Source of the DNA: Sphingopyxis sp. YF1
GTDB taxonomy: Bacteria; Pseudomonadota; Alphaproteobacteria; Sphingomonadales; Sphingomonadaceae
NCBI RefSeq assembly: GCF_022701295.1
Contig: NZ_CP033204.1
Location: 2,108,001 to 2,172,000 of the forward strand
Direction: 5' to 3'
Length of the DNA stretch: 64,000 nt
Under the pieces are notes generated by a model. It searched no databases. It saw only the letters and a list, made by a program, of their open reading frames with translations, and was not told the DNA's origin. A program made the translations under genes and the position numbers. Positions 1 through 64,000 of the stretch are shown here, in pieces. The first letter of the stretch is position 1. Each line of letters starts with the position of its first letter.

Positions 1-143
1 CGGCTCCACACGTCGCCGAAGGCGTAGCGGATGATCAGGTCGTAAAGATCCTCGTCGAGGCCCGATGGGCGGCTGACGGGGCCGGCGATACGCTTGCGCA
101 TCGCCATGCCGCGCTCGAACGCGGCGTCGCGGGTTTCCTGCAT
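1..143 (-). CDS. carboxymuconolactone decarboxylase family protein, N-terminal fragment
   Basis: Only the first 47 codons are inside the window; the gene runs off the left edge. The visible protein starts MQETRDAAFERGMAMRKRIA and continues with a segment ending YAFGDVWS. A short helical leader followed by a Y-(C/A)-(W/F)-G-(E/D)-V-W block is what the start of carboxymuconolactone decarboxylase (AhpD-like) proteins looks like; the catalytic Cys-x-x-Cys or His region would lie outside. It is 43 bases downstream of the VOC gene on the same strand and probably shares its transcript, which suggests a ring-cleavage or aromatic catabolic role. Family assignment is by pattern only. Confidence 0.6.
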   Translation of the reverse strand, partial: MQETRDAAFERGMAMRKRIAGPVSRPSGLDEDLYDLIIRYAFGDVWS

Positions 144-186
144 TGAAACGCTCCCAATTCTCCGGTCAGGTGTCGCGGCGGGGCCG

Positions 187-1104
187 TCAGTCGCGGAAGT
201 GATCCGGCATGTCGCCGCCCCACTGCATCCCGATTTCGGGGCTGCGCTGATGGTATCCGGTCGGATATTCGTCGTTGAGCAGGTCGCTGTCGGTCACATG
301 CTCGACGCGGAAGTCGGACGGATCGTACCAATAGTCCGACAGCGCGCCGCCGACGGCATGGCGCAGCACGCCCCACGCCGGGCGATAGCCCTTGTCGGCG
401 AGATACTGATGCCCGATGTGGACGGCGTCGACGTCGATGGTCTGGAAACAGCTGTGCTGCGCGGTGTTCGCGGGACCCTGGAACACCGCGACATTGTGGT
501 GGTCGACATATTCGGCACCGCGCGGAAAGCGGATGAAGGCGCCCGCGCGGGTCTCGCCGGTCATGATGACGTCGGACAGATAGGCCCCCAGATTGTCGAC
601 ATACCAGTCCATCAGGCGGCCCGGATCGGGGGTGTTCTGGACGACGTGCGCGAGGTTCAGCACCGGCGCGGGACCGCGCTTGAAAATCGGGAAGCGGCCG
701 CGGCGCTGGACGAGGTTGCCGGTGTTGAGCGGCACCGCCTCGCGCGGGAGCGGGATCGGGTCGAGCTGCCGAAGCCCGTGGACCAGCTCGATTTCATTGC
801 CGTCGGCGTCGCGGACCGTGATCTGCTCGCCGCCCCACGGCGTGGTGCCGTCAACGATCGGGGTGCCGAAGCGTGTCGCCAGCGCTTCGAGCGCTTCGCG
901 GCTTTCGACTTCGTAGCCGATGCTGCCGAAGCGGCGCGGCCCGCGTTCGGCGACATAGATGAAGGGGCGGCTTTCATAGCCGCGGAAATAGACGCGCGCC
1001 TCGTCCTCGTGCGACACGAACAGGCCGAAATCCTCGAAGAAGCGCTTGATGGCTTCCATGTCGCCTTCATGGTGGAATTTCACATGATTAATCGTGCGAA
1101 TCAT
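187..1104 (-). CDS. two-domain VOC family protein, probable extradiol dioxygenase-like enzyme
   Basis: 305 aa, made of two vicinal-oxygen-chelate modules. The first begins at MIRTINHVKF; the second begins near residue 150 (LNLAHVVQNTPD). The second module offers a 2-His-1-carboxylate set as in extradiol dioxygenases: His in AHVV, His in QHSCF and Glu in FRVEHV. This suggests a metal-dependent ring-cleaving enzyme, though the substrate cannot be read. The start is set by a strong GAGAGGAG ribosome site just upstream; the open frame extends further but without a better site. It lies upstream of the decarboxylase-like gene and divergent from the LacI regulator, a layout expected for a regulated catabolic operon. 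A glyoxalase-fold protein without dioxygenase activity is the alternative. Confidence 0.72.
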   Translation of the reverse strand: MIRTINHVKFHHEGDMEAIKRFFEDFGLFVSHEDEARVYFRGYESRPFIYVAERGPRRFGSIGYEVESREALEALATRFGTPIVDGTTPWGGEQITVRDADGNEIELVHGLRQLDPIPLPREAVPLNTGNLVQRRGRFPIFKRGPAPVLNLAHVVQNTPDPGRLMDWYVDNLGAYLSDVIMTGETRAGAFIRFPRGAEYVDHHNVAVFQGPANTAQHSCFQTIDVDAVHIGHQYLADKGYRPAWGVLRHAVGGALSDYWYDPSDFRVEHVTDSDLLNDEYPTGYHQRSPEIGMQWGGDMPDHFRD

Positions 1105-1314
1105 CTCGCGCTCCTCTCGCCTCATTTGCGCCATCGATAGCATAAACAGAGCATATGGCAACCATACGATCGGATCGCGGAGTTGCGCGCCCGTCGCCCG
1201 ATGACCTATGAAGGCGCGCTGCAAGGATGCGGCGGCGATCCGCCGGGCCGGCGAGCGCCCCGCAACCGGGGGCTCCAGCGCGGCCGGATCGCCGGGGGAC
1301 AAGGATGGCCAATC

Positions 1315-2328
1315 ATGGTGACGACCAAAGATATTGCGATAAAGCTAGGTTTTTCAGTGTCTACCATCGGACGTGCGCTGTCCGGTGACCCGCGTATCAG
1401 CGAAAAGACCAAGCAGGCCGTTCGCAAGGCGGCCGAGGAACTCGGCTATGTCGGGAACCTCCCGGCGCGCATGATGCGCGGCGGATCGAGCAATCTGATC
1501 GGCCTGATCCTGCCCGACATCCAGAATGATTTCTTCGCCTCGATCGCCCAGGCGCTGTCCGAAAGCTGCGATCGCGAAGGCTATCGGATTGTGCTATCGA
1601 TAACAGGTGACGACCCCGAAACCGAGATGCGCCACATCCGCGATTTCGTCGGCGCGCGGGTCGCGGGGATCATATTGGTGCCGAGCGCGGGGCTGAAGCG
1701 CGAGGGCGTCGCGCTGCTTCGCCAGGTGCCGCACGTGCAGTTGCTGCGCTACGCCAGCGGCCCCGACGACCTCTGGTTCGGGATCGACGACAATGACGCG
1801 ATGGAGCGCGCCGCGAGCCATCTGCTCGACCTCGGGCATCGCCGGATCGCCTATGTCGCCGCGTCGGAGCGGCTGTCGACCGGCCGCCGCCGGCTCGAGG
1901 GCGTGCACGAAGCCTATCGCAAGCGCGACATCGCACCGGAGGCGCTCACCGTCTGTCTGGGCACGCCGACCGCGACCTGGGGCGAGCGCGCGGTCAACGA
2001 GGTGCTCGCGATGCCCGAACGGCCGACCGCGATCCTTTCGGGGTCGGCGCATGTCACGATGGGGATCATCGCCGCGCTGCGCCGGGCGCGCGTCGACATT
2101 CCCGACCAGATGTCGGTGATCGGTTTCGGCGACCCCAATTGGAGCGAATGGTGGCAGCCGCCGATCACGGTGATCCGCCCGCCGATCCAGTCGCTCGCGA
2201 CCAATTGCGCGCTGTGGTTCATGGACCGGCTGCGCACCCCCGGGGACCAGCTGGTCGCCTCCTACCACGCGATCAGCTCGTCCGAGCTGGTGCTGCGCAG
2301 TTCGACCGGCCGGCCCGCAGGCGATTGA
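1315..2328 (+). CDS. LacI family transcriptional regulator
   Basis: 337 aa. Residues 3-30 form the LacI helix-turn-helix (TTKDIAIKLGFSVSTIGRAL) followed by the hinge helix (LPARMM). From about residue 57 the periplasmic-binding-protein-like effector domain starts (NLIGLILPDIQNDFF) and continues to the end. The start was placed at MVTTKD because it fits the family N-terminus and has a GGGGGACAAGG ribosome site; an upstream in-frame extension has no homology-like features. It is divergent from the VOC/decarboxylase operon across about 210 bases, so it most likely controls that operon and itself in response to a small molecule. The effector is unknown. Confidence 0.9.
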   Translation: MVTTKDIAIKLGFSVSTIGRALSGDPRISEKTKQAVRKAAEELGYVGNLPARMMRGGSSNLIGLILPDIQNDFFASIAQALSESCDREGYRIVLSITGDDPETEMRHIRDFVGARVAGIILVPSAGLKREGVALLRQVPHVQLLRYASGPDDLWFGIDDNDAMERAASHLLDLGHRRIAYVAASERLSTGRRRLEGVHEAYRKRDIAPEALTVCLGTPTATWGERAVNEVLAMPERPTAILSGSAHVTMGIIAALRRARVDIPDQMSVIGFGDPNWSEWWQPPITVIRPPIQSLATNCALWFMDRLRTPGDQLVASYHAISSSELVLRSSTGRPAGD

Positions 2329-2338
2329 GCGGCCGCGA

Positions 2339-2932
2339 TCAGGCGATCCGGTTGAAGCGCTCGAAGTCGGGGCGCGGGCTGCGCTCGAAAATGCTCGCGG
2401 GATCGCCATAGCCGAGCGTCGCGATGAAATTGCTCTTCACGCCGGGCTGGTCGGCGAAGAAGGCGGCATCGACGGCGTCGTGATCGAACCCCGACATCGG
2501 CCCGGTGTCGAGCCCCAGCGCGCGCGCGGCGAGGATGAAATAACCGCCCTGCAGGCTCGAGTTGCGAAAGGCGGTCGTCCGCGCGAGTTCGTCGTTGCCG
2601 GCAAACCAGCTGCGCGCGTCGGCGTGCGGCAGGAGTTCGGGAAGAAGCTCGTAGAAGGCGTGGTCCATCCCGATGATCGCGGTCACCGGTGCGCTGCGCA
2701 CCTTGGCGGCATTGCCCGGCGACACGAGCCCGGCGAGCCGGTCGCGCGCCGCGTCGGTTACGCACCAGATGATCCGCGCCGGCAGGCTGTTGGCGCTGGT
2801 CGGGCCGAATTTCATCAGGTCCCAGATGGCGCGAAGCTGCGCCGGCGAAACGGGCTTGTCGAGATAGCCGTTGTACGAACGCGCGGTGCGGAACAACTGG
2901 TCGAGAATGGCGTCGGGAAGCGTATCGCTCAC
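2339..2932 (-). CDS. RutE-like nitroreductase family protein (putative malonic semialdehyde reductase)
   Basis: 197 aa, close to the usual length of RutE (about 196 aa). The FMN-binding start of the nitroreductase fold is visible as FRTARSYNGYLDKPV and GPTSANSLPARI, and the C-terminal half has the NSSLQGGYFILAARALGL helix typical of the family. RutE reduces malonic semialdehyde to 3-hydroxypropionate in pyrimidine ring breakdown, but no other rut genes are here, so the substrate is open. The start is a GTG preceded by GCAGGAG; the longer upstream frame lacks a ribosome site. It converges on the LacI gene with a 10-base gap. Confidence 0.8.
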   Translation of the reverse strand: MSDTLPDAILDQLFRTARSYNGYLDKPVSPAQLRAIWDLMKFGPTSANSLPARIIWCVTDAARDRLAGLVSPGNAAKVRSAPVTAIIGMDHAFYELLPELLPHADARSWFAGNDELARTTAFRNSSLQGGYFILAARALGLDTGPMSGFDHDAVDAAFFADQPGVKSNFIATLGYGDPASIFERSPRPDFERFNRIA

Positions 2933-3242
2933 GATCTGGTCTCCTGCAGAAAAACGGAAGGCGGTGTTGTGCGAGGTCCGGTGGCGCATGACGCCGGTCC
3001 CGTCCCCTTCCCAATATTCGACAACCGGACGCGGCCTTTGGAGCGATCCTCCGCCCTGGGCAAGCCCGTTGTCTCGAAACAGACCAGCAATGACATGCAC
3101 GCGCTCGCGGAAAATCGAAGCGAATGGGTCGCATCCACGACCATTTCGGCAACCGTGCCGCGCCTCCGCAAATTGACGGGATCAGGGGCCTTCGCCGCTC
3201 CACACCTGCTCGATTGCGGAACGGCGCGGCTGATCCTTGCTG
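2933..3242. other. intergenic region without a supported gene
   Basis: About 310 bases between the nitroreductase start and the end of the exporter gene, both on the minus strand. Open frames here have no ribosome site or recognisable product. It should hold the nitroreductase promoter; no clear operator or terminator was seen. Confidence 0.5.
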
Positions 3243-4097
3243 TCAAAGCGGCCTTTGCCGGAACACGATGACTAGTCCGACCACGACGAGCGCGAGCCCG
3301 CCCAGCGCGCGCATCGGCATCGGGTTTCCGAGCAGCAGCCAATCCATGGCCGCGGTCACCCCGGGGACGAGGTAAAAGAGGCTGGTGACATTGACCAGAT
3401 TGCCGCGCGCGATCAGCCTGTAGAGCAGGAAGGTCGCCCCGACCGAGATGACCAGCCCGAGCCAGAGGACGGGCAACAGGAAACCCGGATCCCACGAAAC
3501 ATGCAGCGGCCCGAACGGCGCGACCGCCCCGGCGAAGGCGAGTCCGGCGCCATATTGCAACGGCAGCACCGCCCACGGCGCCTGCGTTTCGCGCTTCTGG
3601 ACGATCGACCCTGCCGTGATCCCGAGCAGCGAAAGGCCGGCGAACAGGAGCCCCAGCGCGTCAAAGCTTGCCGCCGCCAGCCCGTCGAAGACGACGAGCG
3701 TCAGCCCGCCGAGCGCGCAGGCCAGCCCGAACAGGCGTGGAGCCGTGGCGCGCCGTTCGGTCAGGAAGACGGTCAGGATCGGCTGCACGCCGAGTAAGGT
3801 GGCAAGCGCCCCCGGAGTCATCCCGTTGTCGAGCGCGAGAAGATAGCAAGCCGAATAGACCCCCGCGATCAGCAGGCCGACGAGCACGACACGCGGCCGC
3901 GATCCGCGCGCGGGCAGCAGCGTGCCGCGCCAGATCGCATATGCGACGAGAATGGCGAGGGCGACGCCATAGCGCGCGATGAGCAACGCGAACGGCGAGC
4001 CGTGCTCGAGACCGATCTTGGAAACGATCGCGCCGCTGCTCCACAGCAGCACGAAAACACCCGTCGGCACGAACGCCGACAAATAACGGTTTGTCAT
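3243..4097 (-). CDS. EamA/DMT family transporter
   Basis: 284 aa with about ten hydrophobic segments arranged as two repeats of five, the normal DMT (drug/metabolite transporter) plan. Family features include the first segment TGVFVLLWSSGAIVSKIGL and the end of repeat one, LGGLTLVVFDGL, mirrored at the C-terminus by LGGLALVVVGLVIVF. Such inner-membrane proteins usually export amino acids or other small metabolites, but the substrate cannot be told from sequence. It stands alone between an empty 310-base region and a divergent thioesterase gene. Confidence 0.85.
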   Translation of the reverse strand: MTNRYLSAFVPTGVFVLLWSSGAIVSKIGLEHGSPFALLIARYGVALAILVAYAIWRGTLLPARGSRPRVVLVGLLIAGVYSACYLLALDNGMTPGALATLLGVQPILTVFLTERRATAPRLFGLACALGGLTLVVFDGLAAASFDALGLLFAGLSLLGITAGSIVQKRETQAPWAVLPLQYGAGLAFAGAVAPFGPLHVSWDPGFLLPVLWLGLVISVGATFLLYRLIARGNLVNVTSLFYLVPGVTAAMDWLLLGNPMPMRALGGLALVVVGLVIVFRQRPL

Positions 4098-4416
4098 TGG
4101 AAATCACCTGAAACAATCTTGTCCCGCGGCGAAGCGCGGGCGTTCAGCCGGCCGGATCAGCCAGCGGCGGTCAAGGCGAACGGTGGCGGCGGCGCCCGGC
4201 GCGCACGGTTCCGATCGTCGCGTCAGGCAGCGCGACGGGAGGGGCCACCGACACGGGATATTCGGCCATGTCGTGCAAAAGGGCGGCGCTGGCGACCATG
4301 CCGCACGGTTACCAAGTCGCCGAGACCGATACAATCCCCGTCTGCGTTCCGCGGGCCCCGACGCGCATGGCAAGGCATGCATTGCCACCCGGGCACGATG
4401 CTGCCAACGATGCCCG
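4098..4416. other. divergent intergenic region
   Basis: About 320 bases between the exporter (minus) and the thioesterase (plus); it must hold both promoters. A 42-codon minus frame at 4171-4299 has coding-like third-position GC but no ribosome site, and was not called. No inverted repeat strong enough to name an operator was seen. Confidence 0.4.
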
Positions 4417-4875
4417 ATGACGAACGAACAGGCTGCTGAACAGGCTCGCGTCGAAGCGCGAATTCGCGGAAGCTTTGCAAAACAGGGGCTGATGGCGACG
4501 CTTGGCGCCGTTCTGGGCGACATCGCACCGGGCGCCGTGGAGATCATCCTCCCCGCATCGTCCGCGGTCTCGCAGCAGCACGGCTTCGTTCATGCCGGCG
4601 CGGTCAGCGCCATCGCGGATACCGCGGCCGGTTATGCGGCGCTGAGCCTCATGCCCGCCGGGCACGGCGTCCTGACCACCGAATTCAAGATCAACCTGGT
4701 CGCGCCGGCAGTCGGCGACCGGATCATTGCGCGCGGGCGCGTCGTCAAGGCGGGCCGGACCCTGACGCTGGCGGTCGCCGAAGTCTTCGCCGATCGCGGC
4801 GCGAACCAAAAGCTCGTCGCATTCCTGACCGCGACGATGATGAGCATGCAGGAACGCGGCGATATCGTCGACTGA
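4417..4875 (+). CDS. PaaI-like hot-dog fold thioesterase
   Basis: 152 aa, the usual size of PaaI/YbgC-type hot-dog proteins. The central helix with the catalytic surroundings is visible as HGFVHAGAVSAIADTAAGYA, with Asp in IADTA as candidate base, followed by the strand TTEFKINLVAPAVGD. These enzymes hydrolyse acyl-CoA thioesters, often of phenylacetate-type or dead-end CoA esters. The start ATG 4417 was chosen because the preceding in-frame 78 codons look non-coding. No operon partner is present, so the substrate is unknown. Confidence 0.8.
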   Translation: MTNEQAAEQARVEARIRGSFAKQGLMATLGAVLGDIAPGAVEIILPASSAVSQQHGFVHAGAVSAIADTAAGYAALSLMPAGHGVLTTEFKINLVAPAVGDRIIARGRVVKAGRTLTLAVAEVFADRGANQKLVAFLTATMMSMQERGDIVD

Positions 4876-4979
4876 CGCGCCGACATCGCGGATCGCGGCG
4901 CGGCCCCGACCTCGCGGCTCGTTCGGAAGATCGCAACCTTTGCCCATTGGCGAGGCGCGGCCCGGCGAATGCCGGGAAC

Positions 4980-5336
4980 TCAGACCGGCGAGTGCTGGTG
5001 AAATGCCAGCTTCCAGCCCGCCGCGCGTCGCACATAGGCCGAACTGACCAGCGCGGCATAGGGCTCGCCGTCGGCGCGCGTCACCTCCGCCCGGTAACTG
5101 ATGACCGCGAAGTCGCCGCCATCGTGCAGCAGGTGCCGGTCGCGCATCGTCAGGTCGCGCCACCGGTTCGCGCTGGTCGCCGTCGCCGCAACCGCTTCGC
5201 GCGAATGCACGCCGTGCATTTCCCCCGCCTGCGGAAAAGCGAGCAGGCAGCGCTCGTCGACATGCGCCAGAAAATAGGCCTCGCCTTCGAGCCAGAACCC
5301 CTGCTCGATCCCGAACAGCGCCGCCTCGATCGTCAT
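4980..5336 (-). CDS. NTF2-like (SnoaL/DUF4440-type) small protein
   Basis: 118 aa. The pattern of an N-terminal helix pair (LFGIEQGFWLEG), a middle RDRHLLHDGGDFAVISYRAE and a final strand GWKLAFHQHSPV is characteristic of the cone-shaped NTF2-like fold used by polyketide cyclases, ketosteroid isomerases and many small proteins of unknown role. AAAGGAG precedes the chosen ATG. It is 32 bases upstream of the next gene on the same strand, so they may share a transcript. Enzymatic activity cannot be inferred. Confidence 0.75.
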   Translation of the reverse strand: MTIEAALFGIEQGFWLEGEAYFLAHVDERCLLAFPQAGEMHGVHSREAVAATATSANRWRDLTMRDRHLLHDGGDFAVISYRAEVTRADGEPYAALVSSAYVRRAAGWKLAFHQHSPV

Positions 5337-5368
5337 TGTCTCGCTCCTTTCGGTCGCCCGGGCCGCGA

Positions 5369-5917
5369 TCAACCGCCCTTCTTGCGCGCCCGCGCCGCTT
5401 TGACGCCCTCGACGAACTGCTTTTCATTGACCTTCACCGCCGGCCCCTTGTCCGACAGGAAGAAGGCCGCCCGCGGCATGGTGACATTGCCCTCGCGCGT
5501 CGTCAGCACGGCGCCCTGCGGCGCTATCGCGGTGATCTTGCCCAGCACCGCGGCGCCATCGGCGCTGCGGACTTCGGCGCCCGGCTTCAGCGCCCCGTCG
5601 ACCGCCGCCGCGTCGGCCTCGGCCTGTTTCAGCACTGCGACGATCTTGGCCTTGGGCGCCTTGAGCGCGGGTCCCTTGGCGCCCTTCACAAAGGCGTTTC
5701 TGGGGACGACCAGCCCGTTACCGTCGATCGACACCGCGATCTTGTCGCCCGACACCTTGACGATCCGGCCGACCTCCTCACCATTCTGGTCATAAACCCT
5801 GGCACCGGTGCCGAGCGAACTGGTCGGCGCGGCTCCCTGTGCCAGCGCGGCGGGGCCGGCCAGCAGCGCCGCGGCGGCGAGGCATAGCGCGGAGACCGCG
5901 CCAATGGGCTTGAACAT
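5369..5917 (-). CDS. secreted protein made of two internal repeats, unknown function
   Basis: 182 aa. Residues 1-26 form a signal peptide ending ALAQGA. The mature part contains two copies of a roughly 55-residue unit: the first has GARVYDQNGEEVGRIVKV ... VVPRNAFV ... KGPALK, the second GAEVRSADGAAVLGKITAI ... TMPRAAFF ... KGPAVK. The short beta-rich unit with G-x-V-x(5)-G-x-x-x-G-x-I resembles PRC-barrel-like strands, but the match is weak. A clear AGGAG site precedes the ATG. Likely a periplasmic or envelope protein; function unknown. Confidence 0.75.
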   Translation of the reverse strand: MFKPIGAVSALCLAAAALLAGPAALAQGAAPTSSLGTGARVYDQNGEEVGRIVKVSGDKIAVSIDGNGLVVPRNAFVKGAKGPALKAPKAKIVAVLKQAEADAAAVDGALKPGAEVRSADGAAVLGKITAIAPQGAVLTTREGNVTMPRAAFFLSDKGPAVKVNEKQFVEGVKAARARKKGG

Positions 5918-6485
5918 GGAACGCTCCTGTCGAACGGCAAGGGCCGTCCGTGTCGCATTTCGCGGCCCAGCCCCCAAATGCCCTGCTGTCGGGGCGTGCA
6001 GCGGATGCGCCGAACCGACGGCCGCGCCCGACCGAACGCTCAAGCGCGCGCCGCTTTCGGCGCATGCAGCATCGCGAGCAGCGCATGACCGGCAGCGCGC
6101 CGCGGCATCGACGCCCCGCCTCATTCCCGCACCTTGGCGCTTTACCTCAATCTGGGTTGAGCTTTTATGGAGAGGCTCCACGATTCGCGAACGGAGCATT
6201 TCCTTGCATATCGACAATCGGAAAACGGCTTTTCCCGCCGCAAAACCTGCCGCGCCCTCGCGGTCTCTCCCGCGTGTCCGCCCTGCCCGCGCAAGGAGAA
6301 ACACGCGCCCGAGGACAGGGCCCGACGACGTGGCGACACCGACACCCGACCGTCGGGAGTGAAATCTCCGCCGCGACCGGGGCGATCTGGCGGCATGCGT
6401 CCGCCCGCCTCCCGCGACCCCGCCGCCACCTGCGGCAATCCTGTGCAACGAACCGGCCCAGCGTCGGCATTCATGAGGTCCTCCC
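5918..6485. other. 568-base regulatory region upstream of the RND efflux operon
   Basis: No gene is supported here; all open frames lack ribosome sites and family features. The stretch carries the SoxR-like operator-promoter at 6141-6171. The roughly 300-base leader between that promoter and the GTG start of the adaptor is unusually long and shows nothing recognisable. Confidence 0.6.
6141..6171 (+). promoter_or_regulatory. SoxR-like (MerR family) operator inside a 19-bp-spacer promoter
   Basis: The half sites CCTCAA (6145-6150) and TTGAGC (6157-6162) flank six bases and form an 18-base dyad. A -35-like TTTACC and a -10-like TATGGA sit 19 bases apart around it. This over-long spacer with the dyad in between is the hallmark of promoters activated by MerR-family proteins, and the left half (CGCTTTACCTCAA) is the same as I recall for the E. 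coli soxS promoter. It points towards the RND operon. The -10 is poor and the second half site has one change from the consensus; no soxR gene is in the window. Confidence 0.55.
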
Positions 6486-7625
6486 GTGTCTCCTGCCCAA
6501 ACCCCCGCCGAACCCACGCGATCCCGCCCGCCGCGCGGACGCCCGATATTCTTTGCGGCGATCGCGCTGCTCCTGCTCGCGGGCAGCCTCTACGCCTGGC
6601 GGTCGGCCCGAACCGCCGAGAATGCGGTGGGCCCGATGCCGCCGGTGCCGGTCTCTACGATCGTGGTGACGCCGACCGACGTCGCCGCCGCGCTCGAAGC
6701 CGTGGGCTCGCTCCGCGCCGTTCGCGAAGTGGTGCTCGCCCCCGAAGTTGCGGGGCGCGTGACCGCGATCCGCTTCGTGGCAGGCGCCCGCGTCGGCGCA
6801 GGCGAATTGCTCGTGCAGCTGTTCGACGCGCCCGAGCGGGCCGACCGCGCCGCAGCGCAGGCGAAGGCCGATTTCGCGGGCTTGCAGCTCGCACGTTCGC
6901 ACGAGCTCGCGCCATCGGGTGCCGAACCGCGCGAACTTCTCGATCAGCGGCGCGCCGAGCATGCGCAGGCGCATGCCGCAGTCCGGCAGATCGATGCCCG
7001 CCTCTTCCAGAAACAGCTTCGCGCGCCCTTCGCCGGCACGCTGGGTGTCCGGCAGGTCAACCCGGGGCAATATCTCAATCCGGGCGACCCGGTGGCGACG
7101 CTGACCGCACTCGACAGCCTCTATGTCGATTTCGCCGTGCCGCAGCAGGACTTTTCGCGGCTGCAGCCGGGCGCCGTGGTCGACATCCTCTCCGACGCCT
7201 GGCCCGACCGGCGCTTCACCGCCCGCGTCACCGCGATCGAGCCGCAGGTCGGCAAGGAGACGCGCAATGTCATGGTTCAGGCGACGCTGCCCAACCCGGG
7301 CCTCGCGCTGCGGCCCGGCATGTATGTCACCGCGCGGCTCGCGCTGCCGCCGATCGCCGGCGCGCTCGTCGTCCCCGCGACCGCGATCCAGACATCGGCA
7401 TCGGGCGACAGCGTGATGCGCGTGAAGATGGGCAAGGACCGCCGCGGCGGCACCGCCGAGGTGGTGCCGGTCACCACCGGCCGCCGCTTCGGCGACCGGG
7501 TGGTCGTGACCAGCGGGCTCCGGTCCGGCGATATCGTCGTGACCAACGGCCAGCTCCGCGTCCAGCCCGGCGCTCCGGTCACGCTGGCACCCGCGCGCCC
7601 GGCGCCGGCCAAGGGGGGGCGCTGA
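6486..7625 (+). CDS. RND efflux periplasmic adaptor (membrane fusion protein)
   Basis: 379 aa. One N-terminal membrane anchor (about residues 21-37), then the barrel-sandwich and coiled-coil region: EVAGRVTAIRFVAGARVGAG is the lipoyl-like half and LRAPFAGTLGVRQVNPGQYL the returning half, followed by beta-barrel and membrane-proximal domains (LRPGMYVTARLAL, LVVPATAIQ). The coiled coil is short, as in MexH-type adaptors. The start is GTG with GAGG upstream. It is the first gene of a three-gene pump operon, ending one base before the pump gene. Function: links the inner-membrane pump to the outer-membrane channel. Confidence 0.93.
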   Translation: MSPAQTPAEPTRSRPPRGRPIFFAAIALLLLAGSLYAWRSARTAENAVGPMPPVPVSTIVVTPTDVAAALEAVGSLRAVREVVLAPEVAGRVTAIRFVAGARVGAGELLVQLFDAPERADRAAAQAKADFAGLQLARSHELAPSGAEPRELLDQRRAEHAQAHAAVRQIDARLFQKQLRAPFAGTLGVRQVNPGQYLNPGDPVATLTALDSLYVDFAVPQQDFSRLQPGAVVDILSDAWPDRRFTARVTAIEPQVGKETRNVMVQATLPNPGLALRPGMYVTARLALPPIAGALVVPATAIQTSASGDSVMRVKMGKDRRGGTAEVVPVTTGRRFGDRVVVTSGLRSGDIVVTNGQLRVQPGAPVTLAPARPAPAKGGR

Positions 7626-7626
7626 G

Positions 7627-10600
7627 ATGGCCTTTACCGATATCTTCATCCGCCGCCCGATCCTCGCGGTCGTCGTCAGCCTGCTGATCCTGCTCGTCGG
7701 CGGCGCGGCGCTCTTTTCGCTGCCGGTGCGCGAATATCCCAACATGGAGAGCGCGACGATCGTCGTCGACACCGGCTATCCCGGCGCGACGCAGGACGTG
7801 ATGCAGGGTTTCGTCACCACCCCGATCGCGCAGGCAATCGCAACCGCGAACGGCATCGACTATCTCACCTCGACCTCGACGCTCGGCAAGAGCCAGGTCA
7901 AGGCGAAGCTGGTGCTGAACGCCGACGCCGACCGCGCGATGACCGAGATACTGGCCAAGGTGCAGCAGGTGAAATATCGCCTGCCCGCGGGCGCAAACGA
8001 CCCCGTCATCACCAAGATGACCGACGGCGCGTCGGCGGTGCAATATCTGGCGTTCGTCAGCGACACCCTGCCCGTCCCGCAGATCACCGACTTCGCGACG
8101 CGCATCGCGCAGCCGCTGATCACCGCGGTTCCCGGGGTCGCATCGGCCGAAATCAGCGGCGGCCAGACGCTGGCGATGCGCGTGTGGGTCGATCCCGTGC
8201 GCCTCGCCGCGCGGGGCCTGTCGGCCGGCGACATCGCCGCAGCGCTGCGCGCGAACAATGTCCAGTCCGCGCCGGGGCGTCTGAAAGGCACCGACACCGC
8301 GATCAACATCACCGCCGGCACCGACCTGCGCGACCTTGAGGCGTTCCGTCAGATGGTGGTGAAGCGCGTCGACGGCGGAATCGTCAGGCTCGGCGACGTC
8401 GCGACCGTGGAGATCGGCGGCCAGAATTACGACAGCAGCGCGATGACCTCGGGCCGCCGGTCGGTCACCATCGCGATCACACCCACCCCCGACGGCAATC
8501 CGCTCGAAATCGTGAAGGCGGTCAAGGCGCTCGTCCCCGACATGCAGCGCGTGGCGCCGCCGGGGGTCGAGGTGATCAGCCAGTTCGACGTCGCCCATTT
8601 CGTCAACGCCTCGATCGACGAGGTCAGCAAGACGCTGGTCGAAGCGATCGTCATCGTGATCATCGTGATCTTCCTGTTCCTCGGCTCGCTGCGCGCGGTG
8701 CTTATCCCGGTGGTGACGATCCCGCTGTCGCTCGTCGGCACCGCTGCGCTGATGCTCGCCTTCGGCTTTTCGCTGAACCTGCTGACCCTGCTCGCAATGG
8801 TGCTGGCGATCGGCCTGGTCGTCGACGACGCGATCGTCGTGGTCGAAAATATCCACCGGCATATCGAGGAGGGCCTGTCGCCGGTCCGCGCCGCCTTGCT
8901 CGGCGCGCGCGAGATCGTCGGGCCGGTGATCGGAATGACGCTGACGCTCGCGGCGGTCTATGCCCCGATCGGACTGATGGGCGGGCTCACCGGCGCGCTG
9001 TTCCGCGAATTCGCCTTCACGCTCGCCGGGGCGGTCGTCGTTTCGGGAGTCGTCGCGCTGACGCTGTCGCCGATGATGAGCAGCCTGCTCCTCCATAGCC
9101 AGATGAACGAGGGCCGGCTGTCGCGGGCGATCGAGCACAATATGCAACGCGCGACCGCGGGGTACAGTCGCCTGCTCGGCGCGACGCTGGCCGCGCGGCC
9201 CGCGGTCATGCTGGTCGGTGCGGTGGTGCTCGGCGCGATCGTCATCCTGTTCACCGGCGCCCAGCGCGAACTCGCGCCGCAGGAAGACCAGGGCTATGTC
9301 TTCGTCCAGACCAAGGCGCCGCAATATGCCAATGTCGACTATACCGCGCGCTACGCCCATGAGGTCGAGCGGATGTTCCGCGGGCTGCCCGAATATGTGA
9401 GCAGTTGGTTCGACAATGGCACCGACGGCCTCAACAACGGCTTCGGCGGCGTCATCCTCAAGGAATGGGGCGACCGTGCACGCGGCGCCGACGCGATCCA
9501 GGCCGAGCTCAATGCCAGGGGCGCGGGGATCACCGGCGTCTACGCCGCTGCCTTCCAGCCCCCCGCGCTGCCCGCCTCGAGCGGCGGCCTGCCGGTGCAG
9601 ATGGTCATCCGGTCTTCGGACGATTTTCCGGTGCTGTACGCGGCGCTGGAGAAGGTGAAGGGGGCCGCCTGGCAGAGCGGGCTGTTCGCCTTCGTCGACA
9701 GCGACCTCGCCTTCGACAGCCCCGAGGCGCGGATCGCTGTCGACCGCGCCAAGGCGGGCCAAATGGGAATCACCATGGAAGCCGTCGCCGACACGCTGGC
9801 GACGATGGTCGGCGAAAATTACGTCAACCGCTTCAACTGGCACGACCGGTCCTACGACGTCATCGCGCAGGTTCCCTCGGCGCATCGGCTGACACCCGCC
9901 AATCTCGGCCAATATCACATCAAGACCGCGTCGGGCACGCTGGTGCCGCTGTCGACGGTGACCAGCGTCGAGATGCACCCCGGCGCCAACCGGCTGTCGC
10001 AGTTCAACCAGATGAACTCGGTCACGCTTTCGGCCATATTGGCGCCCGGCGTGACGATGGGACAGGCGGTCGACTTCCTGAAAGGCCAGCCGCTGCCCGC
10101 CGGAACCAGCGTCGACTGGCTTTCGGACAGCCGTCAATATGTGACCGAGGGCGACCGGCTGACGATCTCGTTCGGCTTCGCGCTGATCGTCATCTTCCTC
10201 GTGCTCGCGGCGCAGTTCGAAAGCTTCCGCGACCCGCTGGTCATCCTCGTCACCGTGCCGCTCGCGATCTGCGGGGCGCTGGTGCCGCTGTGGCTCGGTT
10301 ACGCGACGCTCAACATCTACACCCAGATCGGGCTGGTGACGCTGATCGGCCTGATTTCGAAGCACGGCATCCTGATGGTGTCCTTCGCCAACCAGATCCA
10401 GAAACATGAGGGCCTCGACCGGATCGCGGCGATCCGCAAATCGGCAGCGGTGCGCATGCGGCCGGTGCTGATGACCACCGCGGCGATGGTCGCGGGGCTC
10501 GTCCCCTTGCTGTTCGCCAACGGCGCGGGCGCTTCGAGCCGCTTCGCGATCGGCATCGTCGTCGTGATGGGCATGCTGATCGGCACCCTGTTCACCCTCT

Positions 10601-10704
10601 TCGTCCTTCCCACCGTCTACAGCCTGATCGCCAGGGACCACCGCGCCGCGTCGCACAGCGTGCGCGAAACCGAACTGGCGGCGGCGGAGATTGCATATGC
10701 ATAA
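7627..10704 (+). CDS. RND efflux pump, HAE-1 family inner-membrane transporter (MexI/AcrB-like)
   Basis: 1025 aa, full length for the family. Twelve membrane segments in two halves, with TM1 near residues 10-30 (RRPILAVVVSLLILLVGGA) and two large periplasmic loops. The proton-relay Asp pair lies in TM4 (AIGLVVDDAIVVVENI). The N-terminal periplasmic part (YPGATQDVMQGFVTTPIAQA) resembles MexI as remembered rather than AcrB. Such pumps expel dyes, antibiotics, redox-active metabolites and signalling molecules using proton motive force. It overlaps the outer-membrane factor gene by 8 bases. Substrate is not readable, but the upstream SoxR-like site suggests redox-cycling compounds. Confidence 0.95.
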   Translation: MAFTDIFIRRPILAVVVSLLILLVGGAALFSLPVREYPNMESATIVVDTGYPGATQDVMQGFVTTPIAQAIATANGIDYLTSTSTLGKSQVKAKLVLNADADRAMTEILAKVQQVKYRLPAGANDPVITKMTDGASAVQYLAFVSDTLPVPQITDFATRIAQPLITAVPGVASAEISGGQTLAMRVWVDPVRLAARGLSAGDIAAALRANNVQSAPGRLKGTDTAINITAGTDLRDLEAFRQMVVKRVDGGIVRLGDVATVEIGGQNYDSSAMTSGRRSVTIAITPTPDGNPLEIVKAVKALVPDMQRVAPPGVEVISQFDVAHFVNASIDEVSKTLVEAIVIVIIVIFLFLGSLRAVLIPVVTIPLSLVGTAALMLAFGFSLNLLTLLAMVLAIGLVVDDAIVVVENIHRHIEEGLSPVRAALLGAREIVGPVIGMTLTLAAVYAPIGLMGGLTGALFREFAFTLAGAVVVSGVVALTLSPMMSSLLLHSQMNEGRLSRAIEHNMQRATAGYSRLLGATLAARPAVMLVGAVVLGAIVILFTGAQRELAPQEDQGYVFVQTKAPQYANVDYTARYAHEVERMFRGLPEYVSSWFDNGTDGLNNGFGGVILKEWGDRARGADAIQAELNARGAGITGVYAAAFQPPALPASSGGLPVQMVIRSSDDFPVLYAALEKVKGAAWQSGLFAFVDSDLAFDSPEARIAVDRAKAGQMGITMEAVADTLATMVGENYVNRFNWHDRSYDVIAQVPSAHRLTPANLGQYHIKTASGTLVPLSTVTSVEMHPGANRLSQFNQMNSVTLSAILAPGVTMGQAVDFLKGQPLPAGTSVDWLSDSRQYVTEGDRLTISFGFALIVIFLVLAAQFESFRDPLVILVTVPLAICGALVPLWLGYATLNIYTQIGLVTLIGLISKHGILMVSFANQIQKHEGLDRIAAIRKSAAVRMRPVLMTTAAMVAGLVPLLFANGAGASSRFAIGIVVVMGMLIGTLFTLFVLPTVYSLIARDHRAASHSVRETELAAAEIAYA

Positions 10705-12079
10705 GCTGCTTTTCCTGCTCGCCCTCACCACCGCCGGCTGCGCCGCCGGCCCGCGCTACGCGCCGCCGCAACCGGTGGTGAAGGCGGCGGGCGCCTATAC
10801 GACCGCCGCCGCCGGCGTCGACGGCGCGGCCGAACTGCCCGATCATTGGTGGCGCCTCTACAACGACCCGATCCTCGACAGCCTGATCGAACGCGCGCTC
10901 GCCGCCAACACCGATTTGCGCGTCGCGAACGCCAATCTGGCAAAGGCCGACGCCGTTCTGGGCGAAGCCCGCGCCCGGCGCCTCCCGACAACCGATGTCA
11001 GCGGCGGAACCAGCTACGGCAGTGCTGCGGGCGACTTTGCGCAGCCCGCCAGCGACCGGCAATGGACGCACAGCGGCGGGCTCACGGTCGCGTGGGAGGT
11101 CGATCTGTTCGGACGCGTCGGCCGCGCGATCGGCGCAGCGCGCGCCGATGCCGATGCCGTCGCGGCGGTCCGCGACGCCGTCCGCGTCACCGTCGCCGCC
11201 GAAACCGCGCGGGCCTATGGCGACGTCTGCGCCTTAGGCGCGTCGGCGGCGATCGCGCGCGCCTCGCTCGCAACCGCCGAGGACAGCCTGCGCATCGTGA
11301 CCGCGCAGCAGCGCGCCGGATCGGTCGGCCAGCTTGAGGTCGAGCGCGCCGCGGGCAGCGTCGCGACGGCGCGCGCCGCGATTCCCGAGGTCGAGGGCCG
11401 GCGCCGCGTCGCCTTGCTCGAACTCGCGGCGCTGCTCGGCGGCCAGCCCGGCGACATCCCCGCCGGGGTCGGGAACTGCACCCGGATTCCCGCGCCGGTG
11501 GCCACGCTTCCGGTCGGCGACGGCAACGCCCTGCTCCGCCGTCGCCCCGACCTGCGCGAAGCCGAACGCCGCCTCGCTGCCGACACTGCGCGCATCGGCG
11601 TGGCGATGGCCGATCTCTATCCGCGCATCCATCTCGGCGCGAATGGCAATATCCTGCGCAACGACGCCATAAAGGGCAGCGACAGCTTCAGCTTTTCGCT
11701 CGGCCCGCTGCTGTCGTGGAGCTTTCCCAATATCGCGGTCGCGCGCTCAAGGGTCCGACAGGCCGAAGCACAGGGCGACGCCTCGCTCGCCGCGTTCGAC
11801 GGCAGGGTGATCGCTGCGCTCAAGGAGGTCGAGCAGGCGCTCGCGCGCTACGACGCCCGGCAGCAGCGCCGCGCCGCGCTCGCCGAAGCGCACGATCGGA
11901 CCCGAACCGCCTACGACCTCGCGCAGGCCCGCTATCGCGCCGGATCGGTATCGCTGCTCGACACCGTCATCGCGCAGCAATCGCTCATCGACGCCCGCGC
12001 CGCGCTGGCCGAGTCCGAACAGCAACTGGGGTCGGCGCGGATCGACCTGTTCAAGGCTCTCGGCGGCGGCTGGAGCTGA
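10697..12079 (+). CDS. outer-membrane efflux lipoprotein (NodT/OprM family)
   Basis: 460 aa. The start MHKLLFLLALTTAGC is a lipoprotein signal with Cys at position 15. The rest is the TolC-type double repeat of coiled-coil and strand segments, for example PDHWWRLYNDPILDSLIERAL near the N-terminus and the repeat marker RRRPDLREAERRLAADTARIG in the middle. ATG 10697 overlaps the last codons of the pump gene; a TTG six bases earlier is less likely. It completes a self-contained tripartite pump. Confidence 0.93.
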   Translation: MHKLLFLLALTTAGCAAGPRYAPPQPVVKAAGAYTTAAAGVDGAAELPDHWWRLYNDPILDSLIERALAANTDLRVANANLAKADAVLGEARARRLPTTDVSGGTSYGSAAGDFAQPASDRQWTHSGGLTVAWEVDLFGRVGRAIGAARADADAVAAVRDAVRVTVAAETARAYGDVCALGASAAIARASLATAEDSLRIVTAQQRAGSVGQLEVERAAGSVATARAAIPEVEGRRRVALLELAALLGGQPGDIPAGVGNCTRIPAPVATLPVGDGNALLRRRPDLREAERRLAADTARIGVAMADLYPRIHLGANGNILRNDAIKGSDSFSFSLGPLLSWSFPNIAVARSRVRQAEAQGDASLAAFDGRVIAALKEVEQALARYDARQQRRAALAEAHDRTRTAYDLAQARYRAGSVSLLDTVIAQQSLIDARAALAESEQQLGSARIDLFKALGGGWS

Positions 12080-12120
12080 CGCCGTCGCCGGTCATCGGCG
12101 CTCGCCGCCGGCTGGCGCTT

Positions 12121-12444
12121 TCAGGACCGGAGCATGTTCGGCTCCGCACGCGTCGCGGGGCTCGGCAGCAGGAAGGCGTCTTCGAGCGCGGCATAGTCGA
12201 GCCCCCCGCCCGGCAGGGGAAATTTCTGCTGGAAACCCTCGACCCTGTCGGCGTCGGCCAGAACGCGTGCCTTGAACCGGTGCGCCAGCGAATGCCGGAC
12301 GGGCAATCCGCCGGCAATTTTGATCCAGCTGTTCCAGCTGATGCCGATCCGCGTCATGATCTCGCATTGTCCGCCCACCAGATGGCCGATCTCGTCGACT
12401 AGGTCGGGATTGACGACGCACATGCGCTGCTTTTTCTCACTCAC
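12121..12444 (-). CDS. hypothetical protein divergent from the Lrp regulator
   Basis: 107 aa, not recognised. The start is a GTG with a strong GGAGGAG eight bases upstream, which is the main evidence that the frame is real. The product is soluble with no signal peptide; a middle segment GISWNSWIKIAGGLPVRHSL is the most distinctive part. Its 5' end faces the Lrp gene across about 120 bases, so both may be controlled by Lrp. The end lies 41 bases from the end of the efflux operon. Confidence 0.6.
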   Translation of the reverse strand: MSEKKQRMCVVNPDLVDEIGHLVGGQCEIMTRIGISWNSWIKIAGGLPVRHSLAHRFKARVLADADRVEGFQQKFPLPGGGLDYAALEDAFLLPSPATRAEPNMLRS

Positions 12445-12563
12445 TGCAAAACTCCTCCAGTCCGGCTCGTCGATTCCGTCATTATTCCGGAATAAATTTG
12501 AGCTTTCTGTCGAAACGTGAAATTATCATCGAGCGATATCCGATCATGTCAGGAGAATCTTCG

Positions 12564-13019
12564 ATGCTCACCGAAGCAGACCATCGCATCCTCAAGATCA
12601 TTCAAGCCGAAGGCCGGATCACCAATCAGGAACTGGCCAATCGCTGCGGCCTCTCGCCATCGGCCTGCTTCGACCGGCTGAAGCGGCTGCGCGAGCAGGA
12701 ATATATCCTCGGCTTCCACGCCCTGCTCGATCCGAACAAGCTCGACCGGTCGCTGCTGATCTTCATCGAGGTGCTGATGGACCGCACGACGGGGGACGTG
12801 TTCAAGGAATTCGCGGCGTCGGTGTCGGCCATGCCCGAAATCCTCGAATGCCACATGGTCGCGGGCGGGTTCGACTATCTGATCAAGGTCCGCGTGCGCG
12901 ACATGGCCGCGTACCGGACGTTCCTTGCCGACACGCTGGTTCACATGCCCGGCATCCGCGAAACGCGAACCTATGCCGTTCTCGATGAAGTCAAGAACGT
13001 GACCAGCCTGCCCCTGTGA
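12564..13019 (+). CDS. Lrp/AsnC family transcriptional regulator
   Basis: 151 aa, standard length. Residues 1-60 contain the winged helix-turn-helix (ITNQELANRCGLSPSACFDR); the rest is the RAM ligand-binding domain (ILECHMVAGGFDYLIKVRV) that binds amino acids and builds octamers. ATG 12564 is preceded by AGGAGA at a good distance; ATG 12546 is an alternative with no site. It converges with the APC amino-acid permease gene 16 bases away, supporting control of amino-acid uptake or breakdown by this regulator. Confidence 0.92.
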   Translation: MLTEADHRILKIIQAEGRITNQELANRCGLSPSACFDRLKRLREQEYILGFHALLDPNKLDRSLLIFIEVLMDRTTGDVFKEFAASVSAMPEILECHMVAGGFDYLIKVRVRDMAAYRTFLADTLVHMPGIRETRTYAVLDEVKNVTSLPL

Positions 13020-13035
13020 CATCAGCCGGGCACGT

Positions 13036-14448
13036 CTAGGTCGCCTGCCCGGCCAGCCGGCTCTTGCGGGCGCCATAGGCCAGATAGACGACGACGCCGA
13101 TCACGTTCCAGATCAGGAACCGGCTCTGCGTGATCGCCGGCAGGCTGAAGAACAGGTAGATGCAGCCGCCGATCGCGACCAGACCGACCACCCAGGGCAT
13201 TGGCGCGCGGAACACCCGCGGCAGGTCCGGCTGGCGGACGCGAAGGATGATCAGGCACAGCCCGACCGCAACGAACGCCGCCAGCGTTCCCGCATTCGCC
13301 AGCTCAGCGATTTCGGAAAGCGGGAAGAAGCCCGCGATCGCCGCGACTACCGCCGCGGTGCCGACCGTGACGGCGACGGGGGTCCCGCGCCGGTTCAGCC
13401 GGCCCAGCCGCTCGGGGAGCATCCGGTCGCGCGCCATCACGAAGAAGATGCGGCTCTGCCCGAACATGAAGGCGAGGATCACGGTCGGCAGTGCGACCAC
13501 GGCCACCGCGCCGATCAGCGTCGCGACCCCGGGATGGCCCAGCGTGCGCAGGACATGCGCGAGCGGCTCGCCCGAACGCGAGAATTCGAGGAAGGGCATC
13601 GCGCCGATCGCGGCCGCGGCGACCAGCATATAGACGACCGTGCACACGACCATCGACCCGACGATCCCGATCGTGAGGTCGCGGCCGGGATTCTTGGCCT
13701 CTTCGGCCGCAGTCGACACCGCATCGAAGCCGTAGAAGGCGAAGAAGATGATCGCGGCCGCCGCCATCACCCCGCGCACCTGTCCGTCGACCTCGTGCGC
13801 CGCGAAACCATAGGGCATGAAGGGGTCGAAATGACCGGGTTCGAACGCCGGCAGGGCGAGCAGGACGAACGCCGCGAGAGCGCCCAGCTTGAGCACGACG
13901 AGGATGGCGTTGACCGAGGCGCTTTCGCGCGTGCCGATCAGCAGCATGCCCGCAACCGCGGCGACGATGAAGATCGCGGGAAGGTTGATGATCCCTCCCG
14001 CATGCGGCCCCGCAGCGAGCGCGAGCGGAACGTCTATCCCCGCCGCCTGCAGAAAGCCGACGGCGTAGCCCGACCAGCCGACGGCGACCGCGGCGCAGAC
14101 GACCGAATATTCCAGCACGAGACTCCAGCCGATCACCCACGCGACGCCTTCGCCGATCACCGCATAGCTATAGGTATAGGCGCTGCCCGAAACCGGCATC
14201 AGCGTCGCGAGCTCAGCATAAGCGAGCGCGGCGCAGACGCAGACCAGCCCGGCGACGATGAAGGCGACGAGGACCGCAGGGCCCGCGCGCTCGGCACCGA
14301 CGCCGATCAGCGTATAGATTCCCGTGCCGACGATCGCTCCGACGCCCAGCGCCACAAGGTGCGGCCAACCCAGTGTCCGGTGCAGCCGCTGCGCCTCGTT
14401 GACGGCGGTGACCGTTTCGATCGATTTTCGTCTGGTAAGAAATGACAT
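13036..14448 (-). CDS. APC family amino acid permease
   Basis: 470 aa with twelve hydrophobic segments. The signature of APC/CAT transporters is the broken first helix LVALGVGAIVGTGIYTLIGV, with the GTG(I/F) substrate-binding bend, and the sixth helix AIIFFAFYGFDAVSTAAEEA. It most resembles the cationic-amino-acid-transporter-like branch (YfnA type). Start ATG 14448 has GGGGGACG upstream; an in-frame ATG 42 bases earlier is possible. It is the last gene in the direction TonB receptor - amidohydrolase - amidohydrolase - permease, giving an inner-membrane step for products made by the hydrolases. Confidence 0.88.
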   Translation of the reverse strand: MSFLTRRKSIETVTAVNEAQRLHRTLGWPHLVALGVGAIVGTGIYTLIGVGAERAGPAVLVAFIVAGLVCVCAALAYAELATLMPVSGSAYTYSYAVIGEGVAWVIGWSLVLEYSVVCAAVAVGWSGYAVGFLQAAGIDVPLALAAGPHAGGIINLPAIFIVAAVAGMLLIGTRESASVNAILVVLKLGALAAFVLLALPAFEPGHFDPFMPYGFAAHEVDGQVRGVMAAAAIIFFAFYGFDAVSTAAEEAKNPGRDLTIGIVGSMVVCTVVYMLVAAAAIGAMPFLEFSRSGEPLAHVLRTLGHPGVATLIGAVAVVALPTVILAFMFGQSRIFFVMARDRMLPERLGRLNRRGTPVAVTVGTAAVVAAIAGFFPLSEIAELANAGTLAAFVAVGLCLIILRVRQPDLPRVFRAPMPWVVGLVAIGGCIYLFFSLPAITQSRFLIWNVIGVVVYLAYGARKSRLAGQAT

Positions 14449-14556
14449 GAACGTCCCCCGCCCGACCATCACGACGGTCGGGATCGACATCGGTAACCGG
14501 CGCCATGCCTGTCAGGGGCAGGCGTGGCGCCGGTGCTCTCGGCGGAAAACCGCGCG

Positions 14557-16191
14557 TTACTGGCCGGTTTTGGCCTTTTCGCTTTCGACCATCGCCGCAA
14601 CGTCGGCGAGCAGTTGCTTCGCGTCGTAAACGATGCCGTCCTTGATGGTGAACTTCACCCCGCCGACGACCTCCTGCTTGTTCGTCTCGGAATTGAGGCG
14701 CTGGAAGCCGGTGCCGTAGAGCGTCTTGAGATTCTGCAGCGGGTTTTCCGGTACGACCACGAGGTCGGCGAGCATGCCTGCGCGCACCGCGCCGATCGGC
14801 GGCGTTTCACCGCGCGGTTCGTACAGCGTCTGCGCGCCCATCATCGTCGCGGCGCGGATCACCTCGAGCGGCGAGAAGCCCGCCTCGCGCAGCAATTCCA
14901 GCTCTTCGACATAGGCGAAGCCATAGACTTTCCAGATGAAGCCCGAGTCGGTGCCGACCGTGACACGACCGCCCATATTCTTGTAATCGTTCATCAACCG
15001 CATGAAGAGGCCGTAGAATTTCTTCCACGCAAATTCATTCTCGGTCGTCCAGTCGAAGAAATAGGAACCATGATTGTCGCGGGTCGACTGGAAGTAGTTC
15101 CAGAGCTGGGGCGTGGTATAGCGCGCATGCCAGTCGGCATTGCGCGCGCGCATCAGGTCGCGCGACGCGGCGTAGATGTTGAATGTCGGGTCGAAGGTGA
15201 CGTGGTTCGCCTTCTGCGCTTCCAGATATTCCTGCCACTGCTTCGTGCCGGGCCCGTAAACCTGATCCCAGATCTCGGCGACCTCGCCGAAGCGGTGCTG
15301 CTCGTTGTTGTAATCATATTGCGACGGGAAATCCTGGATGGCGCGGCCGTTGAGCAGCGATTCCATATGCCCGTAATAGTGGGTGATCGTGTTCAGCCCG
15401 GCATCACCCGCCTGGCGGCCATTGAAATTCGCAACGCCGATCTGGCTGAGGTGCGCGGTGGTGCCGAGACCAAGCTTCTTCGCTTCGTCGAGCGCCGCGG
15501 AAAAGACATCGGGGGTTTCATTCTCGCGATTGAAGAATTTGATGCCGTCGATGTTGTTCTTCGCGGCCCAGCGCACCCATTCGCGAGCCTTGAGCGGCGT
15601 GTCGACCACCCCGCCGGTCCAGCCGGCCCCCAGCGTCTGATAGTTAAAGATGCGCGGCGCGGCGATCTCGTTGCGCGCCGAGCGGTCCTTCTCGCGGCTG
15701 GCGACCGCGGGCGCGCCCAGCGGCACGCCCCGCACCGTCGTCACGCCGTGCGCGAGCCACAGCTTGTAGGCATAGCTGGCGTCGGGCGCCTTGTCGGCGC
15801 CGGGCAGGTGGACGTGCATGTCGGTGAAGCCGGGCATGACGTACATGCCGGTCGCGTCGATTTCATAATCGGCATCGTCGGGCGCGCGATTGGCGGCGGA
15901 GGGAAGCCCCGGCCAGCCCGACTGCTTGATCGACGTAATGCGGTTGCCTTCGACGACGATGTCAAAACGGCTGCGCGGCGGTCCGCCGGTGCCGTCGATG
16001 ATCGTCGCGTTGCGGATGACCATCTTGCGGAACGGGCCCGCACCCTCGCCGGCTTTGCGCGCCGGCGCGCCTGCGCTGACCGGGAAGGTTTCGGCCGCCG
16101 CGGCAGCCTTTTTCTCGCCGGCCTGGTGCGCGGTTGCCGGCACCGCGAGCAATGCCGCAGCCAGCGCTATTTTGGTTAGCTTCAACTTCAT
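14557..16191 (-). CDS. secreted metal-dependent amidohydrolase (first of two tandem paralogues)
   Basis: 544 aa with a signal peptide (residues 1-21, ending AVPATA). The amidohydrolase core starts at MVIRNATIIDGTGGPP and shows the metal set in order: HVH in TDMHVHLPG, Lys in DGIKFF, His in TTAHLSQ, His in ITHYYGHMES and Asp in GTDSGF. The C-terminal barrel strand PIGAVRAGMLADLVVVPENP is typical. Such enzymes cleave amide or cyclic bonds, including dipeptides with N-terminal blocks; the substrate here is unknown. It aligns along its whole length with the next gene upstream, evidence of tandem duplication. Confidence 0.88.
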   Translation of the reverse strand: MKLKLTKIALAAALLAVPATAHQAGEKKAAAAAETFPVSAGAPARKAGEGAGPFRKMVIRNATIIDGTGGPPRSRFDIVVEGNRITSIKQSGWPGLPSAANRAPDDADYEIDATGMYVMPGFTDMHVHLPGADKAPDASYAYKLWLAHGVTTVRGVPLGAPAVASREKDRSARNEIAAPRIFNYQTLGAGWTGGVVDTPLKAREWVRWAAKNNIDGIKFFNRENETPDVFSAALDEAKKLGLGTTAHLSQIGVANFNGRQAGDAGLNTITHYYGHMESLLNGRAIQDFPSQYDYNNEQHRFGEVAEIWDQVYGPGTKQWQEYLEAQKANHVTFDPTFNIYAASRDLMRARNADWHARYTTPQLWNYFQSTRDNHGSYFFDWTTENEFAWKKFYGLFMRLMNDYKNMGGRVTVGTDSGFIWKVYGFAYVEELELLREAGFSPLEVIRAATMMGAQTLYEPRGETPPIGAVRAGMLADLVVVPENPLQNLKTLYGTGFQRLNSETNKQEVVGGVKFTIKDGIVYDAKQLLADVAAMVESEKAKTGQ

Positions 16192-16280
16192 TCGACCCGT
16201 TTCCCCGTTCTGATTGACCAGCTTGTGTATGTACGATCGAGCGGCGGGGCGGCGGCGTCTGCACCGCCCCGGCGATCGGT

Positions 16281-17969
16281 TCAGGGCAGCGGAACGCCCT
16301 CTTCGGGAAGCCCCATCCGCCGCTTTTCGGCCTTCACCATCTCGGCGACATCGGCGAGCAGCTTTTTCGCGTCATAGACGATGCCGTCCTTGATCGTGTA
16401 GCTGACCCCGCCGACGCGCTCGAGCTTCTGCGTCTGCTCGTTGAGGCGCAGCGCCCCGGTGCCATAGAGCGTCTTGAAGTTCTGGAGCGGATTTTCCTTC
16501 ACCAGCACCATGTCGGCAAGCTTGCCGACGCGCACCGTGCCGATCGGGGGCGCGACATTGCCCTTCGGTTCGTAGAGCGTCAGCGCGCCGTTCAGCGTCG
16601 CCGCCTGCACGACCTGCGTCGGGTTGAAGCCGGCCTCCTGGAGCAGTTCGAGTTCCTCGACATAGCCGAAGCCATAGGTTTTGAAGATGAAACCCGAGTC
16701 CGATCCGGTGGTGACGCGACCACCGATATTCTTGTAGTCGTTCACCAGATGCATGAATTTCTTGTAGAAATTCCGCCAGCGCACTTCCTTCTCGGTCGTC
16801 CAGTCAAAGAAATAGGACCCGTGGTTCTCGCGCGATGACTGGAAGAAGTTCCAGAGCTGCGGCATCGTATATTTGCCGTGCCAGTCGGCATTGCGCGCGT
16901 GCATCAGGTCGCGCGACGCGGCGTAGATCGTCATCGTCGGGTCGAAGGTGACGCCATTCTTCTTCTGCGTCTCGAGATAGTCCTTCCACTCGTCGGTGCC
17001 GGGTTCGAAGCTCTCGCGATACAGGTTGGCGACATTGCTGAAGCGATCCTGCTCGTCCATGTAATTGTAGCTCGGATCCCAGTTCTGGACCGGGCCTTCC
17101 TTCAGCAGCGATTCCATATGGCCATAGAAGTGGGTGACGGTGCCGAGCCCGGTTTCGCCTGCATGCCGGGCGTCCATCCGCGCGACGCCGACCTGCGACA
17201 GGTGCGCAACGGTCCCGATATGCTGCTTTTTCGCTTCGTCATAAATCGCCTCGAGCACTTCGGGCGGCTGGTTCGGATCGGCCGCCACCTTGATCCCGTC
17301 GATCCCCGCCTTCGCGGCCCAGCGCACCCATTCGCGCGCCTTTTCGGGCGTGTTGGTCAGCCCGCCGGTCCAGCCGCGGCCCGATCCCGGGCGATGGTAG
17401 GAAAAGATGCGCGGCGCGGCGATCTCGTTGCGCGCCGACCGCGCGCGCTCGTTCAGCGAGATTTCGAAGGGCGCCAGATCGACGCCGCGGACCGTGGTGA
17501 CGCCATGCGCCAGCCACAGCTTGTACGAATAGCTGAGGTCGGGCGCCTTGTCGTCGCTCGACCCGTGGACGTGCATGTCGATGAAACCGGGCAGCATGAA
17601 CATGCCGGTCGCGTCGAGTTCATAGTCAGCGTCGCGCGGCGCGCGGCCCGACACCAGCGGCAACCCGGGCGTACCCGCTGCCTCGATCGAGGTGATGATG
17701 TTGTTTTCGACGACGACGTCGACCGGGCCGCGCGGCGGGGCGCCGCTGCCGTCGATCAGCGTCACGCCGCGGATCACCATCTTGCGGAACGGGCCGGCGC
17801 CTTCGCCTGCCTGCCGGGCAGGCGCCGCGATGGCACCGGCGCGCGGCTTGACCGCTTCGGCGGCGGGCGCGGCATTTTGCGCCTGCGCCGATGCCACCGG
17901 AATGGAACACAAGAGTCCGGCCGTCCCGGCCATCAGCGTCCGCCATGCGGCCACGCGCAATTTCACCAT
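16281..17969 (-). CDS. secreted metal-dependent amidohydrolase (second of two tandem paralogues)
   Basis: 562 aa with a signal peptide ending ASAQA. Same architecture as its neighbour: HVH in IDMHVHGSS, Lys in DGIKVA, His in TVAHLSQ, His in VTHFYGHMES, Asp in GSDSGF, and the final PIGTVRVGKLADMVLVKENP. Whole blocks are identical or nearly so in both genes (for example SREN/TRDNHGSYFFDWTTE), but the region after the catalytic Lys differs most (AADPNQPPEV against NRENETPDV), which could change the substrate. Gap to the next gene is 89 bases; same transcript is likely. Confidence 0.88.
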   Translation of the reverse strand: MVKLRVAAWRTLMAGTAGLLCSIPVASAQAQNAAPAAEAVKPRAGAIAAPARQAGEGAGPFRKMVIRGVTLIDGSGAPPRGPVDVVVENNIITSIEAAGTPGLPLVSGRAPRDADYELDATGMFMLPGFIDMHVHGSSDDKAPDLSYSYKLWLAHGVTTVRGVDLAPFEISLNERARSARNEIAAPRIFSYHRPGSGRGWTGGLTNTPEKAREWVRWAAKAGIDGIKVAADPNQPPEVLEAIYDEAKKQHIGTVAHLSQVGVARMDARHAGETGLGTVTHFYGHMESLLKEGPVQNWDPSYNYMDEQDRFSNVANLYRESFEPGTDEWKDYLETQKKNGVTFDPTMTIYAASRDLMHARNADWHGKYTMPQLWNFFQSSRENHGSYFFDWTTEKEVRWRNFYKKFMHLVNDYKNIGGRVTTGSDSGFIFKTYGFGYVEELELLQEAGFNPTQVVQAATLNGALTLYEPKGNVAPPIGTVRVGKLADMVLVKENPLQNFKTLYGTGALRLNEQTQKLERVGGVSYTIKDGIVYDAKKLLADVAEMVKAEKRRMGLPEEGVPLP

Positions 17970-18060
17970 CTCAAGCTCTCCCCTGAAAACCCATCAAGAT
18001 CCGAATATGTCGCCAAAGATGGCGGGCGCGGCGGAATGCTCCGGCCGCGCCCGCCTCTCA

Positions 18061-20391
18061 TCAGCGGAACCGCTTCGTGAAGGCGACGCCGATCGTGCGC
18101 GGCGGCGCGCCGTGCGTGACCGTCAGACCGCCCGTGTTGGCGCTGCTCGACTTGGTCGTGATCGCGAGCGCGTCGAACAGATTGTTCACATACAGGTTCG
18201 CGCTCCAGTTGCCGTCGGGCGCCTGGATGCCGATCCGCGCGTTGATCAGCCCGTAGTCGTCGACCTTGCGGCGGTAGACGTCGGTCTTCGCAAGCGTCGA
18301 ATAGGACGAACCCACATAGCTGCCGTCGAGCCGCACCGATCCTTCGAGGGTGTCGCTCAGCGTCCAGACATATTCGGCCGACGCGCTGACGTTCCACTTG
18401 GGCACGAACGGCAGCCTGTCGCCCTTGCGGCCGGCGGCCACGACGATGGAGCTGACCTGATCCTCCGACAGTTTCGCGTCGGTGTAGCCGACGTTGGCGA
18501 TCAGCGAGAGTCCCTGGACCGGCGTCGCGTTGAGTTCGAGTTCGACGCCCTTGATCCGCGCCGCGCCGACGTTCGAAATCAGGCCGAACACCGATCCCGT
18601 GCCCGCGGTACGCGCCGACACCTGCATGTTCGTCCAGTCGATCTGGTACCCCGTCAGGTTGAGGTAGACGCCCTGGATCGGCTGGCTCTTGACCCCCAGT
18701 TCATAGTTCCAGAGGCTGTCGGCGCTGTAGCCGGTCAGCGCGACCGGCAGGCCGATCGCCTGATTGACGCCGCCCGGGCGGAAGCCTTCGGCCGCCTGCG
18801 CATAGATCATCAGGTTGCGGCTGAATTCGTACGACAGGTTGAACTTGTGGACGAAGCCGTTTTCGGTGGTGTTCGCCTCGGTATAGGCCGACGGCACCGA
18901 CGCGTAGTGGATCTGACCCTGATCGACGACGCCGCCGACCGTCTTGTCATATTCGTACCAGCGGCTGCCGACCGTCGCGGTCAGCTTGTCGAAGAATTTG
19001 TACGACAGTTCGGCGAACAGCGCCTTCTGCTTCAGATGGTCGTTGATCGTGCGGTCGTAATAGATGTTCGCGGCGACGAACGGATTGAGTTCGCCGGTCA
19101 GCGGGCTGGCGCTCAGCAGCGTCGAACGCACCTTCGACTTGCGATCCTCGAGGAAGCCGCCGACCGTCCAGTTGAACGGGCCGCTGCCGGTCGACGAAAG
19201 CCGGACCTCGTTCGACCAGTTCTTCACGCTCTGCGGCTGGTACAGGCTGGAAAACTGGATGGTCCGCGTCAGCGCGAGATAGGGCGCAAGCTGTGCGGGG
19301 GTGCACACGCCGCCGACCGGTTTCAGATAGGTCGCACAGCCCGTCGCGGTGTCGCGGCCGTTGAAATTGTCGCTGACGTCGCCGACGACGATGCGATCAC
19401 GATCGAAATAGGTCGAAACCGCGGTCAGCGCGACCGGACCGAAATCGTAGCGCAGCGTACCGCTGTAGATCCGGTTCTCGTCATAATTGCCCGATTCCGA
19501 ACGCGCGTTGGTCGTGTGGCGCTGACCCGTTTCGAAGAACCAGCGCGATGCGTCGGTCGAAACCTTGGTGTAATAGGCGCCGAGGTCGATCGTGAGCTCG
19601 TCGGTGGGGGTAAAGCGCAGCAGCGCGCGGCCGCTGTAGCTGTAGCCGTCGTTGATGTTCTTCGTGCCGTAGTAGCTGTTGTCGATGTAGCCCGCGAACT
19701 GCTGATAGCTGCCGACGACGCGCAGCGCGAGCTTGTCGGAGACGATCGGCAGGTTGATCATGCCGTCGACGGTGGCGCCCGGATTGCCGCCCTTCACCGC
19801 CGACAGATTGACGCTCGCCGCGCCTTCGAGCTGGTCGGCCTTCGGCTTTTCATAGATGATGCGCACCGTTCCGCCCATCGAACCCGAACCGTAGAGCGTT
19901 CCCTGCGGCCCGCGAAGCACTTCCGCGCGTTCGACGTCGAAGACGCGGAAGTCGGGCGTGCTGCCTGCCGCGTCGCTGGTCGTTCCCACCGATCCGGCGA
20001 CCGGCGATTCGTCATAATAGACGCCGACGGTCGGCTCACCGGCGCCGACGACGCCGCGCAGGATGACGCGCCGGTTGCCCGGACCATTGTCGACGATCCG
20101 CAGGCTCGGGGTGTTCTGGGTCAGTTCGGTAAAGCTGGTCGTGCCGGCGCGCTCGAGCGAATCGCCCGTCACCGCCGAAATGGCCAGCGGCGTATCCTGC
20201 AGGCGCGTCCCGCGCTTCAGCGCGGTAACGACGATTTCGCCGCCCGTCGAAGCCGCCACGTCCTGGCCCTGCCCGGCGTCCTCTTCCTGCGCCATCGCAG
20301 GCGAGACGCCGATCACGCACATGCCGGACAGCAGGAGCGCAGTGCGCGCCGCCCAAGCGCCACGGCGAACATTTCTTCCGTGATTTCGCAT
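18061..20391 (-). CDS. TonB-dependent outer-membrane receptor
   Basis: 776 aa. Signal peptide to about residue 35 (SPAMAQ), then the TonB box GGEIVVTALKR, the plug domain (PLAISAVTGDSLERAGTTSF ... VEVLRGPQGTLYGSGSMGG) and a 22-strand barrel ending in Phe-Arg-type residues (FTKRFR). The plug signature with RGPQGTLYG is standard for sphingomonad receptors. It lies 91 bases upstream of the two amidohydrolases and the permease in the same direction, which suggests that it imports their substrate across the outer membrane. Its promoter is in the low-GC gap upstream. Confidence 0.93.
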   Translation of the reverse strand: MRNHGRNVRRGAWAARTALLLSGMCVIGVSPAMAQEEDAGQGQDVAASTGGEIVVTALKRGTRLQDTPLAISAVTGDSLERAGTTSFTELTQNTPSLRIVDNGPGNRRVILRGVVGAGEPTVGVYYDESPVAGSVGTTSDAAGSTPDFRVFDVERAEVLRGPQGTLYGSGSMGGTVRIIYEKPKADQLEGAASVNLSAVKGGNPGATVDGMINLPIVSDKLALRVVGSYQQFAGYIDNSYYGTKNINDGYSYSGRALLRFTPTDELTIDLGAYYTKVSTDASRWFFETGQRHTTNARSESGNYDENRIYSGTLRYDFGPVALTAVSTYFDRDRIVVGDVSDNFNGRDTATGCATYLKPVGGVCTPAQLAPYLALTRTIQFSSLYQPQSVKNWSNEVRLSSTGSGPFNWTVGGFLEDRKSKVRSTLLSASPLTGELNPFVAANIYYDRTINDHLKQKALFAELSYKFFDKLTATVGSRWYEYDKTVGGVVDQGQIHYASVPSAYTEANTTENGFVHKFNLSYEFSRNLMIYAQAAEGFRPGGVNQAIGLPVALTGYSADSLWNYELGVKSQPIQGVYLNLTGYQIDWTNMQVSARTAGTGSVFGLISNVGAARIKGVELELNATPVQGLSLIANVGYTDAKLSEDQVSSIVVAAGRKGDRLPFVPKWNVSASAEYVWTLSDTLEGSVRLDGSYVGSSYSTLAKTDVYRRKVDDYGLINARIGIQAPDGNWSANLYVNNLFDALAITTKSSSANTGGLTVTHGAPPRTIGVAFTKRFR

Positions 20392-20946
20392 TCAGTCTTC
20401 CCCTTTTTTCAACCGTGGACCCATTTTTGAATTTTTCTGATGCTAACAGCTCACACCCCGAATGTACGTGGTATTTCCGCCTCAATGCCGGAATTTATTC
20501 GCCGATGTGTAAAAAAATCGTCATATCTTCGGATATGCGGGAGCGGCTGACAGGGCTGTCAACAAATCCCCCAAAAAGGCGGTTCGGCGGGAAGATTCGA
20601 ACGTCGCGACATATCGATATGAAAACTAATAATATAATCATCCAATCCCGGCCGAACGTCATTTTCCCATGCGAAACGGAGTCGGCGAAGCCTTTTGATC
20701 CCGAAGAAAAATCCGATAGGAAAATGCGGCTCATCGCGCGTTCCAAAGAAATAATCTTCGGACTCCGGGATGCACGCCGCGCTGCACCGCCCCTCCGCGC
20801 ATGATCGACGCCAGCCGAGGCGCGAACGCCCGGCGAATGCCGATTGCACGGGGGTTGAAAATCTGGCGTAGACGCACGTAGCGATCCCGGCGTCGTCCGG
20901 GCCGGCTTCCGGGCATCACACGAAAAGGTCGGGCCAGGCTTTTGAC
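20392..20946. other. low-GC divergent regulatory region
   Basis: About 555 bases, clearly richer in A and T than the rest of the window, between the TonB receptor (minus) and the LuxR-type regulator (plus). It must carry both promoters. Frames on either strand up to 129 codons exist but lack ribosome sites and look unlike the neighbours in codon use. GGGGAAG precedes the receptor ATG. Confidence 0.5.
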
Positions 20947-22092
20947 ATGAGGAACAGCGCGGGGGATGGAGCGGAGGGACGCCTCGCGTTGATCGATAGC
21001 GTCTATGCCTGCGCGGTCGATCCCGAGCGCTGGGCCGCGTTCCTCGACCAGATCACCCGGACATTCTCCGGCTTTTCGACGATCTATCGCTGGCCCAACC
21101 GCAATCCCGGCGACAACAGCCCGCTCTTCGACAATTTCGGCGAGTTCGGCGATCTCTACAGGGAACATTTTCACAGTCGCAACGTCTGGGTGACCGAGGT
21201 CGACCGCCCAACCTCGGCGCGCGCCATCGTCCCCTCGGAGGGGCTGGTGAGCAACGACCGGCTCGAACGCACCGAATTTTACGGCGACTGGATGCAGCCG
21301 CAGGGGCTGAAGCACGGCGTTTCCTGCCTGCTCCGCGACGGTCACGACTTCTCCTATAATCTGGGGATCATCCGCGGCCCCGAATTCGGCGCTTTCACCG
21401 GCGAGGAACAGCGGCTGCTGGCCGATATCCTGCCCCACATGAGCCGCGCGCTCGAACTCGGGCAGGTACTCGAGGCGTTCCAGCAACGCAGTTCGGGCAT
21501 GCTCCGCGCCTTCGACACGCTCGGCGTCGGCGCCCTGCTCGTCGATGCCGGTTGCCGGATCCATTTCGCCAACCCGCTCGCCGAGCGACTGCTCGCCACC
21601 GAAAGCGCGCTACGTGCGCCGGGCGGCCGGCTCGGCCTGACCCGGCCCGCGCTCGACGCCGGATTGCGCGCCGCCATCGACGCCGCGACCGGCAGCGGCC
21701 GCGAGGCCGGCGGGCGCACGGGCAAGATCCTGTCGGTTCCGCGCACCGGCGGGTCGCCGCTCTCGCTCAACATCGCGCCGCTCGACGAACGCGACCGGAT
21801 CATGTTCGGTACGGGGCCGCTCGCGCTTGTCGTCGTCAGCGACGGCAGCCGGTCCGTCGACCTCGACACCGGCGCGCTGCGATCGGCTTTCGACCTGACC
21901 CTCGCCGAAGCGCGGCTGGCCGCGGCGATCGCGTCGGGCACCACCCTGCCCTCCTATGCGTCGTCCACGGGGGTCAGCCTGTCGACGGTCCGCACCCACC
22001 TCGCCGCCATATTTTCCAAGACGAACACGAACCGACAGGCCGATCTCGTCCGCCTGCTGACCGGCAATCCCTGGCTGCAAAAGGCCGACTGA
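20947..22092 (+). CDS. LuxR family transcriptional regulator (first of a convergent pair)
   Basis: 381 aa. The last 60 residues hold a LuxR-type helix-turn-helix (FDLTLAEARLAAAIASGTTL ... STVRTHLAAIFSKTNTNRQ). The N-terminal 200 residues are an unassigned sensory region containing the block RTEFYGDWMQPQGL, and a PAS-like middle part (GVGALLVDAGCRIHFANPLA). No signal peptide or membrane segment. It ends 9 bases from the end of a paralogue on the other strand. Position next to the TonB receptor suggests a role in controlling that uptake locus; the signal is unknown. Confidence 0.85.
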   Translation: MRNSAGDGAEGRLALIDSVYACAVDPERWAAFLDQITRTFSGFSTIYRWPNRNPGDNSPLFDNFGEFGDLYREHFHSRNVWVTEVDRPTSARAIVPSEGLVSNDRLERTEFYGDWMQPQGLKHGVSCLLRDGHDFSYNLGIIRGPEFGAFTGEEQRLLADILPHMSRALELGQVLEAFQQRSSGMLRAFDTLGVGALLVDAGCRIHFANPLAERLLATESALRAPGGRLGLTRPALDAGLRAAIDAATGSGREAGGRTGKILSVPRTGGSPLSLNIAPLDERDRIMFGTGPLALVVVSDGSRSVDLDTGALRSAFDLTLAEARLAAAIASGTTLPSYASSTGVSLSTVRTHLAAIFSKTNTNRQADLVRLLTGNPWLQKAD

Positions 22093-22101
22093 GCCCCGCG
22101 A

Positions 22102-23241
22102 TCATCGCGCGAGCAACAGGACCGGGTCGTTCATCAACCGGCGGATCAGGTCGGCCTGCCGGTTTTCGCCAGACTTCAGGAAGATCGAGGTCAGGTGCGT
22201 CCGCGCAGTGGTCAGCGCGACGCCGCTGGCGCGCGCATGATCGGCGAGGCTGGTGCCGTTGCACAGCGCCACCGCGAGCCGCGCTTCGGCCGGCGTGAAA
22301 TCATAAAGATCGCGGAGCGCCTCGACAGGAAAGGCCGCGCGCCGGTCGGGCATGCCGACGATGACCAGCGCGAGCGGCCCGCCGTCGAACAGCGAACGAC
22401 GCGCTTCCGAATAGGGGCTGACCGCGACCGACAGGGGATTGGGGCTGTTCGCGCGCGGCACCGCGACCAGCGTCGCGGTCCGCCCCGCGGCGTATCGCCC
22501 CTGCCCGGCCGCGTCGGCGATCGCCCGGGTGAGCCGCTGGTCGCTGGCGCCGCCGGCACAGAGCCGGCCGCCGGTCGACGACAGCCCGTCGCCCGCCTCG
22601 AGCATCGTTTCCGCGACCCCGTTCGCAAAGCGGATCGTGCGCCGCGCGTCGACGAGCAGCACCCCCGCCCCCAGCCGCTCGAAAGCGTCGAGCGACGCGG
22701 CGTCGGCAGCATCGAAGACGTTGAGCCGGTTGGCGATGATGATCGCGCGGCGCAGATGCGGCAGCAGGGCATGGCTGAGCGCCTGCTCGTCGGCGCTGAA
22801 CGCGCCCGCGCTTTCGGGGCGCAGCAGCAACAGGTCCATCACCCCCATCGGGGCATCGACGCGCCACCGCATCGAAAGATCGAGCCCCTGCGGGCGCATC
22901 CAGTCGGCATGGAATTCGGTGCGCCGCAGGTCGGCCATCGAAATCAGCGCCTCCTGCACCACGATCGGCGGCGACGCCGCGACCCGGTCGCGTTCGGACA
23001 TCGGGTCCTTGCCGGCATAGTGCCGATAATATCGGTCCAGATAGTCGGGGTCGATCGTTGCTTCGGCCGACCGGACGTCGGTCAGATTGCTGCTGCGCGC
23101 GATCCGCATCGCGGCGACGCTGCCGAATGTCTGCGATACCAGGTCGAGATAGGGTCGCCAGCCGTCGCGATCGGTCGCGGCCTTGTAGACGGCGTCGATC
23201 AGCATCGTGAAACGGCCGTCGTGCGGCGAAGGGGAATTCAT
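22102..23241 (-). CDS. LuxR family transcriptional regulator (second of a convergent pair)
   Basis: 379 aa and organised exactly like its convergent neighbour: sensory N-terminus with RRTEFHADWMRPQGL, PAS-like middle (GAGVLLVDARRTIRFANGVA), and C-terminal helix-turn-helix (YDFTPAEARLAVALCNGTSL ... TTARTHLTSIFLKSGENRQ). The two share length, block order and the DNA-binding helix pattern, so they are paralogues despite divergence. Together they may read different signals or compete for similar sites. Confidence 0.85.
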   Translation of the reverse strand: MNSPSPHDGRFTMLIDAVYKAATDRDGWRPYLDLVSQTFGSVAAMRIARSSNLTDVRSAEATIDPDYLDRYYRHYAGKDPMSERDRVAASPPIVVQEALISMADLRRTEFHADWMRPQGLDLSMRWRVDAPMGVMDLLLLRPESAGAFSADEQALSHALLPHLRRAIIIANRLNVFDAADAASLDAFERLGAGVLLVDARRTIRFANGVAETMLEAGDGLSSTGGRLCAGGASDQRLTRAIADAAGQGRYAAGRTATLVAVPRANSPNPLSVAVSPYSEARRSLFDGGPLALVIVGMPDRRAAFPVEALRDLYDFTPAEARLAVALCNGTSLADHARASGVALTTARTHLTSIFLKSGENRQADLIRRLMNDPVLLLAR

Positions 23242-23583
23242 GGGCAGCCATCCTGATCAAGGTCAGGATCGCCCCTCCGCGCCATCGGCGGAATGCGGAC
23301 AAACGTACCGGAAGGACGATCCGTCCGTCCCCAGACACGCAAAAAAACTGCTTCGCCTCATTCATTCATACGAGGCGGAGCCCGCGATCCTTTGACTATT
23401 CGGCCCTCCACCGGGGTGCTCTCGCTTGCGCGGGCAACTCAGGAACCGGGATCGCACCCCGAAAAGAGCCTGATCGCCATGTGCGGAAGGTTCGCATGGT
23501 CCGTCCGCCATACCCCCGATGGCGGGCGGGCCATCACCCCATCATGTGTATCAAGGAGGCCGGCGTGCGCCGGTAGGACATCT
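23242..23583. other. intergenic leader with an imperfect hairpin
   Basis: About 340 bases between the divergent LuxR gene and the autotransporter fragment. At 23498-23532 GGTCCGTCCGCCA pairs imperfectly with TGGCGGGCGGGCC around a nine-base loop. It has no following T run, so it is not a simple terminator; it could be an mRNA leader structure. No gene supported. Confidence 0.4.
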
Positions 23584-24787
23584 ATGAATTGCAAACCCAA
23601 TCTTCTGGGCGCTTCGGCGCTCTACGGAACGCTTGCGCTCGTCGCACTGGGAACGGCGCAGCCGGCCCGCGCCGCCTGCACGACCCTGATCGACGACCAG
23701 CAGCGCAAGATCCTGACCTGTACCGGCGACAATGAGGGACCGGTCGCCGTACCCGTTGACATCGACCAGTTCCGGAACAGCGGCACCATCACCCCCGCGG
23801 CCGGAACTCCCGGATCGGGCGTGACCGGCGGCCCGGGCAGCGCCGGAATCGTCAACGACGGCACGATCCGTGGCGACCTCTCCTCGGCCATATCGGTTAA
23901 GAGCCTTCGGGCCGGCGCGCGAATCACGAACAATGGCACGCTGACCGTCGACAACAGCCAGTCGCGGGGCGCCAATAATTTCGGCATCCTGGTTGAACAA
24001 AGCGGCGCCGGGCTGACGACCATCATCGAGAACGCCGGGCGCATCGAGGCCGACGGCCCCTATGGCGGCGGCATCCTCGCCTATGGCAATGCCCGTATCC
24101 TGCACGCCGGCCCCAACGCGCTGATCGAAATAGGCGGTCTCGGCGGCACCGCGATCAGTGGCGAGCGCGCCGATGTCAGCATCCTTGCGCCCGTCCGCGC
24201 GGCGGAGGGCAATGGCGTGGTGCTGACCGACCGGTCGACGGTCGACAATTCGTCGGAAATCATCGCCGGCAGCAACGGCATCTATATGGGCCGCGGCGGC
24301 AGTGTCGTGAACCGCCCCAATGCGGTCATCCGTTCGACGGGCGGCACCGATGCAGCGCTCGACCTGAACGACGGCAATATCGAAATCGTCAACGAAGGGA
24401 TCATCGACGTTGCCGGTATTGCGGCCGATCGCGCGGTGATCGCGTTCAGCAACAATATCGGCGGCCCCGAAATGGTGCACAAGATCACCAACGCCGCGCT
24501 CGGAACCATCGGCCATGCCGGCATGACCGCCGGCGCGCAGGCGATCCGCGGCGACGACGGCATGCGCTTCGAGCTTCGCAACGCCGGGCGCATAAACGGC
24601 GACATCCTGCTCGCGGACGGGAACGACAGCATCGAAAACGGGTCCGGCGGCGTCATCGACGACGATATCGCGACCGGTACCGGCGACGACAGCATCCGTA
24701 ACGCGGGCACGATCAACGGCGATATCGACATGGGCGACGGGCGCGATGCCCTCTTCCTCGCCGAGGGATCGGTGCTGAACGGCGATG
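23584..24787 (+). pseudogene. autotransporter passenger domain, 5' part only
   Basis: About 400 codons starting MNCKPNLLGASALYGTLALV, with a signal peptide ending PARAA, followed by repeated short units of the kind N-x-G-x-I/L (NNGTLTVDNS, NAGRIEADG, NEGIIDVAG, NAGRINGDI, NAGTINGDI, GSVLNGDA). These make a beta-helix like that of type V autotransporter passengers. At 24785-24793 the sequence switches into a catalase gene in another frame, so the rest of the passenger and the outer-membrane barrel are missing. The frame stays open to 25392 but translates catalase DNA out of frame. AGGA lies upstream of the ATG. Reads as a deletion fusion, or an assembly error. Confidence 0.75.
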
Positions 24788-25783
24788 CGCGGCTATCTCG
24801 ACACACAGAAGTCGCGGCTCGGGACGACAAACTTCCACCAGATCCCGATCAACGCGCCCAAATGCCCGTTCCACAATTTCCAGCGCGACGGGCTGATGCA
24901 GACGCTGGTTCCCAAGGGCCGCGCCAATTACGAGCCGAACAGCCTTGCCGAAGCGGGCGAGGATGCAGGTCCGCGCGCCTGCCCCGACGCCGGCTTCACC
25001 ACTTTTCCGGCGAACAACGAACGGAACGACCCGGCCGAGAAGCTGCGCATCCGCGCCGACCTCTTCGCCGATCATTTCAGCCAGGCACGGCTCTTCTTTT
25101 GCTCGCAGACGGAGAACGAGCAGGCACATATCGCCTCGGCGCTGGTGTTCGAGCTCTCGAAGGTCACGCTCGACCATGTCCGCGCCCGCGTCGTCGGTCA
25201 GCTTCGCAATATCGACGAGGATCTCGCGAAGCGCGTCGCCAAGGGGCTCGCGACCGATCTTCCCGCGAGGATCAAGCCCGCCAAGGCCGCCATCGACATG
25301 GCGCCGTCAGATGCGCTGTCGATCCAGAAGGACGACCGTCCCGACATCAAGGGACGAAAAGTCGCGATCCTGTTCGCCGAAGGCTCCGATAAGGACACGA
25401 TCTACAAGCTCAGGACGCAGATCGAGAAAGCCGGCGGCAGCACCTTCCTCGTCGCCCCCAAAGTCGGCGGCATTCCTGTGTCCGGCGGAACGCTGAAGGC
25501 CGACGGGCAGCTCGCCGGCTCGCCCTCGGTGCTGTTCGACGCGGTGGCCTCGGTCCTGACCGAAGAGGCCGCGAACAAGCTCAGCCGTGAAGGCGCGGCG
25601 GTGCAATGGTTCATGGACGCCTTCGGCCATTGCAAGACGATCGCGCACGACCAAGCGAGCCGGGTGCTGCTCGACAAGGCCGGGGTGGAGTTCGACGAGG
25701 GCATCGTCGCTCTCGCCGATTTCATAAAGGTCGGCACGCGCCGCCGCTGGGACCGCGAGCCCAAGGTGCGCGACCTCGCGTAA
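24785..25783 (+). pseudogene. large-subunit catalase (KatE/HPII type), 3' part only
   Basis: About 330 codons matching the C-terminal half of clade 2 catalases. It begins at GYLDTQKSRLGTTNFHQI, normally preceded by RLFS, followed by PINAPKCPFHNFQRDG; the Tyr of this block is the proximal haem ligand in the family. The C-terminal amidotransferase-like domain is present (GRKVAILFAEGSDKDTIYKL ... GSPSVLFDAVASVL). The first 370-400 residues, with the distal catalytic His and Asn, are absent, so no active enzyme can result. The in-frame ATG 24785 is created by the junction and has no well-placed ribosome site. Confidence 0.85.
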
Positions 25784-25872
25784 TGGCCCGATCCGGGACG
25801 CGCTGAAGCCTTTTTGCCTGGCAACATCGGCATTCGGCGCGCGTTGAGCAAACAACAGGAAAGGGAGATAAT

Positions 25873-26367
25873 ATGACGCGCTTGCTGTTGGTTATGGCAT
25901 CGGCCCTGTCGATCGGGGCCGCGACCCTCTCGCTACAGTCATGCGGTGCCCAAAGCGTCGAGGCCGCGTCGCCCAGCGGCCCGGTCAACGCGCTACTGAC
26001 CCTTCCCGACGGCTCGACCTTCGTCGCTGCCGAGGGTTCGCTGCCTCGCGGGATCGCCGAATGGCTGGCATCGCGCGAAGGCGACGAAGCGCGGTTCGCA
26101 TTTGCCGGATTCGACGAAGATCGGCCGCGGCTGACCAGCAAAGGACTTGGATCCGCGGCCGATCTCGCGACTATCCTCCGTGCCGCTCCGGCTGCATCGC
26201 TCGAAATCGCGGGGGACGAGGCCCAGGCGAAGGCGCTGGCAACCATGCTCGATGAACGGGGCATCGGTTCCGAGCGATTGAAGATCATCCCCGCCGCCGG
26301 GCTCGGCAGCGTGATACTGACCGTCCACCGCGGTTCAACCGCCCCGCTGATGACCGCTAAACCCTGA
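25873..26367 (+). CDS. small exported protein, possible lipoprotein
   Basis: 164 aa. The N-terminus MTRLLLVMASALSIGAATLS followed by LQSCGAQ is a signal sequence with a possible lipobox at Cys24. The C-terminal half (GLGSAADLATIL ... ASLEIAGDEAQAKALATML ... RGIGSERL) has the spacing of an OmpA-C-like peptidoglycan-binding fold, but the key Asp/Arg pair is not clear. AAAGGGAG precedes the ATG. It follows the catalase fragment by 90 bases. Function unknown. Confidence 0.6.
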   Translation: MTRLLLVMASALSIGAATLSLQSCGAQSVEAASPSGPVNALLTLPDGSTFVAAEGSLPRGIAEWLASREGDEARFAFAGFDEDRPRLTSKGLGSAADLATILRAAPAASLEIAGDEAQAKALATMLDERGIGSERLKIIPAAGLGSVILTVHRGSTAPLMTAKP

Positions 26368-26371
26368 CAGT

Positions 26372-26659
26372 TCAATCCGGCGGCAGCGCCAGCATAAGCC
26401 ATGTTGATCGCCTTGTGGCGATCGAAGTCGGGAGGACCGTCGGCTCACCGCACGGGCCGCGCTCGCCAAGCGCCCGTTTGGCGCGATCGACGGCCGCCCT
26501 CGCCCGGCGAATGGCGGCTGCGTCCTTCCCGCCTCGTGCCGCACGAACCGCGCTCCGCGCTGCCATCCGCTGGGACGCAAGACGCGCGCGATCGTCTTCA
26601 GACAATGCCGGGTTGATATGCGCCAAGGGGGCGACCGCGAACCTTGAAGGAGCGGCCAT
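26372..26659 (-). pseudogene. small alphaproteobacterial protein of unknown function, probably frameshifted at the 3' end
   Basis: The frame gives 95 aa beginning MAAPSRFAVAPLAHINPALS, with a basic helical middle (ARAAVDRAKRALGERGP). From memory, proteins of this type in sphingomonads continue after GERGP with a Trp-Trp-x-Asp-Gly block. Here the called frame reads CGEPTV instead, while another frame shortly afterwards reads ADGPPDFDRHKAINMAYAG, preceded by a stop. This fits a small frameshift plus loss of the Trp codons. No convincing ribosome site is visible. Confidence is limited because the comparison is from memory. Confidence 0.35.
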
Positions 26660-26842
26660 CGGGCGTAACCGGATAATGGAAGGGTGGCTTTGCAAGGACG
26701 GCCTGCCGCCCACGCTACGCGCGCCCTGACATAGTCGTGTGCCGGCGACCGAAGGGTTGGCCGCCGGCACCCGTGGGGGAAGACGGAAGGAGGCTTCCAT
26801 CATCCCCGGAAGGCGGGGCTCCGAACTGCAGAGCCCGGTAGA

Positions 26843-27013
26843 TCATGGCAGTGTGCGGCGACCGCGCCCGAAGACGAAGGCAACAACGAAAAGAACGACG
26901 CCGATGACGAGAAGAATCTTCGCAAAGTCGGCCGAGAGACCGGCGATGCCACCGAAGCCGAGCAACGCTGCGACAAGGGCGACGACGGCGAAGATGATGG
27001 CCCATCTGAACAT
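26843..27013 (-). CDS. DUF1328 (YtjA-like) small membrane protein
   Basis: 56 aa: [20 protein letters not shown], then [20 protein letters not shown] and a short basic tail. Two membrane helices with the central G-G-I-A-G-x-(S/A)-A motif are the defining pattern of DUF1328. GGGAG stands seven bases before the ATG; the longer frame upstream is not coding. An EcfG-like promoter lies about 110 bases upstream, so it is probably a stress-induced membrane protein. Its molecular role is not known. Confidence 0.88.
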
Positions 27014-27123
27014 GATATTTCTCCCGCTGTTGGGCGCGTCCTCGCGCCCCGCGCGCAAGCGAAGAGGCAGCGAAGCACGCCGTACCATTCATCCGAAGTG
27101 GATGTGCACGCAACGCAGACGAC

Positions 27124-27148
27124 AACGCAGACGAACATATTTGGTTCC
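27124..27148 (-). promoter_or_regulatory. EcfG-type promoter for the DUF1328 gene
   Basis: On the minus strand GGAAC (27148-27144) is followed after 16 bases by CGTT (27127-27124). This matches the known GGAAC-N16/17-CGTT signal of the alphaproteobacterial general stress sigma factor EcfG. It points to the DUF1328 gene, whose ATG is about 110 bases downstream. Confidence 0.6.
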
Positions 27149-27203
27149 AGCAATATCGCTGACAAATGGGTTTCATAACATAGATTAAGTTCATGATTTT
27201 AAT

Positions 27204-27228
27204 GGAACAATTGCCCATCCAGCGCGTC
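27204..27228 (+). promoter_or_regulatory. EcfG-like promoter for the Gln/Asn-rich peptide gene
   Basis: GGAAC (27204-27208), 16 bases, then CGTC. One base of the -10 differs from the EcfG consensus CGTT. It lies 50 bases upstream of the ATG at 27278. Confidence 0.5.
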
Positions 27229-27277
27229 TCCATGAGGCCCACACCCCCGAGGGCAACACCGCGAAGGAGAGGCCATC

Positions 27278-27445
27278 ATGGCGCAGAATAACCAGCAGGG
27301 CGGCAACCAGCCCAACCAGAACCCCGGTCAGGACGGCCAGCAAGAACAGCAGGATCAGACCCGCCGCCAGCCGAACCAGAACCAGGACGACAATCAGGGT
27401 GGCAACCAGGCCGGCCGCGACGACGAAAATCGTCAGAACCGCTGA
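27278..27445 (+). CDS. small Gln/Asn-rich hydrophilic protein
   Basis: 55 aa, starting MAQNNQQGGNQPNQNPGQDG and ending DDENRQNR. It is almost entirely Gln, Asn, Gly, Asp and Arg with no hydrophobic core, so it is predicted to be disordered. GAAGGAGAGG before the ATG and good codon structure support it. It sits behind an EcfG-like promoter among stress genes. A degenerate relative lies at 29354-29500 on the other strand. Such low-complexity peptides are often desiccation or stress proteins, but that is inference. Confidence 0.75.
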   Translation: MAQNNQQGGNQPNQNPGQDGQQEQQDQTRRQPNQNQDDNQGGNQAGRDDENRQNR

Positions 27446-27527
27446 TCATCCAGCGACAGACGAGCGCGTTTGCGGCGCTCTCTGGGCCGGGCCGTCGCTC
27501 CCGCACGGTCCGGCTTCGCTATATCGG

Positions 27528-27553
27528 GGAACGGCTAAATCCCGAGCGACGTG
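27528..27553 (+). promoter_or_regulatory. EcfG-like promoter for the DJ-1/PfpI gene
   Basis: GGAAC (27528-27532), 17 bases, then CGTG; one mismatch from CGTT. Located 65 bases upstream of the ATG at 27618. Confidence 0.45.
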
Positions 27554-27617
27554 ACGACACCGAAACGCGCTGGTCCGCCGTCCCCCGTTGCCGATATCAT
27601 TCGAAAAGGAAATTCCC

Positions 27618-28172
27618 ATGAACGCGCCCCTCGCCGCTCGCCGCATTCTTATCATGGCAACCGATGGATTCGAGCAGTCCGAACTTGAGGTTCCGCTCGA
27701 AAAACTGGAGGAGGCCGGCGCCGAGGTCCGGGTCGCGTCTCTGAAAGAGGGACAGATCGAGGGGTGGGACGACGACAATTGGGGCGACGAGATCGACGTC
27801 GACTTGCTGATCGCGGACGCCCGCGCCGAAGATTTCGACGCACTTGTACTACCCGGCGGCCAGATCAACCCCGACCTGCTGCGCGTCGAGGAGGAGGCGA
27901 TCGCGCTCATCCAGGCTTTCGCCGACGCCGACAAGCCTGTGGCAGCGATCTGTCATGCGCCCTGGCTGCTCGTCGAGGCGGGCCTTGCGAAAGGCCGAAA
28001 CATGACTTGCTACAAGTCGATCCGCACCGATGTTGCCAATGGCGGCGCCCAAGTCTTTGACAAAGAGGTCGTGGTCGACGGCAATATTATCACCAGCCGC
28101 TGTCCCGACGATCTGCCGGCATTTTGCGACGCAATCATAGAGACCGTGGTGCGTGTCGGCGCCGATGCCTGA
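27618..28172 (+). CDS. DJ-1/PfpI family protein (general stress protein 18 type)
   Basis: 184 aa. Residues 8-30 (RRILIMATDGFEQSELEVPL) begin the flavodoxin-like fold; Glu in FEQSEL and the nucleophile Cys in VAAICHAPWLL with the following His are the family's catalytic set. Members act as glyoxalases, deglycases or proteases of disputed activity and are commonly stress induced. The start has AAGGAAA nearby and fits the family length. An EcfG-like promoter lies upstream. Confidence 0.9.
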   Translation: MNAPLAARRILIMATDGFEQSELEVPLEKLEEAGAEVRVASLKEGQIEGWDDDNWGDEIDVDLLIADARAEDFDALVLPGGQINPDLLRVEEEAIALIQAFADADKPVAAICHAPWLLVEAGLAKGRNMTCYKSIRTDVANGGAQVFDKEVVVDGNIITSRCPDDLPAFCDAIIETVVRVGADA

Positions 28173-28274
28173 GACGTGGCGAGCCCCCTGTCAGCCCCGC
28201 GGGAACCATGACGACGTCGCTCGCATTTCGGCAGCGGATGTACCGTCAGACGTTAGATGAGGAGAGCTGGCATA

Positions 28275-29015
28275 ATGTTCGATCGGGATATGGCGCCGCC
28301 GGGCATGGCGATCTTTCTTGCGAAGCTGCTCAGCCACAGCCTGCTTTCGACCGAGGACTAGGCGGCGATCGCCGCTCTTCCGCACCAGACGCGGCGCCTC
28401 GAGCCCAACGACTATATTTTGCGCGAAGGCGACCGGTCCGATATCTGCCCGGTCCTGCGGTCGGGCTTCGCTTACCGGCAGAAGATAACCGAGGGCGGCG
28501 GGCGCGAGATCGTCTCGATCAAGATCCCGGGCGACCCGCTCGACTTCCAGTCGATGTATCTTCGCACCGTCGATCATAATCTGCAGGCGCTGACCGCCGT
28601 CGAACTGACCGTCATCATGATTTCGGATTTCGAACGCCTGGTACAGGCGCGTCCCGCAATCGCGCGCGCCGTCATGGTCGACATTCTCATCGAAGCCTCG
28701 ATCGGCCGCGAATGGCTTCTCAACAATGGCCGCCGGAATGCGCTCGCGCGTCTCGCGCACCTCTTTTGCGAGCTCCACTACCGGCTGCTCGATACCGGCT
28801 CGGGCGGCCTCGACATTCACAAAATGCCGCTCACCCAGGAACAGCTCGCCGACGTGCTCGGTCTGACCCCTGTCCATGTGAACCGGACACTGAAGGCGCT
28901 GGAACGCACGGGCGCCATCGCCCGCGACGGCCGCGGTATTCGCATCGCCGATCTGCAATCATTGATCGGCACTGCGGAATTCTCCGACCTCTATCTCCAC
29001 CGTGACCAGCCCTGA
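28275..29015 (+). pseudogene. Crp/Fnr family regulator interrupted by an in-frame amber codon
   Basis: From ATG 28275 the frame reads MFDRDMAPPGMAIFLAKLLS, then HSLLSTED, a TAG at 28359-28361 (codon 29), and continues AAIAALPHQTRRLEPNDYIL through the cyclic-nucleotide-binding-like barrel to a C-terminal helix-turn-helix (TQEQLADVLGLTPVHVNRTL). All parts are in one frame and the protein would be 246 aa, the family norm, so a single base change explains the stop. Restart at TTG 28419 would give a 198-aa protein lacking the first strands. Sequencing error, real mutation, or readthrough are all possible. Confidence 0.7.
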
Positions 29016-29035
29016 CCCCCGAAGGAGCAGACGAG

Positions 29036-29299
29036 ATGGGACGTTATTTCTTCCACACACGTGACGGCTATCGCGAGATCGACGAAGTAGGCATCAACCT
29101 TCCCGATGACAAAACCGCGGGACTGGAGGCGATACGCTATGGCGGAAGCCTTCTCGCCGACGACCCTCATATTCTGCGACACGACCACGGACTGCGCGTC
29201 GAGTGCGTCGACGATGCAGGAAGGCTCCTTTACACGCTACTGGTCACCTCAGTCGACGCAAACGGAAATCTCGCAACCCTCGCGACCGAGAAGGATTAG
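29036..29299 (+). CDS. DUF6894-like small protein
   Basis: 87 aa starting MGRYFFHTRDGYREIDEVGI. The opening M-x-R-Y-(F/Y)-F-H followed by a D-x-x-G-x-x-(L/F)-P-D pattern is what is seen in DUF6894 proteins, widespread in Rhizobiales and sphingomonads and usually found near stress genes. It follows the Crp/Fnr gene by 20 bases with AAGGAG upstream, so both may be cotranscribed. Function unknown. Confidence 0.7.
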   Translation: MGRYFFHTRDGYREIDEVGINLPDDKTAGLEAIRYGGSLLADDPHILRHDHGLRVECVDDAGRLLYTLLVTSVDANGNLATLATEKD

Positions 29300-29353
29300 G
29301 GACGAAACGGGCGCGCGCGAGCGGTCTTCCAGATACGAGAAGCAGGACTGCGG

Positions 29354-29500
29354 TCAGCGGTTCCGACGATTCCGATCATCGCTTCTGCCCGGGTTCCGGT
29401 CATCCATGCGCTCTTTGCCCGGCGGACGGTTCCGGCGGTCCTGCCGTTCCTGCTGGCGACCGCCGCCCGGCTGATTGCCGCCCTGCTGATTGTTCCGAGC
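29354..29500 (-). pseudogene. degenerate copy of the Gln/Asn-rich peptide gene
   Basis: On the minus strand one frame reads ARNNQQGGNQPGGGRQQERQ and ends DDRNRRNR followed by TGA at 29354-29356. This shares AxNNQQGGNQP and the ending (D/E)xNRxNR with the 55-aa peptide at 27278-27445. No ATG, GTG or TTG start exists in this frame upstream before a stop; the nearest ATG is in another frame. It therefore looks like a frameshifted or decayed paralogue. The rest of the 29300-29693 gap holds only the csbD promoter. Confidence 0.4.
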
Positions 29501-29638
29501 GAACCGCCAGTCCTCTTCCTGAAACCGCCCAAAGCGGGTATCGAGGAGAGGCTTTCCGGCCCCAATGTTCCATTGAAATCATAAGCTTAACCTATGTTAT
29601 GCAAGTCGTTCGCACGCGGCACAAATTCAGCTTTCGGA

Positions 29639-29664
29639 GGAACAGTCGCCGTGCGCCCCGCGTT
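29639..29664 (+). promoter_or_regulatory. EcfG-type promoter for csbD
   Basis: GGAAC (29639-29643), 17 bases, CGTT (29661-29664): a full match to the EcfG consensus, 30 bases upstream of the csbD ATG. Confidence 0.7.
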
Positions 29665-29693
29665 AAACGATCGAACTTCAACGGAGACTGATC

Positions 29694-29891
29694 ATGAACA
29701 GCGATACGATCAAGGGCAATTGGGAACAGGTCAAAGGCCATGTCCAGAAGAAGTGGGGCGAACTCACCAACGACGAGCTCGACCAGATCAACGGCAACCG
29801 CAAGATTCTGGCTGGTAAAATCCAGGAAAAATATGGTCGCGCGCAGGATGAAGCCGAGCGCGAGATTGACGAGTTCGAAAACAGCTACTGA
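29694..29891 (+). CDS. CsbD family stress protein
   Basis: 65 aa, starting MNSDTIKGNWEQVKGHVQKK and continuing WGELTNDELDQINGNRKILA. The I-K-G-x-W-x-x-x-K-G-x-x-x-x-x-W-G pattern is the CsbD signature. It is a small helical cytoplasmic protein, among the most strongly stress-induced in many bacteria, with no known biochemical activity. A perfect EcfG promoter precedes it and a strong terminator follows 17 bases after the stop, so it forms a single-gene unit. Confidence 0.95.
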   Translation: MNSDTIKGNWEQVKGHVQKKWGELTNDELDQINGNRKILAGKIQEKYGRAQDEAEREIDEFENSY

Positions 29892-29908
29892 TCCTTCCTG
29901 GATCGAAG

Positions 29909-29940
29909 AAAGTCCGCGCGGCCCTGTCGCGCGGACTTTT
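29909..29940 (+). terminator. intrinsic terminator after csbD
   Basis: A perfect 12-bp stem AAAGTCCGCGCG / CGCGCGGACTTT with loop GCCCTGT, ending in TTTT. Confidence 0.85.
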
Positions 29941-29979
29941 CCGTGCCCGGGTGGGAGCGGGCAAGGCGACAGGGGCAAG

Positions 29980-31926
29980 ATGACCACGACAACCAGCGGC
30001 ATGCTCTTTCGTCACGGAAAGTTTGGGTTCGACGCTCTCTCGCGCCGCGCGAGGCTCGCGGCGGGCGCGGGCGGCGCTTTTCTGATTATCGGCGCCCTCG
30101 GAATCGGGGCCTTTCCCGTTTCGGTGCTGCACGGCACTGCCGAACGCCAGCTTGGCGAACATTTCGGCGCCCCGGTCCGCATCGGCGCCCTGTCGCGTGC
30201 GGAGTTTTTCTCCTTCACACCCACGCTCGTCGTCGAGGATGTCAGCATCGCGCAGCCGACGTGGGCCGGCACAGGGTCGCTTTTCAAGGTCAGGCGCGCG
30301 AGCGCCCGGACACCGATCCTGTCACTGCTCTCGGGTGACCCCGCCATTCGCTCGCTGGACATCGTCGGGCTCGAAGCCAATCTCGTTCGCGACGCCAATG
30401 GCAAGAGCAATTGGGAAGGCTCCGGGGATAAGAGACCGGATGAGGCCGACCGCGAGCTGAAGCTCGACGCGCTGAGCATAAGGGACAGCCGCTTCAGCCT
30501 ACTCGACGCAAAGCGCCGTCTCGACATTGCCGGAACGCTAGAGGCAGCGGCGGACCGCAGCGTCACGCTGCGCGCCGAAGGCCGCTTCGACGGCGTTCCT
30601 GCGCGCCTTATAGCAACGGGCGCACCGCTCGGAGCCGCAAAGGGCTCGGCGTCCTGGCCCTTTTCGGCCAGCCTCGCGTCGCCGACGTTCCGGCTCGATG
30701 CCAAAGGCACGATGGCGGGTGGGCTGAACATGCGTGAGATGGATATCGAGATGAGTACGCGGGGGCAGACTCTCAAGCAGCTCGACTATATCATCGAAGC
30801 GGGGCTCTTCGGCACTCAGGATATCGACTTCGAGGGCAAAGTCCGGCGCCGCGGGCCCGACTGGTTCATCGACAGGCTCGGCGGCACGATCGGCCGCTCG
30901 ACGATCCATGCGAAGGCAAGTGTCCTCAAGCGCGAGGGGCGCACCAGGATCGACGCGACGATCGATGCGCCGCAATTCGATTTCGACGATCTTGCAGACG
31001 ATGCAGGGCTCGCGGCGGCCCGCGTGCGGGAAGCCCGGACCGGTCCGCGCATCATCCCCGAGACGCGCATCAACCTCTCGAAAATTGGGCCCACCGACGG
31101 TATCATAAGGTTCAACGCGCCGCGGCTCCTCATCAAGGGCGGCTCGGCCTTCCGCAGCCTCAAGGGCGATCTCGTTCTGGAGAAGCGCGTGCTTACGCTT
31201 CGCAACGCCGTTGCCGGCCTCGACAGAGGGCAGATGACCGGCTGGGTCAAGGTCGATTCCCGAGGCAGCGCCCCCCTTCTCTCCACCGAGCTGCGGGTGA
31301 CCGGCACCTCGCTCGACACCCTCGTAGGGCAGCCGTCGATGATCCGCGGGCCGCTCGAAGGCCTGGTCCGCCTGCAGGGGCGCGGCGACACGATCCGCGC
31401 CGCTTTCGCCGGCGGCAACGGCAAGATTGCCTTTGTCGCGCGCGGCGGCGCCATGAACCGGGCGGCCGCCTTCATCCTGGGGCAAGATCTTGGCGGCGCG
31501 ATCGGACAGAAGCTTGGCGACGACGACGCGATGGTCCCCATCCGCTGCGCCGTCCTCGCCTTCACTGTGCGTCAGGGTCTCCTCACGCCCGCGCCCTTGC
31601 TCATAGACACCAGTATTTCGAAAGGCGCTGCACGCGGCCGGATCGACCTCGACGGCGAGACGATCGCGCTCATATTCGGTGGTGCATCCAAGGGTGACGC
31701 CGCACTCAAGCTCGTCGATCCGATCAGGATCGGCGGAACGCTGTCGAGCCCGTCGATCACGCTTGCGCCGCCTGGAAAGCCCACTGGCAAGTCGGGCGGA
31801 ATCATCGGCGCGATCGGGCGCTCGATCGGAAGCGCCCTCGGATTGCGGAAGGATCGCGGCAAGCCTCCCACCCCGAGCGCAGCGCCCGCCGATTGCGACG
31901 CGCTCGCGGGCAAGGCGCTCGCCTGA
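29980..31926 (+). CDS. AsmA family protein
   Basis: 648 aa. One N-terminal membrane segment (AGAGGAFLIIGALGIGAFPV, about residues 29-48), then a large periplasmic region. The N-terminal AsmA domain shows FTPTLVVEDVSIAQP and LLSGDPAIRSLDIVGLEANL; the C-terminal domain ends with GAARGRIDLDGETIAL and IRIGGTLSSPSITL, typical of AsmA. These proteins belong to the bridge-like lipid-transfer or envelope assembly group. ATG 29980 has AGGGGC close by; ATG 30001 is possible. The gene is followed by the signalling operon on the other strand. Confidence 0.85.
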   Translation: MTTTTSGMLFRHGKFGFDALSRRARLAAGAGGAFLIIGALGIGAFPVSVLHGTAERQLGEHFGAPVRIGALSRAEFFSFTPTLVVEDVSIAQPTWAGTGSLFKVRRASARTPILSLLSGDPAIRSLDIVGLEANLVRDANGKSNWEGSGDKRPDEADRELKLDALSIRDSRFSLLDAKRRLDIAGTLEAAADRSVTLRAEGRFDGVPARLIATGAPLGAAKGSASWPFSASLASPTFRLDAKGTMAGGLNMREMDIEMSTRGQTLKQLDYIIEAGLFGTQDIDFEGKVRRRGPDWFIDRLGGTIGRSTIHAKASVLKREGRTRIDATIDAPQFDFDDLADDAGLAAARVREARTGPRIIPETRINLSKIGPTDGIIRFNAPRLLIKGGSAFRSLKGDLVLEKRVLTLRNAVAGLDRGQMTGWVKVDSRGSAPLLSTELRVTGTSLDTLVGQPSMIRGPLEGLVRLQGRGDTIRAAFAGGNGKIAFVARGGAMNRAAAFILGQDLGGAIGQKLGDDDAMVPIRCAVLAFTVRQGLLTPAPLLIDTSISKGAARGRIDLDGETIALIFGGASKGDAALKLVDPIRIGGTLSSPSITLAPPGKPTGKSGGIIGAIGRSIGSALGLRKDRGKPPTPSAAPADCDALAGKALA

Positions 31927-31934
31927 ATCCCCGC

Positions 31935-33014
31935 TCAGTCGCGTAGTTCGCGCGCCGCGAGCGGAAGCACTATCCGCGCGCGCATCCCTTTCCCTGTCCG
32001 CTCGCTCGTCCCGTAATGAACCTCGGCGCGGTGCGTCCTTGCGATAGCGGCGATGAGCTTCGTACCGAGTCCCGTGCCCTGCGCCGGCCGGTCGCTCGCG
32101 AAACCCGGACCATCGTCCTCGACGCTCAACTCGATCGATCGGTCGCCGACACGGCTGAGCCCGATCCGGATTTGCCCGTCGTCCGCCACATCATAGGCAT
32201 ATTTGCAGGCATTGCTGACCCACTCATTGGCGATCATGCCCAGCGCGACGGCCTTGTCGGTCGCGATCCGCAGCGGCTCCACCTCGGTCCGCACGTCGCG
32301 GCGCGCCGCGCCCGTCGACCAGCTCTCGCCAAGATCGGCGGCGAGGCCCGCCAGATAATCGTCCATGGCGACATATTCGACGTCATTGGTCGTGTAGAGA
32401 CGGCGGTTGACCTGCGCGACGGTCGCAATCCGCTGCTGCGTCTTCTGCAGCGCCTCGCGTGCCTCTGGATCGGGCAGCGTTTTGGCCTGCAGCGCGACGA
32501 ACGACATGATCATCTGGAGATTGTTGGCGACCCGGTGATTGACCTCCTTGAGGAGCGCCTCGAGCCGTGCATTGCTCGCGCGCAATTCCTCCTCGGCCCG
32601 CTCGCGGTCGCGGCGGAGGGCTGCGCGTTCGAGAACCTGTCCGAAGGTGTTCGCGAGCAGATCGAAGAAATCCGCGCCCACGGATTTCACGACATAGTCA
32701 TCGGCGCCCGCCTTGAGAGCGGCCACCGCGACACGGCTTTCCTCCGAGCCCGTTACATAAACGACTGGCGGACAGCCCGCGATCGCGCGCAGGGCTTCGA
32801 GCGTCGCAAGCCCGTCCTGCCCGGGCATATAATGATCGACGGCGATCAGATCGAATCGTCCCTCGCGGGTCATCGCCACGCCCTCGGCGCCGCTCGCCGC
32901 GAGGCTGACCTCGAACCCGTCGCGCGCAAGATTGCGCGAGACGAGACGCCTTATGCCTTCGTCGTCATCGATATAGAGGATATGCGCCACGGCGGCGGAC
33001 GCCCCGCTTCTCAA
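31935..33014 (-). CDS. receiver-domain histidine kinase (REC + HisKA_2/HWE-like)
   Basis: 359 aa. Residues 10-125 are a receiver: acidic pair in YIDDDEG, phosphoacceptor Asp in LIAVDHYMPGQDG, Lys in YVVKSV. A coiled coil follows, then the HisKA_2 phosphoacceptor block LLKEVNHRVANNLQMI and the ATP-binding N box NEWVSNACKYA and G boxes EDDGPGF and GTGLGTKLI. Kinases of this class drive the PhyR branch of the general stress response in alphaproteobacteria. The called start is a TTG overlapping the stop of the response regulator (TTGA); a GTG at 32990 is an alternative. No membrane segment. Confidence 0.88.
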   Translation of the reverse strand: MRSGASAAVAHILYIDDDEGIRRLVSRNLARDGFEVSLAASGAEGVAMTREGRFDLIAVDHYMPGQDGLATLEALRAIAGCPPVVYVTGSEESRVAVAALKAGADDYVVKSVGADFFDLLANTFGQVLERAALRRDRERAEEELRASNARLEALLKEVNHRVANNLQMIMSFVALQAKTLPDPEAREALQKTQQRIATVAQVNRRLYTTNDVEYVAMDDYLAGLAADLGESWSTGAARRDVRTEVEPLRIATDKAVALGMIANEWVSNACKYAYDVADDGQIRIGLSRVGDRSIELSVEDDGPGFASDRPAQGTGLGTKLIAAIARTHRAEVHYGTSERTGKGMRARIVLPLAARELRD

Positions 33015-33460
33015 GCCGGATCCGGGTCGGGGACCTGGATCACCGAAAGGAAGAGACCAAGCTGGCGGATCGCATCGGCGAAATTTTCGTAGTTCACCGG
33101 CTTCGTTATGTAGACATTGCAGCCGAGGTCATAGCAGCGCTGGATTTCGACCTTGTCGTCGGTCGTGGTGAGCACGACAACGGGCGTGCGGCGCAGCGCG
33201 CTTCCATCGCCCTTCAATCGGGCGAGAATGTCGGTGCCGCTCATGTCGGGCAGATTGAGATCGAGCAGGACGAGCGCCGGACCGTTGCGCGCGGGCCCGT
33301 CCTCGGCATCGTAGAGAAAGGCGAGCGCCGAGGTGCCGTCGGTGAAATGATGGATCGTATTCGAGATACCGGCGCGGCGGATATTCTTCTCGATCAGCCG
33401 GGCATGACCTTCGTCATCCTCGATCATCACGATGTTCACGGGTTGTTGTTGATCAGGCAT
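33011..33460 (-). CDS. single-domain response regulator (Rcp1-like)
   Basis: 149 aa, only a receiver domain: acidic pair in MIEDDEGH, phosphoacceptor Asp in LVLLDLNLPDMSG, Thr in VVLTTTDD and Lys in YITKPVNY. The slightly extended loop before the Asp is typical of Rcp1-type regulators that pair with phytochrome-like or CHASE-type kinases. ATG 33460 has GGCGGAG six bases upstream and overlaps the kinase stop by 8 bases. It can act as a phosphate shuttle between the two kinases of this operon. Confidence 0.92.
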   Translation of the reverse strand: MPDQQQPVNIVMIEDDEGHARLIEKNIRRAGISNTIHHFTDGTSALAFLYDAEDGPARNGPALVLLDLNLPDMSGTDILARLKGDGSALRRTPVVVLTTTDDKVEIQRCYDLGCNVYITKPVNYENFADAIRQLGLFLSVIQVPDPDPA

Positions 33461-34955
33461 TTTCATCTCCGCCTTTCCATTCGATCGGCAGACTGAGACG
33501 GAAGGTCGACCCCTCGTCCAGAACCGATTGCACGTCGATCGTGCCGCCGAGGCGATAGGCGAGCGCCCTGGCGTGTGCGAGACCGATGCCCTCACCGGGC
33601 TGGTCCTGTGTTCCCGACCTTCGGAAAAGGTCGAATATGCGGTCATGGTCGCGCGGGTCGATCCCGCGCCCATTGTCTTTCACCTCGACAAAGGCCCGGC
33701 CATATTCCGTACTCCCGCTGACGGTGATGACGCCGGCGCGTCCGGGCTTCAGATATTTCAGGGCATTTTCGACGAGGTTCGAGAGGATTTGCTCGACCGC
33801 GAGCCGGTCGTTCACGATCCCGGGTAAATCGCCGATCTCGACCCGTGTACCCGTCTCCTGGATGCGGTGTTCGAGACTCTCGGCGATCCCTTTGACAAGG
33901 ACGCCAAGGTCGAGCCGCTCGGGGGCCAGCGAGCGCCTTCCCTGCCGCGAGAGATTGAGGATCGCGTTGATGAGGCGATCCATCTTCTGCGTCGAACTGC
34001 GGATGAAATTGATCGCCTCGGGGAGGTCCTCCTCGATCGCGAGGCGGGTCGGCCCATCGGGGGCCTGCCACGTCCCGGCATCGCTCCGCGCGAGATAATC
34101 GGCAATCGCCTTGCGGGCGGCCTCGAGTTCGGCGGTGAAGCCCATCACGTTGACGAGCGGCGACCGCAGGTCGTGACTGACGATATAGGCAAAGCGCTGG
34201 ATCTCGGCATTGGCCCGGCTGAGTTCGGCGGTCCGCGCGTCTACCAGTTCTTCCAGATCTTCATTCAATATCCGAAGCTGCTCGCGCGACTCGCGAAGCT
34301 CGGCGAGATTACGGCGAATGAGAAGCAGGGTGACGGCGGCGACCGCCACGATCAGCATTCCGGTCAGCAGCAGCGTGGTGTTGAACAAGGCCTGAGTACG
34401 CCGCTGCTCGGCCTCACGCTCGCGAAGCAGTCCAAGCTCCTCCGCCAGCATCGCGTCGACGACGCTGCGAACCTCGCGGACATAAGCGACGCCCGTATCG
34501 GTCATGAAACCCTCGACAACCGCGCGGCGCGCGGCGGCATCGCCGCCAACCGCTTCACGGTTATAGGCCTGATAAGCATCGAGAAGCTCGCGGAGGCGCG
34601 CGGCGCGGGCGCGCTGCCCCGGATTGTCACTGATTAGCCCATCGAGATCCTTTACCTGCGCGATAGCACTCCGCTGCGCAGCCGCCATGATACGGGCGAA
34701 GGCAGGATCGTTGGTGAGGAGAAGCCCGCGGCGCGCGGTTTCCATCCGTTCGTTGACACTCGCAAAGGAGCCGAGGCGCGCCTCGACCGCGAGTGTGTGC
34801 GAGACGAGCTGCGCATTCTCTTCATTCTGCCGCTGCGTCCAGTAGGTCGCCGCCGCGGCCACGAGCAGCGCTGTGAAACCGAGAGCAAGCAAGGCGATGA
34901 TGACACGGCTTGCGCGCCGGTCGCGTCCGAGCGACGCGAGCTTTTCCGATGTCAT
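33453..34955 (-). CDS. membrane histidine kinase with CHASE3-type sensor
   Basis: 500 aa. Two membrane segments (about residues 18-40 and 188-210) flank a helical periplasmic sensor with RMETARRGLLLTNDPAF and the CHASE3-like pattern of long helices. A coiled coil leads to the HisKA block FAYIVSHDLRSPLVNVMGF (phosphoacceptor His) and the ATPase domain LSNLVENALKYL, VKDNGRGIDPRDHDRIF, GEGIGLAHARALAYRLGG. Start MTSEKLASLG fits the membrane topology. It heads an operon with the response regulator and the receiver-kinase; all three overlap, so they are made together. Confidence 0.9.
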   Translation of the reverse strand: MTSEKLASLGRDRRASRVIIALLALGFTALLVAAAATYWTQRQNEENAQLVSHTLAVEARLGSFASVNERMETARRGLLLTNDPAFARIMAAAQRSAIAQVKDLDGLISDNPGQRARAARLRELLDAYQAYNREAVGGDAAARRAVVEGFMTDTGVAYVREVRSVVDAMLAEELGLLREREAEQRRTQALFNTTLLLTGMLIVAVAAVTLLLIRRNLAELRESREQLRILNEDLEELVDARTAELSRANAEIQRFAYIVSHDLRSPLVNVMGFTAELEAARKAIADYLARSDAGTWQAPDGPTRLAIEEDLPEAINFIRSSTQKMDRLINAILNLSRQGRRSLAPERLDLGVLVKGIAESLEHRIQETGTRVEIGDLPGIVNDRLAVEQILSNLVENALKYLKPGRAGVITVSGSTEYGRAFVEVKDNGRGIDPRDHDRIFDLFRRSGTQDQPGEGIGLAHARALAYRLGGTIDVQSVLDEGSTFRLSLPIEWKGGDENA

Positions 34956-35147
34956 CTTATCCGGTTCCCCCGCGCGCCGACTGGTGTCGCTGCATGGCGG
35001 GGGATCGGGCCGGGCGCAAGCCCCCGGTACGAGGCGGTGCCGGCACGCCGGGGCGAAATTTAACATGGATCAATCTGGCGGCGCTGGCGGGACGATCCGG
35101 CGCGCCTCGTCGCTCCCGCAAATCCGGCTATGGATGCGGGTTATGAT

Positions 35148-35705
35148 CTACTGCGCCGTGATCCGGACCAGCGACCAGTCGTAGCCGAGCGACCGCACCC
35201 GGTCTTCGAGATGCTCGAGAATCTCGGGGCCGGGCCGGGCCTCGCGGGTCAGCGCCCAGAGATACCGGCCAGATGGCTCCCCGACGATCGACCAGTCATA
35301 ATCGTCGCCATGGTCGAGAACCCAATAATCGCCTGCGAAAGGCCCGAAGAAGCGCACCTTCAGCTTGGCGTTGGTCGCCCTGTCGACGACCTTTGCCCTA
35401 CCCACCGACTTGTCAAATTTGCTTACCTCGCCGCCCCTGCGTCCGCGGTTGACGACGCGAACGCTGCCGTCGGGACCCAGGCTGTAATCGGCGGTCACGG
35501 CATCCATGCCTTTCTGGAAGGAAGCCTCGTAGCGGAACTGCTCGTACCAGCGGCCGCCGTAACGAACGAGATCGACCGGTTTGGCGGGTTCGGGCACGGC
35601 GGGGTTCCCGACGGGTCCCGGTCGCGGAATATATTTCCAGGCCGCCCAGACGACAGGCGCCGTGACAGCCGCACCGAGGGCTGCGATGATTGCCGGTTTC
35701 TTCAT
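35148..35705 (-). CDS. lipocalin family protein (Blc-like)
   Basis: 185 aa. A hydrophobic N-terminal anchor or signal (IIAALGAAVTAPVVWAAW) precedes a single lipocalin domain: the first strand motif RYGGRWYEQFRYEASFQ is the G-x-W-Y/F lipocalin signature, and GDYWVLDHGDDYDWSIVGEP matches the Blc-type second block. Bacterial lipocalins bind membrane lipids and are often stress induced. AAAGGAG lies before the ATG. It is upstream of the kinase operon in the same direction, with a 190-base gap. Confidence 0.9.
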   Translation of the reverse strand: MKKPAIIAALGAAVTAPVVWAAWKYIPRPGPVGNPAVPEPAKPVDLVRYGGRWYEQFRYEASFQKGMDAVTADYSLGPDGSVRVVNRGRRGGEVSKFDKSVGRAKVVDRATNAKLKVRFFGPFAGDYWVLDHGDDYDWSIVGEPSGRYLWALTREARPGPEILEHLEDRVRSLGYDWSLVRITAQ

Positions 35706-35744
35706 GAAAGCTCCTTTCGTTCGGGAGAAGCGCTGCCGACGGGC

Positions 35745-35772
35745 GCAAAAAGGAACCCGCCGAAGCGGGTCC
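35745..35772 (-). terminator. orphan intrinsic terminator on the minus strand upstream of the lipocalin gene
   Basis: On the minus strand ACCCGC and GCGGGT pair around a TTCG tetraloop, extended by a G-U and a G-C pair, and are followed by TTTTT. No protein gene is visible on this strand to its right, so the transcript it ends is unknown. Confidence 0.6.
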
Positions 35773-36061
35773 ACAGATTTGCTGCCGTTGCCAGCTCGGG
35801 AAGATTATCGATCGATGCCCACTCGAACCAATGACAAGGCCTGATAGTTGCGGCGAACGGCATGAATATATTTTCGGCACTCGCTGAAACTTTTCGATCC
35901 GATTCCGGTTTATAAATCCGCACGGGCCGCACGGAGATCTGGCTGTCTGCCGGCGCCATGTGCTAAGCATGCCGCCGCCCGCGGGGCTCTCCTGGAGCCG
36001 CGGGCGGCACATGATGTGCTTCTTCCAAAAACACCCTTTTCCTCTTGCGGCGCCCCCCTCA

Positions 36062-37300
36062 ATGACGACGAACCAAATCTCGCCGACCGAGCGTCGCGAT
36101 CTGCGCACCGGGCGCTCGATCTGGATGGATCGGCGGAGACCCGCGCTCAAGACCCAACACCTCGAACAGGACGCGGTGTGCGGGGTGCTGGTGATCGGCG
36201 CAGGAATTTCAGGCGCCCTTATTGCCGAATCGCTGTCCGAGGCCGGCCATGAGGTCATCGTGATCGACCGACGCGGTCCCTCGCTGGGATCGACAACCGC
36301 GTCCACCGCGATGCTCCAATATGAACTCGACACGCCGCTCAGCCTCATGGCGGACAGGATCGGGCATGATCGTGCGGCCCGGATCTGGCAGCGCTCGCGA
36401 CTGGCGGTCGATGCGCTGCGCGAGCGCACTGAAAGGCTCGGGCTCGACGTGGGAGCCGCGACGCGCGGCTCGGTCTATCTCGACGGCAATATCCTCGATC
36501 CGGCCGGACTCGCGCGCGAGGCCGATGCGCGGCGCCGTGCCGGGTTCGAAGTCGAACTCATCGGCCCCGCCGAGACCGAGCGGCGCTATGGCATCCCCCG
36601 CCGGCACGCGATCATCGGCCATGGCAACTATATTGCCGATCCGCGGCAACTGACGATCGAATATCTGCGCGTCGCGCAGGCGGCGGGATGCCGCATTCAC
36701 GCGCCCTGCGAGGCCAGCGCGATCGAACCGCATGACCGGGGCGTTACCGTGCGAACGCGCGAGGGGCATGTCGTAAAGGCGCGCCATCTTGTGATCGCGA
36801 CGGGCTATGAGCGCCTCAAGGGAATCCCGTCGAAGGGCAATTATATCATGTCGACCTGGTCGATCGCCACCGCACCCCAGCCGAAAGCGATCTGGCCCGG
36901 CGCCGATCTCATATGGGAGGCATCCGACCCCTATCTCTATGTCCGCACCACGCCGGACGGTGCCGTCATTTGCGGCGGAGAGGATGAGCCGTTCGACGAC
37001 GAGGAGCGGCGCGACGCCATGATCGGGGCGAAGGCCGAACGCCTCGCGACCAAGCTCAGAAGACTCCTGCCGGGCCTCGATCCGACACCCGCTTATGCCT
37101 GGACGGGAAGCTTCGGCAACAGCCCCGTCGGCACGCCGACCGTCGGCCGCATTCCGCGCATGCCGAACTGCTATGCCGCGATGGGCTACGGCGGCAACGG
37201 CATCACTTTTTCGATGATGGCGGCGCAGCTTCTGCGCGGCCTGATCGGCGGATACGGCGACTGCGACGCAGAGCTGTTCAGCTTCTACCGGCCTTTTTGA
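36062..37300 (+). CDS. FAD-dependent oxidoreductase (DAO family)
   Basis: 412 aa. The Rossmann dinucleotide motif GVLVIGAGISGALIAESLSE lies at about residues 41-60, followed by the acidic end VIVIDRR. The substrate part contains YYI-like GHGNYIADPRQLTIEYLRVA and the C-terminal FAD block PTVGRIPRMPNCYAAMGYGG NG. This is the DadA/GlcD-amino-acid-oxidase type; substrate likely an amine or amino acid but not determinable. ATG 36062 fits the family start; the open frame begins 102 bases earlier without a site. Confidence 0.85.
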   Translation: MTTNQISPTERRDLRTGRSIWMDRRRPALKTQHLEQDAVCGVLVIGAGISGALIAESLSEAGHEVIVIDRRGPSLGSTTASTAMLQYELDTPLSLMADRIGHDRAARIWQRSRLAVDALRERTERLGLDVGAATRGSVYLDGNILDPAGLAREADARRRAGFEVELIGPAETERRYGIPRRHAIIGHGNYIADPRQLTIEYLRVAQAAGCRIHAPCEASAIEPHDRGVTVRTREGHVVKARHLVIATGYERLKGIPSKGNYIMSTWSIATAPQPKAIWPGADLIWEASDPYLYVRTTPDGAVICGGEDEPFDDEERRDAMIGAKAERLATKLRRLLPGLDPTPAYAWTGSFGNSPVGTPTVGRIPRMPNCYAAMGYGGNGITFSMMAAQLLRGLIGGYGDCDAELFSFYRPF

Positions 37301-37367
37301 CCCCGCTCTGACGACCGCACGGCGGGCACCGCTTGCGTGTGCCGCTTCAAAATGATGTAATCGCCTT

Positions 37368-37784
37368 ATGACCAGAGAAGCGGCGTGCCACTGCCGAGCG
37401 GTCAGGCTCGAATGCACCGGTGAACCGGCCAAGATCTCGTTATGCAACTGCCTCGATTGTCAGCGTCGTACCGGATCGCTCTTCAGCGTCGCCGCTTTCT
37501 TCCCGCGTGGATCGGTCCGGCAAATGTCTGGCGATTGCGGCACATTTCGCCGGGACTCGGCGAGCGGATTTCCGATCACCTTCCATTTCTGCCGCAAGTG
37601 CGGAACGTCGCTCTGGTGGGAAGCCGAGCGCCTCCCCCACCTTGTCGGGATCGCTGCCGGTACGTTCGAGGACCCGGCATTTCCCGCGCCCGCGCAAGCG
37701 GTGTGGACGAAGGATCGGCATCATTGGCTTGCATTCCCGGACACTGTGCCGTGCTCCCGCGAGAACCCGGCACCGAGGCCCTGA
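37368..37784 (+). CDS. GFA family protein (glutathione-dependent formaldehyde-activating fold)
   Basis: 138 aa. The zinc-binding cysteines are in place: CHCRAVRLECTG, CNCLDCQRRTGS and FHFCRKCGTSLWW. GFA proteins were named after glutathione-dependent formaldehyde-activating enzyme but most members have no proven activity. The gene stands alone after the oxidoreductase with a 67-base gap. Confidence 0.9.
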   Translation: MTREAACHCRAVRLECTGEPAKISLCNCLDCQRRTGSLFSVAAFFPRGSVRQMSGDCGTFRRDSASGFPITFHFCRKCGTSLWWEAERLPHLVGIAAGTFEDPAFPAPAQAVWTKDRHHWLAFPDTVPCSRENPAPRP

Positions 37785-37870
37785 TCCCTGAATATGAGGC
37801 CGCCCATGCAGCCGCCACGTTCCGTGCAGCGTACCGGATCATGGCCGCGACCGTTTTCGATCCTGTGGGG

Positions 37871-37911
37871 AAACAAAATGGCGCCCGTCGGGCTGAAACC
37901 CGACGGGCGCC
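37871..37911 (-). terminator. strong intrinsic terminator, minus strand
   Basis: GGCGCCCGTCGGG pairs perfectly with CCCGACGGGCGCC around a six-base loop; on the minus strand the stem is followed by ATTTTGTTT. On the plus strand no T run follows. Confidence 0.65.
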
Positions 37912-37985
37912 AGTAATGAAGATTCGTCCTCGACGAGGAAGAACGCTTCTGGGTCGCAGGGGCGCCACTATATCGGCCAACCACC
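37871..37985 (-). ncRNA. candidate small RNA with strong terminator hairpin
   Basis: The 37785-38102 gap has no supported gene. On the minus strand a -10-like TACAAT (37996-37991) is followed by about 110 bases with a CCTCGTCGAGG hairpin and then the perfect 13-bp terminator stem at 37880-37911. No open frame with a ribosome site covers it. The promoter call is weak because no good -35 is present; the terminator is strong. Family unknown. Confidence 0.35.
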
Positions 37986-38102
37986 CGATGATTGTATCGA
38001 AACGCCAAAACAGGCCGATACGGACGGTCGCGTAAGCCCGGCCCCGGCGAACGGAGACCAGACGATCTGCATTCCGCGTGCGATGATTTGCCAGACGGTT
38101 CT

Positions 38103-39113
38103 TCAACGATGGTTCAGGCGGCGAGGATCGGCCTGCTCCACCTCGATCCCGGCAGCGCGCTTGCCCTCATCCATCGCACTGCGAAAGGTCAGGACGTTTT
38201 GGTCGATCCAGCCGGGCGGCGACAGCTGTCGTCCAAGAAATCCCAGCGCATCTGCCATGCGCGGCAGGAGCGATGGGCCGACATGATCGGCACCGTGTAC
38301 CAGTCGATATTCGTGCGCGAGCCCGGCGTCGAACAGGATCCGGTGCAGATATTCCGCACCTTCGTAGAGATAGAGCGCGTCTTGGTCGCCGACCTCGATA
38401 TAGATGCGAAGATCGAGCAATCGGCCGGGCGCAACGCTCGCGATCGTCGCGGGATTATTCGCCGCCCAATAGCCCCGATCGACGGGGTTGCCGAACATCG
38501 GATGCAAGGCGCGCTCCGGCCGCCAGAAGCGCGTCTCTGTCCCCGCCCCTGTCCATTCCAGCGCCGCCTCGATCGCAGGCTCGAGCGCGATGACGCCGGC
38601 AAACAGCTCGGGATGCTTGAACGCGATCCGGAGGCTGCCGAGGCCGCCCATCGATACGCCTCCGATGAAGGTCCGCTCGCGTAACACTTCGACATGCGCC
38701 GACCGGCGAACGAAGGGCAGCACGTCTGACAGGATATAGCTTTCCCAGCGCTCGCTACTGTCGAGGAAGTCCATATAGAGCGAGCGGCGCCCGCTCGGGG
38801 TCGCGATGACGAGCGGCGGCACGCGGCCAGATGCAATTTCGCGGTCGAAGACGCTCTTGAAGAAGAGTATATCTTTCTCGCTGCCATTCCCCCCATGGAG
38901 CCAAAGAAGCAGCGGGTACGCGTCCGCGCGCGCGGCATCATAGCCCGGCGGTTCATAGATCGCGACGCCGACATCGCCCGGCACGTTGGACGACGCCAAA
39001 TTGTGAAACCCTATCGTCCCTTCGGTATCTGGCGCGGACGCTAAGGCAGGCACGGCGACCGACGCTACCGAGCCCGTCGCAACGAGACCCGAAAACTCCC
39101 TGCGGTTCAGCAT
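38103..39113 (-). CDS. exported alpha/beta-hydrolase esterase (esterase D / S-formylglutathione hydrolase-like)
   Basis: 336 aa. The N-terminus MLNRREFSGLVATGSV AS carries a twin-arginine motif (RREF) and a signal-like stretch. The hydrolase core shows YPLLLWLHGGNG (oxyanion), the nucleophile elbow GGVSMGGLGS (Ser) and a late His in VHGADHVGPS. It is 7 bases downstream of the tannase-like gene and on the same strand, so they formed an operon for ester hydrolysis, perhaps of plant phenolic esters. GAGGGACGG precedes the ATG. Confidence 0.85.
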   Translation of the reverse strand: MLNRREFSGLVATGSVASVAVPALASAPDTEGTIGFHNLASSNVPGDVGVAIYEPPGYDAARADAYPLLLWLHGGNGSEKDILFFKSVFDREIASGRVPPLVIATPSGRRSLYMDFLDSSERWESYILSDVLPFVRRSAHVEVLRERTFIGGVSMGGLGSLRIAFKHPELFAGVIALEPAIEAALEWTGAGTETRFWRPERALHPMFGNPVDRGYWAANNPATIASVAPGRLLDLRIYIEVGDQDALYLYEGAEYLHRILFDAGLAHEYRLVHGADHVGPSLLPRMADALGFLGRQLSPPGWIDQNVLTFRSAMDEGKRAAGIEVEQADPRRLNHR

Positions 39114-39120
39114 CCGTCCC

Positions 39121-40650
39121 TCAACGCGCGCCCGGCGCGGCGCAGCTGAAATTCCTCGCTGAAGTGGTCGAACCCCAGCCGCGGTATACTGCTTTTTTGG
39201 GATAGGAACACAGCGGCCGCTGCATTTCCACCTTTCCGGCATCGTCGCTCGCGAACTTGGTCGCGATGATGCTCTCAGGCGCCTTGCCGCCATCGGCCCA
39301 GTCGATCAGCGCCGAGAAAATGTCGTGTCCCGCGTCATAGCCGGGCGGCTGCGGCGGGATACCGAGCGTGCCATTGAAGGCATCGGGACCGGCGCCACCG
39401 CCGCAATGCATCATACCAGGTGCGAGGAACAGGCGCGCGTTGTTCGCGAGTTTGTCCACGCCGCCGAAATCCTTCGCATGCCGTTCGTAAAAGGCGACCG
39501 ACTGCCCCGGCGCGACGAGCGTATCGGCGAGCCCATGATAGACGATCAGCTTGCCGCCGCGGGCGGCAAATGCCTTGAGACTGCCGCGCGTCGCATCATT
39601 GACGATCGCGTCCAAACGCCGATCGACCAGCGGCATGTCGCGGTCGAAGTCAAAGCTCTTCCAGTCCCAGTCGGCGCCGAACACCCATTTGAACAGGGCG
39701 CCGAAAGGCGGTTGTTCGTTGATCGGCTTCTGGAGAAAAGCCCAGCCGAAGGTGTCGGGCATCTCGCTACCGGGCAACCAGCCGAAGTAGCTTGTCTTGC
39801 CTTCCGCGGTTCGTGGACCCGAGTAAAAAGCGCGGGCGGTCTCGACCTCAGCCGGCGTGAGACAAGCGTCGGACGCCCCGCCCTTGCAAGCGAGGACAGC
39901 GGGATCGAATGTGCAGCTCATCGGATCCGAGACGAACCGGTCGCCCGCAAGGCCGTGCCCCTGCTTCCAGCAGGTAGCGACCGCGGCCTTGTTCAGCAGT
40001 CTGAGCTTGGTATCCGATAGCAGGCTGCCCGGCGTGCGATGCGCGGCGGCATAGTCCCATAAGACCGCGGCATGGCCCCAGGTCCGGTTCATGACCGGCG
40101 CGCCGACGAGAATCCCGTCATAGTCTTCAGGATAATAGAGCGCCTCTATGAGCCCCTGCTGTCCACCGGTCGAGCAGCCGGTGTAATAGGAGCGTTTCGC
40201 CGCCTGACCATAGAAGGCATTGGTGATCGCCTTGCCGGTGGTGGTCATGACATGGGTCGAGAGCCGTCCCCAGTCGCGCCATTTGCGGTCCTGGCCTATG
40301 AGGGCATCGCCCTCCAGCGGCGTCGCGGGCGCCGTCCCGGCATCGGTCGTCGCGGTCGCAAAGCCGCGCCGCAGACCATCCGCCATCCCCGAATAGCCGC
40401 CCGCGAGTATGCCGGCGAAGCCTCCGTTGCCATTGCCATGGAAGACGCCGGCCCATCCCTCCAACGGCAACCAGATTTCGACGCCGATGTCGGACCCGGG
40501 CGCTGAACGGACGTGCGCGACGACACGGCAGAAGCTGCGATATCCCGCCGTATCGCCGGCGATCGACGTCTCCGCCGCTTTGCCCGGCACAAGGACCGCG
40601 CTCGTTATGCTGGTGTCGGCAAGCTTGAGACCGGCGAGGCTCGCGCGCCG
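39121..40650 (-). pseudogene. tannase/feruloyl esterase family gene lacking its 5' end
   Basis: About 500 codons. The core is intact: nucleophile elbow YYTGCSTGGQQGLIEAL with the paired Cys, LIVYHGLADTLVAPGQSVAF (acid) and PGMMHCGGGAG (His with Cys). The N-terminal homology (ASLAGLKLADTSITSAVLVP) runs up to a TAG at 40651-40653; the expected Cys before it is Arg, and no signal peptide or ATG is found in any frame upstream. The first usable start would be GTG 40590, giving a leaderless protein. The break is 200 bases from a recombinase-associated AlpA gene, suggesting truncation by an element. Confidence 0.7.
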
Positions 40651-40857
40651 CTATCTCGCCGCGCCGCTCAGCGGTCCATGGTTCGATTGACGGCACACGC
40701 CGGCAGGGTCGTGCACGATATCGCATGGCGGAACGGTGTGCAGCACCTGCCGGCGCATCGCCGCACGCCCGCCCATCACCGGCCGCCGAGGCTTGATCGA
40801 AGGATTCCGCACATCCAGATCGCATTCGGGAGTGTCAAAGCGAAGACAGGATATGTC

Positions 40858-41040
40858 ATGGAACCCGAACGATTTCTGCGAATGCAAAGCGTGCTCGACC
40901 GGACCGGCCTCAGCCGCGCGACGCTCTACCGACAAATCCACGACGGCAGCTTTCCGCGCCAGCTTCAACTCACCCGCCGATGCGTCGCATGGCGTGAATC
41001 CGAGATCGAAAACTGGATGGCCGGACGGCCCGCGTCCTGA
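40858..41040 (+). CDS. AlpA family phage regulatory / excisionase-like protein
   Basis: 60 aa, starting MEPERFLRMQSVLDRTGLSR and containing the AlpA winged helix ATLYRQIHDGSFPRQLQL followed by WRESEIENWM. AlpA proteins are encoded by P4-like prophages and integrative elements, where they activate or direct excision by the neighbouring integrase. ACAGGA precedes the ATG. It converges with the recombinase 100 bases away, which fits the genomic-island arrangement. Confidence 0.88.
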   Translation: MEPERFLRMQSVLDRTGLSRATLYRQIHDGSFPRQLQLTRRCVAWRESEIENWMAGRPAS

Positions 41041-41139
41041 AGCCCGGGAGACGCTTTCGCGACGGCCGAGATCCTCGCCCGCTCTCGGCTTACCGTGAAA
41101 TCACGCACTGGCGACAGGCCCGCCGCCGCCAGTGCGCAC

Positions 41140-42372
41140 TCAATTGAGGCTACGCTCGCCTTCGGCCGGCGAAACCATAGTGTCCGCTCCGGCGGCGCTG
41201 CCGGTACAATAGCTTCCCCACGCCTCCATCAGCCTGACGCGGGCGCCCGGCTGCGCGGACGTGCCAAGATAGGTTGTGCGGCGATAGGCCGCCTGCACGG
41301 CGTCGGGTGTCTTGTGAGCCAGCGCCGCTTCCACCACGGCATCAGCAAAGTCTTCGTTGGCCGCCCAGTCGGTGAATGTCGATCGAAAACCATGGACATG
41401 GAACGGCACTTTCATGTCGCGTAGCACTTTCAGCAAGGTCATGTCGGACATAGGCTTTCCAGCCACGCCTGGAAAAACGACATCGGTGCCCGGAAGCCGG
41501 AAGGCGTTCGCCTTGGCCAGCACCCCCAGAGCCGCATCGGACAGCGGAACCATGTGGGTCTTACTTCGCTTCATATGGTCGGCTGGAATGGTCCAGAGCC
41601 GCCCTTCGAAATCGAACTCGCTCCATGTAGCAAATCGGACTTCCTGGCTTCGCACGCCCGTGAGGATGAGCAGTTCGAGCGCCAATCGGCCAAAAGCTGG
41701 CTTTTGCCGCAGAGCTGCGATGAAGGCAGGAAGCGCGGTATACGACATGGCCTTACGATTTTCCCGCGCTTTCACCTGACGCGGCAAGCCCCGTCCCGCT
41801 TTCAAGCTGCCGTTGCCCGATGGCGCCTCTGTGGAACGCCAGCCCTTCGCGTGGGAATAATCGAGGACGACGCATATCCGGTTTCGCACTTGGCGCGCCG
41901 TTTCGGGAATCTCCTGCCAGATCGGCGACAGCACGTCGATAATCGCCGCGGCCGTGATTCGCCCGGTGGGAATGTCGCCCAATTTCGGAAAGGCGTGACT
42001 TTCGAGGCTGGCAAGCCACTGGCGCGCATAAACGGCGCTTTTCCAGCCTGCTGCATTCTCGCTATGATATTGGCGCGCGGCTTCGCGGAAGGTCACCTTG
42101 GCCGCGGCTTCATCTTTCCTTTCCGCCAGTACATCGCGGCGATCGATTTTGACCGCCTTGCGAAGTTCATTGGCCTTTTGACGAGCCTCCAGGAGCGATA
42201 ACAATTTGGCGCTGCCCAAGCCGATATCATGACGCTTGCCGTCACGTTGCAGACGCAAAAGCCAATACGCGCCGCCGCTTTTGTTTACCTTCAAAAACAG
42301 CCCGTCACCGTCTTGGTAGGTACCAGGACGTGTCATAGCTGCCTTGATCGCGAAAGCTGTAAGCTTTTTCAT
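41140..42372 (-). CDS. tyrosine recombinase / P4-type integrase
   Basis: 410 aa. N-terminal DUF4102 arm-binding domain (TRPGTYQDGDGLFLKVNKSG), core-binding domain (KVTFREAARQYHSENAAGWK), and catalytic domain with Arg in TGVRSQEVRFATW, HxxR in HVHGFRSTFTDWA, His in ALAHKTPDAV and Tyr in QAAYRRT. All catalytic residues appear present. It lies 198 bases from the 3' end of tRNA-Tyr, the usual attachment site for this class. GGGGG stands before the ATG. With AlpA it is what remains of, or one end of, an integrated element. Confidence 0.93.
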   Translation of the reverse strand: MKKLTAFAIKAAMTRPGTYQDGDGLFLKVNKSGGAYWLLRLQRDGKRHDIGLGSAKLLSLLEARQKANELRKAVKIDRRDVLAERKDEAAAKVTFREAARQYHSENAAGWKSAVYARQWLASLESHAFPKLGDIPTGRITAAAIIDVLSPIWQEIPETARQVRNRICVVLDYSHAKGWRSTEAPSGNGSLKAGRGLPRQVKARENRKAMSYTALPAFIAALRQKPAFGRLALELLILTGVRSQEVRFATWSEFDFEGRLWTIPADHMKRSKTHMVPLSDAALGVLAKANAFRLPGTDVVFPGVAGKPMSDMTLLKVLRDMKVPFHVHGFRSTFTDWAANEDFADAVVEAALAHKTPDAVQAAYRRTTYLGTSAQPGARVRLMEAWGSYCTGSAAGADTMVSPAEGERSLN

Positions 42373-42569
42373 AGGGTTACCCCCAAATTTTATCCCCACA
42401 CCTGGGAGACCGATTCTCGAAGGCTAAAAAATCTATCCCCACATTCCTCCCACAGTTTTTGCTGAGCTGCAGTGAAACGGAGTGGAACGCAGAGGACCGA
42501 ACCATGCGATGATACGCTAGGTTTTCTGCCATTTCTAGGGATTTTAGGGGATGCCCTCGGACCCGAGGG
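42373..42569. other. tRNA-Tyr to integrase interval, possible attachment region
   Basis: About 200 bases between the integrase start and the tRNA-Tyr 3' end, with lower GC. A perfect 7-bp hairpin CCCTCGG/CCGAGGG (42554-42569) abuts the tRNA CCA end. The integrase promoter and arm-type binding sites should lie here. No duplicate of the tRNA 3' end was found elsewhere in the window. Confidence 0.4.
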
Positions 42570-42655
42570 TGGTGGACAGGGCTGGATTCGAACCAGCGTA
42601 CGGAAACCCGGGCAGATTTACAGTCTGCTGCCTTTAACCACTCGGCCACCTGTCC
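42570..42655 (-). tRNA. tRNA-Tyr (GTA)
   Basis: On the minus strand the acceptor arm GGACAGG pairs with CCTGTCC, followed by A and an encoded CCA. The anticodon loop CTGTAAA gives GTA. The long variable arm and GGTTCGAATCC T arm are standard for tRNA-Tyr. Confidence 0.97.
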
Positions 42656-42733
42656 ATGGGGCCCGCTTTGGGAAGCGGTCCAATGGCGAAACGAGGCTTG
42701 CCTGTCAATGGCAGTCATGGGAAAGGCGCGCCC

Positions 42734-43501
42734 ATGAGACAATTTTCCCGTCACCGCCGCCCGCAGGGCCAGAATTCGCGCGGCCAGGCCGTCCGTTTCT
42801 GGGGCCGCCACGCCGTTCTCGCCGCGCTCGCCAACCCCGAACGCACCGTCAAGCGCATCTGGGGCACGCGCGAAGCGCTCGGCCAGCTCGACCTGCCGCC
42901 GGTGATTCCGGTCACCTATGCCGACGTTGCAGACCTGGCGCGACTCGTCGCACGCGACGCGCCGCATCAGGGGCTGGTGATCGAGGTCGACCCGCTCGAG
43001 GGCATCTATCTCGGCGACCTGCTCCAGGCAGAGGTCGACGCGGGCAGCAAGCGCCCGCTCGTCATCCTCGACCAGGTCACCGACCCGCACAATATCGGCG
43101 CAGTGCTGCGCTCGGCCGCGGCGTTCGACGCCGCGGCGATCATCACCCAGGACCGCCACAGCCCGCCCGAAAGCGGCGTCATCGCGCGCTCGGCGTCGGG
43201 CGCGCTCGAAACCGTGCCGTGGGTGCGCGTCGTCAACCTGTCGCGCGCGCTGGAGGAGGTCGCCGAGGCGCAATATTGGCGCATCGGGCTGATGGGCGAC
43301 ACCGAAACGACGCTGGGCGAAACCCTCGACGGCAGCAAGGTCGCGCTGGTGCTCGGCTCCGAAGGCGACGGCATGCGCCACAATGTCATGGAGCATTGCG
43401 ACGTGCTGGCAAAGCTCCCCATCTCGCCGCGGATGGAGAGCCTCAACATCTCGAACGCCGCGGCGATCGCGCTCTACGCGGTGGCGACGGCGGGCAAGTA
43501 A
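42734..43501 (+). CDS. rlmB: 23S rRNA (guanosine-2'-O)-methyltransferase, TrmH/RlmB family
   Basis: 255 aa. Substrate-binding N-terminal domain (FWGRHAVLAALANPERTVKR) and SPOUT methyltransferase domain with ILDQVTDPHNIGAVLRSA, LVLGSEGDGM and the knot-closing ISPRMESLNISNAAAIALY. RlmB methylates G2251 of 23S rRNA in the peptidyl-transferase P loop. The start ATG 42734 has GGGAAAGG upstream; an ATG 16 bases earlier is out of consensus. It is the first conserved chromosomal gene after the tRNA-Tyr/integrase junction. Confidence 0.92.
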   Translation: MRQFSRHRRPQGQNSRGQAVRFWGRHAVLAALANPERTVKRIWGTREALGQLDLPPVIPVTYADVADLARLVARDAPHQGLVIEVDPLEGIYLGDLLQAEVDAGSKRPLVILDQVTDPHNIGAVLRSAAAFDAAAIITQDRHSPPESGVIARSASGALETVPWVRVVNLSRALEEVAEAQYWRIGLMGDTETTLGETLDGSKVALVLGSEGDGMRHNVMEHCDVLAKLPISPRMESLNISNAAAIALYAVATAGK

Positions 43502-43505
43502 CGAC

Positions 43506-43600
43506 CGTCATTGCGAGGAGCGTCGCGACGAAGCAATCTCCAGCTACCGGCCAGTGTCTTGCCGATAGCTGGAGATTGCTTCGCTTCGCTCGCAATGACG
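43506..43600. repeat. REP-like palindromic element, family A
   Basis: Left arm begins CGTCATTGCGAGGAGCGTCG and includes GAAGCAATCTCCAGCTA; right arm TAGCTGGAGATTGCTTCGCT runs to CGCAATGACG. The arms are nearly perfect inverted copies around about 20 bases. This sequence type (TTGCGAG...AAGCAATC) is a common intergenic repeat in sphingomonads. Confidence 0.75.
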
Positions 43601-43616
43601 ATTGTTCGAGGAAGCG

Positions 43617-43934
43617 TCAGTCTTCGGCAGCGATCCGCACCTTCAGCCCGTCGAGGGCGTCGGTGAAGGGGATCTGGCACGACAGGCGCGAATTGTCGTC
43701 GCGGTCGGTGGTCGAATCGAGCAGGTCGTTCTCGTCCTCGCTCATCGCGGGCATCGACGCGGCGTCGCCGGCCTCGACATGGACATGGCAGGTCGCGCAG
43801 CTGCAGCAGCCGCCGCACAGTGCGAGCAGTTCGTCGAAACCGGCGTCGCGGATATTCTCCATCACGGTCAGGCTGGTGTCGCCTTCGATCTCGTGCTCGG
43901 TCCCGTCGCGCGTCACCACAATCAGCTTGGCCAT
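43617..43934 (-). CDS. 2Fe-2S ferredoxin (adrenodoxin type)
   Basis: 105 aa. The cluster ligands are in [12 protein letters not shown] and a final Cys in RLSCQIPF, the spacing of vertebrate-type/putidaredoxin ferredoxins. It transfers electrons to P450, Rieske oxygenase or Fe-S assembly partners. Start ATG 43934 ([11 protein letters not shown]) was preferred to two ATGs up to 12 bases upstream because GGGGATG lies at the right distance. It is divergent from the AlkA-type gene. Confidence 0.93.
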
Positions 43935-44037
43935 GCTCATCCCCATATCGTTTGATTCGGGTGGGCTATGTCGCGCGTTGCGCGACAAATCAAGCGCTGC
44001 TAGGTAGACAGGTGGGGAACAAAAGGAGAATATCGCG

Positions 44038-44655
44038 ATGGGCCTGAGCCAGCAGCAGCTGAACGCCGGAATCGATGCGCTCGCGGGCATCGAACCCCAT
44101 TTCGCGCGCGCGCTCGGCCATGCCGGCTATCCCGAACCGCGGATTCGCGAACCCGGCTACACCACCCTGCTCCGCACCATCGTCGGCCAGCAGGTCAGCG
44201 TCGCCGCCGCGACCTCGATCTGGAACAAGCTCGAGGCCGGTTTCGGCGCCGGCTGTCCCGCCGAGGTGATGGCCGCCGCCGATTTCGACGCACTGCGCGC
44301 CTGCGGCCTGTCGGCGCAGAAGCAGGGCTATGCCAAGAGCCTCGCGCAGCTCGTAATCGACGGCGACCTGTCCTTCGACGCGCTCCCCGCCGACGACGAG
44401 GAAGCGATCGCGCTGCTCACGCGGGTCAAGGGCATCGGCCGCTGGTCGGCCGAAATCTATCTGCTCTTCGCCGAGGGCCGCCCCGACATCTGGCCCGCGG
44501 GCGACCTCGCGGTGCAGGAAGCGGTCGGGCGCATCCTCCGGCTCGACGCGCGTCCGGCGGAAAAGGCGGTGCGCACGCTCGCCGAACCCTGGCGCCCGCA
44601 CCGCGGCGCCGCGGCGATTTTCAGCTGGCATTGCTACAATATGGCGGTGATCTGA
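44038..44655 (+). CDS. DNA-3-methyladenine glycosylase (AlkA/HhH-GPD family)
   Basis: 205 aa. The helix-hairpin-helix and catalytic Asp are in [18 protein letters not shown] and [18 protein letters not shown], with Asp in PAGD as the catalytic residue. It excises 3-methyladenine and related alkylated bases. Missing the N-terminal TBP-like domain of E. coli AlkA, like most short bacterial AlkA proteins. AAAGGAGA precedes the ATG. Confidence 0.92.
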
Positions 44656-44755
44656 CCGGCCATTTGCCGATCTTCGCCATTGCAGGGGGCAAGGCGACGC
44701 GGCAATCCGGTTTCGGTGCAGACTGCGCTGGATTGCTTCGAGGACCAAAAATCAT

Positions 44756-45154
44756 ATGACCACCCGCGACGTCGTCACCGCCTATTATGCCGCGTTCGAC
44801 GCCGGCGACACCGACGCGATGCTCGCGCTCGTCGCCGACGACGTCCGCCATGACGTCAACCAGGGCAAGCCGCGCCACGGCAAAGCGCTGTTCGGGGCCT
44901 TCAACGCGCATATGACGCGCTGCTACCGCGAACGGCTCACCGACATGGTGATCTTTGCCGAAGGGTCGCGCGCCGCCGCCGAATTCACCGTGAACGGCAC
45001 CTATCTCGCGACCGACGACGGCCTGCCCGACGCGCGCGGCCAGACCTATACTCTTCCCGCCGGCGCCTTCCTGTCGGTGAACGCCGACGGGCTGATCGAC
45101 CGCATCACCACCTATTATAATCTCGCCGACTGGCTCGAACAGGTCGGCGGATGA
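44756..45154 (+). CDS. NTF2-like (SnoaL family) protein
   Basis: 132 aa. Start MTTRDVVTAYYAAFDAGDTD and the pattern LALVADDVRHDVNQGKP ... FLSVNADGLIDRITTYYNLA define an NTF2-like/SnoaL domain. Role unknown, often an isomerase or binding protein. Its stop overlaps the start of the acetyltransferase gene (ATGA), so both are translated together. Confidence 0.85.
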   Translation: MTTRDVVTAYYAAFDAGDTDAMLALVADDVRHDVNQGKPRHGKALFGAFNAHMTRCYRERLTDMVIFAEGSRAAAEFTVNGTYLATDDGLPDARGQTYTLPAGAFLSVNADGLIDRITTYYNLADWLEQVGG

Positions 45155-45735
45155 CCCTGACCGTCGCGCCCGTCACCGGCGCCGGCCTGACCGAAGTCAT
45201 CCCGGCGCTCGCCGCGCTGCGCATCGCGGTGTTCCGCGACTTTCCCTATCTCTACGACGGCGACGCCGCCTATGAGGCCGCCTATCTCGCCAGCTTCGCC
45301 GCCGCCGACGGCGCGGTCGTCGTCGTCGCGCGCGACGGCGAGCGGATCGTCGGCGCCGCGACCGCCGCCCCGCTCGCGGCGCAGGACGACGCCTGGCGCG
45401 CACCGCTCGCCGCCGCGGGCTTGGACATCGGCCGCACCTTCCATTTCGGCGAATCGGTGCTGCTGGCCGGCTATCGCGGCCGCGGCATCGGCCACGCCTT
45501 CTTCGACCATCGCGAAGCGCAGGCACGCGCGCTCGGCGCCGCGCACGCCGCCTTCTGCAGCGTCATCCGTGCCGTCGGCCACCCCACCCGCCCCGCGGAT
45601 CACCGCCCGCTCGACGCCTTCTGGCGCGGCCGCGGCTATGCGCCGCTGGCGGGGGTGACGGCGTCGTTCGACTGGAAGGTCGTCGGCGGCGGCGAAGAGA
45701 CCCACCGGCTGCAATATTGGGCGCGCGCGCTCTGA
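45151..45735 (+). CDS. GNAT family N-acetyltransferase
   Basis: 194 aa. The acetyl-CoA pyrophosphate loop is RGRGIGHAFFDHREAQA (Q/R-x-x-G-x-G/A). Earlier strands carry VVVARDGERIVGAATAAPL. Substrate unknown. It overlaps the preceding SnoaL gene by 4 bases and converges on the DUF4253 gene. Confidence 0.85.
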   Translation: MTLTVAPVTGAGLTEVIPALAALRIAVFRDFPYLYDGDAAYEAAYLASFAAADGAVVVVARDGERIVGAATAAPLAAQDDAWRAPLAAAGLDIGRTFHFGESVLLAGYRGRGIGHAFFDHREAQARALGAAHAAFCSVIRAVGHPTRPADHRPLDAFWRGRGYAPLAGVTASFDWKVVGGGEETHRLQYWARAL

Positions 45736-45745
45736 GCGCGGGCGA

Positions 45746-46600
45746 TCAATCCCACCAGAAATACCACCAGTCCGACGCCATCAGGCTGGCGGCGAGCGCC
45801 GCGATGCTGTCGACGCCCTGGTCGACGATGTCGGCGCAATAGGCATATTGCTCGCGCGCGAGCGCGATCGCTTCGTCGCGGGTCGCGGGGCGCCGCTTCA
45901 CGCGCACATTCATCACGTCGCCGGTGATCCCGACGATCTCGGCGCCATAGTCGGCGCCCCAGCGCCGCAGCGCCGCGACATGGATTTCAGGCGGCGGGCA
46001 CGCATTCCAGCCGCCCCATTTCAGATAGGCGGGCGCCTCGAAGCCGCGCACGGTCGGCAGCAGCAGGATATGCGCGTGCGCATAGGGCTGCCCGGTGCGG
46101 ATATCCGACGCGACGGTCAGCTCCGGCTCCTGCGGCGGCACCGCGGGCCATTCGCCCAGTTCGGCGACATAATCCTCATCCTCGGGCCCCAGTTCGGGAT
46201 GCGCCTTCAGATAGGCGCGCCAGTCGGCCTGCTCCTTCGCGCGCAAGTCCGACAGGCTCTTCGGATGCTCGAGCCTGGCCGCCGCCGCGAGGATGGCTTC
46301 GACCGGCCGTTCGTCGATCATCCCGATCTGGTCGGCAAGCTGCCCCAGATCCTCGTCGCCGCCGACGATCACCGGCCAGACGTCGGGGCGCGCCGTCCGC
46401 AGCGCCTCCCGCCGCGCGAGCGCCTGCGCGCCGGGCACCTCGATCCGTTCGAAGGGAATCGCGTCGATCAGCGCCGCGACCTCGGGCGACCAGCGCGGCA
46501 TGGCGGCGGCGGCGCGTCCCGCGAGCGGCAGCATCGCCAGCGCGGCGGCGCCCTGCGCGATCAGGGCGCGTCGCGAAAGCCCGCTGTATTCATTCCCCAT
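45746..46600 (-). CDS. exported DUF4253 domain protein
   Basis: 284 aa. The N-terminus contains a twin-arginine motif LSRRALIAQGAAAL with cleavage after AAAA, so the protein is probably exported folded. The C-terminal half has PYAHAHILLLPT and YGAEIVGITGDVMNVRV followed by AREQYAYCADIVDQG, typical of DUF4253. Function unknown. Confidence 0.75.
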   Translation of the reverse strand: MGNEYSGLSRRALIAQGAAALAMLPLAGRAAAAMPRWSPEVAALIDAIPFERIEVPGAQALARREALRTARPDVWPVIVGGDEDLGQLADQIGMIDERPVEAILAAAARLEHPKSLSDLRAKEQADWRAYLKAHPELGPEDEDYVAELGEWPAVPPQEPELTVASDIRTGQPYAHAHILLLPTVRGFEAPAYLKWGGWNACPPPEIHVAALRRWGADYGAEIVGITGDVMNVRVKRRPATRDEAIALAREQYAYCADIVDQGVDSIAALAASLMASDWWYFWWD

Positions 46601-46624
46601 CGCCCATCCCCCGCGCCGCGCACG

Positions 46625-46661
46625 AAAAAGGCCGGCAGGACATCGTCCTACCGGCCTTTTT
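46625..46661 (-). terminator. intrinsic terminator after the trigger factor gene
   Basis: AAAAAGGCCGG and CCGGCCTTTTT pair, with an inner AGGAC/GTCCT continuation across one mismatch. It lies 20 bases past the tig stop and also separates it from the DUF4253 gene. Confidence 0.85.
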
Positions 46662-46680
46662 CAGCGACGGCCAGACCGTC

Positions 46681-48252
46681 TTACTTCTTGGTAGCCGCCT
46701 TCTTGGCCGGAGCCTTCTTCGGCTTTTCCTCGGCGGCCGGCTCGTCCTTGGGCGCAGCCTTCTTCGCCGGAGCCTTCTTCGCGGGGGCCGCGACCTTTTC
46801 TTCCTCGGCTTCGTCCTTCACCGCGTCCTTCTTGGCGGCGGGTTTCTTCGCCGCCGCCTTCTTCGCGGGCTTGGCGTCGTGGTCATGGTCGTGACCGCAG
46901 CCCGGGCCGTGGACGTGGCCGTCGTCGTCGGCCTCGATCGCCGCCTCGATCTCTTCGCGCGTCACTTCGCGGTCGCTGATCTCGGCCTTTTCGAACAGGA
47001 AGTCGACGACCTTGTCCTCATAGAGCGGGGCGCGGAGCTGCGCCGCGGCGAGCGCGTCCTGCTGGACATATTCGACGAAGCGCTGGCGGTCTTCGGGGCG
47101 ATACTGCTGCGCCGCCTGCATGACGAGGCGCTGCATTTCCTGCTGGCTGACCTGCACGCCGTGCGCCTGGCCGATTTCGGACAGGAGCAGGCCCAGACGG
47201 ACGCGGCGCACCGCAATGCTGCGATATTCGTCCTTGTCCTTTTCGAGTTCGGCCTTCGCCGCCTCGGGGTCTTCCTCGTGGCTCGCTTCATGCTCGAGCT
47301 GCTGCCAGATCTGGCCGAACTCGGCTTCGACCATCGTCGGCGGCACGTCGAAATCGTGGCTCGCGGCGAGCTGGTCGAGCAGCTTGCGCTTCATGTGGGT
47401 GCGCGTCAGGCCGTTCAGTTCCTGCTCGACCTGGTCCTTCATCAGCTCCTTGAGCTTGTCGAGGCTTTCGAGGCCGAGCGACTTGGCGAACTCGTCGTCG
47501 ATCTTCGACTCGCCCGGAACCTTGATCGCCTTGACGGTGATCGCGAATTCGGCGGGCTGGCCCTTCAGGTCCTCGACCGGATAATCGTCGGGGAAGGTCA
47601 CCTTGAGGGTCTTTTCGTCGCCGGTCTTCACGCCGACGAGCTGGTCCTCGAAACCGGGGATGAGCTGGCCCGCGCCGATTTCGACCGCCATGTCCTCGCC
47701 CGTGCCGCCGTCGAAGGCGACGCCGTCGACGCTGCCCGCGAAGTCGATGATGACCTGGTCGCCGGTCGCGGCCTTCCGGGTCTTCGGCGCGTCTTCGAAG
47801 CGCTTCATCTGCGCGGCGAATTCCTCGATCTTGCCCATCACCGCGGCATCATCGGCGGGAACGGTCAGGCGCTCGAGCTTCAGCCCCTCGATCGACGGGG
47901 TGGCGATTTCGGGCAGTACTTCCAGCGCAACGGTCAGTTCGGCGTCCTTGCCGGTCTCGTAACCGTCGCCCAGCGTCACCGCGGGCTGCAGCGCGGGGCG
48001 CAGCTTTTCCTTGGCGATCAGGTCGCGCACGCCCTGGTCGATCGCCTTGTTCAGCGCGTCGGCCGACAGCGCGGCGCCGTGCATCTTGCGGATCAGGTTC
48101 GGCGGAACCTTGCCGGGACGGAAGCCGGGCATGCGCACCGTCGGGGCAATGCTCTTCACCTCGTCGTCGACGCGCGCGTCGATATCCTTGGCGGTGATGG
48201 TGACGCGATATTCGCGCTTCAGGCCTTCGTTCAGCGTTTCGACGGTCTTCAT
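46681..48252 (-). CDS. tig: trigger factor, ribosome-associated chaperone, with extended His- and Lys/Ala-rich tail
   Basis: 523 aa; E. coli trigger factor has 432. N-terminal ribosome-binding domain carries the signature PGFRPGKVPPNLIRK (family GFRxGKxP). The FKBP-type prolyl isomerase domain (GDQVIIDFAGSVDGVAFDGG) and C-terminal arms follow. From about residue 442 there is an additional tail: DGHVHGPGCGHDHDHD (His/Cys cluster) and then 60 residues of AKK/PAKK repeats with acidic patches. The tail is absent from classical Tig. ATG 48252 was used; a TTG 24 bases upstream is possible. A strong terminator follows. Confidence 0.95.
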   Translation of the reverse strand: MKTVETLNEGLKREYRVTITAKDIDARVDDEVKSIAPTVRMPGFRPGKVPPNLIRKMHGAALSADALNKAIDQGVRDLIAKEKLRPALQPAVTLGDGYETGKDAELTVALEVLPEIATPSIEGLKLERLTVPADDAAVMGKIEEFAAQMKRFEDAPKTRKAATGDQVIIDFAGSVDGVAFDGGTGEDMAVEIGAGQLIPGFEDQLVGVKTGDEKTLKVTFPDDYPVEDLKGQPAEFAITVKAIKVPGESKIDDEFAKSLGLESLDKLKELMKDQVEQELNGLTRTHMKRKLLDQLAASHDFDVPPTMVEAEFGQIWQQLEHEASHEEDPEAAKAELEKDKDEYRSIAVRRVRLGLLLSEIGQAHGVQVSQQEMQRLVMQAAQQYRPEDRQRFVEYVQQDALAAAQLRAPLYEDKVVDFLFEKAEISDREVTREEIEAAIEADDDGHVHGPGCGHDHDHDAKPAKKAAAKKPAAKKDAVKDEAEEEKVAAPAKKAPAKKAAPKDEPAAEEKPKKAPAKKAATKK

Positions 48253-48341
48253 TGCCTTGGTCTTATCCTTGCTCAAAATCTCGTTTCGACAACCCCGGCC
48301 GGACGGCGGCGTTGCTGGGTCCCGGCTTCAGCTTGCGGAAC

Positions 48342-48426
48342 TGGTGCGGGCGAAGGGACTCGAACCCCCACATCTTGCGATACTGGTACCTAAAACCAGC
48401 GCGTCTACCAATTCCGCCACGCCCGC
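48342..48426 (-). tRNA. tRNA-Leu (TAG)
   Basis: On the minus strand acceptor GCGGGCG pairs with CGCCCGC; discriminator A and CCA are encoded. Anticodon loop TTTAGGT gives TAG. Long variable arm and GGTTCGAGTCC T arm are standard for tRNA-Leu. Confidence 0.97.
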
Positions 48427-48550
48427 AGGAGCTGTCGGCCGGGTGCACGGATAGGCGCGGAGGTGCCGCGCACGCCCGTGCGGGCCGCGCGGCGCTATAG
48501 CAGACCCGCGAGGGAGGGCAAGGCCCGGAACGCCCCCGCGGGCGAAGTTC

Positions 48551-48576
48551 GGAACGCCCGCCCCCTCCCGCTCGTT
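48551..48576 (+). promoter_or_regulatory. EcfG-type promoter for the proline-rich peptide gene
   Basis: GGAAC (48551-48555), 17 bases, CGTT (48573-48576): full consensus, 21 bases upstream of ATG 48598. Confidence 0.65.
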
Positions 48577-48597
48577 GACCGGGTGAGGAGAATGACG

Positions 48598-48816
48598 ATG
48601 CCCTTCAAATCCAGCCTCCGCGTCCACGCCGCGGATCCGCTCCCCAAACCCAAACCCGACGTGATCGATCCGGTCGCGCCGCCCGAAAGGCCCGTGCAGC
48701 CCGCCCCGCTCGAAGACCCCGCCGGCCAGCCGCTCGAAATCCCCGGAAGCCCCGGCGGCGGCGACATCGACCAGCCCGGCCGCGGTCCGAGCGAAGTCCC
48801 GCCCGGACAGGTGTGA
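48598..48816 (+). CDS. small proline-rich protein
   Basis: 72 aa beginning MPFKSSLRVHAADPLPKPKP. About one residue in four is Pro, with few hydrophobic residues; predicted disordered and cytoplasmic. GAGGAG seven bases before ATG 48598 decides the start over ATG 48592. A consensus EcfG promoter precedes it, so it is likely a general stress protein. Not recognised beyond this. Confidence 0.75.
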   Translation: MPFKSSLRVHAADPLPKPKPDVIDPVAPPERPVQPAPLEDPAGQPLEIPGSPGGGDIDQPGRGPSEVPPGQV

Positions 48817-48910
48817 CCCCGGCGCGGCGCGCGCGCGGAAAGTTTAGCTGGCTAAGCACTTGACCGCGCCCCTCCCCCGCCGCCACTGATGGCGGCGGGA
48901 GACTGACAGG

Positions 48911-50593
48911 ATGAAACATATTACCGCGGCGCTCGCGCTGCTGCTCACGACCACGCCGCTCGCCGCGCAGGACGCCACCCTCTACCGCGGCGGCACGATC
49001 GTCACGATGGACGGCGACACGCCGCAGACGGTCGAAGCCGTCGTCGCGCGCGACGGCAGGATCGCCTTTGCGGGCCCCGAGAAGGCGGCGCGCGCCGCGG
49101 CGGGCAAGGATGCGGTTGTCCGCGACCTCAAGGGCGCGACCATGCTCCCCGGCTTCATCGACGCGCATTCGCACTTCACCGTCGCAACGATGATGGCGGG
49201 CGGGCTCGACCTGCGCGACGGCGGCCACCCGCCGGTCACCGACATCCCCGGGCTACAGGCCGCGATCCGCGACTATATCGCGGCGCGCGCGATTCCCGCC
49301 GGCGGCTGGGTGATCGTCGGGCAATATGACCATGAAAACCTCGCCGAAAAGCGCCATATCACCCGCGCCGAGCTCGACGCGGTCGCGGCCGACCGCAAGA
49401 TCGTCGTCCTCCACGTCTCGCTGCACGGGCTCGTCGCCAACAGCGCCACCCTCGCCGCGGCGGGCATCGACGAGAAGACGCCGGTGCCCGAAGGCGGCAT
49501 CATGCCGCGCGACGCCGCGGGCAAGCTCAACGGCGTTCTCCTCGAAAAGGCGCTCTACCCCGTGTTCGGAGCGCTTCCGCAGCCGACTCCCGAACAGAAG
49601 CTCGCGGCGCTCGACGCCGCGCAGGACCGCTATTTCGCCGAGGGCTACACCCATGCGCAGGACGGCGCGTCGCAGCCGCCCGACATCGCTTTCCTGACCA
49701 GCCCGGCGGCGCGCGAGCGGCTGCGCATCGACCTCGCCCTCCTCCCCTTTTCGACCGGGCTCGACGCGCTGCTCGCAAACCCCGATATCCGCTTCGGGGC
49801 GTATCGGGGGCATGTGAAGCTGCAAGGCATCAAGTTCGTGCTCGACGGCTCGGTGCAGGCGCGCACCGGCTTCTTCACGCGCGACTACGCGCGCGGCAGC
49901 CCCGAGGGCGACCACCCCTGGCACGGCCAGCCGATCGTGTCCGACGCCGAATTCCAGGCACAGGCGCGCAAGGTCCACGCCCGCGGCTGGCAATTGTTCG
50001 TCCACGCCAATGGCGATGCCGCGATCGACATGGCGATCCGCGGCTTCGACGCGCTCGGGATCAAGGCCGCCGACGACCGCCGCCCGATCGTCATCCATTC
50101 GCAGTTCCAGCGCCGCGACCAGCTGCCCGCGTACCGGCGCATCGGCGTCGGCCCCGCCTATTTCTCGAACCACGCCTGGTATTGGGGCGACGTCCACCGC
50201 ACCAACTTCCCCGCCGGGGTGGTCGATTTCATCAGCCCCTTCGTCTCGGCGCGCGCCGCGGGGCTGATCCCGTCGAACCACAGCGACTTCAGCGTCACCC
50301 CGCTCGACACGCGCTTCATGCTCTGGACCTCGATGGCGCGCGTCTCGCCCACCGGCGTCGTCAGCGGCCCCGCCGAACGCCTCGACGCCTATGGCGCGCT
50401 CCAGGCGCTCACCACCGGCCCCGCGTGGCAGATCTTCGAGGAAGATCGCAAGGGCCGCATCAGGCCCGGCCTGCTCGCCGACTTCGTCATCCTCGACAAA
50501 AACCCGCTGACGACCCCCGTCGATGCGATCAGGGCGATCCGCGTGCTCGAAACGGTGAAGGAAGGCCGGAGCGTGTGGAAGGCGAAGGAGTGA
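48911..50593 (+). CDS. exported amidohydrolase (YtcJ-like)
   Basis: 560 aa. Signal peptide MKHITAALALLLTTTPLAAQ. Metal-binding start PGFIDAHSHFTV (HxH), later His in FVHANGDAAIDMA and IHSQF, and Asp/Ser-His in IPSNHSDFSVTPLDT; C-terminal barrel KGRIRPGLLADFVILDKNPL. This is the YtcJ branch of metal-dependent hydrolases, amide or N-formyl hydrolysis likely, substrate unknown. Not close to the tandem pair at 14.6-18 kb. Confidence 0.88.
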   Translation: MKHITAALALLLTTTPLAAQDATLYRGGTIVTMDGDTPQTVEAVVARDGRIAFAGPEKAARAAAGKDAVVRDLKGATMLPGFIDAHSHFTVATMMAGGLDLRDGGHPPVTDIPGLQAAIRDYIAARAIPAGGWVIVGQYDHENLAEKRHITRAELDAVAADRKIVVLHVSLHGLVANSATLAAAGIDEKTPVPEGGIMPRDAAGKLNGVLLEKALYPVFGALPQPTPEQKLAALDAAQDRYFAEGYTHAQDGASQPPDIAFLTSPAARERLRIDLALLPFSTGLDALLANPDIRFGAYRGHVKLQGIKFVLDGSVQARTGFFTRDYARGSPEGDHPWHGQPIVSDAEFQAQARKVHARGWQLFVHANGDAAIDMAIRGFDALGIKAADDRRPIVIHSQFQRRDQLPAYRRIGVGPAYFSNHAWYWGDVHRTNFPAGVVDFISPFVSARAAGLIPSNHSDFSVTPLDTRFMLWTSMARVSPTGVVSGPAERLDAYGALQALTTGPAWQIFEEDRKGRIRPGLLADFVILDKNPLTTPVDAIRAIRVLETVKEGRSVWKAKE

Positions 50594-50595
50594 CG

Positions 50596-50773
50596 CCAAA
50601 TCGGCACCTCGTCGCCCCCCGATCGCACAGCCGCCAGCAACCGCATCAACGGGCCCGGCAAGCCGACGCTGACGGTCGATCGCCGCTCGGGGCGCCTCAC
50701 GATCGAGACGGTGACCACTTTCCCGGGCCAGTGCGGCAGCGACGCCCGGGGCGCGGGCACCCGCCGCTTCTGA
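50596..50773 (+). pseudogene. possible C-terminal remnant of an unknown protein
   Basis: The frame just after the amidohydrolase stop reads through ASNRINGPGKPTLTVDRRSG, RLTIETVTTFPGQCGSDARG to TGA at 50771-50773. It has coding-like codon use but no start codon. It may be the tail of a lost gene; its continuation in the same frame after the stop is probably chance. Confidence 0.3.
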
Positions 50774-50887
50774 CCTCCGTCTCCCGATGAATTTCCGCTT
50801 GCGCAAAAAGACTTGCAAAGGCGCTCGACCCGGCTAGCAACCGGAAAGGGTCCGCCGGGGGGTGGGCCCCTTGGGGGTCGCAAAAGG

Positions 50888-51514
50888 ATGCAATGGGGGC
50901 GCTGGGCTCGCCGCACGTCGGCAGCCGTCTGTCTGGCCGCGCTGCTCGGGACGAGCGGCGGTGCGCAATCGCCGATTGCCGAAAAGGAAACAGCGCCCGC
51001 CGGCACGACCGCGACCCTGCCCGCCGGCACGCCCGTCGCGTTGATGCTCGATGACGAACTGTCGAGCATGGATCGCGCCGTCGGCGACCGGTTCGGCGTC
51101 ACCGTGCTGCACGATGTCGTCGATCTCAACCGCACCGTCATACCGCGAGGCACCACCGGCTACGGCGAAGTGACCTTCGTCACCAACAAGGGAAGCTTTG
51201 GCAAACCCGGCATCATCGGCATCACGCTTCGCGGGCTGGCCCTTGGGAACCGGCAAGTGCGGCTCGATGGTCGCTACCGGGAAGAAGGCGGCAATAAGAA
51301 TGGCGCCACCGTTGCCACGTGGTTTGCAGTCGGTGTTTTTGCGGGGTTCATCAAGGGCAAGCCCGGCACAATCCCGAAGGGGCGCGAGCTTCAGGCGCGC
51401 ACGGGGGAAGAGATCGCCTACCCCGTCCCGCCGCTTCCCGTCGCCGAAATCGACGCAGCGTCCTTCGCGCTGACCACCACCCCATTCCAAACACAGTTTG
51501 CAACAGGAGAATGA
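50888..51514 (+). CDS. exported protein of unknown function (first of a three-gene cluster)
   Basis: 208 aa. Signal peptide to about residue 26 (LLGTSGGAQ). The mature part contains TLPAGTPVALMLDDELSSMD and VIPRGTTGYGEVTF, a GxxVxxxL beta pattern, and a hydrophobic segment ATVATWFAVGVFAGFI. Not recognised. AAAAGGATG: the ATG 50888 start has the ribosome site; the frame extends further upstream without one. Ends 2 bases before the next gene, so they are cotranscribed. Confidence 0.7.
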   Translation: MQWGRWARRTSAAVCLAALLGTSGGAQSPIAEKETAPAGTTATLPAGTPVALMLDDELSSMDRAVGDRFGVTVLHDVVDLNRTVIPRGTTGYGEVTFVTNKGSFGKPGIIGITLRGLALGNRQVRLDGRYREEGGNKNGATVATWFAVGVFAGFIKGKPGTIPKGRELQARTGEEIAYPVPPLPVAEIDAASFALTTTPFQTQFATGE

Positions 51515-51516
51515 CG

Positions 51517-52227
51517 ATGAAATTCCTACCCCCAGCCGTCGCAACCGCGATCGCCGCGACGTGCCTGTCCGCCGCACCAGCCATCGCGCAGGATGCGGGT
51601 TCCGTCCCCGAAGTGGCAGCGACGACGCCGGTCCTCGAAGCCGCCGCGGCACCCGTCGCCGCGCCCTCCTGCGAGCTGCGCATCTTTCCGACACTCGAAG
51701 GCCAGGCCCAGACGACCGGATGGCTCTCGGGCTTCGGGATTGTCGGCGCCGTCGCCGACGCCGCGGCAAACAAGGACCGCAACCTCAGCGAAGCCGAATA
51801 TCTGAAGGAAGCGCTCGGACCGCAGATGCAGGTCGACGCGCTCAAATCGATCGACCTTCTCGAAGCGCTCAAGCTGCCGCCGTCGCAGATCATCTGGGAA
51901 ACGCCGATCGCCGACCGCAAGGTGTCGACCAAGGCGACGACGCGCCTCAGCAACTCGACGGCGCCCTGCTATGTCGAACTGCTCGTGACGCAAAATTTCT
52001 ACACCAAAAAGGCGATCTACGGCCGGTCACTCAACAACCGTTTCATTTTCAAGGATTTCCGGGGCGGCAAGACCAAGACCGCCATGGTCAAGGGGCGCGG
52101 CGGAAACGGCCTTGAGCATTTCCCGCCCAAGACCACCGACGAGACCGAAACAGCCGAAAAGGAATTGCGCGACGTGTTCGTCAAGAATTTCCTCGAATAT
52201 GCGAAAGGCATCAAGGCCGCGAAGTAA
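51517..52227 (+). CDS. exported protein of unknown function (second of the cluster)
   Basis: 236 aa. Signal peptide MKFLPPAVATAIAATCLS ending PAIAQ. A 20-30 residue low-complexity Ala/Pro stretch (VLEAAAAPVAAPSC) leads to a folded domain with FPTLEGQAQTTGWLSGFGIV and SNSTAPCYVELLVTQNFYTK and a basic C-terminal helix. Two Cys residues may pair. Not recognised. AGGAGA lies six bases before ATG 51517. A strong terminator follows, so transcription of the third gene may be partly separate. Confidence 0.7.
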   Translation: MKFLPPAVATAIAATCLSAAPAIAQDAGSVPEVAATTPVLEAAAAPVAAPSCELRIFPTLEGQAQTTGWLSGFGIVGAVADAAANKDRNLSEAEYLKEALGPQMQVDALKSIDLLEALKLPPSQIIWETPIADRKVSTKATTRLSNSTAPCYVELLVTQNFYTKKAIYGRSLNNRFIFKDFRGGKTKTAMVKGRGGNGLEHFPPKTTDETETAEKELRDVFVKNFLEYAKGIKAAK

Positions 52228-52236
52228 GCCGGCCGG

Positions 52237-52281
52237 GGCCGGGAATCCGATGGGATTCCCGGCCTCTTTTCCCTTTTTGAT
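52237..52281 (+). terminator. intrinsic terminator between the second and third gene of the exported cluster
   Basis: Perfect 12-bp stem GGCCGGGAATCC / GGATTCCCGGCC with loop GATG followed by TCTTTTCCCTTTTT. Confidence 0.8.
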
Positions 52282-52293
52282 CCGGAGGCTTGC

Positions 52294-53226
52294 TTGCGGA
52301 ATTTCATCTGCGCCGCTCTTGCTGCGCCCACCGTCCTCGTCGCCCCCGTCAGCCTCGCGGCCCCCAAGGCGCCCGATGCGCCCGATGCGCCCGCAACGCT
52401 CGCCGAGAAGGACCGGGCCGTCGCCGGCGGCCGTGCGGTGCAGATCGTTCTGGCACAGCAACAGATCGCGACAAGCGTCGATATCGGACGGGTCATGACC
52501 GACGACAGCGGCGGCGGCGGGCTGCTCGGCATGCTGATCATCAGCGGGATGGACGACAAGCGCGAGCGAATGACTGAAAATGCACAGCAGCGCGCCGACG
52601 CGACGGTCGTACCGTTGCGCGAAGCGCTCGGGGATTTTGACGTCGCGGCACTCGCCCTCGCAAGCACCGAACGGGCACTCGCGATCCCGCAATGGTTCGC
52701 TCCGCAGCGAATCCTGCTGTCCGCCGACGCCTCGCCTGCCGTTCGCAGCGCATTCGTCGCCGACGGCGAAACGCCGCAAATCGCCTTCATCACATACAAT
52801 TACGGACTGTCCCCCGATTTCACCCAGATTCGCGTCAATGCGGATATCCGGCTGGCCCGCCGCGTCGCCGCCAAGGGCGACAAGGCGGCAACGGTAACCC
52901 CGGCCTTCTATCGCCAGACCATCACAAGCATCATCGAATTGCCCAAACGCTCCTACGACCATGGCGAAAATGTCGCGCTGTGGAGTGCCGCCGACGGCGC
53001 GCTGGCCAAAAGCTCGCTGACCGTCGCCTTTGCCGAGCTCGAGCGGCTGATCCCCTACGCACTCAACCTCGCCCCCGCCGAACTCAAGGCTTTCGACGCC
53101 AAGGATCGGGAGAAGGCTTTTGGCGCCGGCCTCTATGGCCCCCTCGTTTCACGCGCCGAAGACGGATCGGGCGGTCTGTTGATCTGGACGAAAAACGGGC
53201 TCGTGAACGTCCGGCCCGCCCGCTAG
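52294..53226 (+). CDS. exported protein of unknown function (third of the cluster)
   Basis: 310 aa starting with TTG: MRNFICAALAAPTVLVAPVS LAAPKAP. Signal-like N-terminus, then a tiny triplet repeat (APDAPDAPA). The body has DKAATVTPAFYRQTITSIIE and IPYALNLAPAELKAF; no family recognised. GGAGG precedes the start. Transcription may come through the terminator upstream or from a promoter inside it. Its stop overlaps by 4 bases with the converging amidohydrolase gene. Confidence 0.65.
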   Translation: MRNFICAALAAPTVLVAPVSLAAPKAPDAPDAPATLAEKDRAVAGGRAVQIVLAQQQIATSVDIGRVMTDDSGGGGLLGMLIISGMDDKRERMTENAQQRADATVVPLREALGDFDVAALALASTERALAIPQWFAPQRILLSADASPAVRSAFVADGETPQIAFITYNYGLSPDFTQIRVNADIRLARRVAAKGDKAATVTPAFYRQTITSIIELPKRSYDHGENVALWSAADGALAKSSLTVAFAELERLIPYALNLAPAELKAFDAKDREKAFGAGLYGPLVSRAEDGSGGLLIWTKNGLVNVRPAR

Positions 53227-54596
53227 CGCCCGCTTGCCCCGCGCCGCTCCGCCACCCCGGCGAGCATCGCCGCCAGCGCCGCGGCATCGTGCCAGCGCCC
53301 GCCCGCCATCACCCCCAGCGGGGTACGCAGCGTTGCGGGGTTCGCCAACGGATTCTCGGCAACGAGCAACAGGTCGGCGCGCGCGCCCGGTGCGATCACG
53401 CCGGACTTCGCCGCCCCCGGCACCGTCTTCGCGATGAATTCGCCCGGCGTGCGCGTCGCCGCCGACAGCGCCTGCCAGGGCGTCAGTCCCGCCGTCCGCA
53501 TCGCGTCGATCTCGGCGTGCAGCGCAAAGCCGGGCACCAGCCCCGGGATCGTCGGCGCATCGCCGCCGGCGATCAGCGGCGCGCCGGCGTCGGCCATCGC
53601 CTTCACGAAGCGCGCCTCGAACGCCACGCGCCGCGCCAGGTCGACCGGCTTTTTCTGATAGCCCGACCCCGCCCAGCCGATCCGGTCGTCGGGCGACAGG
53701 TAGCGCGCCTCGGGCGCCGCGAGATAGGCCGCCACCGCTTCGGGCCGGCCGAACTGCGCCGCGATGGTGCGATAGGTGAAAAGGTCCGAGACGACATATG
53801 CCCCGTGCGCCTGCACCAGCGCGATCGCCGCGGCAATCTGTGCGTCGGCGGGGGGCGCGTGCGGATCGTCGGCGGGCGGTTCCGGAAAGAAGCCGTAGAA
53901 GAATTCCTCGACGTGCGCGACCATCGCCTGCCCTGCCGCGAGCTGCTTCGCGAGCCCGACCGCCTTCACATTGTGGCCGACCACCCCAACGCCCCGCCGC
54001 CGCGCCTCGTCGGCCAGCGCCATGAAAGCATCGGCCGACAGATTATTGTAAACCTTGATGAAGCTGTAGCCGTTGGTCTTCGCGATCCCCACGATCGCGC
54101 GCGCCTCTTCGGGGGTGCGGATCACCAGATGGCCATATTGCGGATCGCCGTCGACCGCGAGCGCGGTGAAGATTTGCGGCCCCGGCGCCTCGCCCGCATT
54201 GACCGCGATCCGCGTCCGCCCGGCAAAGGCGTTGGTCGCCTCGCCCATGTTGAGCATCGTCGTGACGCCGTTCGCGAGCAGCAGGAGCAGGTCGTCGCGC
54301 GTCGTCACATGATTGTGCATGTCGGCGAGCCCGGGGACGAGCCAGCCGCCCTTGCCGTCGATCACCGGCGTTCCGGCGGGCAGCTTCGCTTTGGCCCCGA
54401 TGCTCGCGACACGCCCGTCGGTGACGATCACCGTCGTACGCGCGATGACGCGCTCGCGGTCCATCGGCACGACATTGACATTCTCGAAGACGACCGTCCC
54501 CGCCCGCGCGAGCGCCGCGCAGGCGAGCATCATCCACAGCGCCAGCAGCGCACGCAGCAGGCGCTGCGCCGCGTCAACCCGCGCAGAAGGCCGCAA
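53223..54596 (-). CDS. exported amidohydrolase (imidazolonepropionase-like)
   Basis: 457 aa. Signal-like N-terminus LLRALLALWMMLACAALARA. Metal-binding HNH in LADMHNHVTTR, Lys in SFIKVYNNL, His in GVVGHNVKAV and HVEEFFYGF, Asp in IAGGDAPTIPG. The start is TTG overlapping the upstream gene by 23 bases; ATG starts further in would remove the signal. Unknown substrate, probably peptide-like. Operon with the small exported protein upstream. Confidence 0.8.
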   Translation of the reverse strand: MRPSARVDAAQRLLRALLALWMMLACAALARAGTVVFENVNVVPMDRERVIARTTVIVTDGRVASIGAKAKLPAGTPVIDGKGGWLVPGLADMHNHVTTRDDLLLLLANGVTTMLNMGEATNAFAGRTRIAVNAGEAPGPQIFTALAVDGDPQYGHLVIRTPEEARAIVGIAKTNGYSFIKVYNNLSADAFMALADEARRRGVGVVGHNVKAVGLAKQLAAGQAMVAHVEEFFYGFFPEPPADDPHAPPADAQIAAAIALVQAHGAYVVSDLFTYRTIAAQFGRPEAVAAYLAAPEARYLSPDDRIGWAGSGYQKKPVDLARRVAFEARFVKAMADAGAPLIAGGDAPTIPGLVPGFALHAEIDAMRTAGLTPWQALSAATRTPGEFIAKTVPGAAKSGVIAPGARADLLLVAENPLANPATLRTPLGVMAGGRWHDAAALAAMLAGVAERRGASGR

Positions 54597-55056
54597 AATC
54601 CCGGATCGCCTGCGCGCCCCTCGCGGTCGCCGCCATGTCGGTGACCGTGCCGTCGGCGGTCATCCGCAGCCAGCCGTTCGCGGCAAAGGCGCGGAAAAAG
54701 GGAAAGGTCGCGGGCATTTCCTGCGCGGTAAAGGTCGGCAGCTCGTCGGCGTCGGTCGTCCCCGTCAGGCGCACGCGCTGGTCGCCCGATTCGAACTCGA
54801 TCGCGGTCAGGTCGGGCGCGCCGCCCGAAATCCCCGCGAAGACGCGGTCGCCGCCCTCCTCGCAGCTGAAGTTCAGCGGCTGGTCGTCGGTGCCGTCGAC
54901 CTCATAGGCAAGGATCGCGCTCTGCACGCGCTCCTCGTCGTTGACGCGCATCGCCCAGTCGTAACCGTCGCTCACCGCGGGCGCCGTCGCAGCGCTCGCC
55001 GCGCCGCCCAGAACCAGCGCCAGCGCGCCGCCGACAGGAACCAGAAATCGCTTCAT
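54574..55056 (-). CDS. small exported protein of unknown function
   Basis: 160 aa. Signal peptide MKRFLVPVGGALALVLGGAA SAAT. One Cys near the middle (NFSCEEGG) and one near the end (AAFCAG). The mid region PATFPFFRAFAANGWLRM is the most hydrophobic. Not recognised. GAAGGA sits before ATG 55056. Translationally overlaps the amidohydrolase gene. Confidence 0.65.
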   Translation of the reverse strand: MKRFLVPVGGALALVLGGAASAATAPAVSDGYDWAMRVNDEERVQSAILAYEVDGTDDQPLNFSCEEGGDRVFAGISGGAPDLTAIEFESGDQRVRLTGTTDADELPTFTAQEMPATFPFFRAFAANGWLRMTADGTVTDMAATARGAQAIRDFAAFCAG

Positions 55057-55147
55057 CGTCGCCATCCTTCATCGCCATCATGCATTGATTTCAATGCCCC
55101 TGACAACAAGGCCGGTGAATTCGCTGTGAACCCGGTCACTCGGCCGA

Positions 55148-56614
55148 TCAGCCGAGCGCCTTCTTCAGCAGTTCGTTGACGACCTGCGGGTTCGCCTTGC
55201 CCTGCATCGCCTTCATCGTCTGCCCGACGAAGAAGCCGAACAGCGCTTCCTTGCCGCCCTTGTACTGCTCGACCTTGTCGGCGTTGGCGGTCAGGATCTT
55301 GGCGATCTCGGCCTCGATCGCGTCGGTGTCGCTCGTCTGCTTCAGCCCCTCGCGCTCGACGATCGCGCCCGCGGCGTCGCCGCTTTCGAGCATCTTCTCG
55401 AACACCGTCTTCGCGATCGTCCCCGAAATCGTGCCATCGGCGACAAGGCCGAGCAATTCAGCGGCCTGCCCGGGCGAGACCGGCGAGTCGGAAATATCGC
55501 GACCCATGCGGTTGAGCGCGCCGAACAGCTCGCTCGTCACCCAGTTCGCCGCCGCGACGGGCTTCGCGCCCGCTTCGAGCAGCGCGTCGAACCAGCGCGC
55601 CGCCTCGACCTCGGCGGTCAGCACGTCGGCATTGTACGCCGAAATCCCCGCCGCCAGATAGCGCGCGCGCTTGGCGTCGGGCAGTTCGGGCAGGCTCGCG
55701 CGGCATTCCGCCAGAAACGCATCGTCGAGTTCGAGCGGCAACAGGTCGGGATCGGGGAAATAGCGGTAATCATGCGCATCTTCCTTCGACCGCATCGAGC
55801 GCGTCTCGTTGCGGTCGGGATCGTAGAGCCGCGTTTCCTGCACCACCGTGCCGCCGCTCTCGATCAGTTCGACCTGGCGCTTCGCCTCGCCCTCGATCAC
55901 CGCCATCACGAAGCGCACCGAATTGACGTTCTTCGTCTCGGTGCGCGTGCCGAATTCGTCGCCGGGCTTGCGGACGCTGACGTTGACGTCGGCGCGCATC
56001 GAGCCCTCTTCCATATTGCCGTCGCACGAGCCGACATAGCGCAGGATCGAGCGCAGCTTGCGCACATAGGCCCCCGCCTCGGCGGGCGAGCGCATGTCGG
56101 GGCGCGAGACGATCTCCATCAGCGCGACGCCGCTGCGGTTGAGGTCGACGTAGGACATCGTCGGATGCTGGTCGTGCATCAGCTTGCCGGCGTCCTGCTC
56201 GACATGGATGCGCTCGATCCCGATGCGCTTCGCTTCGGGAATCCCCGCCTTCTCATCTTCCTCGATCGTCAGCGAACCTTCGCCGACAAGCGGATGATAA
56301 AGCTGCGAAATCTGGTACCCCTGCGGCAGATCGGCATAGAAATAATTCTTGCGGTCGAACCGCGACCATTTGTTGATCTCGGCCTCGATCGCCATGCCCG
56401 TGCGCACCGCCTGGCGGATGCACTCGCGGTTCGGCACCGGCAGCATCCCCGGCATCGCGGCGTCGACCAGCGACACCTGCGTATTGGGCTCGGCGCCGAA
56501 CGCCGTCGCGGCGCCCGAGAACAGCTTGGCGTTGGAGGTGACCTGCGCATGGACCTCGAGGCCGATCACGACCTCCCATTCGCCGGTTTCGCCCTTGATG
56601 CGATAATCGCTCAT
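55148..56614 (-). CDS. gatB: aspartyl/glutamyl-tRNA(Asn/Gln) amidotransferase subunit B
   Basis: 488 aa. Start [20 protein letters not shown] and signature [20 protein letters not shown]; the kinase-like catalytic domain ([20 protein letters not shown]) and the C-terminal YqeY-like domain follow. With GatA and GatC it converts Glu-tRNA(Gln) and Asp-tRNA(Asn) to the amidated forms. One base after the gatA stop. GGTGG precedes the ATG. Confidence 0.97.
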
Positions 56615-56615
56615 C

Positions 56616-58097
56616 TTACCACCACTTTTCGGCGCGGGCGTTGAAGCCCGCCCGCTCTTCAATTGCCAGCCCGGCGTTGAGCACGCCCTGCTCGTCGAAC
56701 GCCTTGCCGATGATCTGCAGCCCGAGCGGCAGCCCTTCGCGGTTCAGCGCGGCGGGAACCGACATCGCGGGCAGCCCCGCAAGGCTCGCGGGCACCGCGA
56801 ACACATCGTTCAGATACATCGCCAGCGGATCGGCCATCTTTTCGCCCAGCCCGAACGCTGCCGACGGCGCGGTCGGCGCGAGGATCACGTCGCACACCCC
56901 GAACGCCTGTTCGAAATCGCGCGCGATCAGCGTCCGCACCTTCTGCGCCTGCGTGTAATAGGCGTCATAGAAGCCCGCCGACAGCACATAGGTGCCGATC
57001 ATGATGCGGCGCTTGACCTCGGGCCCGAAGCCGTCGGCACGCGTCGCGGCATACATGTCCTGCAACCCCGCGCCCTGCGGCAGGTCGCGCAGCCCGTAGC
57101 GCACGCCGTCGTAGCGCGCGAGGTTCGACGACGCCTCGGCGGGCGCGATGATATAATAGGCCGGCAGCGCATATTTGGTGTGCGGCAGGCTGATCTCGAC
57201 GACCTCGGCCCCCGCATCCTTCAGCATCGCGATGCCCGCATCCCACATCGCGTCGATGTCGGGATCGATGCCTTCGAGGCGATATTCCTTGGGAATACCG
57301 ACCTTCTTGCCCTTGAGATCACTCGATAAAGCCGCTTCCCAATTTGGCACAGCCATGTTCAGGCTCGTTGCGTCCTTGGGATCGAAGCCCGCCATATTCT
57401 CGAGCATGATCGCGCAGTCGCGCACGTCGCGCGCCATCGGCCCCGCTTGGTCGAGCGAGCTTGCGAAGGCGACGATGCCCCAGCGCGAGCAGCGGCCATA
57501 GGTCGGCTTGATGCCCGAAATACCGACGAAGGCCGCGGGCTGGCGGATCGAGCCGCCGGTGTCGGTGCCCGTCGCCGCGGGGCACAGCCGCGCCGCGATC
57601 GCCGACGACGAACCGCCCGACGAGCCGCCCGGCGCGAGCGCGGCGTTGCCGCCGTCGTTGCGCCGCCAGGGCGAGATCACATTGCCGAAATAGCTCGTCT
57701 CGTTCGACGATCCCATCGCGAACTGGTCGAGGTTGAGCTTGCCGAGCATGCCACAACCCGCGTCCCACAATTTCTGCGACACGGTGGACTCGTAGCGCGG
57801 CACGAAACCCTCGAGCATATGGCTCGCCGCGGTGGTCTGGACGCCGTTCGTCGCGAACAGATCCTTCATCCCGATCGGCACGCCCGACAGCGGCTTGAGG
57901 CTGCCCGCGGCGCGGTCGGCATCGGCCTGCTTCGCGGCGGCCAGCGCATGCTCGGGGGTTTCGACGATAAACGCGTTGAGCGCCTTGGCGCCCGCGACAT
58001 TGGCGTTGAACGCCTCGGCGACCTCGACGGCGCTGAAATCACCCGCGCGGTGCCCGTCGCGGATCTGCGCGACGGTAAGATTCGTAAGATCAGTCAC
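56616..58097 (-). CDS. gatA: aspartyl/glutamyl-tRNA(Asn/Gln) amidotransferase subunit A
   Basis: 493 aa. Catalytic Lys in [14 protein letters not shown] and the Ser-cisSer-Lys amidase block [15 protein letters not shown] and [14 protein letters not shown]. Glutaminase subunit of the GatCAB complex. GTG start overlapping the gatC stop by one base (TAGTG). Confidence 0.97.
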
Positions 58098-58399
58098 TAT
58101 TCGATCACCTTGGGAACACCAAAGAACCCGTGCTGCGGCGCGGGCGCGTTGGCGAGAATATCGTCGCGGCGGTTGCCGCCGGTCAGCGGGTCGGCGTCGA
58201 CGACATCGTCGCGCAGCCGCAGACTGTTCGGGATCACCGCGGTCATCGGCTCGACCCCGGTCACATCGACCTCGCCGAGTTGCTCGACCCAGCCCAAGAT
58301 GCCGTTGAGTTCGCCTTCCATCGCGGCGGCTTCGGCATCGCTGATCGCGATGCGCGCCAGCGACGCTATTTTCCTGACCGTTGCCTGATCGATTGCCAT
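58097..58399 (-). CDS. gatC: aspartyl/glutamyl-tRNA(Asn/Gln) amidotransferase subunit C
   Basis: 100 aa. [20 protein letters not shown] and [20 protein letters not shown] are the GatC pattern; the C-terminal [20 protein letters not shown] is typical. First gene of the gatCAB operon. Confidence 0.95.
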
Positions 58400-58458
58400 G
58401 ATCGCCCTAACTTTAACGAAGCCGCGCCGCTAGCACCCCCGCCGGATCGCTTCAACCA

Positions 58459-58587
58459 TGATCCTCCCTGTGGCGAAGCCATGGGGAGGTGGCAGCGCGA
58501 AGCGCTGACGGAGGGGCGATGACGCAGCCCCTCCACCATCGGCTACGCCGACGGTCCCCCTCCCCACCGCTCCGCGGCAGGGAGGAG
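58459..58587. repeat. REP-like palindromic element, family C (copy 1)
   Basis: Begins ATCCTCCCTG and ends CAGGGAGGAG; inside it GGAGGTGGCAGCGCGAAGCG and the complementary type GCCCCTCC. About 33 bases are shared exactly, in opposite orientation, with the element at 62741-62850. Confidence 0.7.
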
Positions 58588-58591
58588 CAAC

Positions 58592-60373
58592 TCATTCGAA
58601 ATCGTCGCCCACCGGCTTGCCGTTGACGAACATCTGCCGGCGCGTCACCCTGCGCACTTCGACCCCGCCCTTTTCGACGTCGTCGACGGTCAGCTCGCGC
58701 TGTTTCTGTTCAGCCGGGTCCCTTCCCTCATAATAGTCGCTCCAGACCTTCGTCTTGGGATCGATGGCGAAGTGCGACACCATGCCGGTATGCGAGACTA
58801 CCGCGACGTGGCTGTCGCCGACCCATTGCGCGATGCAGGGCGCCGTGCGGCAAAAGCTCCGCTCGTCCAGCAGCGCATAAAGTTCGGCGGACAGCGGCCG
58901 GGTCGCCGGGAATACACGGACTTTCTCCTCGATCCGGCGCGCACCGAAAGCGGCGTCGCGCGCCGTCATATCCGCGCCGTCGTGATCGAGCGCCCAACGG
59001 TCCCGGCTTTTCAGTGCCCATCTCGCGAAGCCCGCTTTCGTCTTGTCGGCCGCCTTCGCCAGTTCGCCCAGCGCCTTGCGCCCGCTCGGGCCGAAATCGA
59101 ACGCCATCGCCGCCCAGTCGAATTTCTCCGCCTTGACGGCACCGGATTGCAGCCGCGCAACCTGATCGCGCGTCGAGATCGCACCGAAATCGACGATCGG
59201 CAGCGCCAGAAAGAGCGCCAGCAACACCAGCCCGATCGCCAGCCGCTGCTGCAAGGGCCGCAACAGGTCGTCGAAATCGCGCCGCCCCTTCACGACCGCC
59301 CACAGCCCCGCGACGCCATAGGCGAGCGCGATGATCGCCGCGATCACGCCCCAGATGCGTTCGGGGGTCCAGCCGTACTGGATCACGCGCAAATGCATCG
59401 CGTAAAAGGCGATCCCCGCGAGCGGCAGCACCGCGACCGCCAGCGCCGCGGCGGCGCCCTGCAACAGGCGGTTCGGCGACCGCTCCTCGCGCCCGTTGCC
59501 GATCGCCGCGTTGAGCAGCAGCACCGCAAAGGCCGCGGCCGCCAACATCAGCGCCGCGGTCGAAAAGCCCGAATCCCACAATTTCTGAAGGCCCGTTCCG
59601 AGCAGCGAGAGCAGGAAGAGCAGCAGCGCCACCGCCAGCACCGGCGCCAGCACCGCGAGCACGATCATCACCAGCCGCTGCAGGGTCGAAACCAGTCGGT
59701 CGCGCTCGCGCAGCAGCCCGACCGCGCCGCCGAACGCCGCGCCCGCGAGCATCCAGCCGAACCATTCGCCGTTGAACAGGTCGCGGATCAGCGTGATGCC
59801 GATCACGTTGAACATCTCGCCGATCAGCAGCACGAGCAGGAAGGTCACGCCGGTAAAGGCCAGCCCCGCCGCACCCAGCACCGCGTCGGTCCACGCGTGG
59901 CTGTGCAGCCGGTCGTACGGCATCTGCCACAATTTCCAGAACCGCCAGTCGGCGGCGACGTCGCGCCGCGTCTGGAACAAGGGCGTCGCGACCAGCACCG
60001 CGAGGATTCCTGACCAGAACGGCCAGTCAAACGGCGACGCCTGGACGTTATAGCCCGCGCCATTCCACACGATCAGCGCCATCACCGCGCCCCATGCGAG
60101 CGCGAACCCCGCCGCCCAGTGCCAGCGCCGCCGCTCGACCCCCAGCACGAAGACCAGCGTCGCGACCGCGACGAACGCCGCCGCCGCGTCGAGCAACGGG
60201 GCCGGTTCGGCGACATATTTGCGGTCGACGAACATGTGGAACAACAGCCCGCCAAGCGCACACAGCGTCGCCATGATCCACGGCCGCTGCGGCCACGGCG
60301 CGTCGCTCGCGTCCAGCCGGTGCGACAGATGCGGCGAATCGGGCGCGGGCCCGCTTGCATGGGTCTCGGTCAT
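58592..60373 (-). CDS. DUF4153 membrane protein
   Basis: 593 aa with about ten or eleven hydrophobic segments in the first 400 residues (for example VLGAAGLAFTGVTFLLVLLI, MIVLAVLAPVLAVALLLFLL), then a soluble C-terminal domain of about 190 residues rich in charged residues. DUF4153 is an inner-membrane family of unknown function. ATG 60373 with GTGGGG upstream. No operon partner evident. Confidence 0.8.
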   Translation of the reverse strand: MTETHASGPAPDSPHLSHRLDASDAPWPQRPWIMATLCALGGLLFHMFVDRKYVAEPAPLLDAAAAFVAVATLVFVLGVERRRWHWAAGFALAWGAVMALIVWNGAGYNVQASPFDWPFWSGILAVLVATPLFQTRRDVAADWRFWKLWQMPYDRLHSHAWTDAVLGAAGLAFTGVTFLLVLLIGEMFNVIGITLIRDLFNGEWFGWMLAGAAFGGAVGLLRERDRLVSTLQRLVMIVLAVLAPVLAVALLLFLLSLLGTGLQKLWDSGFSTAALMLAAAAFAVLLLNAAIGNGREERSPNRLLQGAAAALAVAVLPLAGIAFYAMHLRVIQYGWTPERIWGVIAAIIALAYGVAGLWAVVKGRRDFDDLLRPLQQRLAIGLVLLALFLALPIVDFGAISTRDQVARLQSGAVKAEKFDWAAMAFDFGPSGRKALGELAKAADKTKAGFARWALKSRDRWALDHDGADMTARDAAFGARRIEEKVRVFPATRPLSAELYALLDERSFCRTAPCIAQWVGDSHVAVVSHTGMVSHFAIDPKTKVWSDYYEGRDPAEQKQRELTVDDVEKGGVEVRRVTRRQMFVNGKPVGDDFE

Positions 60374-60450
60374 CCCCACATCTGGGCTTGTTTGGCGCGC
60401 TGCGGCAAGCCAAATAGCGCGCCGCGGCACCGGACGACCGGACCGTTTTT

Positions 60451-60530
60451 CCGTTCGTGTCGCGCGAAGTCGAGACAGCCTCAGGTCATGCACGGACGAT
60501 GGGTATCTCGACTTCGCGCGATGCGAGCGG
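60451..60530. repeat. REP-like palindromic element, family B (copy 1)
   Basis: Left arm CCGTTCGTGTCGCGCGAAGT, right arm TCTCGACTTCGCGCGATGCG. Arms pair imperfectly. Lies just upstream of the DUF3089 gene; a second copy lies just downstream of it. Confidence 0.7.
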
Positions 60531-60584
60531 ATAAAGAGGCAAGAACCAGACCGCCTCCCCCTCTCCCCGCCCCATGGAGCCCCA

Positions 60585-61874
60585 ATGGCCCGCAAATTTC
60601 TCTACCTCATCGCCGCCGTCATCTTCATCCTGCTCGGCATCGGCATCGCCTATCAGCTCGCGCCGGGCTGGTTCGCGCGCACCGCGCTCGTCCCCAGCAC
60701 CCAGTTCGTCGAACAGAGCGCCGCGGCGCCCAACGCCTATGACGATCCGAACATGTGGTTCGCGCGCCCCGGGCTCGAAAACGACCCGTCGGGCTGGCGC
60801 CCGCCCGAGCCGGGTGGCGATGGCCGCGCGCCCGACAGCGCCAAAGCCGCGACCGACAAGCTGATCCCGCCCGCAAAGGCGGCAACCGCCGCGCCGGCGA
60901 CCGACGCACCGGTGCCAAAGGGCGACGCCGCGATCTTCTTCGTCCACCCGACGAGCTATTACAGCCGCTCGAGCTGGAACGCCCCGCTCGACGACCGCGA
61001 CGCCAACCACCGCGCGACGCTGTTCATGCAGGGCATGGCGAGTGCGTTCGGCGATGCGGGCGAGGTGTGGGCGCCGCGCTACCGGCAGGCGACATTGGGC
61101 GCCTTTCTTGCCGAGGACCGCGTCACCGCGGGCAAGGCGATCGACGCCGCCTATCGCGACGTCGAACAGGCCTTCGACGCCTTCCTCGAGGGCATTCCGG
61201 CGAACAAGCCGATCATCCTCGCGGGGCACAGCCAGGGCGCGCTCCACCTCACCACCTTGCTCAAGAACCGCATCGCGGGCACTCCGCTCGCGAAACGCAT
61301 CGTCGCGGCGTACATCATCGGCTGGCCGGTCAGCGTCGACACCGACATCGCCCGACTCGGCCTCCCCGCCTGCCAGACCCCCGAGCAAAAGGGCTGCATC
61401 CTCAGCTGGGCGAGCTTCGCCGAACCCGCCGATCCGTCGATGGTGCTGGACGCCTATGACGGCACCGTCGGTTTCGACGGCCGCCCGCGCCGCGACACGC
61501 GCATGCTGTGCACCAATCCGCTGACCGGCATCCCCGACACCGCGGCGAAGGCTCAGGCCAATCTCGGCACGCTCAAGCCCGTTGACGGCTTCAAGGGCGG
61601 CACGCTGGTCGCCGGCAAGATCGGCGCGCACTGCGACGACGCGCGCGGCCTGCTGATGATCGGCAACGCCGACATCGCCAAGGATTATGCCCCGAGCTAT
61701 GTCCTGCCGGGCAATAATTACCACGTCTTCGACATCACCCTCTTCTGGGAGAATGTCCGCGCCGACGTGCTGCGCCGGCTCGCGACCTACGAAGGCAAAC
61801 CCTCGCCCGTCCCACCGCTCGCGCCGCCCGAGCCGGTGGAAGCGACCAAGACCGCTGCAAAAGCGAAAGCTTGA
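60585..61874 (+). CDS. DUF3089 alpha/beta-hydrolase
   Basis: 429 aa. One N-terminal membrane anchor (LYLIAAVIFILLGIGIAYQL). Nucleophile elbow LAGHSQGALHLTTLL (Ser), strand AAIFFVHPTSYYSRSSWN. DUF3089 proteins are alpha/beta-hydrolases of unknown substrate. Pro-rich C-terminal tail. Flanked by two family-B repeats. Confidence 0.85.
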   Translation: MARKFLYLIAAVIFILLGIGIAYQLAPGWFARTALVPSTQFVEQSAAAPNAYDDPNMWFARPGLENDPSGWRPPEPGGDGRAPDSAKAATDKLIPPAKAATAAPATDAPVPKGDAAIFFVHPTSYYSRSSWNAPLDDRDANHRATLFMQGMASAFGDAGEVWAPRYRQATLGAFLAEDRVTAGKAIDAAYRDVEQAFDAFLEGIPANKPIILAGHSQGALHLTTLLKNRIAGTPLAKRIVAAYIIGWPVSVDTDIARLGLPACQTPEQKGCILSWASFAEPADPSMVLDAYDGTVGFDGRPRRDTRMLCTNPLTGIPDTAAKAQANLGTLKPVDGFKGGTLVAGKIGAHCDDARGLLMIGNADIAKDYAPSYVLPGNNYHVFDITLFWENVRADVLRRLATYEGKPSPVPPLAPPEPVEATKTAAKAKA

Positions 61875-61894
61875 TGAAGCGTGCCCAGCCCTAA

Positions 61895-61977
61895 TTCCGT
61901 TCGTGTCGAGCGAAGTCGAGACACCCCGAAGTCACGCGCCCCGATGGGTGTCTCGACTTCGCTCGACACGAACGGGT
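61895..61977. repeat. REP-like palindromic element, family B (copy 2)
   Basis: Left arm TTCCGTTCGTGTCGAGCGAA, right arm TGTCTCGACTTCGCTCGACA then CGAACGGG. The arms are near-perfect inverted copies around about 15 bases. Confidence 0.8.
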
Positions 61978-61991
61978 AGAGAGGGCTTGTC

Positions 61992-62450
61992 ATGATCACC
62001 ACCGCCGCCCCCGAATTCGCCGCCGCGCTGCCCGACGGCGGACGCCTGATGGGCCTCGACGTCGGCACCAAGACCATCGGCGTCGCCTTCTGCGATGTGA
62101 ACTGGAGCTTCGCGACCCCCGACAAGACGCTCATCCGCAAGAAATTCTCGGTCGACCTCGAAGCCCTCAAAGCGCTCATCGCGCAGCATGGCATCATCGG
62201 CCTCGTTGTCGGCCTGCCGCTCAACATGGACGGCACCGACAGCCCGCGCACCCAGTCGACGCGCGCCTTCGCGCGCAACCTCGCGCCACTCGGGCTGCCG
62301 CTGCTGCTCTGGGACGAACGCTGGTCGACCGCCGCAGTCGAGCGCGCGATGATCGCCGCCGACGTCAGCCGCGCGAAACGCGCGGAACGCGTCGACAGCG
62401 CCGCCGCCGCCTTCATCCTCCAGGGCGCGATTGACGCCATGACGCGCTGA
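61992..62450 (+). CDS. ruvX: Holliday junction resolvase-like / 16S rRNA processing nuclease RuvX (YqgF)
   Basis: 152 aa. RNase H-like fold: [16 protein letters not shown] (first Asp), [23 protein letters not shown] (Glu/Arg) and [12 protein letters not shown] (final Asp). YqgF/RuvX cleaves Holliday junctions and processes pre-16S rRNA. Overlaps no gene; family-B repeat lies 14 bases upstream. Confidence 0.95.
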
Positions 62451-62462
62451 CGGCCCGCGCGC

Positions 62463-62759
62463 TTGACCGACTATATCCTCTACTGGCTCGCCGCCGCCAA
62501 CGGCATCGGTTTCGGCCTGATGGTCGTCGACAAGCGCCGCGCCGAAGCCGGCGCGCGGCGCATCCCCGAATCGACGCTGCTCCGCTGGGCCTTTCTCGGC
62601 GGCGCGCTCGGCACCGCCGCCGCCGCGCGCCTCGTCCGCCACAAGACGCGCAAACAGCCCTTCGCGATGTGGATGCTGGTCTGGCTCATATTGTGGACCT
62701 TGCTGCTGGCGTTCTGGGCGCTCGGCCTTGTCGACCGACTGATCCTCCCTGTCGCGTAG
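62463..62759 (+). CDS. DUF1294 membrane protein
   Basis: 98 aa, TTG start. Pattern [20 protein letters not shown] and [20 protein letters not shown] is the DUF1294 signature; three or four short membrane segments. The last eight codons (from ATCCTCCCTG) and the stop are part of the family-C repeat that follows. Function unknown. Confidence 0.88.
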
Positions 62760-62850
62760 CGCGTGGTGGAGGGGCCGCGACGTCACGCTATTGGCCCCTC
62801 CGTCAGCGCTTCGCGCTGCCACCTCCGCATTGCTTTGCAACAGGGAGGAT
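62741..62850. repeat. REP-like palindromic element, family C (copy 2)
   Basis: Begins GATCCTCCCTG and ends CAGGGAGGATC; contains CCTCCGTCAGCGCTTCGCGC, an exact counterpart of copy 1. It overlaps the end of the DUF1294 gene and supplies its stop codon. Confidence 0.75.
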
Positions 62851-62895
62851 CTCGACTTGCGATTTTCGCGGGCTCGGCATAGACGCTCGGCTTTA

Positions 62896-63891
62896 ATGAC
62901 AGCCTCAACCATCCGACCCGCCAGCGACTATCCGCCCGGCGGCGATGCCTTTCGGCACCGCCACCTCACCGGCATCGCCCAGCTCACTCCGTGGGAGATC
63001 AGCTACGTTCTCGACGCCGCCGAAGAGTGGGTCGAAATGAACCGCAGCGGTGCCGCCAAGCATGACGACCGGCTCGCGGGGCTGACGATCATCAACGCCT
63101 TTTTCGAAAATTCGACGCGCACCCTGCTGTCGTTCGAAATCGCCGGAAAACGCCTCGGCGCCGACGTCGTCAACATGCACGCGGCGCAGTCGAGCGTGAA
63201 GAAGGGCGAAACGCTCATCGACACCGCGATGACGCTGAACGCGATGCGCGCCGACGCGATGGTGATCCGCCATGCCTCGTCGGGCGCGGTGCAACTGATC
63301 GCCGACAAGGTCGACTGCCCCGTGCTCAACGCCGGCGACGGCCGCCACGAACATCCGACGCAGGCGCTGCTCGACGCGCTCACCATCCGCCGCCGCCTCG
63401 GGCGCGTCGAGGGGCTGACGATCGCGATCTGCGGCGACGTCCTCCACAGCCGCGTCGCGCGCTCGAACATTCTCGCGCTCACCCTGCTCGGCAACGAGGT
63501 GCGCGTCGTCGCGCCGCGGACGCTCACCCCGCCCGCGATGGAGCGCCTGCATGTCACGACCTTCACCGACATGGACGAAGGCATCGCCGGCGCCGACGTC
63601 GTGATGATGCTCCGCCTCCAGAACGAGCGCATGGACGGCGCCTATCTCCCCAGCGCGCGCGAATATCACGCGCTCTACGGCCTCACCCCCAAACGCCTCG
63701 AAAAGGCGAAGCCCGACGCGATCGTGATGCACCCCGGCCCGATGAACCGCGGGGTCGAGATCGACAGCAGCGTCGCCGACGACCCGGCGCGCTCGACGAT
63801 CACCGAACAGGTCGAAATGGGGGTCGCGGTGCGCATGGCGTGCCTCGACATATTGACGCGCCGCAAGCGGGGAGTCGCGGGATGGAACTGA
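62896..63891 (+). CDS. pyrB: aspartate carbamoyltransferase catalytic subunit
   Basis: 331 aa. Carbamoyl-phosphate loop [34 protein letters not shown], and [11 protein letters not shown] near the C-terminus. Catalyses carbamoyl phosphate + aspartate to carbamoylaspartate, the first committed step of pyrimidine synthesis. It is followed with a 10-base overlap by a dihydroorotase-like gene. Confidence 0.97.
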
Positions 63892-64000
63892 CCCCGCTCC
63901 TGATCGCCAACGCGCGCCTGCTCGGCGGCGATAGCGTCAGCCTGCTCGTCGAGGATGGCCGCATCGCCGCGCTCAACCCGTCGGACACGCCGATCGGTAC
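63882..64000 (+). CDS. pyrC: dihydroorotase (PyrC-like), N-terminal fragment
   Basis: 39 codons to the window edge: [37 protein letters not shown]. The I-x-N-A-R-(V/L) ... I-x-D-G-R-I start is that of cyclic amidohydrolases, and the pyrB overlap makes dihydroorotase (or its inactive PyrC-like partner) the best reading. Metal-binding residues are outside. Confidence 0.8.

Follow-up and report, generated by a model that had tools for sequence, protein, structure and literature searches.

In Sphingopyxis sp. YF1, a stretch of DNA that opens as an autotransporter gene closes as a gene for a KatE-type catalase. This raises the question whether the two genes are truly joined in the living cell, by what event they came together, and whether the strain is left without this catalase. 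The window (the whole stretch of DNA analyzed, 64,000 nucleotides long) covers positions 2108001-2172000 of a single-contig genome of 4,367,405 bases that is rated 100% complete. The features considered here are the following, in window coordinates.

20947-22092, + strand: LuxR-type regulator A, with an uninterrupted frame; its counterpart at this place in the relative G024 is 81% identical
22102-23241, - strand: LuxR-type regulator B, likewise uninterrupted, with 90.5% identity to its G024 counterpart
23584-24783, + strand: autotransporter gene, 5' remnant (N-terminus and the initial ~400 passenger residues, no beta-barrel), with a homolog in G024
23584-25392, + strand: out-of-frame read-through, ~400 autotransporter residues followed by ~200 residues of a non-catalase frame
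24784-24793, + strand: junction, with autotransporter homology up to 24783 and katE homology from 24793
24785-25783, + strand: KatE/HPII-type catalase gene, 3' remnant (332-aa frame that opens in the junction), matching the end of PF00199, PF06628, PF18011 and NF008422
25873-26367, + strand: 164-aa protein of unknown family, 69% and 77% identical to katE neighbors in G021 and G007

The two remnants and their junction

The left half derives from a classical (type V) autotransporter of the PF03797 class. The passenger piece (23584-24792) matches the protein of one genus relative, G024, at 79% identity (E 4e-198), and aligns to residues 1-400 of an intact protein of 1,616 residues, counted from the matching start, whose beta-barrel (PF03797) lies at residues 1345-1595. 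In contrast to this relative, the window piece has no PF03797 match, nor any other match in Pfam, and with ~400 of 1,616 residues kept, three quarters of the full length are gone, the barrel included. The description of the piece in the first-pass annotation, as a passenger deprived of its barrel, is thus borne out. By eye, the N-terminus of the remnant looks like a signal peptide.

The right half belongs to the KatE/HPII-type catalases (PF00199, PF06628 and PF18011, as in E. coli HPII). Intact catalases are up to 89% identical to the piece at 24791-25783 (E 7e-195), and the 329-330 residues that are kept are 83-89% identical to the intact catalases of three genus relatives. Within the 332-residue frame, both C-terminal domains (PF06628 and PF18011) are present, and PF00199 is matched at positions 331-382 only, i.e., its last 52 positions. 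The catalase HPII model NF008422 is covered at positions 411-748 with 261.5 bits against a cut-off of 1102, a threshold that by itself decides little, as the intact relative P0121 also scores below it (926.5 bits). The remnant begins at residue 408 of P0121 (736 aa), so that the last 330 residues are retained and the first ~407 are gone. The block around the proximal haem-ligand Tyr is kept, reading YLDTQKSRLG from 24794; it matches RLFSYLDTQKSRLG in P0121, which is aligned to RLFSYIDTQISRLG of a solved HPII-type catalase chain (P0121 residues 62-713 align with that chain). The VHARG and GNNIPVFF blocks of P0121, which we take to be the distal His and the Asn block of the haem pocket, fall within the part that is missing here. 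The window frame therefore shares the end of the HPII model and the Tyr block with this family, but lacks most of the haem pocket, and the distal His/Asn half of a functional KatE/HPII was found nowhere in the genome. This agrees with the earlier reading that katE has lost its distal half.

Intact homologs of the catalase exist: at least 120 full-length relatives were retrieved (the best 120 of 8000 scored), with lengths of 691 to 739 residues. No intact katE allele of the same species was seen among the matches listed, the best of which reaches 88.1% identity with the remnant, less than P0121 itself (88.8%). A plasmid origin was considered and rejected, as the 13 plasmid records that matched did so on the catalase part alone, at 74-78%. 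Judged by these alignments, both halves are real gene pieces, with similarities far beyond chance.

The proposed position of the join, at about 24785-24793, is confirmed by the abrupt end of one homology and the start of the other. In nucleotide comparisons, window positions 20980-24783 align with G024 at 82.9% over 3,815 aligned bases, and positions 24793-26357, 24793-26389 and 24793-25781 align with G021, G007 and G015, respectively, at 78-81%; in all three catalase relatives the homology begins at 24793. Local alignments give 24783 as the last base of autotransporter type, and 24794 and 24792 as the first of catalase type (loci L014 and L015, whose alignments both end at the join). For L012, L013 and L024 the local alignment continues upstream of the join with poor matches, and L011 and L016, aligned on the wrong strand, give no breakpoint.

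The change of frame at the join is likewise real. The autotransporter frame that opens at 23584 runs for 602 residues and stops at 25392, within catalase DNA, whereas the frame of the catalase is a different one and opens at 24785. Past the join, the GC content by codon position is 0.65/0.44/0.82 in the catalase frame versus 0.83/0.65/0.44 in the autotransporter frame, indicating that this DNA is catalase-coded; since the autotransporter frame is out of frame there, no in-frame fusion protein results. The catalase frame opens at an ATG created within the junction, and no ribosome-binding site is evident by eye before 24785. The residues M-R-G precede the Tyr in the 332-residue protein, where intact relatives have F-S or F-C.

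Origin of the join

Two pieces that are unjoined in the living cell could have been fused during assembly. A false join of two real loci would leave the other halves elsewhere in the assembly, yet none was found. Genome-wide, PF00199 has one match, the window piece (profile positions 330-382), and full-length P0121 also gives one match, through residues 405-736, at the window site. A protein search of the genome with the lost autotransporter part (20 of 20 candidates scored) returned nothing but another autotransporter, 48% identical and located at 4.19 Mb, which has an open frame of 1,712 residues and a barrel-domain match. A DNA search with the lost autotransporter part and its downstream neighbors (best 40 of 609 candidates) found no missing half. 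Its matches lay in the downstream neighbors (3.388-3.391 Mb), in the 4.19-Mb gene (65-69%), in the final 126 bases of the window piece (83%) and, over 35 bases, at another place in the window.

Moreover, the protein opening in the junction is on record for 6 contigs, under one member sequence. These may be independent assemblies or copies of one deposit, and the latter would leave room for a chimera. Nevertheless, the absence of both missing halves together with the 6 contigs makes a chimera very unlikely, and in a complete, single-contig genome a false join must also have lost ~5 kb. Between the two possibilities raised by the first-pass annotation, a real deletion or an assembly chimera, the evidence thus favors a real join; for the deletion itself, the former adjacency of the two genes was not seen in the four relatives compared.

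We consider that the site is probably the scar of an illegitimate deletion that joined the remnants of the autotransporter gene and katE. The two genes would once have stood head to tail, and a single deletion, reaching from within the passenger to just ahead of the haem-ligand codon, would have removed ~3.6 kb of the autotransporter gene, 1.2 kb of the catalase gene and anything between them. If the genes were neighbors, the loss would amount to at least 1,213 autotransporter codons and ~407 catalase codons, i.e., at least 4.9 kb plus the intervening DNA. Deletion-fusion pseudogenes are a known kind in bacterial genomes. The same is seen here: two genes without their facing halves, joined in different frames, with intact homologs in existence and the missing parts absent from the genome; only the gene pair is particular to this case.

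An intact autotransporter and katE side by side, the arrangement that a simple deletion would presuppose, was not seen in the four relatives compared (G024, G021, G007 and G015). Few genomes could show it: of 80 genus genomes, 2 have a near-full match to the autotransporter piece (one being the strain's own), and a third matches at 40% identity. A scan of named genomes with this piece gave one locus, on a MAG contig; that scan may leave aside records of the strain's own genome. No intact autotransporter was found in the protein collection at E 1e-60 among 7993 scored candidates, but this negative carries no weight, as the candidate set was full and perhaps taken up by low-complexity words. As the adjacency is unseen in these relatives, we infer the deletion, and the join may also stem from a rearrangement.

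The relative G024 has the autotransporter and no PF00199 match, and the flanks of its autotransporter block have their counterparts in the YF1 genome at 3.349-3.352 and 3.389 Mb, some 1.2 Mb away from the window. Upstream of katE in G021 stand the kinase genes that the window has at 31935-35066; for G007 and G015, none of the genes recognized upstream of katE is a window gene. The window region 24793-37300, with a Crp-like regulator, an AsmA-like protein stretch, sensor kinases and an FAD oxidoreductase, has counterparts near katE in G021, in another order. The 164-aa protein at 25873-26367, for which no Pfam, NCBIfam or PHROGs match was obtained at E 1e-3, comes after katE in G021 and G007 too and may be an old catalase partner that outlives katE here.

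Upstream of the autotransporter remnant, the label of regulator A comes from reading its sequence, as its match to a LuxR family model is weak (29 of 700 bits, far under the cut-off); regulator B, without a Pfam or NCBIfam match at E 1e-3, is named for its similarity to A (39% identity). The block of regulator A, regulator B and autotransporter is common to two species in different chromosomal places (20947-24783 in the window; 9169-16676 in locus L030). In G090, a gene 28-30% identical to these regulators adjoins a distant autotransporter homolog.

A history in which the two genes were never neighbors is less likely, yet a serious alternative. The regulator-autotransporter block would then have been moved or transferred in from another locus, straight into katE, and the lost halves would have gone with the reciprocal product or the donor. 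The different chromosomal region of the block in G024 speaks for such an event, as do its rarity in the genus, the reordered or differing surroundings of katE among G021, G007, G015 and the window, and the G024 homology, which has a sharp left edge at 20980, close to where the first gene starts, and its right edge at the join. Against it, in 22800-27000 no repeats of at least 18 bases span the join or closely pair its two sides, the repeats found being short, imperfect and 69-89% alike, and no transposase or recombinase was found among the neighboring proteins scanned with Pfam (part of the frames). In addition, the clean loss of both outer halves is equally expected from a deletion. More speculatively, the regulator-regulator-autotransporter block could be a movable module in the genus, and its join to katE could mark a rearrangement hot spot within an island of stress genes, the catalase being repeatedly broken and lost there under the cover of KatG; we regard this broader scenario as improbable.

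Selection on the remnants

Neither product should work: the passenger through loss of the barrel and its out-of-frame tail, the catalase piece through loss of the distal His/Asn, its own start region and the greater part of the haem pocket. The coding sequence of the catalase piece hardly reflects this. On its branch dN is 0.038 and dS 0.314, a ratio of 0.12 versus 0.095 and 0.078 for the two nearest intact genes; with L013 replacing L012 as the third sequence, dN/dS is 0.101 versus 0.102. Among 223 residues that are invariant in 13 intact relatives, 6 are changed in the piece, and each relative tested in the same way has 0-5 changes. For the autotransporter piece the pairwise ratio against G024 is 0.27, compared with 0.21 and 0.10 for the two neighboring regulators (pairwise values, with no split by branch).

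For the catalase piece these values amount to no more than a slight shift, as would fit a loss much more recent than the divergence from the relatives. As there is hardly any relaxation, the deletion would be recent or not fully neutral. A remnant could also have been kept for use, as a 332-aa catalase C-terminal part or an exported passenger with a new tail that is still active. In favor of such use, both frames are open and the dN/dS of the catalase piece is low, but the low ratio would mostly reflect the time before the deletion. With the catalytic half and the barrel both lost, the frame shifted at the join and no evident ribosome-binding site ahead of the catalase frame, we consider continued use highly improbable, and a non-functional deletion scar remains the reading that we prefer.

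Catalase content of the strain and the genus

The expectation that the strain is without this stress catalase holds: the PF00199 profile and P0121 searches identified no second KatE elsewhere in the genome. It is to be qualified by an intact KatG, with a frame of 738 residues that scores above two NCBIfam cut-offs. No match to a manganese catalase was found in the genome.

The lack of KatE with KatG present is ordinary in the genus. PF00199 is matched in 57 of 80 genus genomes, the own genome included (53 of them better than 1e-150), and 23 have no match, though some of these absences may be gaps, as four of the 23 (G072, G086, G088 and G093) are less than 90% complete. PF00141 is matched in 75 of the 80, including 20 of the 23 without PF00199. 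The relative with the nearest intact katE, G021, shows the reverse of the window strain, with three PF00199 matches and no PF00141 match.

Another broken katE is present in G050, where a separate N-terminal KatE-type piece (residues 28-157, 75% identity) lies at 4772-5161 of locus L065. The C-terminal catalase piece in G045 reaches only 48% identity, and the G059 locus holds a near-full catalase. When the loci of G045, G050 and G059 were compared with the window, no breakpoint shared with other broken catalases was seen.

In the titles and abstract openings of the literature on Sphingopyxis catalase or katE, and on fusions, pseudogenes or deletions of catalase and autotransporter genes, no such case was found. 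As to its kind the event is nothing new: it is an ordinary gene-loss scar, in two genes that are absent from many relatives. For annotation it carries a warning, because the 332-aa "catalase" at 24785-25783 matches all three Pfam domains of the long catalases and should nevertheless not be a working enzyme. As far as the sequence tells, the strain has no intact KatE, one intact KatG gene and no manganese-catalase match, and the locus is one more clear instance of how patchily KatE is distributed in the genus.
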